Under the pieces are notes generated by a model. The model was not told the DNA's origin. It worked only from the letters and a program-made list of their open reading frames with translations, and did not search any database. From Myxococcales bacterium (GTDB lineage: Bacteria > Myxococcota_A > Polyangia > Polyangiales > Polyangiaceae), in the NCBI GenBank assembly GCA_023248745.1, contig JAHFDZ010000021.1, positions 1-38,735 on the forward strand: DNA of 38,735 bases. The letters are read 5' to 3'. Positions 1 through 38,735 of this stretch are shown here, one piece after another. Within the stretch, counting starts at the first letter, position 1, and each line of letters begins with the position of its first letter. The translations under genes were made by a program, and so were the position numbers.

Positions 1-613
1 GGAAGGTGCGAAGCTCATCGCTCTGCGCATCACCCAAGAGGCGCAAAGTGGAGCGCCCCAAACCGTCAATAATCTTTACATCGAGACCGAGCATTCCCTC
101 GATGCGGCGCATCGCGAGAATCATCGCGCTCACGAAAGTAAGCGGCGGTGCTCCAACGGTTAGCCCAACGTACGTAAGCACCGAGAGCAGGTAGAGCCAT
201 CGTTGCCCGTTCGCCGTCGCAAAGAAGCTGGCCATCGGCGTGCCGTAGTGCGGCGCGTTGATTCCTGTCACACTTGCAAGCCTTGGTATCCAACTCAACT
301 TCGCGTTGGGGATCGGCAAAATCACGTCGGGCGACGCAACCATGCGGGCATCGAGGCCACCGGTCGAGTGACCAATCAGATGAATCGGCCCTTCGTCGCC
401 CGCCGTATCGGAAACAAGCTCGGCCAGTCGACTCGCACGACGGCGAATCGACGCCGTTGGGGGCACCTCGAGAACGTACGTCGTCGCGTCGTCGCCAGCG
501 GCCTTCAGACGTACCGCGAGCGTCTTCTCCACGTGCGCAAAATAGTCGTACGAACCGATTTTGCCGAAGCCGAAGAAGCCCGGCGATAGATAGATGCGGT
601 GATGCTGCCGCAT
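1..613 (-). CDS. alpha/beta hydrolase (lipase/esterase-like), 3' end beyond the window
   Basis: An open frame on the minus strand runs off the left edge without a stop, giving 204 residues. Near residue 78 it reads IHLIGHSTGGLDAR, the nucleophile elbow GxSxG of alpha/beta hydrolases with Ser83 as likely nucleophile. The preceding SPGFFGFGKIGSYDYF, with an aromatic/glycine-rich stretch after the first strand, and the later NAPHYGTPMA resemble triacylglycerol lipases and esterases; the GTP after the elbow is typical of that group. The Asp and His of the triad would lie mostly beyond the edge. A hydrophobic stretch near residues 140-165 could be a lid or membrane-contacting helix. The start taken is ATG at 613; GTG at 628 is in frame and a stop lies just upstream. 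Neither has a clear Shine-Dalgarno. Substrate unknown. Confidence 0.75.
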   Translation of the reverse strand, partial: MRQHHRIYLSPGFFGFGKIGSYDYFAHVEKTLAVRLKAAGDDATTYVLEVPPTASIRRRASRLAELVSDTAGDEGPIHLIGHSTGGLDARMVASPDVILPIPNAKLSWIPRLASVTGINAPHYGTPMASFFATANGQRWLYLLSVLTYVGLTVGAPPLTFVSAMILAMRRIEGMLGLDVKIIDGLGRSTLRLLGDAQSDELRTF

Positions 614-1108
614 GAGGGCATCATGCACGAAGTTGGGTTGGACTTGAACCGGTTACCGACGGACGTTCGCTTTCGCTGACGCTCTTGCTGGCGCTTTCGC
701 CGGTGCTCGTGGCCGCGCTCGTTTCCCTTTGGTTGAGCGCTGCGCTTCGCGGATATGTGCTGCGCACGGCTATTTTGGCCCGAAACGACGTTAACGACGT
801 TTCGCCCCTTCGCTTCGCTCAGCTCCAGCCTATCGCTTCGCTCCTGTCGAGCTTCGCTCGCCAGAGGCCGAGGCCTCAAACCCCAATCTTCCTCTCACTA
901 CGAAGAGATGATTCGTGCATCTGGGCGTTTGACTACCCTGGTGTCCACCTGGATCGCTTCCCTACGCACGCTAAGAGCGTGCTCGGTCGCTCGGTTGTGG
1001 GTTGAGTGGTGCCGCCTTGCGGGTTCAGATGAGAGCAGGCGTAGTACATGTTTTCGGCTCCACTGAGGGTGCCGTCCAACACCCCCACGCGAACCGCGCT
1101 CCCCGACG
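614..1108. other. 495-bp non-coding gap with three inverted repeats and low-complexity cgcttcgct-type sequence
   Basis: No convincing gene lies here; the short open frames have no recognisable protein. The DNA is rich in variants of cgcttcgctc/gctttcgct, giving a degenerate short-repeat texture. Three inverted repeats stand out: a near-perfect 24-bp palindrome at 781-804 (half CGAAACGACGTT, one mismatched pair), GAGGCC-GA-GGCCTC at 864-877, and GCACGCT-AAG-AGCGTGC at 966-982. The last is a 7-bp perfect stem with a 3-nt loop, about 130 nt past the helicase stop. It has no T-run on the minus strand, so it is not a canonical intrinsic terminator. The gap separates the helicase stop from the hydrolase start, both on the minus strand, so it could hold a terminator, a promoter or a structured RNA. 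Confidence 0.5.
781..804. repeat. 24-bp near-perfect palindrome
   Basis: The two 12-base halves pair at every position but one (an A-A mismatch at the eighth pair), centred on GTTAAC. It lies 168 bp upstream of the hydrolase start. It could be an operator for a dimeric regulator or a cruciform-type hairpin; no T-run follows on either strand. Confidence 0.45.
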
Positions 1109-4100
1109 TCAACTGAACAACGTTTCGAGATCGCCCTTCGTCAGTTTCTTTGCGCCGCCTGCGTCTTCGCTCAGGACGGCTCCGACCAGTTCACGTTTCT
1201 TGCCGCCGAGTTCGAGAATTTTCTCCTCAATCGTGCCCTTCGCGAGCAGGCGATACATCGTGACGACCTTTGTTTGACCGATGCGGTGCGCGCGATCGGT
1301 TGCCTGATCTTCGACGGCTGGATTCCACCAGGGATCGAAGTGGATAACAGTATCGGCCGCCGTAAGGTTGAGGCCGCTTCCACCCGCCTTGAGCGAAATG
1401 AGGAACACCGGAGGGCCGTCGTCGCGTTGAAAATTGTCGACGCATGCCTGGCGATCTTTCGTCGACCCATCGAGATATTCGTAACCTATTTTGTCCTCTT
1501 TCAGCGCACGACGAATCAGTGTGAGCATCGACACGAACTGGCTGAAGACGAGCACTCGGTGGCCACCTTCAACGCACGTCTGAAGGAGCTCGCGCAGCGC
1601 GGTTAGCTTCCCTGAATCGTCGTCTGAAAATTCGCGAGGAAGGCCAAGTAGGCGCGGATCGCAGGCTGCCTGACGCAACCGTGTGAGCCCCGCGAGAATC
1701 TGAATCTGCGACTTTGCGAGACCATTCTTTTCGACTTCGCCCATGACTTGAGCGCGCACTTCTTTGAGCACCTGCGCGTAGAGCGCACCCTGTTCGCCTG
1801 CCAGCTCGCAGTACTGATCGGTCTCAATCTTTTCGGGGAGATCGCGCGCAACTTCTGCCTTCGTGCGTCGCAAGATGAACGGATGGATCGTTGCTCGGAG
1901 GCGCTTCGCCGCTTTTTGATCACCTGCATCGATGGGGCGCGAGTAACGCTCTTCGAACTTATCGAGAGGCCCAAGGAGCCCACGGCTTACGAAATCAAAG
2001 ATGGACCAAATCTCGGAGAGGCGGTTTTCGATTGGGGTGCCCGAGAGCGCGAGCCTTCGATCAGCCGGGAGACGCTTCGCCGCGCGCGCCGTTGCAGAGT
2101 GCGGGTTCTTGATCTGCTGCGCCTCGTCGAGGATGACGTAGCGCCACTTGATCTTTGAGAGGAGCTCTTCATCACGACGCAAGAGGGCATAGCTCGTGAC
2201 AACGACTTCTGCTTCGTCGAGCTCGTCTTGTCGGTCTTTGCGTTCGCTGCCATGCCACAGCGCGTGCTTGAGCGACGGTGCGAACTTGTTCATCTCAAGT
2301 TCCCAATTGGTCACCACGCTTGTGGGTGCGACAATGAGAACCTTGAATTTGTGATCTTCGGACTTCTTGTCCGCTGCCTTGACAGCAAGCAGTAGCGCGA
2401 TCGTCTGCAGCGTCTTGCCAAGGCCCATGTCGTCAGCGAGCACGCCGCCGGAACCGATTTCGTGAAGGAACCAAAGCCAATGAAAGCCCTGCTCTTGGTA
2501 GGGTCGAAGCTGCGCCTTGAGCGTGGTGGGCTTCTTGATGCCCTTGATCTCGTCAATTTCTCGCAGCTTCTTGAAGAGATCTTTTGCGCCATCACCAACT
2601 TGCACGCGATTGACATGCTCGAGCAATTCTTCGATGCGGCCCGCTTGGGACAAAGGAAGTTTGCCTCCGTTACCGCCGCCAGTGGCAAGGATCTCGGCTT
2701 GTCGTGCGAGCACTTCGCGCACTTTTGCGAGATCGATGCGAGCGAACGAACCATCGGCGAGCCTGACATAACGTCGGCCTTCTCCGAGACAACGCGCAAG
2801 CTCGTCTTGCGTGACCGCGACGCCGTCGGCCTCGAAGCTCAACCTCAACGACAACCAATCAACGCCACTCGAAATTCGTGCGCTCGCACTGAGATCGGCC
2901 GACCGAACCTGAACGTCGACGAGATCGTCAGGAACAAACAGATCCCAGTCTTCGGGCAAGGTCCCTACGCCCTCCGTCCAAAAACGGATGGCCTGATCGC
3001 CGTGCGCAACGAAACGATTGCCGTCGTCTGCAGCCCTTAGACCCAGCTCAAGGAGTGTGGAGGCTACGTGCTGTTGCGCAACAATATCGCAACGAATACA
3101 ACGAGCGCGGCGATGTCCGCTGCTATGGTCAATTGGCTTGACTATAACGGGCATCGTGAATCCGTCCGCGCGAACGTCCACTTCAACGTCGTCGTAAGCC
3201 GCGCGAAGCGACACTTCTGCTTCGGTGAGTGAGCCGCCAGCAGCAACGCGGAATGTGGGAACCATGTCGACCACATCAGCAACTTGCGACAGCTCTGGTA
3301 GTTCGGCCCCCACCTCTGTGGCTACTTTCGGCAGCCCTTCCGCGATCAGTTGCGGCAAGTTGTCGATGGGCTCAGAAATTGACGGCAGCTTTGTGAGGCG
3401 GCGGATCGCCGCAGGCGACACGCGGCGATCAATGGGCCACGCCCATCCTTCTTGCGCGTCGATGTACCAGCCTGGGCTGCCTTCGAGCCACGTTCCGTGT
3501 GCCGTTGAGAACTTTCGCGGATCACCAGGGCGGTGAAACGAGGCACGCACAACCACGCTATCGCCATCATGCGAAAGCTCGAGATCAAACCGAGGTCGAA
3601 GCGGCTCGTCAGCAAAACGTAACTCCATGAGTTGCGGTTCAATGACCACTTTTCGCCCTTTGAGAAGCGGCAGCAGATCGCTCGCATCCTCGCCGCGCAC
3701 TTCGATCGCACCACGACGAGCTGCCGCACTCTCAAGACGGGAGAGCATTCGAATCGCTTCACGATCCATGGTGGGCGCTTGATCTTGCGCGATAAGTAAC
3801 GCCGATGGTGACAATGGCGTGCGCGTAGACGGCTCAAGAAGCGCTACAGAGATCGCGCCGGGCTTCACTTGCAGACGAAACTCGATGGTGCGCGGAACAG
3901 GCGGAATGGGCTCTGGCATCCATCGATCAATTCCATTGCCATCCGAGGGTCTCGTCAGCACCGCGTGCGCAGCGCGCATCGCCCGAGCGCGCGCGCGCCT
4001 CGATCGACGGGAGTTTCCTTCGGAAGTTGGCGCGGCGTAAACAGCGGTCGACGGAGCTTCGCTCGCGGGCTGACTTGGCATTGGGCGAGTTGTGCCACGG

Positions 4101-4444
4101 GTTTGATCACGCGCTGCAATAAGCAACGCCGCAACGTGTTTGCAGTGTCCACTTATTTTCGCAAATGTCGGACAGGAACACTGGGACGCGAAGCCTCCCG
4201 GCGTAAGCTGCACCGAGACCGCATAGGGTTCTGGATCGCTTCCCCGCACCAACCCTCGAGTCGATGCCTCTTCGATCGCAACGTCGTTTACCGAGCCGCG
4301 TCGAATGTAGTCGTAGCCACGCAAAAACGCGCGCGCACCAACCAAGCGCCGCAGTGCGCGATCGCTCAATGCCGATAGAGCCTCTTGAAAAGGAGATCCC
4401 AACTTCGCTATCCGCGCGGATGACTCGCGCGCCTTCTTTCGCAA
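1109..4444 (-). CDS. SNF2-family DEAD/DEAH-box helicase with N-terminal SWIM zinc finger
   Basis: A 1111-residue Swi2/Snf2-type double-stranded-DNA translocase. The N-terminus carries a SWIM zinc motif, C89-x-C91...C101-x-H103, expected to bind DNA or protein. A long poorly conserved middle region follows. The SNF2 ATPase begins near 643 (LRPYQEQGFHW) with Walker A DDMGLGKT at 671-678, the DEAQ box at 773-776 and SGTP at 801-804. Helicase-C motifs follow: VFSQF near 965, LKAGGSGLNL near 1018 and DRAHRIGQ at 1050-1057. All core motifs look intact, so it should be an active translocase. Bacterial SWIM-SNF2 proteins resemble HepA/RapA relatives, but the exact role (transcription recycling, repair, chromosome maintenance) cannot be told from sequence. 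The start is TTG at 4444, just after an in-frame stop, with no clear Shine-Dalgarno; an internal start a few residues later is possible. It stands alone as a transcription unit. Confidence 0.93.
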   Translation of the reverse strand: MRKKARESSARIAKLGSPFQEALSALSDRALRRLVGARAFLRGYDYIRRGSVNDVAIEEASTRGLVRGSDPEPYAVSVQLTPGGFASQCSCPTFAKISGHCKHVAALLIAARDQTRGTTRPMPSQPASEAPSTAVYAAPTSEGNSRRSRRARARAMRAAHAVLTRPSDGNGIDRWMPEPIPPVPRTIEFRLQVKPGAISVALLEPSTRTPLSPSALLIAQDQAPTMDREAIRMLSRLESAAARRGAIEVRGEDASDLLPLLKGRKVVIEPQLMELRFADEPLRPRFDLELSHDGDSVVVRASFHRPGDPRKFSTAHGTWLEGSPGWYIDAQEGWAWPIDRRVSPAAIRRLTKLPSISEPIDNLPQLIAEGLPKVATEVGAELPELSQVADVVDMVPTFRVAAGGSLTEAEVSLRAAYDDVEVDVRADGFTMPVIVKPIDHSSGHRRARCIRCDIVAQQHVASTLLELGLRAADDGNRFVAHGDQAIRFWTEGVGTLPEDWDLFVPDDLVDVQVRSADLSASARISSGVDWLSLRLSFEADGVAVTQDELARCLGEGRRYVRLADGSFARIDLAKVREVLARQAEILATGGGNGGKLPLSQAGRIEELLEHVNRVQVGDGAKDLFKKLREIDEIKGIKKPTTLKAQLRPYQEQGFHWLWFLHEIGSGGVLADDMGLGKTLQTIALLLAVKAADKKSEDHKFKVLIVAPTSVVTNWELEMNKFAPSLKHALWHGSERKDRQDELDEAEVVVTSYALLRRDEELLSKIKWRYVILDEAQQIKNPHSATARAAKRLPADRRLALSGTPIENRLSEIWSIFDFVSRGLLGPLDKFEERYSRPIDAGDQKAAKRLRATIHPFILRRTKAEVARDLPEKIETDQYCELAGEQGALYAQVLKEVRAQVMGEVEKNGLAKSQIQILAGLTRLRQAACDPRLLGLPREFSDDDSGKLTALRELLQTCVEGGHRVLVFSQFVSMLTLIRRALKEDKIGYEYLDGSTKDRQACVDNFQRDDGPPVFLISLKAGGSGLNLTAADTVIHFDPWWNPAVEDQATDRAHRIGQTKVVTMYRLLAKGTIEEKILELGGKKRELVGAVLSEDAGGAKKLTKGDLETLFS

Positions 4445-4511
4445 GCGTTGATGTCATGCGGCAAGCGCTAGTGCGGCGGCCCCTAAGAAAGAAAAAACAG
4501 AAAGGGGTTGA

Positions 4512-4540
4512 TTGACCGCGGTCGCGCTCGACCTGCTAAT
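4512..4540 (+). promoter_or_regulatory. candidate sigma-70-type promoter for the sctJ-mlaF pair
   Basis: TTGACC at 4512-4517, a 17-bp spacer, then GCTAAT at 4535-4540, 127 bp upstream of the SctJ-like gene. The -35 matches 5 of 6 consensus bases and the -10 matches 4 of 6. A palindrome GACCGCGGTC (4514-4523) overlaps the -35 box. A match of this quality occurs by chance often, so this is only a candidate. Confidence 0.3.
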
Positions 4541-4667
4541 TTCTGTCCACGCGTATCATCTCCCTGTTCCGGGTGCAACATTGAAACCGCGCTGCCCTTC
4601 TTGTGCACAACCTTGATGCGGCTAATGCGTACCGGGGCCTTACTCGAGTAACCTCGCGGCGATCGAC

Positions 4668-5435
4668 ATGCGACTTCGTTTGCTCACCGCCCTCATTCCT
4701 CTGGCGCTCGTCGCCTGCAGCTCACCGGTCGCCAGCAATCTCGAAGAGTCCGACGCCAATCGCGTTGTGCTCGCGCTCGATCGCGCAGGCATCGGAGCTT
4801 CGAAAGACAGCGACCCCGTCTCGGAGGGCCGTTTTCGCGTAAGCGTAGCGCGGCAGGACATTGCACTCGCGCTGTCCGCAATGAGAGCCGAAGAGCTTCC
4901 ACGCGAGCGTCCCAAGGGGGTGCTCGACACGGTGGGCAAGGGCGCGCTAATCCCGAGCGCCGCGGCCGAGCACGCGCAAATCGTCGCCGCGACGAGCGCC
5001 GAAATTCAACGCTCGATCGAGTCGGTCGATGGCGTTCTCTCCGCGCGCGTGCACATTCAAATTCCCGTCGCCGACCCGTTCACGACGACGCCACAGAAGG
5101 CCACCGCAAGCGTGCTTGTCGAACACCGTGGGACGACACCGCCGTTGCCTGCAGAAGCGATTGCAAAGCTTGTAACTGGCGCGGTTGCAAATTTGCCCGC
5201 GCAGGAGGTTGCCGTTGTGTTTGTACCACGCAGCATTCCGGTATCGGCCCAGGCAACGCTCTCACCACTCGGACCGTTCTCAGTCGCCCGCGGCTCGGTC
5301 CGACCCATGCAACTCGTCGGTGGGTTGCTCTTTGTGCTTCTCGCAATCTTCGGCGTTGCGTGTGCCGCACTTGCCCTTCGGCTTTCTCGTGTTCAAGCTC
5401 AACTTTCGGCGGCGTTGTCACGAGGTGAAGCGTGA
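4668..5435 (+). CDS. sctJ: SctJ-like lipoprotein (type III secretion inner-membrane ring / YscJ-HrcJ-FliF family)
   Basis: A 255-residue lipoprotein with a short signal peptide ending in the lipobox L14-V-A-C17. The body follows the SctJ pattern: LEESDANRVVLALDRAGI, then a D-x-x-x-ALSAMRAEELPRE segment, IPSAAAEHAQ, EIQRSIESVDGVLSARVHI, ASVLVEHRG and a final domain near 155-190. A single transmembrane helix at about 214-238 and a short cytoplasmic tail complete the canonical SctJ layout. In injectisomes this protein forms a multi-subunit ring in the inner membrane. No other secretion gene (sctC, D, R, S, T, U, V, N) is visible here. Its stop overlaps the start of the MlaF-like ATPase by 4 bp (GTGA), so the two are probably translationally coupled. 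That pairing is unusual and suggests a ring or scaffold used outside a normal injectisome. The family call is firm; the role is open. Confidence 0.85.
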   Translation: MRLRLLTALIPLALVACSSPVASNLEESDANRVVLALDRAGIGASKDSDPVSEGRFRVSVARQDIALALSAMRAEELPRERPKGVLDTVGKGALIPSAAAEHAQIVAATSAEIQRSIESVDGVLSARVHIQIPVADPFTTTPQKATASVLVEHRGTTPPLPAEAIAKLVTGAVANLPAQEVAVVFVPRSIPVSAQATLSPLGPFSVARGSVRPMQLVGGLLFVLLAIFGVACAALALRLSRVQAQLSAALSRGEA

Positions 5436-6184
5436 TCGATATTCGCGACATTTCGAAAACGTTTCACCTCGGAATCGAGGGCACGCGAAACGTGCTATCA
5501 CGTGTTACATTTTCTGTACCAAGGGGATGCCTCTACGGTCTCATCGGTCCAGGCGCATCCGGCAAGAGCGTCCTCCTCAAGTTGATCACGGGCCTCATGA
5601 AGCCCGATCGCGGCTCGATTGTCGTCGACGGAAGCGACATGACGGCTGCAAACGATCTCGAGATCCAAGAGCTGCGCAAGAAGTTTGGCTTCCTCTTTCA
5701 GAACAACGCGCTCTTTGATCACATGACGGTCTTCGACAACGTCGCCTTCCCGTTGCAGCGCCTCTACGCGCCCCCAGAGGAGGAAACTCGCACGCGCGTG
5801 ATTGAACGGCTTCGGTGCGTTTCTCTACCGGGCTTCGAAGACCGCCTTCCCCCAGGGCTCTCTGGAGGCCAGAAAAAGCGCGTCGGCGTTGCACGCGCCA
5901 CCATCACTCAAGCCCCGTACGTCCTCTACGACGAACCTGCTGCAGGCCTCGATCCCGTTACGTCACAGAAGATTTTCGATCTCTTGCGCGCAGAGCAACG
6001 AGCATCAAACGCCACCGTGATCATGGTCTCAAGCGACCTCGATCGATTGCTGACGGTCACCGACCGCGTCGGCATGCTCTATCGCGGCGAGTTGATCTTC
6101 GATGGCAGCACCGAAGAAGCAAAGACCACCTCCGAGCCGCGCGTGAAGCAGTTCGTTCACGGCCTAACCGAGGGCCCGCTTTAA
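5432..6184 (+). CDS. mlaF: MlaF-type ABC ATPase with Ser in place of the H-loop His
   Basis: A 250-residue ATP-binding subunit of the MlaF/Ttg2A (MCE transport) type. Visible motifs are Walker A GPGASGKS (39-46), Q-loop FLFQNNALFDHM from 87, signature LSGGQ (143-147), Walker B VLYDEP (164-169, catalytic Glu168) and D-loop AGLDP. The switch region reads MVSSDLD, so the expected H-loop His is Ser201; the codons gtc-tca-agc-gac confirm it. FQNNALFDHMTVFDNVAFPL is typical of MlaF relatives. The GTG start overlaps the sctJ stop by 4 bp. No permease adjoins it; the nearest MlaE genes are 5.4 kb downstream on the same strand, with another ATPase whose defect is the opposite one. It may therefore be half of a heterodimeric motor. 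Alternatively it is a divergent MlaF paralogue with its own partners. Confidence 0.88.
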   Translation: MIDIRDISKTFHLGIEGTRNVLSRVTFSVPRGCLYGLIGPGASGKSVLLKLITGLMKPDRGSIVVDGSDMTAANDLEIQELRKKFGFLFQNNALFDHMTVFDNVAFPLQRLYAPPEEETRTRVIERLRCVSLPGFEDRLPPGLSGGQKKRVGVARATITQAPYVLYDEPAAGLDPVTSQKIFDLLRAEQRASNATVIMVSSDLDRLLTVTDRVGMLYRGELIFDGSTEEAKTTSEPRVKQFVHGLTEGPL

Positions 6185-6236
6185 TTGAGTTGGGGAGTGC
6201 GGGACGCTTGGAAGTGTCGGACGTAACCACCCATTT

Positions 6237-6308
6237 ATCGCTTTAGCTGATGCCTTTGGTATCGCTTGGGCTGATGCCTTTGGTATCGCTTTAGCTGATG
6301 CCTTTGGG
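6237..6308. repeat. 24-bp tandem repeat, three copies
   Basis: Three head-to-tail 24-bp units at 6237-6260, 6261-6284 and 6285-6308 share the core gctgatgcctttgg. They differ at a few positions (tta versus ggg near the middle, and a final t or g). Low divergence suggests recent slippage or expansion. Confidence 0.85.
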
Positions 6309-6326
6309 ATCTTTCGACTGCGGGGG

Positions 6327-6391
6327 CCTGATCCTCTCGCCTGATCCTCTCGCCTGATCCTCTCGCCTGATCCTCTGGCCTGATCCTCTCG
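6327..6391. repeat. 13-bp tandem repeat, five copies
   Basis: Five consecutive copies of cctgatcctctcg start at 6327; only the fourth differs, by one base (ctgg for ctcg). The array lies 18 bp after the 24-bp array and 100 bp before the next start codon. The near identity and 13-bp period make it a candidate variable-number repeat. It has no spacers, so it is not a CRISPR. Confidence 0.9.
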
Positions 6392-6491
6392 CCTGGCACG
6401 GGCAGGACATGCCCACACGATGTGTGCGAAGCACGCAGGGATCGGAGATCGCTTCTTTAAGGGATCGAGCAAATCGCCGTACTTTTTTGAT

Positions 6492-7097
6492 GTGAAGGCG
6501 TTTTCGCATCGCCCCATTTCGATTGCAATTTTGTGCGTCACTGCGTCCAGCGCGCATGCGCAAGACGGGTCGAATCACGCACAATGGCCGAATCACGCAC
6601 AATTCGCACCCCCATCGATCGTGAGTCAGCAGGCATTTGCCGGTCCCTACGTTCGGCTGAGACCCGCTTTCGATGAAATCGATACGGGAGCCCTTGATCG
6701 TCGATTGGCCCTCAGCGCCGGCCTTGCCGCACTTGCGGCTGGGTTCGCAGTCGAAGGCTACGTCACGCTCATCTCGCCCTGCGAAACTTATGATCGCTCG
6801 GTGCCGTTCGCACGCACCTGCATGTCAGGCTCTACTGAGCCGAGGCTATTGCGCCAATTTTCTGCAGCCCCAACGTTGCCGGGAAACGCCGCGGCGATAT
6901 TGGGTACGGTTGCTGCGGCAGGATTTGCAACGTGGTTTACGGTTTCGCTCGTTGAGCGTTTCGGCAAGCGATGGTCGACATCGATCTGGCACCTCAATTC
7001 GAATCACATGAACAAGCCGCTCGCACTAAGTCGAGGGACCATGTCCGTCGGACTCAACTTTGGGTTCGGAACGCTGGGCGTTGCGGGATCCTTCTAG
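6492..7097 (+). CDS. exported or membrane protein of unknown function
   Basis: I do not recognise this family. From GTG at 6492 it has 201 residues and begins with a good signal peptide: basic start, hydrophobic ISIAILCVTASS, and a likely AHA cleavage site near residue 22. ATG at 6420 is also in frame but would bury this signal, so GTG is preferred. Two further hydrophobic stretches (LSAGLAALAAGFAVEGYVTL and GNAAAILGTVAAAGFATWF) could be membrane segments. The C-terminus, with SVGLNFGFGTLGVAGSF, resembles the end of an outer-membrane strand. Near the mature N-terminus an 18-bp direct repeat (15 identical bases at 6571 and 6589) gives NHAQWPNHAQF. It could be an envelope protein linked to the upstream sctJ-mlaF pair, but the repeat-filled gap weakens that. 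A Cys pair lies in the region between the hydrophobic stretches. Confidence 0.6.
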   Translation: MKAFSHRPISIAILCVTASSAHAQDGSNHAQWPNHAQFAPPSIVSQQAFAGPYVRLRPAFDEIDTGALDRRLALSAGLAALAAGFAVEGYVTLISPCETYDRSVPFARTCMSGSTEPRLLRQFSAAPTLPGNAAAILGTVAAAGFATWFTVSLVERFGKRWSTSIWHLNSNHMNKPLALSRGTMSVGLNFGFGTLGVAGSF

Positions 7098-7189
7098 CGT
7101 TAGACGCGGAATTCTCGTCATCCGCGCTTCTTCGCGGCACGCGCTAAATTCCTTTGACGCCTTGGACAGGCCGCGAGAAATGCTAGCGA

Positions 7190-8239
7190 ATGCGTTACTG
7201 GATCCTTCTTCCTCTACTCTTGGTCGCTTGCGACAAGGAAAAGCCACAGGAAACGCCAGCCCCCGCTGCGAGCGAAAAGGCGAGGCCCGATAAGAAGGGG
7301 CCAAAGTTGGGCCTGCTCTCGGATCCGGGAGAGCCACCAACGCGCGGAGGTCCTCCGAGCTCACCCCCTGGCGCTGGCGGCGCGAAGGCCGCTGGCGATG
7401 GATTGGTCAACACAGTTGACAAAGGCAGCGAACCTCGCCGCGAGTTCCGCTACGCGTTCAAGACCGGGGAGACCGAAACATTCACATACGAACTTCGCAT
7501 GACCATCACGGGCGAAGCCGGCCAAGGCAAGACGACGAAAGATCAAAAGGTCCCTGGCATTCGGTACGAACTCACCGCAACAACCAAAGAGGTGAGCGCC
7601 GACGGCACGGGCCTAATCGAATGGTCGCTCGACAAGGTCGACGTCCTTTCGGAGCCAGGACCGACTGCCAAAGACGTCGCTGCAGAACGCGAAGCTTGGG
7701 AGCAACTCAAAGGAACGCTGGGCAAGAGCGTCATATCGCCAAGAGGGTTGACCATCGTTGCCGAGTTTGGGAGCAAGGACCAAACGAGAGCCCAAATGCT
7801 CGAGACTCTTCGAGGACCACTAACGGACATCATCGTGCCGCTTCCCGAGGAGGCTGTTGGTAAGGGCGCGAATTGGACCTACCGTCGCAAGCCAACAAAC
7901 CGAGAGATTGCGAATCTTGTCCAAGAAGAGTCGTTCACTCTCGCCGACGTCACCGCGACTGGCGGCAAGGTCGCAAGGCAATACAGCGAGCTTGCACCGG
8001 TCCAAGAAATTGGAGCCGGTCAGATTCCGGGTGGCAAGATCTCGCTCGACGTATTCAAGAGCACGAGCACCTCGACAAGCGTGTTCGATCTTTCCAAATT
8101 CGTTCCCAAGAGCGAAGCATCGCTCACGATGGAAAAACTCGTTACCGCAACCACTGCAGACGGCCAGAAGGCAACTGTGATGAAGGCCAACGTCAAGAGC
8201 ACCGCAAAGTTCGCGCCAGTAACGCCGAAGAAAAAATAG
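7190..8239 (+). CDS. DUF6263-like lipoprotein
   Basis: A 349-residue lipoprotein: MRYWILLPLLLVAC gives lipobox L11-V-A-C14, followed by a low-complexity Pro/Ala/Glu/Lys linker to about residue 80. The folded part starts around FRYAFKTGETETFTYELRM and alternates beta-strand-like segments (TGLIEWSLDKVDV, NWTYRRKP, GGKVARQYSELAPV). This pattern resembles DUF6263-type proteins found in Planctomycetes and Myxococcota, whose function is unknown. The domain name is from memory and should be treated as probable. No catalytic motif is evident. ATG at 7190 is the only start that places the lipobox at the N-terminus. It converges with the next lipoprotein gene with a 5-bp gap, so no independent terminator fits between them. 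Confidence 0.8.
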   Translation: MRYWILLPLLLVACDKEKPQETPAPAASEKARPDKKGPKLGLLSDPGEPPTRGGPPSSPPGAGGAKAAGDGLVNTVDKGSEPRREFRYAFKTGETETFTYELRMTITGEAGQGKTTKDQKVPGIRYELTATTKEVSADGTGLIEWSLDKVDVLSEPGPTAKDVAAEREAWEQLKGTLGKSVISPRGLTIVAEFGSKDQTRAQMLETLRGPLTDIIVPLPEEAVGKGANWTYRRKPTNREIANLVQEESFTLADVTATGGKVARQYSELAPVQEIGAGQIPGGKISLDVFKSTSTSTSVFDLSKFVPKSEASLTMEKLVTATTADGQKATVMKANVKSTAKFAPVTPKKK

Positions 8240-8244
8240 TCAAT

Positions 8245-9630
8245 CTACTTACCATTCGGAGCGAACGTTCGCCTAATCGCTGCAGTCGTCCCAGCATCGC
8301 TATCGTCAGCGCCCGTGCTGAGCCAATAAAGCGCGCTCTTTGTCCCCAATCGCACTTGTGTCGCATTCCGTTGCTGGGCCGCAACCGTGAAGACCTTTGA
8401 GGCCGCGCATGCGCCGCCCGAAGGCGTACACATGCGAACTTCGTCCGCGAGTCCGTTTGCGCTGCGATACGTCCACGCAAGGCCAAATCCGTCTGTGTGG
8501 AGGGACTCGGTGCCGAGCTGGGTAGAGACCACTTGGGTGATCGGGTTGGCGCATCCCGATGGTGGACAACTGTAGATCCCACCTGTCACGGAATCGTTGA
8601 AGTAGAGCACTTCACCTTTGGCCTCGATCGTCGTCGGACGAGCGCGCGAAGGATCGACAAATGAATCTGGAGAACACGGATTTGTGTCTGGATTGCTGCA
8701 CGCCGTTCTTGGGCTTCGGTGCACGCCATTTTCGATCGAAGCGTCGAAGATACCGTCAGCCGTAAACGTAAATCGCGTCGGCACCCATTTGTACTTTGCG
8801 ATTTCGAATCGCGTAGCGCTCGCAGGATTGGAGACCAGCGCGATCGAAAAGAGCTTCGCGCCATCGAAGGTGAAAAGCCCGTCAGAACTTCCGAAGAGAG
8901 CGACACTCGGCATATTGGCCACGTAAATTTCGGGCTCTGTGCAAGTTCCCAAAATAGGACAACGTGCAAGACTCGTCGTCGTCGAACCGCTTTGCTTGCC
9001 AAGGAAGTAAATGTGAGTGACCCCTGCTGCCGGCGCGATCACTAACCCTTGCGGCAATGGCAACGCCTCGAACGTCCCTGAGTAAAGCGCCTCGCGATTT
9101 GTGCACTCCGGCAAATCGCATCGGTAGACGCTCTTCTTGTCGTGGAAGTACATCTTCCCAGTCGAGTGAAGCAGGAACGAGCCGGTCGTATCGCCAAGCG
9201 AAGTAACGGCCTTGGCGACGCACTGTCCCTGATTGCACGTGCCGGGATCGTTTGTACCTGAGCCGCAAGCGCGTTCGCACGAGCCACAGTGGTAGCTGTC
9301 TGATTTGAGATCAAGGCAACGCGAGTTGCCGCTGACTTGACACGCCGAATAGGGACTCGCGCAACCAACGACGCAAGCACCTTGCTCACCACAGGTAAAC
9401 GAAAGTCGGCTGGTGTCGATTGCACCTTGGACGTCGCAATCGATACAATTTGGTTTGCAATAGACTTGCGTCTTACCGCATACGGGCTCGGCTTGAGCGT
9501 CGCTTTCCGTGGTCGCGTCGGAAACAACGCTTGCGTCGAAACCCGCGTCTGGAACGCGACCATCGGATGTGTAGTTCGCGCAACCCACCAATGATGCACA
9601 TGCCACAATGAGCGACGATCGAACGAGCAT
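8245..9630 (-). CDS. Cys-rich lipoprotein, paralogue of the upstream neighbour
   Basis: A 461-residue surface-type lipoprotein. The signal ends in L14-V-G-C17, followed by an Asp/Ala/Ser-rich linker (VPDAGFDASVVSDATTESDA). A Cys-rich module at roughly 50-135 ends in CLDLKSDSYHCGSCERACG and CNQGQC, the pattern common in myxobacterial secreted proteins. About 320 residues follow with repeated short strands (TGKMYFHDKKSVYRC, GVTHIYFLG, GLFTFDGAKLFS, GEVLYFNDSVTGGIYSC). These look like blades of a beta-propeller, each often carrying paired Cys. No enzymatic motif is visible. ATG at 9630 has a strong Shine-Dalgarno (GAGGTG). It follows the paralogous gene by 15 bp, so the two are probably one transcript. 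The binding partner is unknown; cell-surface recognition is a guess. Confidence 0.82.
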   Translation of the reverse strand: MLVRSSLIVACASLVGCANYTSDGRVPDAGFDASVVSDATTESDAQAEPVCGKTQVYCKPNCIDCDVQGAIDTSRLSFTCGEQGACVVGCASPYSACQVSGNSRCLDLKSDSYHCGSCERACGSGTNDPGTCNQGQCVAKAVTSLGDTTGSFLLHSTGKMYFHDKKSVYRCDLPECTNREALYSGTFEALPLPQGLVIAPAAGVTHIYFLGKQSGSTTTSLARCPILGTCTEPEIYVANMPSVALFGSSDGLFTFDGAKLFSIALVSNPASATRFEIAKYKWVPTRFTFTADGIFDASIENGVHRSPRTACSNPDTNPCSPDSFVDPSRARPTTIEAKGEVLYFNDSVTGGIYSCPPSGCANPITQVVSTQLGTESLHTDGFGLAWTYRSANGLADEVRMCTPSGGACAASKVFTVAAQQRNATQVRLGTKSALYWLSTGADDSDAGTTAAIRRTFAPNGK

Positions 9631-9635
9631 TCTCC

Positions 9636-9641
9636 CACCTC
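9636..9641 (-). promoter_or_regulatory. ribosome-binding site GAGGTG
   Basis: On the minus strand GAGGTG lies 5 nt before the ATG at 9630. It sits in the 15-bp gap after the upstream paralogue's stop and supports both the chosen start and co-transcription. Confidence 0.7.
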
Positions 9642-9645
9642 GAAG

Positions 9646-11088
9646 TCAGTACGGAACGTGGGCGCGAAACAGATTGATAGCCTTCGTCGTGTCTACCTGA
9701 ACCCAGTAGATAAACTCGCCCGAGACTCGAACGTTCCCGCTGTGTTCAGCATCGGCGGTGACGTATCCGCCAAGCTGCGCTGCGCTGCATCCGTTGAGCA
9801 AGTCTGTGCAAAAAGAAACGCCTCGATTGGTGAAGTAAACGGCCTTCGCATCAGCCGTAAGACCAGCGATAGTCGGCAAGCCCGAAGCGATCACTTTTAC
9901 ATTCGTCGCACCACAATTGGCTGGCGTCGTTGCGACCGAACACGAAAGAATGCGTGTCGCTCCCGGCGCGGTCGAATTCTCCGCGTAAAAGAGTGTGTCG
10001 TTCACGACATCGTAAGCAATGTTGACGTTTGGCGTGAAGGAAACGACCTTTTCGGCGGTGCCGCACGCACCGGTTCGCGGACAACGGAAGACACCGGCGC
10101 CCATCTGAAAAAAGTAGACGTGCGTCGACGTGAGGATTGGTTGCGCGATCCCCGTCGTTTGAGTCACGAGTGTCGTCACCCCAGCAGACGCGCCCACATC
10201 GATCTGCAAGAGTGCACCTGAAGCATCCGCGAGGTAGAGGCCCGTGCCATCACCTGCAAGGCCAAGCGCTCCTCTTGCCAAGTGCTTCGTTGGAGTAATG
10301 CACACGCTCCCAATGCTGCAGCGTGCAACGAACGAAGTACCTCCTCCATCCACAGTGTCGGTCGCCATGTAGAAAGCGATCGGAGGCGTGGCGGCGGCGA
10401 CGATGTGCTGGGGTGCAGTCGGCGCGGTAAAAATCGTAGATGGGGTAATGGCGTTGGGGTTTGCACACGTTGGAAGCGTGCAACTATGAACTTGATTGTC
10501 CTTGTGAAAGAGAAGGACGTTCGTGCTCGTGATTGCGAGCGCTGACTCCGCTGACGTGAGACTCGCGAGCGAGATAGGAACGCACTTGCCTGCCGCGCAC
10601 TGTCCGGGCAGCGCCGAACCCTTGCCGAGACCACAACGCTGCACGCAAGAACCGCAAGCGTTCGGATCTGAATCAAGCGACGAACAGACGACGCCAGCAT
10701 CCGAATTGCAGGCCGTTGCTGTCGCCTTGCAGGCGGTTGAGCAGCCGGCATCAGCACCGCAAACGGGATTGCGATTGGGAGCATCGACGAGGGTGTTGTC
10801 TACCTTGCAGTCGAGGCACTTGCCACCACAGGAAATGAGCGCGCCAGGGCAGCCGGCCTCGGCATCCTTGCCGGCATCAGCAGCATCAGCGTCGTCCGCT
10901 TTGACATCGACCGCCTGATCGCGAGGCGCGTCGAATGGCGCGTCCGTATTGATCGTCGCGTCCACCGGCGCATCGATCGCCGCATCGGGCACCGAGCTGT
11001 CGCCAGCATCGTTGGGCGCCAACTCGAACGTCGTACACCCGAGCATCGACGTTGCGATCCACACGACCGATAGGCTGTACTTTCGCAT
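9646..11088 (-). CDS. Cys-rich lipoprotein, first of a tandem paralogous pair
   Basis: A 480-residue lipoprotein with the same plan as its downstream neighbour. MRKYSLSVVWIATSMLGC gives a signal with M15-L-G-C18. A long Asp/Ala-rich linker follows (DAAIDAPVDA, DADAADAGKDAEAG), then a Cys-rich module (CGGKCLDCKVD ... CSSLDSDPNACGSCVQRCG ... CAAGKC). A strand-rich domain containing ITSTNVLLFHKDNQVHSC, STHVYFFQMGAGVFRC, NDTLFYAEN and AKAVYFTNRGVSFC completes it. The repeated VYF/LFY strands ending in Cys suggest a disulfide-decorated beta-propeller. GTG at 11109 is in frame, but ATG at 11088 begins a proper signal peptide and is preferred. Similar domain order and adjacency point to tandem duplication followed by strong divergence. 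Function unknown. Confidence 0.82.
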   Translation of the reverse strand: MRKYSLSVVWIATSMLGCTTFELAPNDAGDSSVPDAAIDAPVDATINTDAPFDAPRDQAVDVKADDADAADAGKDAEAGCPGALISCGGKCLDCKVDNTLVDAPNRNPVCGADAGCSTACKATATACNSDAGVVCSSLDSDPNACGSCVQRCGLGKGSALPGQCAAGKCVPISLASLTSAESALAITSTNVLLFHKDNQVHSCTLPTCANPNAITPSTIFTAPTAPQHIVAAATPPIAFYMATDTVDGGGTSFVARCSIGSVCITPTKHLARGALGLAGDGTGLYLADASGALLQIDVGASAGVTTLVTQTTGIAQPILTSTHVYFFQMGAGVFRCPRTGACGTAEKVVSFTPNVNIAYDVVNDTLFYAENSTAPGATRILSCSVATTPANCGATNVKVIASGLPTIAGLTADAKAVYFTNRGVSFCTDLLNGCSAAQLGGYVTADAEHSGNVRVSGEFIYWVQVDTTKAINLFRAHVPY

Positions 11089-11144
11089 CTGTTCAAAAGA
11101 ACTTATCACTCAGAACGAGCTTTCGTCCTCTTTCCCGGTGTCCC

Positions 11145-11510
11145 ATGTTGCTCGCATTTCTCTCTCTCGTTGCTTCATTCGCGCCAGCGGGACGCAGCGA
11201 GCAGCACGCCGACGACGAGCCGAGCATGATCACAATGGTGGTCGCGAATGTGCTGTCAATTTTGTTGACACACTTCGTGCTCCGCCGCGATGAAAGCAGG
11301 CTTACAGAAGCGCAGCGTGCACGGGCGTGGCTGCCTGCTTCACGCATGGCGGCGCTCGCATTTGCTCCCTTCGCGCTTCTGATTCACTACGTTCGCACCC
11401 GTCGAACCGTGGTCGGGTTTCTGTTCGGCGTACTCGTAGTCGCGTGTGTGATGCTCGTCGTTGAGTTGATTGCGGTGGCAACCGACGCGCTTGTGACGTT
11501 GGTATTCTGA
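11145..11510 (+). CDS. small multi-pass membrane protein upstream of the Mla operon
   Basis: A protein of 121 residues from ATG 11145. It shows a hydrophobic N-terminus (MLLAFLSLVASFAPAG) and three further likely helices: MVVANVLSILLTHFVL, MAALAFAPFALLIHYV and the long C-terminal segment VGFLFGVLVVACVMLVVELIAV. The frame is open back to 11052, but that would overlap the divergent lipoprotein and add a poorly hydrophobic leader. I do not recognise the family. Its 98-bp spacing to mlaE and shared strand make it a possible member of the lipid-transport operon. It could also be an unrelated small membrane gene. The 56-bp gap to the divergent lipoprotein gene must hold both promoters. Confidence 0.6.
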   Translation: MLLAFLSLVASFAPAGRSEQHADDEPSMITMVVANVLSILLTHFVLRRDESRLTEAQRARAWLPASRMAALAFAPFALLIHYVRTRRTVVGFLFGVLVVACVMLVVELIAVATDALVTLVF

Positions 11511-11608
11511 GTCCCTGCGTTACCACTTCCAAAACGAGCGAAGGGCAGCAATTGGTGTCGCTGCGTCATTCTCGACGAGAGCGCAATTTGCCGTGTACCG
11601 TAGAGACA

Positions 11609-12424
11609 ATGTCCGCAGCGCAGCCGCTGGAAGCACCTAAGAATTCCGGTCTTACCAACCTGCTCGAATCGATTGGTGGCTCTGCCCTCGCGATCTTCGA
11701 GGTTGTCGGCGGCATGACCGTGCTCTTCGCGCGCATTCTCAGTCGGCTCGTCAGGTTCCAGTTTGACTTGCCAGAATTCAAACGTTCCCTCTACAAAATG
11801 GCCGTCAAGTCGCTGCCCATTGTGTTCGTCGTCGCGCTGTTCACTGGCGCTATCGTCGTCATTCAAGCCGCGCCATTGGTCAAGCGCATTTCGGGCGCCG
11901 AATCGCTGCTCGGCTGGGGCGCGGGGTTCGGCGTCTTGCGCGAGATCGGACCCTTGTTAACCGCCTTGACGATCTCGGGACGCGTTGGCGCGAACAATAC
12001 CGCCGAGCTTGGAACGATGGTGGTCACCGAGCAGATCGACGCGCTGCGAGCGCTCGCGATTGATCCGATTTCGTTTCTCATCGTGCCCCGATTTTTGGGC
12101 ATCATCATCACGCTCTTCGCGATGGTGCTCTACGCAGACGCACTCGCACTCGTTGGCGCTGCCTACACCGGCCAAGGTTTTTTGGGCGTCACACCGCGCA
12201 CCTTCTATGACGGGCTGACGACGCTGCTTCACTTCAGCGACGTCGCAAACGGTCTCATCAAGAGCATTGTATTCGGACTCATGATCGCGCTCTCGAGTTG
12301 CCACTTTGGACTTGCAACCAAAGGCGGAGCGCCAGGTGTTGGACGCGCCGTCAATGCGATGGTTGTCGCAGCTGCAGCAGGCATCTTCATCGTCGACTTT
12401 CTCGTCAGCTTTGTGATGGGCTGA
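11609..12424 (+). CDS. mlaE: MlaE-family permease, copy with intact ExGP motif
   Basis: A 271-residue permease of the MlaE/Ttg2B (MCE ABC) family, normal in length. An N-terminal amphipathic/interfacial helix is followed by about five membrane segments. The family core is clear: LREIGPLLTAL (110-120), GRVGANNTAELGTMVVTEQ and IDALRALAIDP. EIGP and the E-x-G-T-M segments form the cytoplasmic coupling region that contacts the ATPase in this family. ATG at 11609 is preferred over an in-frame upstream start at 11552, which would add a charged leader not seen in the family. The stop is followed after 2 bp by the next permease start, so the two permeases are tightly coupled. In known systems MlaE is a homodimer; here a second, divergent permease is available as partner. 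Confidence 0.92.
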   Translation: MSAAQPLEAPKNSGLTNLLESIGGSALAIFEVVGGMTVLFARILSRLVRFQFDLPEFKRSLYKMAVKSLPIVFVVALFTGAIVVIQAAPLVKRISGAESLLGWGAGFGVLREIGPLLTALTISGRVGANNTAELGTMVVTEQIDALRALAIDPISFLIVPRFLGIIITLFAMVLYADALALVGAAYTGQGFLGVTPRTFYDGLTTLLHFSDVANGLIKSIVFGLMIALSSCHFGLATKGGAPGVGRAVNAMVVAAAAGIFIVDFLVSFVMG

Positions 12425-12426
12425 AA

Positions 12427-13254
12427 ATGAGCGACCAAGCCGAAAACCCTCGCATCGCTGACCAGGGCATCATCCATGCCGAAGTCTACGACCTGGGGGC
12501 TCAAGCGCTTTCGCTGATCGACGCTGGGCGTGGTCTCTACTCGCTCTTTGTCAGGACGCTTTACTACACGTTTCGGGGGCGGCGTGAAAAGGGCGCTGTC
12601 GCCAAAGAGATGTTTGAGATCGGCAACCGATCACTTTTCTTTCTATGCGTCACGATGGGCTGCATCGGGATGATCATGGTCTATCAATCCGGCCTGCAAA
12701 CGCAGCGCATCGTCCCCGACTTTTCGCTTCTGGGCCCTACGTATTTGGAACTCCTTGTGCGCGATTTCGCGGCTTCGATCGGAGCCCTCATGCTCTCGAC
12801 GCGTGTCGGAGCAGGTATCGCAGCAGAAATTGGCTCTATGGTCGTTACCGAGCAGGTTGACGCCTTGCGCATGAGCGCGGCAGACCCTGTCGACTACCTT
12901 ATCGTTCCGAAGTTCTTGGCGAGCCTTCTGATGACCACGGTGCTCATCGTCATCGCGGGCACAATTGCGTTCATCACCGGATTTGCAACCGCCAGTGTCT
13001 TCTTCGACGTGTCAGCTGACGCCTACTTCAGCATGAAGCTCATCGACGCCGGCGACGTCATTACAGGCGCCACCAAGTGTGTTGCGTATGGCGCCGCCAT
13101 ACCTATCGTGAGCGGCTATTGCGGCCTCTCTACGCACGGTGGCTCCGAAGGCGTGGGTTGGGCCACGACGCGCGCAGTCGTCAATTGCTCGCTCGCAATT
13201 ATCATTTTGAACTTCTTTATCTCGGGCGCGGCATTGATCATCTTCCAGCCTTAA
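12427..13254 (+). CDS. second MlaE-family permease, divergent (ExGP replaced by DFAA)
   Basis: A 275-residue MlaE-type permease. The conserved tail of the family motif is present (STRVGAGIAAEIGSMVVTEQ, VDALRMSAADPVDY), but the preceding ExGP reads D113-F-A-A116. The N-terminus is longer and more charged than in the first copy (IHAEVYDLGAQALSLIDAGRGLYSLF). The C-terminal half (GAAIPIVSGYCGLSTHGGSEGVGWATTRAVVNC) is typical of the family. ATG at 12427 lies 2 bp after the first permease stop; the frame is open upstream to 12298, but that part is the first permease read in another frame. It has diverged far from the first copy, so this is an old paralogue, not a recent duplication. It probably pairs with the first permease to form an asymmetric pore. 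Confidence 0.9.
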   Translation: MSDQAENPRIADQGIIHAEVYDLGAQALSLIDAGRGLYSLFVRTLYYTFRGRREKGAVAKEMFEIGNRSLFFLCVTMGCIGMIMVYQSGLQTQRIVPDFSLLGPTYLELLVRDFAASIGALMLSTRVGAGIAAEIGSMVVTEQVDALRMSAADPVDYLIVPKFLASLLMTTVLIVIAGTIAFITGFATASVFFDVSADAYFSMKLIDAGDVITGATKCVAYGAAIPIVSGYCGLSTHGGSEGVGWATTRAVVNCSLAIIILNFFISGAALIIFQP

Positions 13255-13264
13255 GTCACCGCCA

Positions 13265-14008
13265 ATGATCTCTTTTCGAAACATCAAGAAAGCTTTCGGA
13301 TCGAAGCCGGTGCTCCACGACGTGTCGTTCGACGTCAACAAGGGCGAGGTGTTCTTCATCATTGGCGCATCGGGCGTTGGCAAAAGCGTGCTCATCAAGC
13401 ACTTGATTGGCCTGCTCTATCCCGACGGCGGCGAGATCTGGCTCGATGGCGAAGAGATCTCTCGCAAAGACGAAAAGGGCATGTTCCCCGTGCGCATGAA
13501 GTGCGCGATGGTCTTTCAACATTCCACGCTCTTCGACTCGATGACGTGCGTCGAAAATGTCGCGCTACCTTTGCGAAAGCACAAAGGGATGTCGCTCAAG
13601 GACTCGGTCGCCGAGGCGCGCCGCCGGCTCGAGATCGTTCACATGGCCGAATTCGCCGAACGCTACCCGCCCGAACTAGGCGACGGCATGCGCAAGCGCG
13701 TCGCCATCGCACGCGCGCTCACCTTGGATCCGCAATACGTGCTCTTTGACGAGCCAACGACCTCGCTGGACCCCGTGAGCGCTCGACGGGTAGACGCACT
13801 GATTCGCGAATTGTCAGACAAATTGGGTGTGACATCGATCGTGGTGAGCCACGATCTCACAAGCATCTTCACAATCGCCGATAGAATTGTGATGCTGTAC
13901 AAAGGTAACGTCCGTTTGCTTGGCACACGGGCGGAGTTTAAGAATTCGACCGATGGGGTCGTTGCACAATTCATCAATGGCCGCGCTGAAGGCCCGATGG
14001 ATGCGTAA
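13265..14008 (+). CDS. mlaF: MlaF-type ABC ATPase with degenerate signature motif (LGDGM)
   Basis: A 247-residue MlaF/Ttg2A-type ATPase in the main lipid-transport operon. Walker A GASGVGKS (34-41), Q-loop VFQHSTLFDSM from 83, Walker B VLFDEP (catalytic Glu163), D-loop SLDP and H-loop VVSHD (His196) are intact. The signature, normally LSGGM/Q, reads L138-G-D-G-M142; the codons cta-ggc-gac-ggc-atg confirm it. Loss of the signature Ser usually weakens the composite ATP site formed with the partner's Walker motifs. The other MlaF in this window has an intact signature but a defective H-loop, which is complementary. The gene starts 10 bp after the second permease and precedes mlaD by 37 bp. The C-terminal VAQFINGRAEGPM is typical of MlaF proteins. 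Confidence 0.92.
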   Translation: MISFRNIKKAFGSKPVLHDVSFDVNKGEVFFIIGASGVGKSVLIKHLIGLLYPDGGEIWLDGEEISRKDEKGMFPVRMKCAMVFQHSTLFDSMTCVENVALPLRKHKGMSLKDSVAEARRRLEIVHMAEFAERYPPELGDGMRKRVAIARALTLDPQYVLFDEPTTSLDPVSARRVDALIRELSDKLGVTSIVVSHDLTSIFTIADRIVMLYKGNVRLLGTRAEFKNSTDGVVAQFINGRAEGPMDA

Positions 14009-14045
14009 AGTTAGTTGACCGCCTACTGAAACGAGCGACGAGACG

Positions 14046-15068
14046 ATGGCGCAAGAGCGTTCACTTGAAGTCAAAGTCGGTGCACTTATCCTGGTGTCAG
14101 TGTTTATCCTTGGTGGCTTCATCTTGATGATGGGCGGACTGAGCCTCGAGAAGACGTATCCCATATATGTCTACTTCGATAATCCTGGCGGCCTTCAATC
14201 GGGCGCCGCCGTCAAGATGGCAGGCCTCAAGATCGGATCCGTCAAAGAACTGGGATTCAATACGTCCCACGTCAATCCGAAGACGGGTAAGAGCTCGCTT
14301 GTAAAGGCGCGCGCGAACATCGAAGTGAAGTATCGCGACATCATTCGGAAAGACGCCGACTTTTACGTCACATCGCAAGGCGTCCTTGGCGAGCAATTTC
14401 TCGCGATCGATCCGGGTACGGGCGCGACGCCACCCCTCGGCGAGAACGCAGAAGTCGACGGCATCGGACCTCCTCGACTCGATCTGTTTCTCGCGAAGTC
14501 GTACGAACTTCTCGACACCACCCTCGCCGGCCTTCGCAACAATCGTGAGCTGCTCGGCGACATCTTGACCAACACGGCAGGCTTGCTCAAGGGCCTCAAC
14601 GGAACGGTCACCGAGAATCGCGATCGCATCAACCGCATCGTCCAAAACTTTGAGTCGCTCAGCCAAGAAGCGCTCACGCTCACACAAAACACCCGCCGCA
14701 ACTACGTCGACAATCCCAAGATGCTTCGCACCATCGATAACGTGGAGCACCTTTCGAGCGAAGTCCGACGAGACGCGACTCCGATGTTGAAAGACGCGAA
14801 AGAAGCCATCGCCAATCTCAACCGAATTTCAGCGACGGTGGGCGATCCGAAAGAGATCGATAAGCTCCGCAAGACGCTCGAAGAAGTCGCGCAACTTGCC
14901 TCGAGGGCGAACTCAATTGCGGGCGATACGCAATCGATTGTGAGTCACATCAAGAAGGGCAAAGGCACCGTTGGCGCCCTCGTAATGGACGAAGAGATGT
15001 ACGACGACATGCAAGAGATGGTGCGTGACCTCAAGCACAATCCTTGGAAGTTTCTCTGGAAAGAGTGA
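14046..15068 (+). CDS. mlaD: MlaD-like MCE-domain protein
   Basis: A 340-residue MCE (mammalian cell entry) protein that would hold the periplasmic lipid-binding ring of an Mla-type transporter. One N-terminal transmembrane helix (about 11-33, VGALILVSVFILGGFILMM) is followed by the MCE domain from about 38 (YPIYVYFDNPGGLQSGAAVK, AGLKIGSVKELGF, VTSQGVLGEQFLAIDPGTG). A long C-terminal region, about 150-330, is predicted helical and rich in Asn, Arg and Glu (RDRINRIVQNFESLSQEAL, RRDATPMLKDAKEAIANL). This resembles MCE proteins whose helices bundle into a needle or tunnel, rather than the short E. coli MlaD (about 180 residues). That fits a longer periplasmic conduit. It is the last gene of the operon; no mlaC or mlaB is visible in the window. 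Confidence 0.93.
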   Translation: MAQERSLEVKVGALILVSVFILGGFILMMGGLSLEKTYPIYVYFDNPGGLQSGAAVKMAGLKIGSVKELGFNTSHVNPKTGKSSLVKARANIEVKYRDIIRKDADFYVTSQGVLGEQFLAIDPGTGATPPLGENAEVDGIGPPRLDLFLAKSYELLDTTLAGLRNNRELLGDILTNTAGLLKGLNGTVTENRDRINRIVQNFESLSQEALTLTQNTRRNYVDNPKMLRTIDNVEHLSSEVRRDATPMLKDAKEAIANLNRISATVGDPKEIDKLRKTLEEVAQLASRANSIAGDTQSIVSHIKKGKGTVGALVMDEEMYDDMQEMVRDLKHNPWKFLWKE

Positions 15069-15243
15069 TCACCCGACGATGGTTCTTAGGAATTTTCGAC
15101 GGCTCAACTCTTGAGCGAGAACCGCTGCCCATTCGTAAATCGACTTACTTATCAACCAAATTGATGGTTAGGGCAACTGGTTGTCCGCAATGGCGCCGGG
15201 CGACCCGCATGACGTGGACCGATCGCGCGCGAAAGCCGTAGTC

Positions 15244-15618
15244 TCAGCCGTAAGGCCCGCCCTGCCCACCTTGTGGCGGCTGCTGCCAGCCTTGTTGTGG
15301 CTGCTGTGGCTGCTGCCATCCCTGCTGAGGCTGTTGCCAACCCGCTTGTGGAGCGTCTTTCTTCTTCCCGACGAAGAACGTTCCACCAATGAGCACGAGC
15401 CCAATGAAGCTGAAGAAGCTGCCCATGCCGAAGCCGATGTACGCGCGCTGTTCGTAACGCTTGTCGAGAGTCGCGCCGATGCCCCGACCGAGGGATCCGT
15501 ATTGCGAGAAGCGATCGGTCGCGCCGATCTTCGAATACTGATAAGCCCCAAAGGCACATCCTGGTCCGCCGAGAAACATCAGACAGCAGATCCCGGCGAT
15601 AATTAGCGCAATCTTCAT
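15244..15618 (-). CDS. small membrane protein with Gln/Pro/Trp repeat tail
   Basis: A 124-residue protein starting MKIALIIAGICCLMFLGGPG. It has an N-terminal hydrophobic segment (possible signal or lipoprotein, several Cys), a second membrane helix (GMGSFFSFIGLVLIGGTFFV), then a positively charged KKK and a low-complexity tail repeating GWQQPQQ. The tail probably lies in the cytoplasm or is a binding string. The family is not recognised. ATG at 15618 is supported by GAGGAA 6 nt upstream on the minus strand. It starts 38 bp after the nuoI stop on the same strand, so it may be co-transcribed at the end of the nuo operon. That does not make it a Complex I subunit. Confidence 0.7.
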   Translation of the reverse strand: MKIALIIAGICCLMFLGGPGCAFGAYQYSKIGATDRFSQYGSLGRGIGATLDKRYEQRAYIGFGMGSFFSFIGLVLIGGTFFVGKKKDAPQAGWQQPQQGWQQPQQPQQGWQQPPQGGQGGPYG

Positions 15619-15624
15619 AGCGAT

Positions 15625-15630
15625 TTCCTC
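15625..15630 (-). promoter_or_regulatory. ribosome-binding site GAGGAA
   Basis: Minus-strand GAGGAA 6 nt before the ATG at 15618 fixes the start of the Gln/Pro-tailed membrane protein. Confidence 0.7.
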
Positions 15631-15656
15631 AAGCGATTCTTCGACGGCAGTGCCGA

Positions 15657-16319
15657 TCAGTGAGCGGCGCGTTTGCGATCGATGCCAGGGTGCGATGGGT
15701 CGCCAGGTTCGTGTCGCGGATTGTCGTCACGGCGTTCGCCATCACGATCGACGAAGGACATGAGCAAGTCCTTCTTGTAGATGAATTGGTCGCGCGAATC
15801 GTATGGAACGGCGTGAACGCCAGTGTCCATGCGAATGGCGTCGCATGGGCAAGCTTCGACACAGAAGCCGCAGAAGATGCAGCGGAGTTCGTCAATAACG
15901 AAACGGACTGGGAACCGCTCGTGGCCGCGTCGTGCGTCGCCTTCGGCGTACTCGCCTGGCTCGATGAAGATGCACTGCGCTGGACACGCTGTGGAACAGC
16001 AGAGGCATGCAACGCAACGCGGATCTCCGTTCGCGCGAACTGTGAGTCGGTGGACACCGCGGAATCGCTCCGGATACGGACGCTTCTGCTCTGGATAGGA
16101 GATCGTGCTGATGCCGGGATCGAGTCGTTCGTGCACGGGATCGGGTCGCTCGCCACGAAGCATCTCCTTGGTGTTGGAAAAGAAGTGCTGCATCGACACC
16201 GCAACGCCACGAACCACCTCAGGAATGTATGCCTGCGTCGTAAGGGTCCGTTCGGCGGCCACAACATGCATCGCAGGTGCGCGGGCGCTTACGGGCTTCT
16301 TTGGAAATGTAACTGCCAT
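15657..16319 (-). CDS. nuoI: NADH-quinone oxidoreductase subunit I (two [4Fe-4S] ferredoxin-type)
   Basis: A 220-residue Complex I subunit I (TYKY type) that carries electrons to the quinone site through two [4Fe-4S] clusters. Ligand sets are C102-xx-C105-xx-C108-xxx-C112-P and C147-xx-C150-xx-C153-xxx-C157-P. An extra Cys107 lies within the first motif. The N-terminal VVRGVAVSMQHFF helix and the conserved YPERFRGVHRLTVRANGDPRC are typical. The C-terminus is longer and charged (DRDGERRDDNPRHEPGDPSH). ATG at 16319 is chosen because GAGGAA lies 8 nt upstream; a longer in-frame extension to 16382 overlaps nuoH and is not typical of the family. The gap to nuoH is 31 bp. Confidence 0.96.
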   Translation of the reverse strand: MAVTFPKKPVSARAPAMHVVAAERTLTTQAYIPEVVRGVAVSMQHFFSNTKEMLRGERPDPVHERLDPGISTISYPEQKRPYPERFRGVHRLTVRANGDPRCVACLCCSTACPAQCIFIEPGEYAEGDARRGHERFPVRFVIDELRCIFCGFCVEACPCDAIRMDTGVHAVPYDSRDQFIYKKDLLMSFVDRDGERRDDNPRHEPGDPSHPGIDRKRAAH

Positions 16320-16327
16320 CGTTTCTT

Positions 16328-16333
16328 TTCCTC
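16328..16333 (-). promoter_or_regulatory. ribosome-binding site GAGGAA of nuoI
   Basis: Minus-strand GAGGAA 8 nt before the ATG at 16319, within a purine-rich run. It decides for the shorter nuoI start over the frame extending to 16382. Confidence 0.7.
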
Positions 16334-16350
16334 TTCTGTCACGTTGCGCG

Positions 16351-17766
16351 TTACGCCTGCATTGGCTCGACGGCGGTACCACCAGTTCGATCGGCGAACG
16401 CCGAGGATGAACCGACCTTCCAGAACTCGCGACGCTTGTTGCGAGCGAAACCGACGATGCCGCGAATCACGATGGCCGGCACAAGGATAGCGACGACCCA
16501 TCGCGACAAATCGGTAAGGATCTTGATTGTCGGCTCAGCCGCTGCCCCAATGTCCTTCAAGATCAAGTACGCAAGACCAGCGAGCATGATGTTCGCGAGT
16601 GATGCAGGAAGGAGCACCTTCCAACAGAGGCGCATCAACTGGTCGTAGCGAAAGCGTGGCAAGCTCCATCGCACGAAGGTCTGAATGAAACAGATCGCGA
16701 TGACTTTGCCGAAGAAGGCGAGCGCACCAAAGAGCACGACCGCCCAGTGCTGAATTGGCGCGACACCTGTGGTGGCCATTGCCTTCACAGTTTCGTTTGT
16801 GGGCAACTTTGCCGTGAGCATCTCGCCCACTTGTTGGATGATGTTGGTGTCGCCAAACGTGATGTGAATACCGTCTCGATGAAGAAACGGCAGCGCCCAG
16901 CCACCAAGGAAGAGCGTCACGATAAGCATCGAGCTCGTCACAACCTCCATGTACTCGCCGAGGTAGAACATGCCGAACTTCATGCCCGAATATTCGGTAA
17001 AGTAACCTGACACAAGTTCGCTCTCGGCCTCAGGAAGGTCGAAAGGAACGCGCTTTGTTTCTGCAACCGCGGCGGCAAAGAAAAGGAGGAATGCGAACGG
17101 CTGAACGAAAATTCCCCAAGCATTCTCGGACTGCCAGCGAATCATCTCGTCGGGCCGAATGGTGCCGTAGATCATAAACGCGCCGATCAGCGACATGCCG
17201 AGGGTGACTTCGTAGCTGACCATCTGGCTCGCGGCACGAAGTGCGCTCATGAGCGAGAACTTGTTGTCGCTGCTTGCTCCAGCCATTGCCGCCGCGATAA
17301 TGCCCATTCCGGACACGGCGAAGACATACAGAAGGCCGCTGCGCAACGGAGCCACCGTCATTGCAAGCGGGAACACGCCCTTCTCTGGGTTGCGCGCGCA
17401 TTGATCCACCGCGACGCCCGCCTTTGTCAAACCTTCGAGGCAAAGCGTGTCGCCAAACGGAATGACTGCGAGCACCGTAAGCACCGACGCGACCGCGAGG
17501 ATTGGCGCGATGCCAAAGAGGAGCTTGTCAGCACGCGGCGGACGAAAATCCTCTTTGAAGATGAACTTAATCCCATCTGCAAGCGGGTGGAGAAGCCCAG
17601 CCAACCGCAACTCGAACTTGCCGATTTTGATGACGGCGCGATTCGGCCCAATGCGGTCTTGGATCATCGCGCTCTGGCGACGGTCGGCCCATGTGAGGAT
17701 CGCACCCAAGTTGAGGGTGAAGGCGATCATCAAGGCAATCTTCAAAACGATGTAGAGAATCGGCAT
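16351..17766 (-). CDS. nuoH: NADH-quinone oxidoreductase subunit H, extended form
   Basis: The membrane subunit of Complex I that forms part of the quinone chamber. The signature ETKRVPFDLPEAESELV (236-252) and GPNRA near 40 are intact, as is YFTEYSGMKFGMFYLGEY after it. At 471 residues it is longer than the E. coli form (about 325). A loop with two Cys lies at about 106-130 (DTLCLEGLTKAG...DQCARNPEKG), another insertion at about 296-340 (HRDGIHITFGDTNIIQQVGE), and there is an extra C-terminal helix (RWVVAILVPAIVIRGIVGF) with a basic tail. Extended NuoH forms occur in several deltaproteobacterial-type lineages. The start ATG at 17766 follows nuoG by 19 bp. Confidence 0.96.
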   Translation of the reverse strand: MPILYIVLKIALMIAFTLNLGAILTWADRRQSAMIQDRIGPNRAVIKIGKFELRLAGLLHPLADGIKFIFKEDFRPPRADKLLFGIAPILAVASVLTVLAVIPFGDTLCLEGLTKAGVAVDQCARNPEKGVFPLAMTVAPLRSGLLYVFAVSGMGIIAAAMAGASSDNKFSLMSALRAASQMVSYEVTLGMSLIGAFMIYGTIRPDEMIRWQSENAWGIFVQPFAFLLFFAAAVAETKRVPFDLPEAESELVSGYFTEYSGMKFGMFYLGEYMEVVTSSMLIVTLFLGGWALPFLHRDGIHITFGDTNIIQQVGEMLTAKLPTNETVKAMATTGVAPIQHWAVVLFGALAFFGKVIAICFIQTFVRWSLPRFRYDQLMRLCWKVLLPASLANIMLAGLAYLILKDIGAAAEPTIKILTDLSRWVVAILVPAIVIRGIVGFARNKRREFWKVGSSSAFADRTGGTAVEPMQA

Positions 17767-17785
17767 GGACTTTGACCTTTAGCGA

Positions 17786-19369
17786 TCACTCGGCGGGAGA
17801 GGCTGCGGCGGAAGGACGCGCAGGAGATTCGGCATCGAGCAGTGTTCGAATTTGCTTCAACTTCGTCCAGGTTGCGTCAGAACCCAGCGCGCGTGCCAGA
17901 TCGGCAAGCTGCTGCCACGCAGGCTTCGAAGAGCCTTGCGGTGAGAGCGCGGCGTCCGACACTTGGGTAAGTCCCTTGACGTTGACGTAAGACCCGCTGT
18001 GTTCGGCCCACGACGTGACGGCAAGCACCACGCGCGCAGCTTTGGTGAGCGCACCTTCGTGCGAAGCGAGCGTGACCAACGTTGCCGCCTTCAATGCGCT
18101 TGCATCGGATGGCGCATCGCCACCGAGCGCAATGACGTGCCTCACTCGGCCCGCAGCGACATCGGCCGCGAGCGCTTCGAACGGCTTCGCATCGGGCACC
18201 AGCTGTTTCACGACAGCCGTGTTTGCGTTCTTGTCGCCGCTTATCAGGATGTCGTCCGCGTAGCCGTTTGCTGCGCCGGTTACGTAGAACGAGTTCGAAC
18301 CAAAGAGCGTTGTTGCGAATTGACGAAGCGCCCAGTTGTCTTCGAGTGAGTGCTGCGCGGAGAGCACAAACGCCACGCCTGATTTGTTGACGCCAGCAAA
18401 CAATTCCGCGGCTTCGCTAAGAGCTGACGTGTTACTCGCCGAGGTGCCGCTCGTTCTTGAGTCAAAAATGCGACCTTCATGCGCGCGGGTGTACGTGACC
18501 ATGCCTTCGTCGCACATCCAGAATTTGTTGACCGCCATGTTGTCGCGCGGTCGGTAGCGATACGCGCGGTTGTAGCGCGGGTCGTAGTCGAGGTGCGCGT
18601 TACAACCTGTTGCGCAGCCCTGACAGACGCTCTTTGCGGTCCGCAGAAACCACACGCGAGCTTTGAAACGAAAATCCTTGGTGGTGAGAGCGCCGACCGG
18701 ACACACGTGCTCGGTCATGAAGGTGTAGTGCCCTTCGAGTTGACGACCGGGTGCCACCGCAATCTCGTTGAGGTTGCCGCGCTCTCGCATCTCGAGGACG
18801 GGATCCTTCGCGACCTCTTCCATAAAACGCACGCAACGCGTGCACATGACGCAACGCTCGGCGTCGTAAACAATCGTCGGGCCGAACGATACGGCCTTCG
18901 GCTTGTGTACGGGTTCGTCGTGCATGCGCTTCTTGAATTGACCGTGTTCAAGCCAGTAATCTTGAAGTTTGCACTCGCCAGATTGGTCGCAGATCGGGCA
19001 ATCAACCGGGTGGTTGAGGAGCAAAAATTCTTGAACCGATTTGCGCGCCTGGTGAACGTGAGGACTGGTGTCGCCCTTTACTTCGAGGCCTTCGGCAGCA
19101 GACATCTGGCAGGCAGGCTGCAGCTTCGGCTTCTGAACTGTTTTGTATTCACCGGTGGCGTCGTCCAACTCGACGATGTCGAGTGAAACTCCGCGCGTGC
19201 CGGGCTTGGGCAGAATTTCGACCAAGCACATGCGGCAGTTTGCGGGAGCAGACAAGCCAGCGTGCCAGCAGTAGTGAGGAATCTCATGACCGGCGCGTGC
19301 ACACGCAGCGATGATGGTCTCGCCTTGTTCGAAAGCGACTTCGTGTCCGTCGTATTTGAATGTCGGCAT
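17786..19369 (-). CDS. nuoG: NADH-quinone oxidoreductase subunit G, short form retaining all Fe-S ligands
   Basis: A 527-residue NuoG with the N-terminal iron-sulfur domains of the family. Visible ligands are [2Fe-2S] C34, C45, C48, C87; the His-ligated [4Fe-4S] set H120, C124, C127, C133; a further [4Fe-4S] set C173, C176, C179, C223; and an N7-type set C249-xx-C252-xxx-C256-x29-C286. The remaining C-terminal part, about 240 residues, is a truncated molybdopterin-oxidoreductase-like fold (VAFVLSAQHSLEDNWALRQFATTLFG, HVIALGGDAPSD). E. coli NuoG is about 908 residues, so much of that fold is missing. The tail is Ala/Ser/Pro-rich. It follows nuoD by 39 bp, with no nuoE or nuoF between, although NuoG normally receives electrons from NuoF. 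Confidence 0.95.
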   Translation of the reverse strand: MPTFKYDGHEVAFEQGETIIAACARAGHEIPHYCWHAGLSAPANCRMCLVEILPKPGTRGVSLDIVELDDATGEYKTVQKPKLQPACQMSAAEGLEVKGDTSPHVHQARKSVQEFLLLNHPVDCPICDQSGECKLQDYWLEHGQFKKRMHDEPVHKPKAVSFGPTIVYDAERCVMCTRCVRFMEEVAKDPVLEMRERGNLNEIAVAPGRQLEGHYTFMTEHVCPVGALTTKDFRFKARVWFLRTAKSVCQGCATGCNAHLDYDPRYNRAYRYRPRDNMAVNKFWMCDEGMVTYTRAHEGRIFDSRTSGTSASNTSALSEAAELFAGVNKSGVAFVLSAQHSLEDNWALRQFATTLFGSNSFYVTGAANGYADDILISGDKNANTAVVKQLVPDAKPFEALAADVAAGRVRHVIALGGDAPSDASALKAATLVTLASHEGALTKAARVVLAVTSWAEHSGSYVNVKGLTQVSDAALSPQGSSKPAWQQLADLARALGSDATWTKLKQIRTLLDAESPARPSAAASPAE

Positions 19370-19408
19370 GTCTAGAGTCCGCGTTGCTTAGGTGCGTTAG
19401 TCGCTACG

Positions 19409-20623
19409 TTAGTGATCACATTCGCCGCCGATCATGTTGATCGAGCCGAAAATTGGGATGATGTCGCTGAGCATGCGGCCCGTGATGAGTCGGCTCAGCC
19501 CGTTGGTAATTTGGAAGCATGGCGGGCGGATGCGCACGCGGTATGGCGTCCCGGAGCCGTCGGACACGAGATAAAATCCGAGCTCTCCGTTGCCACCCTC
19601 TGTGTACGAGTAGACTTCGCCCTTTGGAATTTTTGCGCCTTCCATCACGAGCTTGAAGTGCTGGATGGTCGCTTCGATCGTTGTGTAGACGTCTTGCTTT
19701 TCGGGTAAAACGTAACGTGGATCGTCACAATTGACCGGGCCGTCGTCGGGCATGCGGTCGCAGATCTGACTCAGGATGCGTCCACACTGCTGCAACTCTT
19801 CGACGCGAACGAGAAAGCGATCGAGCGTGTCGCCCTTCTTGCCGAGTGGAACGTCAAAATCGACTTCGTCGTACTTCAGGTACGGGTGCGCCTTGCGAAC
19901 GTCGTAGTCAACACCCGACGCGCGAAGGCACGGGCCTGTCCACCCAAGCGCGATTGCGTCTTTGCCGCTGATGATGCCTACGTTTTCGAGGCGATCGAGA
20001 AAGATGCGATTCTTGAGCAGCATCTTCTCGCACTCGTTCATGAGCTGAAGCACGCGCGGAACCGTACCGCGCACCAACTCTTTGAATGCCGGCGTCGGAG
20101 GCTTCGCCATGCCGCCGATGCGACCGAACGAATGCGTAAGGCGTGCGCCAGTTTCTTCTTCGAGGATGTCCCAGATCATTTCGCGGGCTTTGATCGCCCA
20201 CAGAAACGGAGTGAATGCGCCAAGCTCCATCGCCATAGCGCCGGTGCACGTGAGGTGGTCGCTCATCCGCGCAAGTTCGCCGAGCGCCATGCGGTACCAC
20301 TGACAGCGATCCGGAACCACAAGACCGCAAAGCTTCTCAACCGCAAGCGCGTAGCCCACGTTGTTGAGCATCGGCGAGACGTAGTTCAAGCGATCGACGT
20401 ATGGAAATACCTGGGTCCATGTGCCGCGTTCGCACATCTTTTCGAAGCCGCGATGGAGGTACCCGATTTGAACGTCGGCTTTCGAAATGCTTTCGCCGCT
20501 CAACTCCAGCACGATGCGAACGGTGCCGTGCATCGCGGGATGTGAAGGGCCAAGGTTCAAATGCATCGGCTCCGACGGGAGCTCGAGTTCCCCTTCTTCC
20601 AGATCGATATCGAGTGGTTCCAT
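19409..20623 (-). CDS. nuoD: NADH-quinone oxidoreductase subunit D (49-kDa)
   Basis: The 49-kDa subunit of Complex I, 404 residues, which lines the quinone-binding cavity with NuoB. It shows the family landmarks HLNLGPSHPAMHGTVR, GYLHRGFEKMCE, YVDRLNYVSP, RMSDHLTC and the C-terminal RPPCFQITNGLSRLITG followed by DIIPIFGSINMIGGECDH. Length matches the normal stand-alone NuoD; it is not fused to NuoC. The first 15 residues are acidic (MEPLDIDLEEGELELP). ATG at 20623 lies 3 bp after the nuoC stop, and the CGGAG just before it sits within nuoC's last codons, so the two are tightly coupled. Confidence 0.97.
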   Translation of the reverse strand: MEPLDIDLEEGELELPSEPMHLNLGPSHPAMHGTVRIVLELSGESISKADVQIGYLHRGFEKMCERGTWTQVFPYVDRLNYVSPMLNNVGYALAVEKLCGLVVPDRCQWYRMALGELARMSDHLTCTGAMAMELGAFTPFLWAIKAREMIWDILEEETGARLTHSFGRIGGMAKPPTPAFKELVRGTVPRVLQLMNECEKMLLKNRIFLDRLENVGIISGKDAIALGWTGPCLRASGVDYDVRKAHPYLKYDEVDFDVPLGKKGDTLDRFLVRVEELQQCGRILSQICDRMPDDGPVNCDDPRYVLPEKQDVYTTIEATIQHFKLVMEGAKIPKGEVYSYTEGGNGELGFYLVSDGSGTPYRVRIRPPCFQITNGLSRLITGRMLSDIIPIFGSINMIGGECDH

Positions 20624-20626
20624 CGA

Positions 20627-21214
20627 TCAATTCTCCGAGTGCGGAAGGTGTGGACGTCGACCGAAGCTCATGCCCTCATCTGGGCCAAACGGCGCCAGCT
20701 TTTCGAGCGGCACGCCGGCTTCTTCTTCGGTGCGATACGGGATGAGTGGTTGCGTGCGATTGGCCGCGTAGTCTTTGCGAAGTGGATGCCCTTCGAATTC
20801 GGGGTACATGAGAATACGCCGCAAATCAGGGTGGCCGCGAAATGTAACCCCGCTCATGTCATAGGTCTCGCGCTCGAGCCACTCGACACCCGACCAAACA
20901 GGAACGAGCGAATCGATCTCGGCGCCATTCATCTCGTCGTCGCCCACGCGCGCCTTCATGCGCAATCGATGTCGAAGCGACGTCGAATAGACATGAAGGA
21001 CGACTTCCATCCGCGGCAAGCGCTCTGGATAGTCAACGCCACAAAGGTCTATCGGCATATCGAACGAGAGCTTTGAATCGTCGCGCAAGAAGAGTGCAAT
21101 CTCCTTCCAACGCGCTGCATCGACAACCGCAGTGTCGTCGCCAAGAAAGGATGACGTCTCCAGAATTGCGGCCCCAAATCGCTCTTTGAGGCGTGAGAGT
21201 GCGGCTTCGCTCAT
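20627..21214 (-). CDS. nuoC: NADH-quinone oxidoreductase subunit C (30-kDa)
   Basis: A 195-residue peripheral-arm subunit. The 30-kDa signature is clear near the C-terminus: ERETYDMSGVTFRGHPDLRR, then ILMYPEFEGHPLRKDY. The central segment CGVDYPERLPRMEVVLHVYS is also typical. The ATG overlaps the nuoB stop as ATGA (21211-21214), indicating translational coupling. C and D are separate genes here, unlike the fused NuoCD of E. coli. Confidence 0.96.
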   Translation of the reverse strand: MSEAALSRLKERFGAAILETSSFLGDDTAVVDAARWKEIALFLRDDSKLSFDMPIDLCGVDYPERLPRMEVVLHVYSTSLRHRLRMKARVGDDEMNGAEIDSLVPVWSGVEWLERETYDMSGVTFRGHPDLRRILMYPEFEGHPLRKDYAANRTQPLIPYRTEEEAGVPLEKLAPFGPDEGMSFGRRPHLPHSEN

Positions 21215-21786
21215 TCGTCTCTCCCGCTCGCGGACGTTCGCAACGTCACTAGATCGTTCTTCGGATCAGCAGGGTCTTGGCGCGGCTTCACAACACCCGG
21301 CCTGCGATCGCCGCTCGCGATTTTGTCTTGTAGGAGCATGAGACCGTCAAGGATGGCTTCCGGCCGTGGTGGGCATCCGGGGATGTACACATCGCACGGG
21401 ATAATTTTGTCAAGACCTGGAACGGTTGTGTAGTTGTCGTAAAAGCCGCCACAACTGGCGCACGTTCCGAACGCGATGACCCACTTTGGATCCATCATTT
21501 GCTCGTAGATGCGGCGAAGCACCGGCGCTTGACGCTGGCTGATAGTGCCTACGACCCACAACACGTCGGACTGGCGTGGCGAAAATCGAGGCGCCTCGGC
21601 GCCAAAACGCGCGATGTCGAATCGCGGGCTAACCGTTGACATGAACTCCATGCCACAGCACGCGGTTACGAACGGATATTGAAACAGCGAGTACTTGCGC
21701 GCCCAGGAAAGCAGCGCGTCAAACTTCGTTGTGGCGAAGCCTTGCTCGCTGCCATCAATTGTAACAGTGCGAGTTACTTCTCCCAT
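21211..21786 (-). CDS. nuoB: NADH-quinone oxidoreductase subunit B (cluster N2 carrier)
   Basis: A 191-residue PSST-type subunit carrying the terminal [4Fe-4S] cluster N2. The ligands are the tandem C43-C44 of TACCGMEFM, C109 in FGTCASCGG and C138 in IPGCPPRPE. R-x-S-P-R-Q-S-D and WVIAFGTCASCGG are canonical. The C-terminal 40 residues (SGDRRPGVVKPRQDPADPKND) are charged and variable. ATG at 21786 is chosen although the frame extends to 21870; the extension is the nuoA gene read in another frame. The start lies inside nuoA, giving a 13-bp overlap. Confidence 0.97.
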   Translation of the reverse strand: MGEVTRTVTIDGSEQGFATTKFDALLSWARKYSLFQYPFVTACCGMEFMSTVSPRFDIARFGAEAPRFSPRQSDVLWVVGTISQRQAPVLRRIYEQMMDPKWVIAFGTCASCGGFYDNYTTVPGLDKIIPCDVYIPGCPPRPEAILDGLMLLQDKIASGDRRPGVVKPRQDPADPKNDLVTLRTSASGRDE

Positions 21787-22136
21787 TCGAGAGCTCCCTT
21801 TCGCCAAACGTAAACGAGGGCCACAACGATGACACCCAGGAAGGCCAGCATCGACCCGAACCCGAACCATCCGAGCTGCTTGAACTGAACGGCCCAGGGG
21901 TAAACAAAGACCGCTTCAATATCGAAGACTACGAACAGAATCGCGGTCAGGTAGAATTTTACCGAAAGCTTGACGTGGTTGCCGCCAGTGGATTCGGAGC
22001 CGCATTCGTAGGGCTGAATTTTCTCGGGCGTTGGCTTGGCTTTCGGGCCGAGAAACGTAGCCGCTGTAAAGATGACGGACGCCAGCAACGTTGCGGCGGT
22101 GAACATCATGAACATCGGCAGGTAGGAGGCGATCAT
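21774..22136 (-). CDS. nuoA: NADH-quinone oxidoreductase subunit A
   Basis: A 120-residue membrane subunit of Complex I with three predicted helices. The conserved loop KIQPYECGSESTGG (with its single Cys) precedes VKLSVKFYLTAILFVVFDIEAVFVYPWA, both typical of NuoA. ATG at 22136 has a purine-rich GGGAAAGGACAG upstream. It opens the nuoA-B-C-D-G-H-I cluster, so the main promoter should lie in or beyond 22137-22313. The end overlaps nuoB by 13 bp. Confidence 0.96.
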   Translation of the reverse strand: MIASYLPMFMMFTAATLLASVIFTAATFLGPKAKPTPEKIQPYECGSESTGGNHVKLSVKFYLTAILFVVFDIEAVFVYPWAVQFKQLGWFGFGSMLAFLGVIVVALVYVWRKGALEWEK

Positions 22137-22313
22137 CGTCTGTCCTTTCCCTGGAGCTTTGTGGTTGTCGCCGAATCCGACGCGATGGCTTGGGTGGCCG
22201 CGGTCAAAAATACCTTCAAGTATTCCTCGCTTGGCGTCGTAGCCATGGCTCGGTGTTGACGAAAACCCTCCAAGCTTCTGGATGGCACGTAACCCCGACC
22301 CTTGTACTCATGT
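22137..22313 (-). other. 177-bp region upstream of nuoA; possible 37-codon ORF
   Basis: This is the presumed leader of the nuo operon. A 37-codon minus-strand frame from ATG at 22246 (MATTPSEEYLKVFLTAATQA...) ends in a TGA that overlaps the nuoA ATG as ATGA at 22133-22136. A GGAGGG lies more than 15 nt upstream of that ATG, too far for a good site. The peptide matches nothing I know. It could be a coupled leader or chance. No convincing -35/-10 pair was identified. Confidence 0.3.
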
Positions 22314-23450
22314 TTAGGTACCTTTACCAGCCAGTTCCAGCGCTTGGGCTCTCCATGCGGTAAGGGGCCGTCCCAAGGTCGATTCGATGCGCCGCATAAC
22401 TGGCGCGAGTTCGAGCTCTGAAACGCCGGCATCAAGCGCAGCACGGGCGCAAGCAAAAGCGGCAACGAACTTGTCGCGTTCGACAAATGCCAAGGAAAGA
22501 CGGGGCATTATCTCGCTCGCGCTCATTCCGAATGCGAGGGCGCGGCGAAGGGCTCCGATCGCTTCACCAGGTCGACCACTCGAGAGCATGGCGTCTCCGA
22601 GGCGGAAAAACAGCTCTGCGGCGGCTAGGCCTTCTTGCGCATACTGAATTCCGAGCCGAAACACTTCTTCGGCCTGCTCGACTTCACCCAAGCGTGCACA
22701 CGCCGAACCGAGAAAGCCCAGTCCTTTCGCGATAAGCCCACGCGCATCGGCGCTCAGCATCTGTCCTTCAGGTTGCCGCCAGAAAATCGCGAGTGGCGCA
22801 GGCCACGAGCCCAAGAGGCTAATCACCTTTTGCATATCGCCGGCCTCGTACGCAGCTTCGGCCTCAGCGACTTTGGCGAGATCGATAGCGTTGCGGCGAC
22901 CGGACGCAACGCGTTCAACCTCTTCGCGAACGAGGCCACGAATGCGCTGCCTGAATTGCAACAACGGGTGATACTCTTCTTGACCGTCGTGAATCGCGAC
23001 GAGCGACACCTCATTTGCGAGCTTCGGGTCGCGTTCGATGACTAAGCGACGAAGCGAATACCCGTAAAGCGGCGCAAGCAGCAGGTAGCGAACACCAATG
23101 AAGAGCTGAATATCCTCGACCGTTGGCGAGGGCCCGAGCGTGAGATCATTGCGATCATCTTCAACGAGAAGCGCTCCGACCAAGCGTCGACGGAAATCGC
23201 CAAGCGTGAGTCGCTGAGGCTCGACCTCGGTATCTTCTTGCTCGCCGAGCACGAAATCGACAATCGAGAGATCGGGGTTTTGGCGATCGATCACGAGCGA
23301 GGTGATTCGAGCTCCGATGATGACCGAGAATGCGAAAAACCGCTCACCTACGATGTCGCACAGCGCTTGAAACGCGCTAATTCCCTCGCCGATTCGCTCG
23401 AACCATCCGTCAGTGCGAACATTGTCGAGCGGTAAATCTTGGGGTTCCAT
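22314..23450 (-). CDS. TPR-like helical-repeat protein, function unknown
   Basis: A 378-residue protein from ATG 23450; GTG at 23462 would add four residues and neither start has a clear ribosome site. The N-terminal 200 residues carry no known motif; a hydrophobic RYLLLAPLYGYSL lies near 128. The C-terminal part is a helical repeat of TPR type: IAKGLGFLGSACARLGEVEQ, AEEVFRLGIQYAQEGLAAAEL, FFRLGDAMLSSGRPGEAIGA. There is no signal peptide, so it is probably cytoplasmic. It is on the same strand and close behind the TIGR02757-family gene (stop at 23478), perhaps the last gene of a small operon with it and the exported TPR protein. Function unknown. Confidence 0.72.
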   Translation of the reverse strand: MEPQDLPLDNVRTDGWFERIGEGISAFQALCDIVGERFFAFSVIIGARITSLVIDRQNPDLSIVDFVLGEQEDTEVEPQRLTLGDFRRRLVGALLVEDDRNDLTLGPSPTVEDIQLFIGVRYLLLAPLYGYSLRRLVIERDPKLANEVSLVAIHDGQEEYHPLLQFRQRIRGLVREEVERVASGRRNAIDLAKVAEAEAAYEAGDMQKVISLLGSWPAPLAIFWRQPEGQMLSADARGLIAKGLGFLGSACARLGEVEQAEEVFRLGIQYAQEGLAAAELFFRLGDAMLSSGRPGEAIGALRRALAFGMSASEIMPRLSLAFVERDKFVAAFACARAALDAGVSELELAPVMRRIESTLGRPLTAWRAQALELAGKGT

Positions 23451-23477
23451 CAGGGGGATCACGGATATTACGTCATC

Positions 23478-24392
23478 TCAACCATCCGAGAGAAGCGGCA
23501 ACTTCGCACGCCCATGAGACTTCCAGTGGCGACAGTGGTTGATGAGGCCACACCCTTCGCAACGACGAGCGTCGCGGCGCGAGGGACATCGCTGCAACAT
23601 GCCCATGTGGCAAAGCGAAAAGTCGTACTTGACTGGATCGGCTGGGTCGTAAAGGCGGAGCACGTCGGTCACTTCGACGGCCGTCTGCCAAGAGACCTGC
23701 GTTCTTGTCGTGAAACCAAGGTTCATGGCGACCTTGTGGATGTGCGTATCGAGTGGAATCACGAGCGCCTTGGGATCGATCGGCCAAAGCCCGAGATCTG
23801 TTCCGTCCCGCGGGCGAATCATCCATCGGAGGAACAACATGAGGCGCTTGTTGGCGCCGGCGCCGCGTGGGTCTGCGAGCACATGCTTCGGGCCGCGACG
23901 ATCTCCAACCTTGAGCGTGTCCGAAGGTAGGCCTCCCGCTTCGCGAATCTCGTCGCACAAAGTGGTGAGCGCCCGCCGAAGGTCTGAGCCCTCAGACATT
24001 AGGGATGAAAATCGATCACCTATAGTTCTATATTGAGCTTGGACGGCACGAGCCCCCACAAGAAGCCGTGCGAGATCGTCCCCAACGTAAACTCGATGGC
24101 GAAATCCCTTCAACTGCGCTTGAAGCTTCGTCAGCGAGGAAGCCGACCGATGCGGGGACGAGCCGACCTCGCCAAGAAGCAGCTCTGTTTTTTGCACAAT
24201 CGATGTTACATTTCCAAACGCCATTGCAGAAGCCACAAGAGCCACCAGCTCTTGGTCAAGCGGATTGACATATCGGTGCACAAATTGCACTGGATCGCGA
24301 AGCAATCGGTCGCTTGCGTGCACGTCTCGACGTACTTTCTCGAGCGTCGCGTGAAGGGCAGCGTCGTAGCGCGCGCGGGTGTGGTGTGACAT
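23478..24392 (-). CDS. TIGR02757/DUF2400-family protein with a putative Fe-S cluster loop
   Basis: A 304-residue protein of the TIGR02757 family, whose biochemical role is not established. The family core is visible: QELVALVASAMAFGNV, NKRLMLFLRWMIRPRDGTDLG, ALVIPLDTHIHKVAMNLGF and DPADPVKYDFSLCHMGM. The layout resembles a helix-hairpin-helix DNA-glycosylase-like fold. At the C-terminus four cysteines are spaced C269-x8-C278-x2-C281-x5-C287, close to the C-x6-C-x2-C-x5-C [4Fe-4S] loop of endonuclease III/MutY. That makes an iron-sulfur DNA-repair-type role plausible but unproven. The ATG at 24392 overlaps the preceding gene's stop by one base (TAATG). Confidence 0.85.
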   Translation of the reverse strand: MSHHTRARYDAALHATLEKVRRDVHASDRLLRDPVQFVHRYVNPLDQELVALVASAMAFGNVTSIVQKTELLLGEVGSSPHRSASSLTKLQAQLKGFRHRVYVGDDLARLLVGARAVQAQYRTIGDRFSSLMSEGSDLRRALTTLCDEIREAGGLPSDTLKVGDRRGPKHVLADPRGAGANKRLMLFLRWMIRPRDGTDLGLWPIDPKALVIPLDTHIHKVAMNLGFTTRTQVSWQTAVEVTDVLRLYDPADPVKYDFSLCHMGMLQRCPSRRDARRCEGCGLINHCRHWKSHGRAKLPLLSDG

Positions 24393-25393
24393 TAGCGAAC
24401 GGGAAGGCGCTCGATGCCTTTGGGGGTTTGCTTCCGCAAGCGCAACTTCTTGGCTTGCTCGGCTTGCTTTTCGAGGCGTTCGGCGCGCTTCTTTGCGAGT
24501 TCGATCCAGCGATCGGTGCGACCTTTTTCGGATGCCTTGTTAACGTAGTCTCGGAAGTAGGCTGCAGCAGTGACGAGGTAGCGCTCCCGCGAAGTTTCGG
24601 GCAACGAGCGCGCAGTCGCTTCGGCGCTAAGCGCCAGATACCAGTTGCGCTCGTAAGCGGGAGCGAAGAACACGCTATCTTTCGTGAGAATTTGCGCGGA
24701 TGGATCGAGTGTGTTGGCTCGTGTCGCCTCTACGAGAGCCGCCCCCGGATCACCCGATCGATCGAGAACAACGGCGAGCCCCCAGGTGCTGAGCGCTGCC
24801 GCATCACCACCGCTCATCGACTGCGATTCGCTGGCGAGACGAAACGCTTCGCGGTAGAGCGCGATCGATTCGTCAAGATGCCCGAGCGCCATTTCGCTCT
24901 CGGCGAGGTTCATGGTCGCAACCGCGCGTGACGCGTCACGTCGAAGGACCTTGAGATGCTCGCGATGAGCATCGCGTTCCTCTTGATGCATTTCGAGGTG
25001 TGCGTATGCCATACCGAGCAAGTCCCAAACTTGCGCCAGTGATATCGACGGATCACGCGGAGCAGACGCGATTGGGGTGAGCTCGCGAAGCACGAGCGAG
25101 TACCTTTTTTGCGCAAAATAGACCTGCGCGAGATCGTAATGAAGCCCTTGCGAATCGATACCACGCGCAAACGCAGCTTCGAGAAGACTCCGCGCATCCT
25201 CGAGAGCTAACTCCCGAACAGGAAACTTCACCGACGATCGCGCGAGATACTCTTCGACGGCGTTGTGAACCCTCTCGACGGTGGCACCCTTTGGATCGGC
25301 GGCACGCTGCCAGACGGTCATTGGCGTATCGGCGAGCGCGGCTGCGTCGCCAATTGTCATGAAAAACACGAGGAACGCCGCCCGACACGACAT
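24392..25393 (-). CDS. exported TPR-repeat protein
   Basis: A 333-residue protein with a signal peptide (MSCRAAFLVFFMTIGDAAALA, cleavage near residue 21), so it is probably periplasmic. Several tetratricopeptide-like repeats follow: GLHYDLAQVYFAQKRYSLVL, VWDLLGMAYAHLEMHQEERD and TMNLAESEMALGHLDESIAL. A Lys/Glu-rich C-terminal helix (RWIELAKKRAERLEKQAEQA) is likely a coiled coil. Such proteins usually act as scaffolds; no partner is evident. The stop overlaps the next gene's start (TAATG), so these two are co-translated. It starts 22 bp from the TTG assigned to the divergent miaB, so promoters must overlap the genes unless miaB starts later. Confidence 0.78.
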   Translation of the reverse strand: MSCRAAFLVFFMTIGDAAALADTPMTVWQRAADPKGATVERVHNAVEEYLARSSVKFPVRELALEDARSLLEAAFARGIDSQGLHYDLAQVYFAQKRYSLVLRELTPIASAPRDPSISLAQVWDLLGMAYAHLEMHQEERDAHREHLKVLRRDASRAVATMNLAESEMALGHLDESIALYREAFRLASESQSMSGGDAAALSTWGLAVVLDRSGDPGAALVEATRANTLDPSAQILTKDSVFFAPAYERNWYLALSAEATARSLPETSRERYLVTAAAYFRDYVNKASEKGRTDRWIELAKKRAERLEKQAEQAKKLRLRKQTPKGIERLPVR

Positions 25394-25415
25394 CGTCGTA
25401 TGAGGCTATCACGCA

Positions 25416-26903
25416 TTGAAAACGTGGGCCCGCGCATCTAACGAGAAACTGCGCTATGACGCGCCCGTCGTGTCTCGCTACTACCTCGAAACCTTCGGCT
25501 GCCAGATGAATGTGCACGACTCCGATCGCATGGGCGAAGTTCTGCGCGCCCACGGATGGACCGCAGTCGATTCTGCCGAAGACGCCGAACTCGTTGTCTT
25601 CAACACGTGCAGCGTTCGTGAAAAGGCCGAACAGAAGCTCCGCAGCGAAGTCGGAAAGCTTGCGCCTCTAAAGGCCGCTAGGCCCGATCTTGTGATTGCC
25701 GTTGCAGGATGCGTCGCACAACAAGAAGGAGAGAAGCTCCTCAAGCGCGTCGCGCACATCGACATCGTTGTCGGCCCTGACAACATTTTAGAACTACCCA
25801 AACTCGTTCAGGAGCAGCTCGCTGGCGCACCACCTCGCGCACGGACGGAGTTCGATCTGGTCGAAACATCCTTCCTTTCGGCAAGCCCAGAAGCCGGTCG
25901 TACACCCGCGAGCGCGATGGTGACGACCATGAAGGGGTGCGATGAACGTTGCTCCTTTTGCATTGTGCCCTACACGCGCGGACCCGAGCGCTATCGACCA
26001 GCGGCCGAGATAGTCAACGAAGTTGCCAAATGGGTTAGCAGTGGGGCGCAGGAAGTACTGCTTCTTGGCCAGACCGTTGACAGCTACCGCGATGAGTCCC
26101 TGCCTCCTCCTGAAAGCGACAACCCAGACGAAAGTCAATTTCCTTCACTATTGCGTGTTATCGCAGAGTCCGTACCGGGCCTGAAGCGCCTTCGTTATAC
26201 GAGCCCACATCCCCGTCACGCCACCGCATCCCTCGCCCGAGCGCATGCAGAAGTAGGCATTCTCGCGCACCACATTCATTTGCCGGTTCAGTCGGGCAGC
26301 AACCGAGTGCTCAAGCGAATGATTCGGCGCTACACGCGCGAAGAGTTCGTCATCCGCGCGCGGAGACTCCTAGCCGCACAACCAGACATGACGATGAGCA
26401 CCGACATCATCGTGGGCTTTCCCGGTGAGACCGACGAAGACTTCGAGGCGACTCTCTCGCTCATTCGAGAGGTGGGCTTCACCGCACTTTTTGGCTTCAA
26501 GTACTCCCCTCGCCCTTACACGCCCGCGCTTCATCTCGTGGACGACGTCCCCGAATCTGTAAAAGCGCAGCGGCTTGCTCGCTTATTCGAAACGATCGAG
26601 CTGCAGGGTGCCGCTCACCTGCAAGGACTTATTGGTCGTCAAGAATGGGTACTCTTCGAGGGCGCGAGCAAAACCGACAAGAATGTTGGCGGCTTGCGTC
26701 GCTTTCAAGGTCGCACTCTACGAAACGAAATCGTCCACGTGCAGATCCCGAGTGAGTACGACCTCACCAATGTAATGGCCCTCGCGACGATCGCCCGCGC
26801 GAACAAGCACTCGCTCGAAGGGGAGCTCGAAGGAGATAGAATGGAAACACTTCCTAGGCGGATGCGCACCTCACGCAGCCTTCCTCTCGTCCGACAGACC
26901 TAA
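25416..26903 (+). CDS. miaB: MiaB, tRNA-2-methylthio-N6-isopentenyladenosine synthase
   Basis: A radical-SAM methylthiotransferase that thiomethylates i6A37 in tRNA. The N-terminal UPF0004 domain (YYLETFGCQMNVHDSDRM) carries cluster ligands C29, C65 and C99. The radical-SAM motif is C175-xxx-C179-xx-C182 (CDERCSFC). LLGQTVDSYR, HLPVQSGSNRVLKRMIRRYT and DIIVGFPGET identify MiaB. A TRAM-like domain is at the C-terminus, followed by an Arg-rich tail. The longest start is TTG 25416 with GAGG about 10 nt upstream. GTG 25470 is also in frame, begins just before the conserved YYLETFGC, and would leave a more normal 76-bp divergent promoter region. About 495 residues in the long form; most MiaB proteins are 440-475. 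Confidence 0.93.
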   Translation: MKTWARASNEKLRYDAPVVSRYYLETFGCQMNVHDSDRMGEVLRAHGWTAVDSAEDAELVVFNTCSVREKAEQKLRSEVGKLAPLKAARPDLVIAVAGCVAQQEGEKLLKRVAHIDIVVGPDNILELPKLVQEQLAGAPPRARTEFDLVETSFLSASPEAGRTPASAMVTTMKGCDERCSFCIVPYTRGPERYRPAAEIVNEVAKWVSSGAQEVLLLGQTVDSYRDESLPPPESDNPDESQFPSLLRVIAESVPGLKRLRYTSPHPRHATASLARAHAEVGILAHHIHLPVQSGSNRVLKRMIRRYTREEFVIRARRLLAAQPDMTMSTDIIVGFPGETDEDFEATLSLIREVGFTALFGFKYSPRPYTPALHLVDDVPESVKAQRLARLFETIELQGAAHLQGLIGRQEWVLFEGASKTDKNVGGLRRFQGRTLRNEIVHVQIPSEYDLTNVMALATIARANKHSLEGELEGDRMETLPRRMRTSRSLPLVRQT

Positions 26904-26910
26904 GCGTTCA

Positions 26911-27441
26911 ATGGCAATTTACGAACACAACGGCATCGCACCACGGCTCGGAGCTCGCGTGTATATCGCACCCAACGCCACCGTCATTGGTGACTGCGTG
27001 CTCGGCGACGATGCCAGCATCTGGTTCGGTGCCGTGTTGCGAGGCGACGTGTTTCCGATTCGGATCGGCGCACGGTCAAACATTCAAGACAACGCCGTGG
27101 TGCACATCACGGCGAACACACACGCGACGACGCTTGGTGATGAAGTGACCGTTGGGCACGGCGCGATCATTCACGGCTGCACCGTAGGCAACCGCGTGCT
27201 TATCGGGATGGGCAGCATTGTGCTCGACGGCGCGGTCGTAGGAGACGAAAGCCTCATCGGTGCAGGCGCACTCGTAACACCGAACACCGTGATTCCGCCT
27301 CGGTCACTCGCAGTGGGCCAACCGGCGCGAGTGGTTCGAAAACTCAGTGACGAGGACGTTCTTCGTATCGCGGAATCAAGCGCAGTGTATGTGCAGTACG
27401 CAGCCAGTTTTGTAGCGTCGTCTTTTCGTCAAATTGGTTGA
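26911..27441 (+). CDS. gamma-class carbonic anhydrase family protein
   Basis: A 176-residue left-handed beta-helix of hexapeptide repeats (YIAPNATVIGDCVLGDDASI, GNRVLIGMGSIVLDGAVVGD). The metal-ligand histidines of the gamma-carbonic-anhydrase/YrdA family are present: H65 (VVHIT), H83 (GHGAIIHG) and H88. This family binds zinc or iron and includes enzymes and non-enzymatic relatives, so hydration of CO2 is possible but not proven. It starts 7 bp after miaB and is probably co-transcribed with it. It ends 4 bp from the convergent RlpA gene. Confidence 0.9.
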   Translation: MAIYEHNGIAPRLGARVYIAPNATVIGDCVLGDDASIWFGAVLRGDVFPIRIGARSNIQDNAVVHITANTHATTLGDEVTVGHGAIIHGCTVGNRVLIGMGSIVLDGAVVGDESLIGAGALVTPNTVIPPRSLAVGQPARVVRKLSDEDVLRIAESSAVYVQYAASFVASSFRQIG

Positions 27442-27445
27442 CCAC

Positions 27446-27862
27446 TTACAAAACGCGCACGCAGACGTCGACGATGCCCTCGCGCTTCATATCGAGCGCG
27501 TCGGCTGCCATAGACGAAAGATCGACAACGCGGCCCGCCTTAAACGGCCCACGATCGTTGACGAGCACGCGAACGCGCGCGCCTGAATCGAGCCGCACAA
27601 CTTCGACCAAAGTGCCGAGCCTCAGGGTTCGATGGGCGGCCGTAAATGCACCCGGTTCGTACGGCGCACCACTCGCAGTTGGGTGACCCGCAAGGCGGTC
27701 TGAATAGTAGGAAGCTTTGCCTTGCTCATCCGTAGGACCGCATGCAGGCCCCGTCGGAACTTCGGACGGTCTTACCCATTGCTCCTGAGGTGAACAGCCA
27801 GCGATCACGGGTGTCGCAACCAGAAAAAGTAGCGTCGCAAAGCGAAACAAAGAGGGAAACAC
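27446..27862 (-). CDS. rlpA: short RlpA-like septal-ring lipoprotein (DPBB domain only)
   Basis: A 138-residue lipoprotein. From GTG 27862 the signal MFPSLFRFATLLFLVATPVIAGC gives lipobox I20-A-G-C23. The double-psi beta-barrel follows: GKASYYSDRLAGHPTASG, FTAAHRTLRLGTLVEV and VNDRGPFKAGRVVDLS. These carry the family's conserved His and Asp, so lytic transglycosylase activity is possible. It lacks the SPOR domain of E. coli RlpA, so septal targeting by SPOR is not expected. No ATG fits and no other start leaves a signal peptide. The start codon lies within the 15-bp palindrome 27859-27873. The frame extends further upstream only as the antisense of the sigma factor gene. Confidence 0.85.
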   Translation of the reverse strand: MFPSLFRFATLLFLVATPVIAGCSPQEQWVRPSEVPTGPACGPTDEQGKASYYSDRLAGHPTASGAPYEPGAFTAAHRTLRLGTLVEVVRLDSGARVRVLVNDRGPFKAGRVVDLSSMAADALDMKREGIVDVCVRVL

Positions 27863-27873
27863 TGTAACAGTGT
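27859..27873. repeat. 15-bp perfect inverted repeat ACACTGTAACAGTGT over the rlpA start
   Basis: Two 7-base arms around a single central base, perfectly paired. On the minus strand it covers the GTG start of rlpA and bases before it. It could be an operator or a hairpin that masks the start codon. Confidence 0.55.
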
Positions 27874-27989
27874 GACAGCGTCTACTGCCGGTTTCACGAG
27901 AATGACGTAACGCGACATCGTTCGCGCGATACGCCGTAAATCGCTCAATTCTGTTCTCGATGGCGGTCGAGCGCGCGTCAAAAAGGACC

Positions 27990-28005
27990 TGGCACGTCGC
28001 CTGCT
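27990..28005 (+). promoter_or_regulatory. candidate sigma-54-type promoter before the ECF sigma gene
   Basis: TGGCACG-tcgc-CTGCT matches the -24/-12 consensus TGGCACG-N4-TTGCW at all but one base, with GG and GC at the correct spacing. The expected start of transcription is about 28016, only 2 nt before the ATG at 28018, so the transcript would be almost leaderless. The ATG has a C-rich upstream and no Shine-Dalgarno, which fits. No activator site was identified. Confidence 0.4.
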
Positions 28006-28017
28006 CATGTCCCCCAC

Positions 28018-28632
28018 ATGAACGCAACGGTACGCACCTCGAACGCAACCTCGACGGAAGAAGACATCGCACTCGTCGCCCAGCTGGTGCGGAGCAACGG
28101 GCAAGCTTGGAAACTCTTTCAAGAACGCTACGAAAAATTGCTGTGCCGCTCAATTGCGCGCGTTACTCGAAAGTTCCACTTCGTCAACGAAGAGGACGTT
28201 CGCGACATTTACGCCAACCTCATGATGGCGATAGTCGGCTCCGACTATCAGAAGCTTCGTACCTTCGACCCGAGCCGCGGTCGCAAATTGTCAAGCTGGT
28301 TAACGATGCTCGCAATCAATAGCGCCCACGATTTCTTGCGTGCAAGCAAGCGACATGCTGGACGTCAATCGATCGATGAAGTGGGCGACCTTCGCTGCGA
28401 GCGCAACGGCGCCGAGAGTTCGATCATTCAAAATCAGCACGCCTACCTCGTCGACATTGCCCTCTCGGAGCTCTCTCCTCGCGACCAAAAATTTGCCGAT
28501 CTCTACTTTCGTCAAGAGCTCTCCGTCGAGGACGTGGCGCGAGAACTTTCAATCGACGTCACGACGGTTTACACAAAGCGCCATAAGGTACAGGCGCGGC
28601 TCGAGACGCTCGTTCATAGCAAGGTCGCGTGA
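28018..28632 (+). CDS. ECF-type RNA polymerase sigma factor
   Basis: A 204-residue sigma-70 family factor with regions 2 and 4. Region 2 is about 60-120: EEDVRDIYANLMMAIVGS, RKLSSWLTMLAINSAHDFLR. Region 4 is about 145-200: ELSPRDQKFADLYFRQELS, VEDVARELSIDVTTVYTKRH. Region 3 is absent, as expected for an ECF-type factor. No anti-sigma gene adjoins it; the nearest neighbour is a large lipoprotein starting 20 bp downstream. It diverges from the RlpA-like gene across 155 bp. The target regulon cannot be told, but the neighbours suggest envelope functions. Confidence 0.92.
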   Translation: MNATVRTSNATSTEEDIALVAQLVRSNGQAWKLFQERYEKLLCRSIARVTRKFHFVNEEDVRDIYANLMMAIVGSDYQKLRTFDPSRGRKLSSWLTMLAINSAHDFLRASKRHAGRQSIDEVGDLRCERNGAESSIIQNQHAYLVDIALSELSPRDQKFADLYFRQELSVEDVARELSIDVTTVYTKRHKVQARLETLVHSKVA

Positions 28633-28651
28633 ATCGTAGTACACGCCCCGT

Positions 28652-30730
28652 GTGGCTAGAATCACGTGGGCTATCGCGATCTCGCTCACGAGCGTCGCAT
28701 GCGCTGCTTCGCGGGGACCTACGGTAGCGAAGCGCGACGTGCTGACGCACGACGTGCGACCGGAGCTGGCCCGCGTCGTTCGCGACGGTGATCCCATAGG
28801 AGCGCTTGCGATTGCCGGGCTTCCACCAAACGATGCGTTGCCCTTTGTGAGCAGCTACGAGGTGGTAAAAAATATTGCTCTTTCGCTAGAGAAGGCAGGT
28901 TTTCGTGCGACCGGCGAAGCGGGCCCCGACGGCTGGCGCTTGCTTGTGGAGCTTGACGAGATCTCGGCAAGCGACGCGGCAACGCAAACGTTCGAACGCC
29001 TCCGCACGCTCAGCACGGCACATGCTGTCAATTTTGTTTCCTTTTCAAACGCGACGACGCTGGAGCCCTTAGACGCGATCGGTCGGTGCTCAGGTCGCCC
29101 TTCGGTGAGCGCGGCCGAGCAAACTTGGTTGAAACATCCGAGTCTCCCCTCAATCCGCTCTTGGCTTGAGGGCGCGAGGCGCACCAACCGCGTTGTGGTT
29201 GCGGTCGTCGGCAACACGAGCGTCGTCGATTCTGTAACGCACAGTTGGGAACAAGACGTGGCGTGGGCGGCCGGTGAATTGAACGTCGCCACGCCGCCAA
29301 TGAGCGGCACTGCGAAGCTCGGCGACGAGACAGTCCTCGCAATACCGGTACAAGCACCGGCGTCCTCGGTCGCCCGATCGCTTGGAAGCGATGCGGCAAC
29401 ACTCAGGGCTGCAGGCGCGATCCTTCACGGCGTCAGTGCGCATAGCGTTGTTGGTGGATACTGCGTCCTCGTCCGCTTTTCGGCGCCCGCAACAGAAACT
29501 GACCGCATCGCACAATATATATCTAGTGAAGTTACATTTAGGGCGATGCACCTGCCAACTGAGGATGCGCTGGGCTCGGCAAAAAGAGAAAGCGACCCTC
29601 GAAAAGCAGCAGCGGTGAGCGCTTGGCGGAGGTTAGTCGATCGCACGATCCGAGAACGCGCGATGGCTCCCAAATCGCAACCCGTCCCCGCCCATGCTGC
29701 AACCGAAATTGGTCAACACGAAGTTCATGTGATCGTGGCAAGCGAGTGCCCACTCGTAAACGAGTCACGGAGAGAATGGGGCGCAGCAGCAGCGACTGTT
29801 CGTGCTGCGGCACTCGGCGCAGAGGGCGATGGGAGCACCACCGTCGAACCCTGGACGTCAAAGGGCCAGATCGGCGTGTATGTGCACGGCGCAGCGCTAC
29901 CTGGTGAAGACGGAGCGCTCCTGGCCGCCAGACTCACAGGCCTCGCAACGCGAGCGCTGTGGGGTGCGGCCCCTTCTCGCGCGCACGTCGAACGCGGCTT
30001 ACGCTGGGTACAAGCTCAAGCGTCAAGTCAACGCTCTTTACTTCTTGGCGCTCTCGCCGAGAGCAACGCTCCCACGCGGCCAAGCATCATCAGTCCGTTT
30101 GGGCGTGAGGGTCTCGGCGCCAGCTATAGCGACATCGTTGCTACACATCGCAGTTTTCGCACAATGCACTTCTCACTTGCGATCCTCAGCAACGAAGGGA
30201 GCGACCAAATTGCCGCCGCAACAGCCGCAACGGCGCGAGCCGAAACACTGTTCGGTGTTCACCCCAAAGAATGCAGCGTTCCAAAGGAAGGCGCGCCATC
30301 AGGCGACGCGCTGCGTGTTGCCGCTGGGAGCGGCAAAGATGTCAATTGGCTTACCTACACGGTCGATCGATCAAAACGCGCAGCGGCTCGAGTCCTCGCC
30401 CAGACGATGAGCGGTAGTGGATTTCCGAGCGCGCTCTATGAGACGCGCGCGGGCGCCTGGCTCATCACGGAGATTGCCGCCAGCGAACGCACCGCCGAAC
30501 AGGAGATGGACCGTCTTCGAAATGTTCTTCTGCAACTTGGACGCGGAGGTGGCGACCTTGTACGTGCGCGTCGCGAATTGCGGATCATGGAGACCGATCC
30601 GCGTGAGCGCCTTGTTCAACTTCTTGACGAAAAGCGTGACGCCTCCGATACCGACGTTCATGCGCTCGCAAACGATGTGATGAACACCAAGCCCGTTTTG
30701 CTCACAGCACGCGCGGAGCATGCCCCTTGA
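28652..30730 (+). CDS. large lipoprotein, possible non-catalytic M16-fold protein
   Basis: A 692-residue lipoprotein from GTG 28652: MARITWAIAISLTSVAC gives lipobox S14-V-A-C17. The sequence has alternating helix/strand segments over two similar-looking halves. The later half (WLTYTVDRSKRAAARVLAQT, ETRAGAWLITEIAASERTAE, RARRELRIMETDPRERLVQL) recalls the C-terminal lobes of M16 (insulinase-type) peptidases. No HxxEH or inverted zinc motif is visible, so a catalytic peptidase is unlikely. The fold call is tentative. A short AT-rich run (about 29513-29540) interrupts otherwise GC-rich codon use. It follows the sigma factor by 19 bp, and its stop overlaps the next start as TTGA, so the genes form a unit. 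Confidence 0.65.
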   Translation: MARITWAIAISLTSVACAASRGPTVAKRDVLTHDVRPELARVVRDGDPIGALAIAGLPPNDALPFVSSYEVVKNIALSLEKAGFRATGEAGPDGWRLLVELDEISASDAATQTFERLRTLSTAHAVNFVSFSNATTLEPLDAIGRCSGRPSVSAAEQTWLKHPSLPSIRSWLEGARRTNRVVVAVVGNTSVVDSVTHSWEQDVAWAAGELNVATPPMSGTAKLGDETVLAIPVQAPASSVARSLGSDAATLRAAGAILHGVSAHSVVGGYCVLVRFSAPATETDRIAQYISSEVTFRAMHLPTEDALGSAKRESDPRKAAAVSAWRRLVDRTIRERAMAPKSQPVPAHAATEIGQHEVHVIVASECPLVNESRREWGAAAATVRAAALGAEGDGSTTVEPWTSKGQIGVYVHGAALPGEDGALLAARLTGLATRALWGAAPSRAHVERGLRWVQAQASSQRSLLLGALAESNAPTRPSIISPFGREGLGASYSDIVATHRSFRTMHFSLAILSNEGSDQIAAATAATARAETLFGVHPKECSVPKEGAPSGDALRVAAGSGKDVNWLTYTVDRSKRAAARVLAQTMSGSGFPSALYETRAGAWLITEIAASERTAEQEMDRLRNVLLQLGRGGGDLVRARRELRIMETDPRERLVQLLDEKRDASDTDVHALANDVMNTKPVLLTARAEHAP

Positions 30731-31842
30731 GTGCCCGCACGCACGTCGTCGGTGACTCAAGCGTACGCTTCCTTCGAAACGGGTGCGCCGCATTTCCGGC
30801 CATGCTTGACGCGATTGAAAACGCAAAACGCGAAGTGTTGCTTGAGATGTACTGGATCGAGGCCGACATCGTCGGGATTGCGTTTCGTGATGCGTTAGCG
30901 CGCGCTGCAGAAGGTGGAGTACGCGTGCGCGTTCTCTACGATTCATTCGGCAGTTTCAACGTAAATCCCACTTGGTGGACACCTGTTTCGCGGGCGGGCG
31001 GCAAGGCATTTGAGTTTCATCCAATTTCTCCGATCGACGAACGGTTCAGCTTCGCGCGGGTCGAAATACGCGATCATCGCAAGATGCTCATCGTCGATGC
31101 GTCCCGCGCGTATGTCGGTGGGCTCAACCTTGCCAGCGTTTGGCTACCCCGGGAAGCTGGCGGCGAAGCATGGCGCGACGACATGCTTGAGGTACGAGGA
31201 CCGGTTGGACTGGATCTGCGAGCCCTTTTCTATCGTCAGTGGTGCAACGTCACGAAAGAGCCCGCTCCGCGCGACCTCACGCATACGCAACTCAAGGCAC
31301 ACGCCGGAGTGTGGGTACTCGCGAGTCCGTGGCGATCGAACCGAAGCGTCCGCGCCGAGTTTCTGCGTCGAGTCGACGAAGCGAAGCACCACGTCGATGT
31401 CGCAAACTCCTATTTTTTGCCTGACGCGCGCATGCGACGCGCGCTCTATGACGCGCGCATGAGAGGCGCGAAAGTGCGCGTGCTCGTTCCCGCAATCTCG
31501 GACGTATTGATCGTACAACGTGCAACCGAGGCGTTAGTGAGCCGTCTCCTGCGTCACGGAATCGAGGTCTACCGTCTTCGCGATTCGGTGCTGCACTGCA
31601 AGACGGCAATCGTTGACGAATTTGTCACCATTGGAAGTTACAACATGGATGCGCGGTCACTTCATATGAACCTCGAAGCCAATCTGGCTGTCGAAAGCGC
31701 TACACTCGCGGCCGAGGTTCGTTCTTCGTTTGAACACGATATTCAGCAATCGCATCGAGTGAATCTGAACGAATGGCGCACTCGTCCGCTCGTTAGGCGG
31801 GGCGTTGAATGGGCGTGTTACGCACTCCGGAGGTTTCTATGA
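30727..31842 (+). CDS. phospholipase-D superfamily, cardiolipin-synthase-like
   Basis: A 371-residue enzyme of the PLD superfamily with both HKD motifs: H117-x-K119-x4-D124 (DHRKMLIVD, followed by GGLN) and H290-x-K292-x4-D297 (LHCKTAIVD, followed by GSYNMD). This layout fits cardiolipin synthases of ClsB type. Such enzymes condense phosphatidylglycerol or transfer phosphatidyl groups in the inner membrane. There is no N-terminal membrane segment, as in ClsB. Start TTG at 30727 overlaps the previous stop by 4 bp, and its own stop overlaps the PlsC start (ATGA), so all three are translated in series. Other PLD activities are possible. Confidence 0.9.
   Translation: MSARTHVVGDSSVRFLRNGCAAFPAMLDAIENAKREVLLEMYWIEADIVGIAFRDALARAAEGGVRVRVLYDSFGSFNVNPTWWTPVSRAGGKAFEFHPISPIDERFSFARVEIRDHRKMLIVDASRAYVGGLNLASVWLPREAGGEAWRDDMLEVRGPVGLDLRALFYRQWCNVTKEPAPRDLTHTQLKAHAGVWVLASPWRSNRSVRAEFLRRVDEAKHHVDVANSYFLPDARMRRALYDARMRGAKVRVLVPAISDVLIVQRATEALVSRLLRHGIEVYRLRDSVLHCKTAIVDEFVTIGSYNMDARSLHMNLEANLAVESATLAAEVRSSFEHDIQQSHRVNLNEWRTRPLVRRGVEWACYALRRFL
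31829..31833 (+). promoter_or_regulatory. ribosome-binding site GGAGG of plsC
   Basis: GGAGG 5 nt before ATG 31839 decides for this start over the in-frame upstream one at 31809, which lacks such a site. Confidence 0.8.
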
Positions 31843-32588
31843 ATCCGCTTCGTCGCGCAAGTCGCGTCGCGGGATTTGGCGCGCTCACTCTGGGGTACGG
31901 CACTGGATTTGCCATTGCGCATCGCCAGGCGAAAGGTGCGACGAAGCGCCTTGTGCGAGATGCGTGGGTTAAGGGTTGGTCAAGTTCATTGATTGACCTA
32001 TTTGCAATCGACGTGCGTGCGACAGGGCTCGTTCCGGGAAACGAAAATGGCCTCCTCGTGGTGTCCAACCACCGCTCCACGATCGACATTGGCATCATTC
32101 TTCGCCTCTTCGGCGGGCGCATGGTGTCGCGCGCGGACATTGCTAAGTGGCCTATCCTGGGTCGTGCCGCAGCCAGTGTAGACACCATTTTCGTCGATCG
32201 ACAGGACACGATCAGTGGGATGGCGACCGTGCGCACGATGCGTCGGTGTCTCGAAGAGCGAGACACGCTTTGCATATTTCCCGAGGGCACGACCTACGGA
32301 GATGACGAGGTTCGGCCATTTCATCAAGGCGCCTTTGTTGCCGCCACACGCTCCGACGCCCTTATCGTACCGGTCGGACTTGCTTACGGCGGCGCAGCTG
32401 GATTCGTCAACGAAGCGTTCAGCGAGCACCTCTTGCGGATGGCCTCAGCAGAGAGCACTGCTGTGGGCATTGCCATCGGAGTGCCTTTTCGATGTGACTC
32501 GCGAGCCGCCGAACTCGCTCGACAGGCACATAGTCAAGTATCTGATCTAGTAAGGGTTGCACGCACCCTCGCCGAAGCGCAGCGGTAG
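31839..32588 (+). CDS. plsC: 1-acyl-sn-glycerol-3-phosphate acyltransferase (PlsC-type)
   Basis: A 249-residue acyltransferase that converts lysophosphatidate to phosphatidate. The catalytic HX4D motif is NHRSTID (H78, D83), and FPEGT (147-151) forms the glycerol-phosphate-binding site. An N-terminal hydrophobic segment (VAGFGALTLGYGTGFAIA) anchors it. It follows the PLD-type gene with an ATGA overlap, so phosphatidate synthesis and a later phospholipid step are encoded together. The stop lies 3 bp from the convergent thiS stop. Which acyl donor or lysolipid it uses cannot be told. Confidence 0.92.
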   Translation: MNPLRRASRVAGFGALTLGYGTGFAIAHRQAKGATKRLVRDAWVKGWSSSLIDLFAIDVRATGLVPGNENGLLVVSNHRSTIDIGIILRLFGGRMVSRADIAKWPILGRAAASVDTIFVDRQDTISGMATVRTMRRCLEERDTLCIFPEGTTYGDDEVRPFHQGAFVAATRSDALIVPVGLAYGGAAGFVNEAFSEHLLRMASAESTAVGIAIGVPFRCDSRAAELARQAHSQVSDLVRVARTLAEAQR

Positions 32589-32591
32589 TCG

Positions 32592-32801
32592 TCAGCCCCC
32601 GCCGACAAAACGCACAAGCTCGACGACATCGCCGGCCAAAAGCTGATGCGTCGCATGGTTCGCCCGAGTCACGATGGCGCGATTCACTTCGACCGCCACA
32701 GGACCATCCGCCAAACCCAAATGGTTGACTAACTCGGCAACCGTAAGCGCGCTTGGCACCTCGCGGGATTCGCCGTTGATGATCAGTTCCATGAGGCTCA
32801 T
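32592..32801 (-). CDS. thiS: ThiS, sulfur-carrier protein of thiamine synthesis
   Basis: A 69-residue ubiquitin-fold protein ending in the Gly-Gly-Gly needed for adenylation and thiocarboxylation. It shows IINGESREVPSALTVAELVN, VAVEVNRAIVTRANH and GDVVELVRFVGGG, the ThiS pattern. ATG 32801 (MSLMELI) and 32792 (MELII) both fit; most ThiS start like the latter. The frame extends further upstream to 33122, but that part is antisense to the next gene. No other thi gene is in the window. MoaD is the main alternative; the overall pattern favours ThiS. Confidence 0.88.
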   Translation of the reverse strand: MSLMELIINGESREVPSALTVAELVNHLGLADGPVAVEVNRAIVTRANHATHQLLAGDVVELVRFVGGG

Positions 32802-32872
32802 GCGTTTATCGAAGCCCGTAGCGCACTGGGAAGTCGCGATTTCGAAACGATTGTGGCCATAATCCCTTCGCG

Positions 32873-33463
32873 ATGGAACTAGAAATTCTTGCGCCGCCCA
32901 GCGCGCTGCCAAACGACGATGAGGACGTAACATGGTGCCTCTCGACAGCAGAAGCCATGTGGCGGAGGGACGATCACGCTGAGGCCTTGCGCTGGCTGCA
33001 ACGCGCGATCGAAGCTGCGCAGGCTTCCGGCTCGACAAAACGTGCCGCTGAACTTGAAGGTGTTCATCGTCAGCTCGCCGAAGCGACCTCAGTCGAGATC
33101 TCCACGGGCGACAGACCCACAATGACGATCAATGCTTCATTCGCGGAGAATTTGGCGCGCTCGAGCGTTACAGCGCCGCCTCCCCCAAACGTCAACTTTG
33201 CTGACGATGAGTTCGAGCAACATACGCCAGCAGGCAACATTATCTATGAAGCGCGCGCAAAGGCGGCATCCGTCGATCCTCCCGCTCCACACAACCCTAC
33301 TGAATCGAACGTCCTCCAAGCCGTGCGTGTCGTCGTTTGGAAGGATGCTTCGGGCGTGCACGTTGCCCCACCCGGAACGGTAGTGAGTGCCATTACCGCC
33401 GACGCAATCCTTCTGGCCGTTGACGCCGACACGAACCTCCGCGCTTGGCTGCGCAAGGGCTGA
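32873..33463 (+). CDS. protein of unknown function with helical N-terminus
   Basis: A 196-residue protein with no signal peptide. Residues about 20-70 form helical-repeat-like sequence (WCLSTAEAMWRRDDHAEALR, WLQRAIEAAQASGSTKRAAEL), similar to a TPR hairpin pair. A Pro/Ala-rich linker follows, then a small C-terminal domain (VLQAVRVVVWKDASGVHVAPP, ITADAILLAVDADTNLRAWL). I do not recognise the family. It diverges from thiS across 71 bp and precedes the lipoprotein gene by 6 bp, so the two are probably co-transcribed. Confidence 0.7.
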   Translation: MELEILAPPSALPNDDEDVTWCLSTAEAMWRRDDHAEALRWLQRAIEAAQASGSTKRAAELEGVHRQLAEATSVEISTGDRPTMTINASFAENLARSSVTAPPPPNVNFADDEFEQHTPAGNIIYEARAKAASVDPPAPHNPTESNVLQAVRVVVWKDASGVHVAPPGTVVSAITADAILLAVDADTNLRAWLRKG

Positions 33464-33469
33464 CGATCC

Positions 33470-34384
33470 ATGCGGCCACGCATTCTTGTCGGCGTTTTCG
33501 GCGTCGCCCTTACGCTGACCGGCGGGTGCAAGCACGAAGGTCACGAGTACGCTGCCGCAGACGCTGAGAAAGTGGACGCGAGCAACGCAGTAGTCCCTTC
33601 CGGCCTTATGTGGGAAGACAGCAAACTCGTCGTAACCGGAATGCCCAACGCACACGGCTACCTTCGGGACGAGGACAAAACGCCCTTCAGTTTGAGGGCT
33701 AGCTTTCATGGCTTTCCCGTTGGAACGACAATAGACATTGGTCGCGAATCTTATTCGATAGGCGACGCCGGCTCGTTTGAGCGTCTGATCGACGTCGGCG
33801 CAGAACTTGGGCAAGCCGAATTCCATGCGGTGTTTGACACCCCTTGGCCGCTCAATGTCTCTATTGCCGTTACATTTCCGGGCGCCAAGACCTTTTCGGA
33901 GAAGGTGCCACCGCAGAACCAATACGCGACCAAACGCATGCTCGCAGCCGGCTTCGCCTCCGTGCGCGAAGGTCCCGTCATCTTTACAAACGAACCAGCC
34001 GCGCCAGCAAAAGCGCGCAATGTCTTCTTCGTGCCCCACCCTATTGGCATCGCTGACCCTGAAATTATCGGAACTATCAAGCAAGTGAACGATGTCGATC
34101 GCGTTGCGATCGAGAAACACGCGCTCACTGAGACGACGATCCACTGCCACGGTCTCAAAAGGACCACGGATCAAAAGGGATCAGACGAAGCACTGATTGT
34201 TCGCCTCGTGAATTCAGAGGTTCAGATCTTCGATCGCCGAACCGGCAAGGTCGCTGCAACAAAGTTGTTCGCCGCCAGCAAAGATTGCCCTGTGTTCGCC
34301 CTCGGCAACAAGGGAGAGGAAGCCAAGACCTACCCTTCGAAGGACGCGATCAAGGAGTGGCTACGCGCCAGCCTGCGAAAGTAA
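33470..34384 (+). CDS. lipoprotein of unknown function
   Basis: A 304-residue protein with a signal ending in the lipobox-like L16-T-G-G-C20. The mature part has a short charged start, then beta-rich sequence (SLRASFHGFPVGTTIDIGRE, WPLNVSIAVTFPGAKTFSEK) and a C-terminal mixed domain (EALIVRLVNSEVQIFDRRTG). A Cys-His-Cys-like HCHG occurs near 230. No family is recognised. A 345-codon antisense frame (33137-34174) is rejected in favour of this gene because this one has a signal peptide and typical codon use. The last 24 bp overlap the convergent coaBC tail to tail. Confidence 0.75.
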   Translation: MRPRILVGVFGVALTLTGGCKHEGHEYAAADAEKVDASNAVVPSGLMWEDSKLVVTGMPNAHGYLRDEDKTPFSLRASFHGFPVGTTIDIGRESYSIGDAGSFERLIDVGAELGQAEFHAVFDTPWPLNVSIAVTFPGAKTFSEKVPPQNQYATKRMLAAGFASVREGPVIFTNEPAAPAKARNVFFVPHPIGIADPEIIGTIKQVNDVDRVAIEKHALTETTIHCHGLKRTTDQKGSDEALIVRLVNSEVQIFDRRTGKVAATKLFAASKDCPVFALGNKGEEAKTYPSKDAIKEWLRASLRK

Positions 34385-35581
34385 CCGCTTGCCAACTTCG
34401 TCGAGAATGCGATCGGCAAGTGCGCGCTTTTTGAGCGTGCCAAGATCACAGTCGTCCGACTCTGTCACCAACCACGCTCGGTTCGACTCGCCAGCAAACG
34501 CCGTCTCCGCGGGATTTGCGATGACAAAGTCAACTTTCTTGTCTACAAGTTTGCGGCGTGCGTACGCAAGCAATTGCTCGCCACTCGTCTCCACCGCGAA
34601 CCCGACCAATACTGGACTTTGCTTCGCGCCCCGCTTTGCGCCAACTGCCGCTAGAAGGTCAGGATTTTTGATCAAATCGATCGCAATTTGCGCGTCCCCT
34701 TTTTTTGATTTTGTCGCGCTCACATGCGCCGGACGATAGTCAGCAACCGCAGCAGACATGACAAGCGCATCGGCCTCTTCGAGTGAAGAGCCAAGAGCCT
34801 CATCAATGGCGCGCTCCATCTCGACGGTGCTTCGAACGTCAACTCGCTTAACCATCGCCGGCGTCGCCAGATGCGTAGGCCCCGCAATGAGGGTTACCTT
34901 TGCGCCTCGATCGGCAGCCGCTTCGGCGATCGCGAAGCCCATTTTTCCTGTTGAACGGTTGCCCAAGAAACGAACCGGGTCGAGATCTTCGACTGTTGGC
35001 CCTGCCGAAACGACCAGGTGCCTGCCCTCGAGGTCACGAACGCGAATCACGCCGAGAATCGCGTTGGCGATGGCCTCAGGCTCGGCCATGCGACCCATGC
35101 CCTCTTCGCCCGAGGCAACAGCGCCGTGAATGGGCCCGACAAATGTAACACCATCTGATATCAATTGAGCAACGCTGCGTTGCGTGGCTGCGTGATGCCA
35201 CATTCGTGGATGCATCGCGGGAGCGACGATGCGTGGTCCTCGTCCAACAAGGCCGAGAGCGCCTGCAAGGTCGTCTGCCCGACCCGTAGCAAGGCGGGCG
35301 AGCACGTCGGCCGTTGCCGGCACGTAGGCAATCACGTCGACTTCGCGCGCGATTTCGACGTGCATTTCACCAGCGAAATCGGAGTCCCACATCGTCGTGC
35401 GAACGGCCTCGCCGGTGAGGCCCGATAACGTCACGCTACCGACGAAACGCTCTGCGGAAGCGGTCATTACTGGAATCACTCGCCAACCGGCAGCGACCAA
35501 TAGCCGCGCAACCATGGGCGCTTTGTAAGCCGCGATGCTGCCCGAAATGACAAGTGCGACAGCTCTCTTTTCGCCACCCAT
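34361..35581 (-). CDS. coaBC: bifunctional CoaBC (phosphopantothenoylcysteine synthetase/decarboxylase)
   Basis: A 406-residue fused enzyme for two steps of coenzyme A synthesis. The N-terminal CoaC flavoprotein has SGSIAAYK (FMN binding), His74 in MHVEIARE and the PAMHPRMW segment. Two decarboxylase positions differ from the E. coli form: PxMN has His124 for Asn, and the ACG near the flexible flap is ASG, so Ser157 stands for the usual Cys. Similar variants exist in other lineages. The C-terminal CoaB has AGPTVEDLDPVRFLGNRSTGKMG, SAAVADYRP and KNPDLLAAVG. ATG at 35581 is preferred over the longer frame to 35692, which runs into the divergent glycosyltransferase. It overlaps the upstream lipoprotein tail by 24 bp. 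Confidence 0.92.
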   Translation of the reverse strand: MGGEKRAVALVISGSIAAYKAPMVARLLVAAGWRVIPVMTASAERFVGSVTLSGLTGEAVRTTMWDSDFAGEMHVEIAREVDVIAYVPATADVLARLATGRADDLAGALGLVGRGPRIVAPAMHPRMWHHAATQRSVAQLISDGVTFVGPIHGAVASGEEGMGRMAEPEAIANAILGVIRVRDLEGRHLVVSAGPTVEDLDPVRFLGNRSTGKMGFAIAEAAADRGAKVTLIAGPTHLATPAMVKRVDVRSTVEMERAIDEALGSSLEEADALVMSAAVADYRPAHVSATKSKKGDAQIAIDLIKNPDLLAAVGAKRGAKQSPVLVGFAVETSGEQLLAYARRKLVDKKVDFVIANPAETAFAGESNRAWLVTESDDCDLGTLKKRALADRILDEVGKRLLSQAGA

Positions 35582-35647
35582 AAAGATCACATTAACACCA
35601 AACGGCCATTGTGGCCTTGGCCGCACGAACCGAGTAGCGTCAACGCC

Positions 35648-36865
35648 GTGAATCACGGGCCGAGCATCATCGTCGCCTATCAGTATTTTCATCCCGACGA
35701 GAACGTCAGCGCGCGCATCTTCACTGATCTTGCCGTCGGCCTCGCGGCGCGAGGGTGGCGTGTAACCGCCCTTACCTCAGACAAGCTCGCACGTGATCAT
35801 CATGCTCAGCTGGCACGTGAAAGTGATCATTTAGGCGTACGTATTATCCGCGCTCCGCGGCCGGCGTTTGATCCTGCGATTCCTGCGCAGAGGCTGGCTA
35901 TCTCTGCATGGTTGTCGGGCGCTTGGCTCTTGCGATTGATGCGCGAAGAGCAGCCTGACGCGCTAATCGTGGGCACTGACCCGGCGTTCTCTGCCGCGCT
36001 GAGCGTTCCACTTCGTCGCGTGTGGAGGCGTACAAAGCTTGTGCACTGGTGTTTCGACATGCACCCCGAAACGATCGTTGCGGACGGAATCATCCGCGAG
36101 CATCACCCCGTCGTAGCGTCAGCAAAGTTGACGATGAAGGCCGCTTATCGCGCATGCGATGCCATTGTAGATATAGGGCCGTGCATGCGAAAGCGGATCG
36201 CGAGCTATGCCCCGGCAGCACACCACGAGACGATTACGCCATGGGCGCTCGTAGAGCCGACTTCTCCACCACGCGTCGATGTTCGCGTCCGCGAGTTGCT
36301 CTTCGGCTCGGCACCGCTCGCGGTCCTCTACTCGGGCACACTTGGACGCGCTCACGACCACGAGACGCTTCTTGCTTTCGCGAGGGCATGTCGCGCCCGA
36401 CGCAAGAATATGGTTGTGTTCACCTTCGCATCCGCCGGCTTCGGCATGGAACGTCTGCGAGCAAACGTAACATCAGACGACACGAATATTCGCTTCGCAG
36501 ACCCTTGCGGCGAGAGCGAACTAGAAGCGCGTCTCGCAGCCGCTGACTTTCACTTGCTCAGCCTCAAACCATCGTGGACTGGCACCGTTGTTCCGTCGAA
36601 ATTCTTCGGCGCGCTCGCCATAGGAAAGCGTGTCGTCTTCGCAGGGGCGGCCGACTCGGGCATCGGGCAGTGGACGAAAGAACTCGAGCTTGGTTACCAA
36701 TTCGACGCAACGTCGCTCGACCAAGCAGCCGACTCGCTCTTGCAGAACAAAACAATCGCCGAAGACGCAACGCGCATCCAGCATGTCTATCGAACGCATT
36801 TTTCACGAAATGCAGGAATCGAGCGCTGGGAGAACCTCCTACAAAAGCTTCGTTCGGAGACGTAA
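35648..36865 (+). CDS. GT-B glycosyltransferase, WbuB/WcaI-like (GT4)
   Basis: A 405-residue glycosyltransferase from GTG 35648; the frame opens at 35609, but the extra residues lack similarity and the conserved core begins at [20 protein letters not shown]. The N-terminal Rossmann domain and [20 protein letters not shown], then the donor-domain segment [20 protein letters not shown] and [21 protein letters not shown], are characteristic of WbuB-type enzymes, which add sugars to undecaprenyl-linked or O-antigen precursors. The donor is not evident. It precedes gmd by 55 bp, pointing to a polysaccharide or O-antigen cluster that continues right of the window. Confidence 0.88.
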
Positions 36866-36920
36866 ACGCGCTATTTCGAACCGTCGAGAGTCTGACCGCA
36901 CCAAAAAAAACGAACCAACC

Positions 36921-37922
36921 ATGAAAACTGCACTCGTCACCGGGATCACGGGCCAAGACGGTTCGTACCTTGCCGATCTTTTGCTCAGCAAGGGTTACAA
37001 AGTGCACGGCCTGATTCGCCGCTCGTCGTCGTTTAACACGGCGCGTATCGAGCACATTTACCAAGACCCACACGAGTCAAGCGCGCGACTCTTTCTTCAC
37101 TACGGCGACCTCACGGACGGGAGCTCCCTCGAGCGCATCCTGAACAACGTGACGCCCGACGAGGTGTACCACCTTGGCGCACAGAGCCACGTCCGCGTGA
37201 GTTTCGATATGCCGCTTTACACTGCAGACACGGTTGCAATGTCGACGCAGCGCTTACTCGAATCGCTGCGCATTCTTCAGAAGCAGAAGGACATTCGTTT
37301 TTATCAGGCAAGCTCGTCCGAGATGTATGGGCGCGTTCTCGAAACGCCGCAGAGCGAAACCACGCCGTTCTATCCACGCTCGCCGTACGCATGCGCGAAG
37401 GTGATGGGCTACTGGCTCACCGTCAACTACCGCGAAGCCTACGGCATGCACGCGTCGAACGGCATTCTGTTCAACCACGAATCGCCAAGGCGTGGCGAGA
37501 CATTTGTAACACGCAAAATTACAAAAGCACTCGCGCGCATCGTGAGCAAGAAGCAGGACAAATTGTTCTTAGGTAACCTCGACGCAAAGCGCGATTGGGG
37601 TTTTGCGAAGGACTACGTTGAAGCCATGTGGCTGATGCTTCAGCAACCTGCTGGAGACGATTACGTCGTAGCAACTGGTGAAACGCACTCGGTTCGCGAG
37701 TTCCTCGAGGAGGCGTTCGCACTCGTCGACATCGACTGGAAGCGGCATGTTGAACTTGACGAACGCTACTTGCGCCCCACCGAAGTTGATCTCCTTCTTG
37801 GCGATGCCAACAAAGCGAAGCAAAAACTCAATTGGACACCGCGCACCAGTTTCAAGGAACTCGTGCGCATCATGGTGAAGGCTGACCTCATGGACGAAGG
37901 CCTCGACCTGGACAAACGATAA
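36921..37922 (+). CDS. gmd: GDP-mannose 4,6-dehydratase
   Basis: A 333-residue short-chain dehydrogenase-type enzyme that converts GDP-mannose to GDP-4-keto-6-deoxymannose. NADP-binding TGITGQDG is at 7-14, the catalytic set includes the SSSEMYG segment (131-137) with Glu134, and Y156-xxx-K160 (YACAK). [19 protein letters not shown] and [13 protein letters not shown] are specific to Gmd. ATG 36921 is chosen because family members begin [14 protein letters not shown]; the frame is open upstream to 36630 but overlaps the glycosyltransferase. The next gene, fcl, starts immediately after the stop. Confidence 0.97.
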
Positions 37923-38735
37923 ATGGATCTTTCATCGTTACGAATATTGGTAACCGGCGGCAGTGGATTTCTCGGCTCGTTCGTCACGGCTCGGCTCGAA
38001 CGGTCGGGCGCACGAAACCCTGTCGTGCCGCGATCTCGTGACTTCGATCTCACGAATGGCGAAGCAACAGCGCGACTCTTCGCAGAAACGAAGCCGCAAG
38101 TTGTCTTCCACCTGGCCGCACGCGTCGGAGGCATCGAAGCCAATCGTCGAAGCCCAGGGACATTCTTCCGCGACAACATGGCGATGGGTCTTCACGTGCT
38201 AGAAGAAGCGCGAAAGACGGGCGTCGCTAAAGTGATCATCGCAGGTACAATTTGTGCGTACCCTAAATTCGCGCCGGTCCCGTTTCGCGAAGATGATCTT
38301 TGGAACGGGTATCCCGAGGAGACGAATGCACCGTACGGCGTCGCCAAGAAGGCGTTGCTTGTGATGGCGCAAGCGTATCGCCAAGAGTTTGGGTCGAACT
38401 TTGTCATGCTCTTTCCCGTCAATTTGTACGGGCCGCGAGACAATTTCGATCTTGAAAGCTCACACGTCATACCGGCAATGATTCGCAAATTCGTCGACGC
38501 GCAATCGAGAGGCGAACACGAAGTCACGCTTTGGGGCGATGGAACGCCCACCCGCGAATTTCTTTACGTTGAAGACGCAGCCGACGGACTCGTCCTTGCC
38601 GGCGAGCGTTACAACAAACCCGACCCGGTGAACCTTGGCGCGGGCTTTGAGATCGCCATGCGCGATCTTGCGAGCACGATCGCGAAGCTGTGCCGCTACG
38701 AAGGCAATATTGTGTGGGATACGAGTCGACCCAAC
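37923..38735 (+). CDS. fcl: GDP-L-fucose synthase, 3' end beyond the window
   Basis: The first 271 residues of an NDP-sugar epimerase/reductase. It has TGGSGFLG (11-18), VFHLAARVGGIEANR, the AGTICAYPKFAPVPFREDD segment, NGYPEETNAPYGVAKK (Tyr-xxx-Lys) and NLYGPRDNFD, all characteristic of GDP-fucose synthases. It completes GDP-L-fucose from the Gmd product. The ATG at 37923 overlaps the gmd TAA by none and follows it directly, indicating an operon. The C-terminus is cut by the window edge. Confidence 0.95.
   Translation, partial: MDLSSLRILVTGGSGFLGSFVTARLERSGARNPVVPRSRDFDLTNGEATARLFAETKPQVVFHLAARVGGIEANRRSPGTFFRDNMAMGLHVLEEARKTGVAKVIIAGTICAYPKFAPVPFREDDLWNGYPEETNAPYGVAKKALLVMAQAYRQEFGSNFVMLFPVNLYGPRDNFDLESSHVIPAMIRKFVDAQSRGEHEVTLWGDGTPTREFLYVEDAADGLVLAGERYNKPDPVNLGAGFEIAMRDLASTIAKLCRYEGNIVWDTSRPN

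Follow-up and report, generated by a model that had tools for sequence, protein, structure and literature searches.

A candidate asymmetric MCE lipid transporter of Myxococcota with two different MlaF-type ATPases and complementary motif lesions

Known MCE transporters and degenerate-site ABC proteins

The E. coli MCE transporter MlaFEDB has the composition MlaF2E2D6B2, with two copies of one MlaF and of one MlaE; MlaFEB is two-fold symmetric, but with an asymmetric placement of its lipids and of the MCE ring (PMC7790496). The mycobacterial ATPase MceG is likewise a homodimer (PMC9882608). An earlier, sequence-only reading of the locus described here stated that known MCE transporters use ATPase homodimers, and this is true of the solved structures found (PMC7790496, PMC9882608). 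A search for an MCE transporter with two different (heterodimeric or asymmetric) ATPases found no report in the open full-text literature, a scope outside which most subscription journals fall.

The argument of that reading started from the architecture of the ABC site, which is established to be composite: one subunit supplies the Walker motifs and the H-loop, and its partner supplies the signature (PMC7756269). Degenerate-site ABC proteins (TM287/288, BmrCD, TAP, MRP1, CFTR) have one consensus and one degenerate site, with lesions that include Walker-B Glu to Asp, a change in the H-loop and an altered signature in the opposite subunit (PMC5216877, PMC7756269). The asymmetry attributed to heterodimeric exporters thus holds, and the lesions are of the same kinds as those described below. 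Degenerate ATP sites have been described in exporters and CFTR, and their purpose is debated.

Gene set and motifs of the locus

The window, the whole stretch of 38,735 nucleotides analysed here, comes from a Myxococcales bacterium. Both ATPase ORFs, named MlaF1 and MlaF2, were found where the sequence-only reading had placed them, together with two permease genes and an MCE gene (Table 1). MlaF is the best-matching NCBIfam model for both ATPases, with scores below the equivalog cut-off of 441 bits, and both have an MlaF-like ...GP terminus. The MlaE1 ORF is listed from a TTG at 11552, the Met used in the table being the likelier start.

Table 1. Features of the locus and motifs of the two ATPases, in window coordinates
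Feature	Coordinates	Strand	Remarks
SctJ/YscJ-FliF-like lipoprotein	4668..5435	+	overlaps MlaF1 by 4 nt
MlaF1, ABC ATPase	5432..6184	+	consensus signature, defective catalytic side
MlaF1 Walker A GPGASGKS (residues 39-46)	5546..5569	+	fourth Gly replaced by Ala42
MlaF1 signature LSGGQ (143-147)	5858..5872	+	intact
MlaF1 Walker B Asp167-Glu168 (YDEP)	5930..5935	+	Glu kept in the window; Asp in other classes
MlaF1 H-loop Ser201 (MVSSDL)	6032..6034	+	Ser replaces His
Lineage-specific insertion, four ORFs	6420..11109	.	splits the ancestral operon; in full in locus L143, partly in L162 (same genus)
MlaE1 permease	11609..12424	+	PF02405, 214 bits
MlaE2 permease	12427..13254	+	PF02405, 170 bits; start codon read
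MlaF2, ABC ATPase	13265..14008	+	consensus catalytic side, defective signature
MlaF2 signature LGDGM (138-142)	13676..13690	+	degenerate
MlaF2 Walker B Asp162-Glu163 (FDEP)	13748..13753	+	intact
MlaF2 H-loop His196 (VVSHDL)	13850..13852	+	intact
MCE (MlaD-type) protein	14046..15068	+	single MCE domain, long C-terminal region; PF02470, 64 bits

The two ATPases differ in which motifs they have lost. The Ser at the H-loop of MlaF1 and its retained signature, both claimed earlier, were confirmed by the ORF motifs. For the Ser, MlaF1 was also profile-aligned with MlaF of A. baumannii, whose structure is solved: 'vSHDV' of the latter aligns with 'SSD' of MlaF1, and the second Ser falls in the column of the H-loop His. 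The exchange of the fourth Walker A Gly for Ala had been overlooked; it is shared by 102 of the 147 readable MlaF1 sequences. MlaF1 also has Q90, and its predicted fold is complete (pLDDT 91), with MceG (8fed) the closest solved structure in Foldseek, followed by MlaF (6xgy/6xbd). For MlaF2, the ORF motifs bear out the claimed H-loop His and altered signature, and Walker A (GASGVGKS) is intact.

Relatives in several classes of Myxococcota usually have the order MlaF1-MlaE1-MlaE2-MlaF2-MCE, and the position of the MCE gene after MlaF2 is conserved. Collinear pairs (MlaF1 upstream, same strand, within 20 kb) occur in 49 of the 60 genomes of the window's order with both ATPases on one contig, and the commonest gap between them, about 1.6-2.7 kb, is occupied by the two MlaE genes. 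In the window the ATPases lie 7 kb apart because the genus-level insertion splits the operon. A scan of the collection with two MlaF2 peptide patterns gave Sorangium cellulosum, Sandaracinus, Polyangiaceae and Kofleriaceae among the matches listed, and by these relatives the window belongs to Myxococcota, probably to Polyangiales. In S. cellulosum So0157-2 the stretch examined contains MlaF2, MlaE1, MlaE2 and MCE genes. The gene set appears to be ancient and widespread in Myxococcota.

Like MlaFEDB, the type VIII transporter of E. coli, Pseudomonas and Acinetobacter, this gene set encodes an MlaF-type ATPase, an MlaE-type permease and an MCE protein; unlike MlaFEDB, it has two different ATPases, two different permeases and a predicted degenerate ATP site. 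Mycobacterial Mce1 shares with it the use of two different permease subunits (YrbE1A/YrbE1B), but its ATPase is the MceG homodimer, whereas here the ATPases differ too. As in degenerate-site ABC transporters, two different nucleotide-binding subunits are encoded together, with a Walker/H-loop lesion in one and a signature lesion in the other that would meet in the same site. In contrast to the type I exporters (TM287/288, TAP, CFTR), however, the permeases belong to the MlaE family rather than having exporter-type transmembrane domains, and an MCE protein, which the degenerate-site exporters lack, is present. The features of type VIII are all found: MlaE-family permeases, an MCE-domain protein in the operon and an MlaF/MceG-type ATPase by sequence and fold. 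A homodimeric ATPase with two consensus sites is absent, being a trait of the solved examples found and not of the type VIII definition.

Motif states and co-occurrence in relatives

Motif states were counted in pooled, de-duplicated sets of 149 MlaF1 sequences (148 fully readable) and 151 MlaF2 sequences (149 readable). Orthologues, some of them divergent, were assigned by best match to references, the most distant ones also by operon context. SGG is present in all 149 MlaF1 sequences, and not one of the 148 readable sequences has the Walker-B Glu and the H-loop His together; their Glu/His states are Glu/Ser (102), Asp/His (39), Asp/Ser (3), Glu/Thr (2), Gly-Asp/Ser (1) and Asp/Gln (1). MlaF2 keeps both Glu and His in 149/149 readable sequences and has SGG in none of them, its signature cores being GDG (123), SDG (9), GPS (8), GPG (4), GPP (2) and GEG, APS and SSG (1 each). 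The lesions are complementary at all 64 loci where both ATPases were read together, and alongside these complementary motifs the Q-loop is intact in both proteins. The claim that pairing the two yields one consensus and one degenerate site is sustained by the alignment of both ATPases with their homologues, in which complementary states recur in every readable orthologue (148/148 for MlaF1, 149/149 for MlaF2). By the motif states of every orthologue, neither MlaF1 nor MlaF2 could yield two consensus sites as a homodimer.

The MlaF1 lesion varies by lineage, and the ATP site affected is always that opposite the broken signature of MlaF2. In the window's class MlaF1 mostly combines His to Ser with the Walker-A Ala, while in other classes Glu is replaced by Asp and Walker A is normal, one sequence having Asp with Gln. 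Ser also occupies the H-loop position of CFTR, and Gln that of TAP1. The lesions described by the sequence-only reading were too narrow in scope: the Ser is typical of the window's class, but other classes have Glu to Asp in MlaF1, and GPS and SDG also occur as broken signatures in MlaF2. These differences strengthen the heterodimer interpretation: relaxed selection acting on a single site of a heterodimer would let that site decay by several routes, always from the same side. In the tree MlaF1 forms one clade (support 95/82) and MlaF2 a separate one (100/99), and the MlaF1 lesion types correspond mainly to two deep branches within the single MlaF1 clade. MlaF1 also diverges faster, with a mean identity of 52% vs 63% for MlaF2 and a lower value in 99% of comparisons.

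As a control, 31 loci from the genome's other MlaF families were read across the order (30 of the C119 type and one of the C390 type). Glu and His are both present in 31/31 and SGG in 28/31, which rules out a generic degeneracy of MlaF in the order. A reading or frame error was rejected since the motif states recur in distant orthologues, and a defect peculiar to the window's genome since its orthologues share them.

Among 145 genomes of the order, MlaF1 was found in 96, MlaF2 in 100 and both in 92; four have MlaF1 only and eight MlaF2 only (Fisher p 2e-23, a value that ignores shared ancestry). The predicted co-occurrence of the two defects across genomes is therefore seen, with 92 pairs set against these few single finds. 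Several of the latter lie at assembly breaks or beside remnants. A truncated MlaF2 is present in one MlaF1-only genome (G070) and the contig ends beside MlaE1 in two others (G066 and G143), while in two MlaF2-only genomes (G093 and G095) fragments of MlaF1 lie at the edges of contigs. Seven singles, in assemblies of 230-1300 contigs, have no partner fragment (G139 for MlaF1; G034, G101, G112, G122, G127 and G133 for MlaF2). An MlaF2 without partner in family f26 was ruled out, as MlaF1 and MlaE1 sit on other contigs.

MlaF1, MlaF2, MlaE1 and MlaE2 behave as one unit, because they are kept together where the operon is scattered and are missing together where the pair is absent. In six genomes of one family all four are present on separate contigs or far apart, with MlaF1 carrying the Walker-B Asp and with one MlaE1 and one MlaE2 each; an MlaF2-type match was found in 6/6 of these genomes, and its motif was read in 1/6. 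Two near-complete genomes of the order without the pair keep a consensus MlaF and have only C85-type and C440-type MlaE; neither MlaE1 nor MlaE2 was found in either of the two.

The proposed motor, its alternatives and the upstream lipoprotein

Since the ATP site is composite, the MlaF1 and MlaF2 lesions share one site only if the two proteins face each other. In all likelihood the locus encodes an MlaF1-MlaF2 heterodimer that would lie under MlaE1-MlaE2 and feed the MCE ring, making a type VIII ABC transporter for lipids whose two ATP sites, to judge from the motifs, are unequal. The asymmetric MCE lipid transporter suggested earlier is supported by the conserved gene set, the complementary motifs, the co-occurrence and the joint loss of the genes, and from this we infer the dimer itself, its composition and its site chemistry. 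Site 1 would combine the Walker motifs, Glu163 and His196 of MlaF2 with LSGGQ of MlaF1; it would be of consensus type and hydrolyse ATP in each cycle. Site 2 would be formed by the MlaF1 Walker A (Ala42) and Ser201 with the MlaF2 LGDGM; this degenerate site would bind ATP with slow or no hydrolysis, and the ATP held there would keep the two ATPases in contact, as proposed for TM287/288. In the window's class site 2 could still have some activity, because MlaF1 retains Glu168. The substrate is probably a phospholipid or a related lipid.

The degenerate-site principle is already known from exporters, and the putative novelty here is an MCE transporter motor with two different ATPases. With different ATPases and different permeases, each half can be mutated separately, so that the site responsible for lipid movement, the role of the silent site and a possible alternation of the cycle become open to study. 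The silent site, which decayed by different routes in different lineages, would in addition be a natural record of the residues that become dispensable once freed from catalysis.

Three other explanations have to be weighed against the heterodimer. It is very unlikely that the locus encodes two independent transporters, each homodimeric (MlaF1-MlaE1 and MlaF2-MlaE2), whose genes are neighbours by chance. Such a division would suit the scattered-operon family, in which MlaF1 adjoins MlaE1 and MlaF2 adjoins the MCE gene, but at most loci the genes are interleaved (F1-E1-E2-F2) and in the tested genomes all four are kept or missing together. A homodimer of either ATPase would, moreover, be defective in the same way at both of its sites, which is hard to reconcile with the conservation of both genes and of their intact Q-loop and complementary motifs. 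The view that MlaF1 serves as a pseudo-ATPase with a regulatory or structural role, with MlaF2 working alone or with reduced activity, comes close to the main explanation and is the least probable of the three. The faster evolution of MlaF1 and its catalytic defect would fit this role, whereas its invariant SGG (149/149) matters only if it completes the ATP site of another subunit.

The pairing of MlaF1 or MlaF2 with a consensus MlaF is no more credible than two chance neighbours. The sequence-only reading had held that a third consensus MlaF pairing with the MlaE genes would speak against the heterodimer, and the genome (6.1 Mb in 459 contigs, 95% complete) does contain two more MlaF-like genes, both of consensus type in their motifs, C119 beside an MCE gene and C390 apart from MlaE and MCE genes. 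A shared ATPase also has a precedent in MceG, which serves the mycobacterial MCE systems (PMC9882608). The genome also has, however, two further MlaE genes (families C85 and C440) along with two further MCE genes, and these MlaE types are kept, with a consensus MlaF, by the two tested genomes that lack the pair; the consensus MlaFs therefore have partners of their own. Pairing with C119 or C390 is, in addition, at odds with the MlaF1 and MlaF2 lesions, which match site for site in every lineage.

The gene that overlaps the start of MlaF1 encodes a protein related to secretion-system ring lipoproteins. It scores 129 bits with TIGR02544 (the cut-off of 161.95 is not reached) and 84.6 bits with PF01514, its predicted fold matches solved SctJ/PrgK/EscJ, and its lipobox Cys17 is invariant. 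It is conceivable, though improbable, that this Polyangiales SctJ-like ring lipoprotein belongs to the transporter as a structural component, a recruited secretion ring that would surround or sit above the MCE ring as a periplasmic conduit and be driven by the asymmetric motor. A SctJ-like gene lies directly upstream of MlaF1 at many Polyangiales loci, and a separate, stronger YscJ/FliF match is present elsewhere in the genome. In other classes the position upstream of MlaF1 is occupied by a TPR protein that is lipoprotein-like by its start.

Genes preceding the MlaF1 ATPase

A gene for an SctJ/YscJ-FliF-like lipoprotein is kept upstream of MlaF1 in many Polyangiales. The predicted fold of the window's copy matches solved SctJ proteins, and no type III secretion genes adjoin its gene. 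The slot directly upstream of MlaF1 is filled in other Myxococcota classes by a gene for a TPR protein, whose start reads as lipoprotein-like and which overlaps or almost overlaps MlaF1 in the relatives' loci L220, L217 and L216. An SNF2-type helicase gene lies upstream in several relatives too.

Coordinates of the genes and the insertion
Feature	Location	Strand	Remarks
SNF2-type helicase	window 1109-4444		SWIM-like N-terminus; upstream
SctJ/YscJ-FliF-like lipoprotein	window 4668-5435		overlaps MlaF1
Four-ORF insertion	window 6420-11109		between MlaF1 and MlaE1
ORF of insertion	window 8245-9630	minus	Cys-rich
ORF of insertion	window 9646-11109	minus	Cys-rich
nuo (NADH dehydrogenase) cluster	window 15657-20623	minus	downstream
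TPR protein	L220:8955-10049		upstream of MlaF1
TPR protein	L217:5327-6412		upstream of MlaF1
TPR protein	L216:3777-4910		upstream of MlaF1

Insertion and downstream genes

Whole or partial copies of the insertion were seen only within the window's genus; one further locus (L144) has weak matches. Its two Cys-rich products look like mutually related secreted proteins or lipoproteins. Two MCE-like ORFs, rather than a single one, follow MlaF2 in L209 and L217.

Motif decay in two families

In the loci of two families (L307-L318), the MlaF2 signature has become VGPSE-like (consensus LSGGQ) and MlaF1 carries Asp in Walker B, accompanied in one case by Gln in the H-loop.

Follow-up and report, generated by a model that had tools for sequence, protein, structure and literature searches.

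A tandem pair of unlike MlaE permeases, encoded with two complementarily degenerate ATPases, as a probable asymmetric MCE-family transporter

In Mla systems, one permease and one ATPase each act as a homodimer. The locus described here encodes two divergent MlaE permeases side by side, raising the question of whether they serve two transporters or form the unlike halves of one. The window, meaning the whole stretch of DNA analysed (38,735 nucleotides from a Myxococcales bacterium, contig JAHFDZ010000021.1 of assembly GCA_023248745.1), carries the following features of interest.

4668-5435, plus strand: J, SctJ/YscJ-like lipoprotein (Pfam YscJ_FliF, E 1e-23)
5432-6184, plus strand: A1, MlaF-like ATPase (best NCBIfam match MlaF, below cut-off)
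5546-5569, plus strand: A1 Walker A, intact
5858-5872, plus strand: A1 signature LSGGQ, intact
within 5930-5944, plus strand: A1 Walker B Glu, present in the window copy
within 6029-6040, plus strand: A1 Ser at the H-loop His position
11609-12424, plus strand: P1, first MlaE permease, 271 aa (Pfam MlaE, 214.7 bits, E 1.4e-63)
11939-11953, plus strand: P1 REIGP
12029-12049, plus strand: P1 coupling-helix motif EQIDALR
12427-13254, plus strand: P2, second MlaE permease, 275 aa (Pfam MlaE, 169.8 bits, E 8.3e-50)
12760-12774, plus strand: P2 RDFAA
12850-12870, plus strand: P2 coupling-helix motif EQVDALR
codon within 13207-13218, plus strand: P2 Asn at the position of E. coli D250
13265-14008, plus strand: A2, MlaF-like ATPase (Pfam ABC_tran; best NCBIfam match MlaF, below cut-off)
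13364-13387, plus strand: A2 Walker A, intact
13676-13690, plus strand: A2 signature LGDGM, degenerate
within 13748-13762, plus strand: A2 Walker B Glu, intact
within 13847-13858, plus strand: A2 H-loop His, intact
14046-15068, plus strand: D, MCE (MlaD-type) protein (Pfam MlaD, E 1.2e-17)

As the original prediction had it, P1 and P2 are consecutive genes on the same strand, with 2 bp between the stop of the first and the start of the second, and both carry the MlaE core RVGAxxxAExGxMVVTEQ[IV]DALR. Both match Pfam MlaE (PF02405) over nearly the whole domain, exceeding its cut-off of 22.5 bits, and share 32% identity over 247 columns. Neither reaches the cut-offs of TIGR00056 (212.2; P1 179.9, P2 152.9) or NF033619, perm_MlaE_1 (315; P1 143.8, P2 118.1). 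An AlphaFold model of P2 (mean pLDDT 91.7) shows the MlaE layout of an interfacial helix, five transmembrane (TM) helices and a coupling helix between TM2 and TM3, and Foldseek matched it to 16 MlaE/YrbE chains in PDB (TM-score 0.69-0.85 by query). The source genome holds two more MlaE genes elsewhere.

Directly downstream of P1-P2 come A2 and then D, an MCE/MlaD-domain protein encoded, as in MCE systems, with permease and ATPase genes. D is predicted to consist of a TM helix, one MCE domain and a long helical C-terminal part, with no beta-barrel, in a low-confidence model (mean pLDDT 65.3) that was used for the order of parts only. After the helical part, the C-terminal tail is very conserved, reading G-x-G-T-x-G and then R-D-L-K-x-N-P-W-K-x-x-W in most of 14 rows. 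A1 lies about 5.4 kb upstream of P1 in the window, with several other genes between, a spacing that counts against a shared transcript there. Two of the intervening genes, long and on the minus strand (8245-11109), encode secreted-looking, cysteine-containing products alike in build. A gap of similar size separates A1 from P1 in a locus of the same genus (L035); in many other relatives A1 adjoins P1, immediately upstream. The 3' end of the J gene overlaps the start of A1 by 4 bp. J is present in 21 of 141 loci, 20 of which also have A1, and it lies directly 5' of A1 in 16 of these 20; it is a possible accessory of the transporter and may be a re-used secretion-ring lipoprotein. A second YscJ match in the source genome, on contig C284, is stronger than J.

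A survey of 377 genomes of the phylum, at a match threshold of E up to 1e-45, found P1 in 154 and P2 in 153, with both present in 148 and either in 159. The same order of the pair in relatives, which had been put forward as a check, was found in nearly all stretches that hold both genes. Of 141 stretches around P2 (140 fetched, plus the window), 124 hold P1; it is on the strand of P2 in every one and upstream within 300 bp in 122. The full order A1-P1-P2-A2-D occurs in 61 of the 141 stretches, many others ending at contig ends. Elsewhere the operon has come apart. Family f26 carries the parts at three separate sites, with P2 alone in 10 stretches, A2-D in 15 and P1 in 14. A1 is beside P1 in 11 of these 14; in G071 it lies about 7 kb away on the opposite strand, in G099 a contig end cuts it off, and in G075 no A1 was found within 8.8 kb of P1 in the fetched stretch. 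In family f17, A1-P1 (two genomes) is apart from P2-A2-D (three genomes), and in G036 and G020, P1-P2 is apart from A1-A2-D. Retention of parts after operon break-up is what an obligate complex predicts. Taken with the near-complete co-occurrence and the kept P1-then-P2 order, it gives the predicted obligate P1/P2 heterodimer good, if indirect, support.

The 11 of the 159 genomes in which only P1 or P2 passed the threshold were re-examined with profiles. Both genes proved to be present in G001 (where P1 is a fragment at a contig end), G129, G236 and G305, and probably in G289, where two permeases adjoin and a contig end truncates one of them. In G161 and G288 the match to P1 comes only from an apparent single MlaE. 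Each of these two genomes also holds an adjacent permease pair weakly similar to both the P1 and P2 profiles (G161:C115:77282-78747 and G288:C30:12806-14244), perhaps a third lineage of paired permeases. The clear singletons after re-examination are G225, G151 and G388. Loss of P2 with P1 kept, which would speak against an obligate pair, thus has one clear candidate in G225 (about 1000 contigs, 90% complete) and was otherwise not seen, save that in G384 P1 is cut by a contig end, so that loss of P2 cannot be judged. P2 occurs without P1 in G388 (95% complete) and G151 (84% complete), and in G388 it is accompanied by A2 and D.

G388 is what would be expected if P1 with A1 and P2 with A2 were two separate homodimeric MCE transporters sharing an operon and an MCE protein. 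The f17 split falls exactly along that line, each permease retains its own coupling helix, and homodimers are the rule in Mla. Nevertheless, P1 and P2 co-occur in 148 of the 159 genomes with either, and usually only one MCE gene adjoins the permease pair, with two in a few loci. The ATPases also bear on this alternative.

In an ABC dimer, as is generally known and as PMC9541285 describes, each ATP site is formed by the Walker A, Walker B and H-loop of one subunit and the signature of the other. We counted these motifs in sequences from 148 locus sets (G359 enters with two loci), which were classed as A1 or A2 by the higher phmmer score, an assignment not blind to sequence class; where an A1 or A2 is missing from the set, it mostly lies outside the fetched stretch. 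In 120 of 121 A1 sequences the Walker-B Glu is replaced by Asp and/or the H-loop His by Ser, Thr or Gln. The Walker-B/H-loop pairs are D,H (65), E,S (50), D,S (3), E,T (1) and D,Q (1), and the single intact E,H is that of G287. The A1 signature is SGG in 120 of 121 and AGG in the other. A2 shows the reverse: the Walker-B Glu and H-loop His are intact in 126/126, and the signature is never SGG (0/126, two incomplete A2 excluded) but GDG (98), SDG (9), GPS (8), GPG (4), GPP (2) or one of five single forms. Such a distribution, with a catalytic lesion in one ATPase and a signature lesion in the other, characterizes heterodimeric ABC proteins with one degenerate site. As a control, 41 of 44 ABC ATPases from examined loci that lack the dual system show the canonical form at each of the three points, the exceptions being an exporter pair in L262 (two of the three) and one ATPase in L265.

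The lesions in A1 and A2 are complementary, and therefore only an A1:A2 dimer yields one complete site, either homodimer having two damaged ones. An A2:A2 dimer would have two degenerate signatures and an A1:A1 dimer two catalytic lesions, which speaks against separate homodimeric transporters, and we regard that arrangement as unlikely.

Several limits apply to these counts. When the two lesion columns are left out in building an A1 tree, the Walker-B state needs five changes on it and the H-loop state three; a few ancestral lesions therefore explain most of the counts, which are not independent. In the many A1 sequences with Glu to Asp alone, some activity may be left. Four A2-like ATPases (L221-L224, all LSGGM) were excluded from the A2 counts. 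G062 (L223) and G079 (L224) each carry a degenerate A2 in addition, G045 (L222) is without P1 and P2 at threshold, and G384 (L221), with a P1 fragment only, has this canonical protein as its best A2-like ATPase in a system cut by a contig end. Weak A2-like second copies in G120, G296 and G075 were also left out. The argument, as read from sequences, rests instead on the complementarity itself, on at least two kinds of A1 lesion (Asp with His; Glu with Ser), on several A2 signature forms and on recurrence in a second phylum.

It could also be that the permeases form a heterodimer, as in Mce1, while an A2 homodimer alone drives transport and A1 is regulatory or decaying. The catalytic residues of A2 are retained throughout, A1 is more divergent than A2, Mce1 itself runs on an ATPase homodimer, and in f26 the three exceptions to A1 beside P1 may point the same way. 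The best-kept part of A1 is, however, its signature (SGG or AGG in 121/121), the very element needed for the site of its partner, and A2 never has SGG. We consider an A2-only motor improbable.

The second phylum is Bdellovibrionota. When 57 further loci (L248-L304) were scanned for adjacent permease pairs, two adjacent permeases were found in five, all Bdellovibrionota (L254, L258, L276, L280 and L300). Here two ATPases lie upstream of the two permeases, together with an MCE gene, an arrangement checked by Pfam in L254 and L300. The first ATPase, a mere contig-end fragment in L258, has Asn at the H-loop in 4/4 readable sequences and Asp at Walker B in 3/4, and the second has SYG in place of SGG in 5/5. 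The predicted link between the permease pair and an ATPase asymmetry is thus supported by complementary lesions in both phyla. Retention of the Mla machinery in Bdellovibrio is reported in a Bdellovibrio paper, and duplications and transfers of MlaDE within Gracilicutes are mentioned in PMC10665443.

In a permease tree of 71 chosen rows (21 P1, 21 P2, 10 Bdellovibrionota and 19 single MlaE), P1 and P2 form separate clades, each with its own Bdellovibrionota counterpart. P1 groups with the first Bdellovibrionota permease (perm1; bootstrap/SH-aLRT 100/95) and P2 with the second (perm2; 99/94), and single MlaE are separated from the paired permeases (98/93). This tree omits E. coli MlaE and YrbE1A, both long branches; a tree including them placed YrbE1A beside P1, a placing that we distrust. 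A1 and the Bdellovibrionota A1 fall together (SH-aLRT 90 on the branch parting both from the rest), and A2 and the Bdellovibrionota A2 form no single clade. The permease split would thus be old, or the whole set may have been exchanged; the lesion in A2 may have more than one origin, with the Bdellovibrionota A2 as a parallel case.

The alignment confirmed EIGP in P1 opposite DFAA in P2. That only one permease has ExGP, as originally predicted, is true of the window and fails for the P2 family, where position 98 carries Glu in 61 and Asp in 55 of 141 sequences, and position 101 carries Pro in 99 and Ala in 41. DFAA, present in only part of the P2 clade, was accordingly rejected as a hallmark of the second permease. 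The description of the site as a cytoplasmic coupling position was mistaken, since it aligns to R97-E98-L99-G100-P101 of E. coli MlaE, inside TM2. The MlaE coupling helix joins TM2 to TM3 and meets the ATPase, and Arg97, Glu98, Lys205 and Asp250 form a buried charge cluster in which Arg97 touches a lipid phosphate, according to the E. coli structure paper (PMC7790496). In the P2 model, TM2 spans residues 102-140, RDFAA lies at residues 112-116, 10 residues into the helix, and the coupling helix spans 143-149; its motif EQ[IV]DALR is retained in both permeases. REIGP and RDFAA lie within TM2, away from the coupling helix, and the difference therefore sits in the lipid cavity. A direct ATPase contact at EIGP/DFAA was rejected on the basis of the E. 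coli alignment, the structure in PMC7790496 and the P2 model.

E98D, P101A and D250N occur together in 35 of 141 P2 sequences, and E98D with P101A but without D250N in 6; K205 is retained in all 141. That the three mostly change together suggests, at the level of sequence, that the buried charge cluster has been remodelled. Asn250 is found outside P2 as well, in 15 of 124 P1 and 3 of 20 single MlaE. The TM2 proline (P101) is kept in 124/124 P1, in all 20 single MlaE examined and in 5/5 Bdellovibrionota perm1, and is missing from 5/5 perm2; by this comparison it appears more telling than Asn250 for setting P2 apart.

A simple tandem mlaE duplication, after which P2 drifted and DFAA arose by neutral decay, would sit well with the restriction of DFAA to part of the P2 clade, with the Asn at 250 in some P1 and single MlaE, and with the report that R97A and E98A leave an E. 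coli MlaE growth assay unaffected (PMC7790496). Drift is nevertheless hard to reconcile with a deep P2 clade that is joined by Bdellovibrionota perm2 and separate from P1, with retention of P2 in 153 of 377 genomes, and with a TM2 proline whose absence recurs in perm2 while its presence is constant in P1, perm1 and single MlaE. We hold this explanation to be very improbable.

Which ATPase lies under which permease was approached by covariation (mean-field coupling, reduced alphabet; 94 complete sets, effective number about 51), which gave a clade signal only. The top pairs are hub columns marking clades, and the counts in the top 200 are near expectation (P1-A1 45 observed versus about 35 expected; P2-A1 34 versus about 38; P1-A2 27 versus about 29; P2-A2 25 versus about 31). 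Linkage hints at A1 under P1 and A2 under P2, a pairing that we slightly favour, with low confidence.

Considering all of this, P1 and P2 are best explained as two dissimilar halves of a single lipid ABC transporter of the MCE family (MlaE fold), built from A1, P1, P2, A2 and D, a reading to which we assign a probability of about 0.78; confidence in it is reduced by G388, G075 and G384. In such a transporter, a P1:P2 heterodimer would be the transmembrane core and form the lipid path, an A1:A2 heterodimer would be the motor, and D would form an MCE ring in the periplasm, extended by its helical part, above the path. The Walker A, Walker B and H-loop of A2 with the signature of A1 would make a canonical site that should hydrolyse ATP. 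The same elements of A1 with the signature of A2 would make a degenerate site, one at which ATP is probably bound but not efficiently hydrolysed, as in PatAB. The path between P1 and P2 would be asymmetric, the window P2 having an altered buried charge cluster and TM2 proline; a lipid substrate is presumed from the family. It seems likely that the ABC core is fully asymmetric, with a degenerate ATP site kept through several substitution changes in two phyla, one half being a scaffold held by ATP while the other is the motor, and with the halves of the lipid cavity differing in their tasks.

If this is true, nature would provide an MCE transporter with a canonical ATP site opposite a degenerate one, in which single-site ATP use could be studied without engineering and in which four distinct subunits could be labelled and mutated singly. 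Among the matches listed in our literature search (titles and abstract openings, with most subscription papers and all bioRxiv preprints outside its scope), none was an MCE system with two unlike ATPases, a weak absence that hints at an asymmetric class not described in the literature searched.

Among known systems, MlaFEDB (PDB 6xbd, 7cge) resembles the present one in its MlaE fold, coupling helix, MlaF-like ATPases and MlaD-type MCE protein. In contrast to proteobacterial Mla, P1 and P2 do not reach the NCBIfam cut-offs for MlaE, nor A1 and A2 those for MlaF. Which way Mla moves lipids is itself disputed, being posed as a question in the title of a review (PMC10212509). The minimal MlaEFD of the Veillonella type, modelled with two MlaE, two MlaF and six MlaD (PMC10665443), has like D a long MCE protein with a helical stretch adjoining MlaE and MlaF; the beta-barrel missing from the low-confidence D model sets D against the long Veillonella MlaD. 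Another relative is mycobacterial Mce1 (YrbE1A/YrbE1B, MceG, Mce1A-F; PDB 8fed), in which a YrbE1A/YrbE1B heterodimer sits on a MceG homodimer (PMC9882608). Two unlike, adjacent permease genes encode its MlaE-fold heterodimer, as is proposed for P1-P2, and chains I and J of 8fed are among the structural matches of the P2 model. Mce1, however, has a single homodimeric ATPase and six MCE proteins, whereas the P1-P2 system has two ATPases whose lesions are complementary and, usually, a single adjoining MCE gene. Heterodimeric ABC proteins with one degenerate site include TAP, TmrAB and CFTR. Heterodimeric exporters are of the multidrug-exporter type, in which the membrane part and the ATPase domains are fused; A1 and A2, in contrast, are separate ATPases accompanying the MlaE-type core of an MCE system. 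The lesion logic is nonetheless shared with PatAB, in which PatA has a Walker-B Asp and an H-loop Gln and PatB a changed signature (PMC9541285), a catalytic lesion on one side and a signature lesion on the other. The ATPases reported for Mla and for Mce1 are two equal subunits; an MCE transporter with unequal sites would, if real, differ from both and extend the degenerate-site design, discussed for heterodimeric exporters in PMC9541285, to a different transporter fold.
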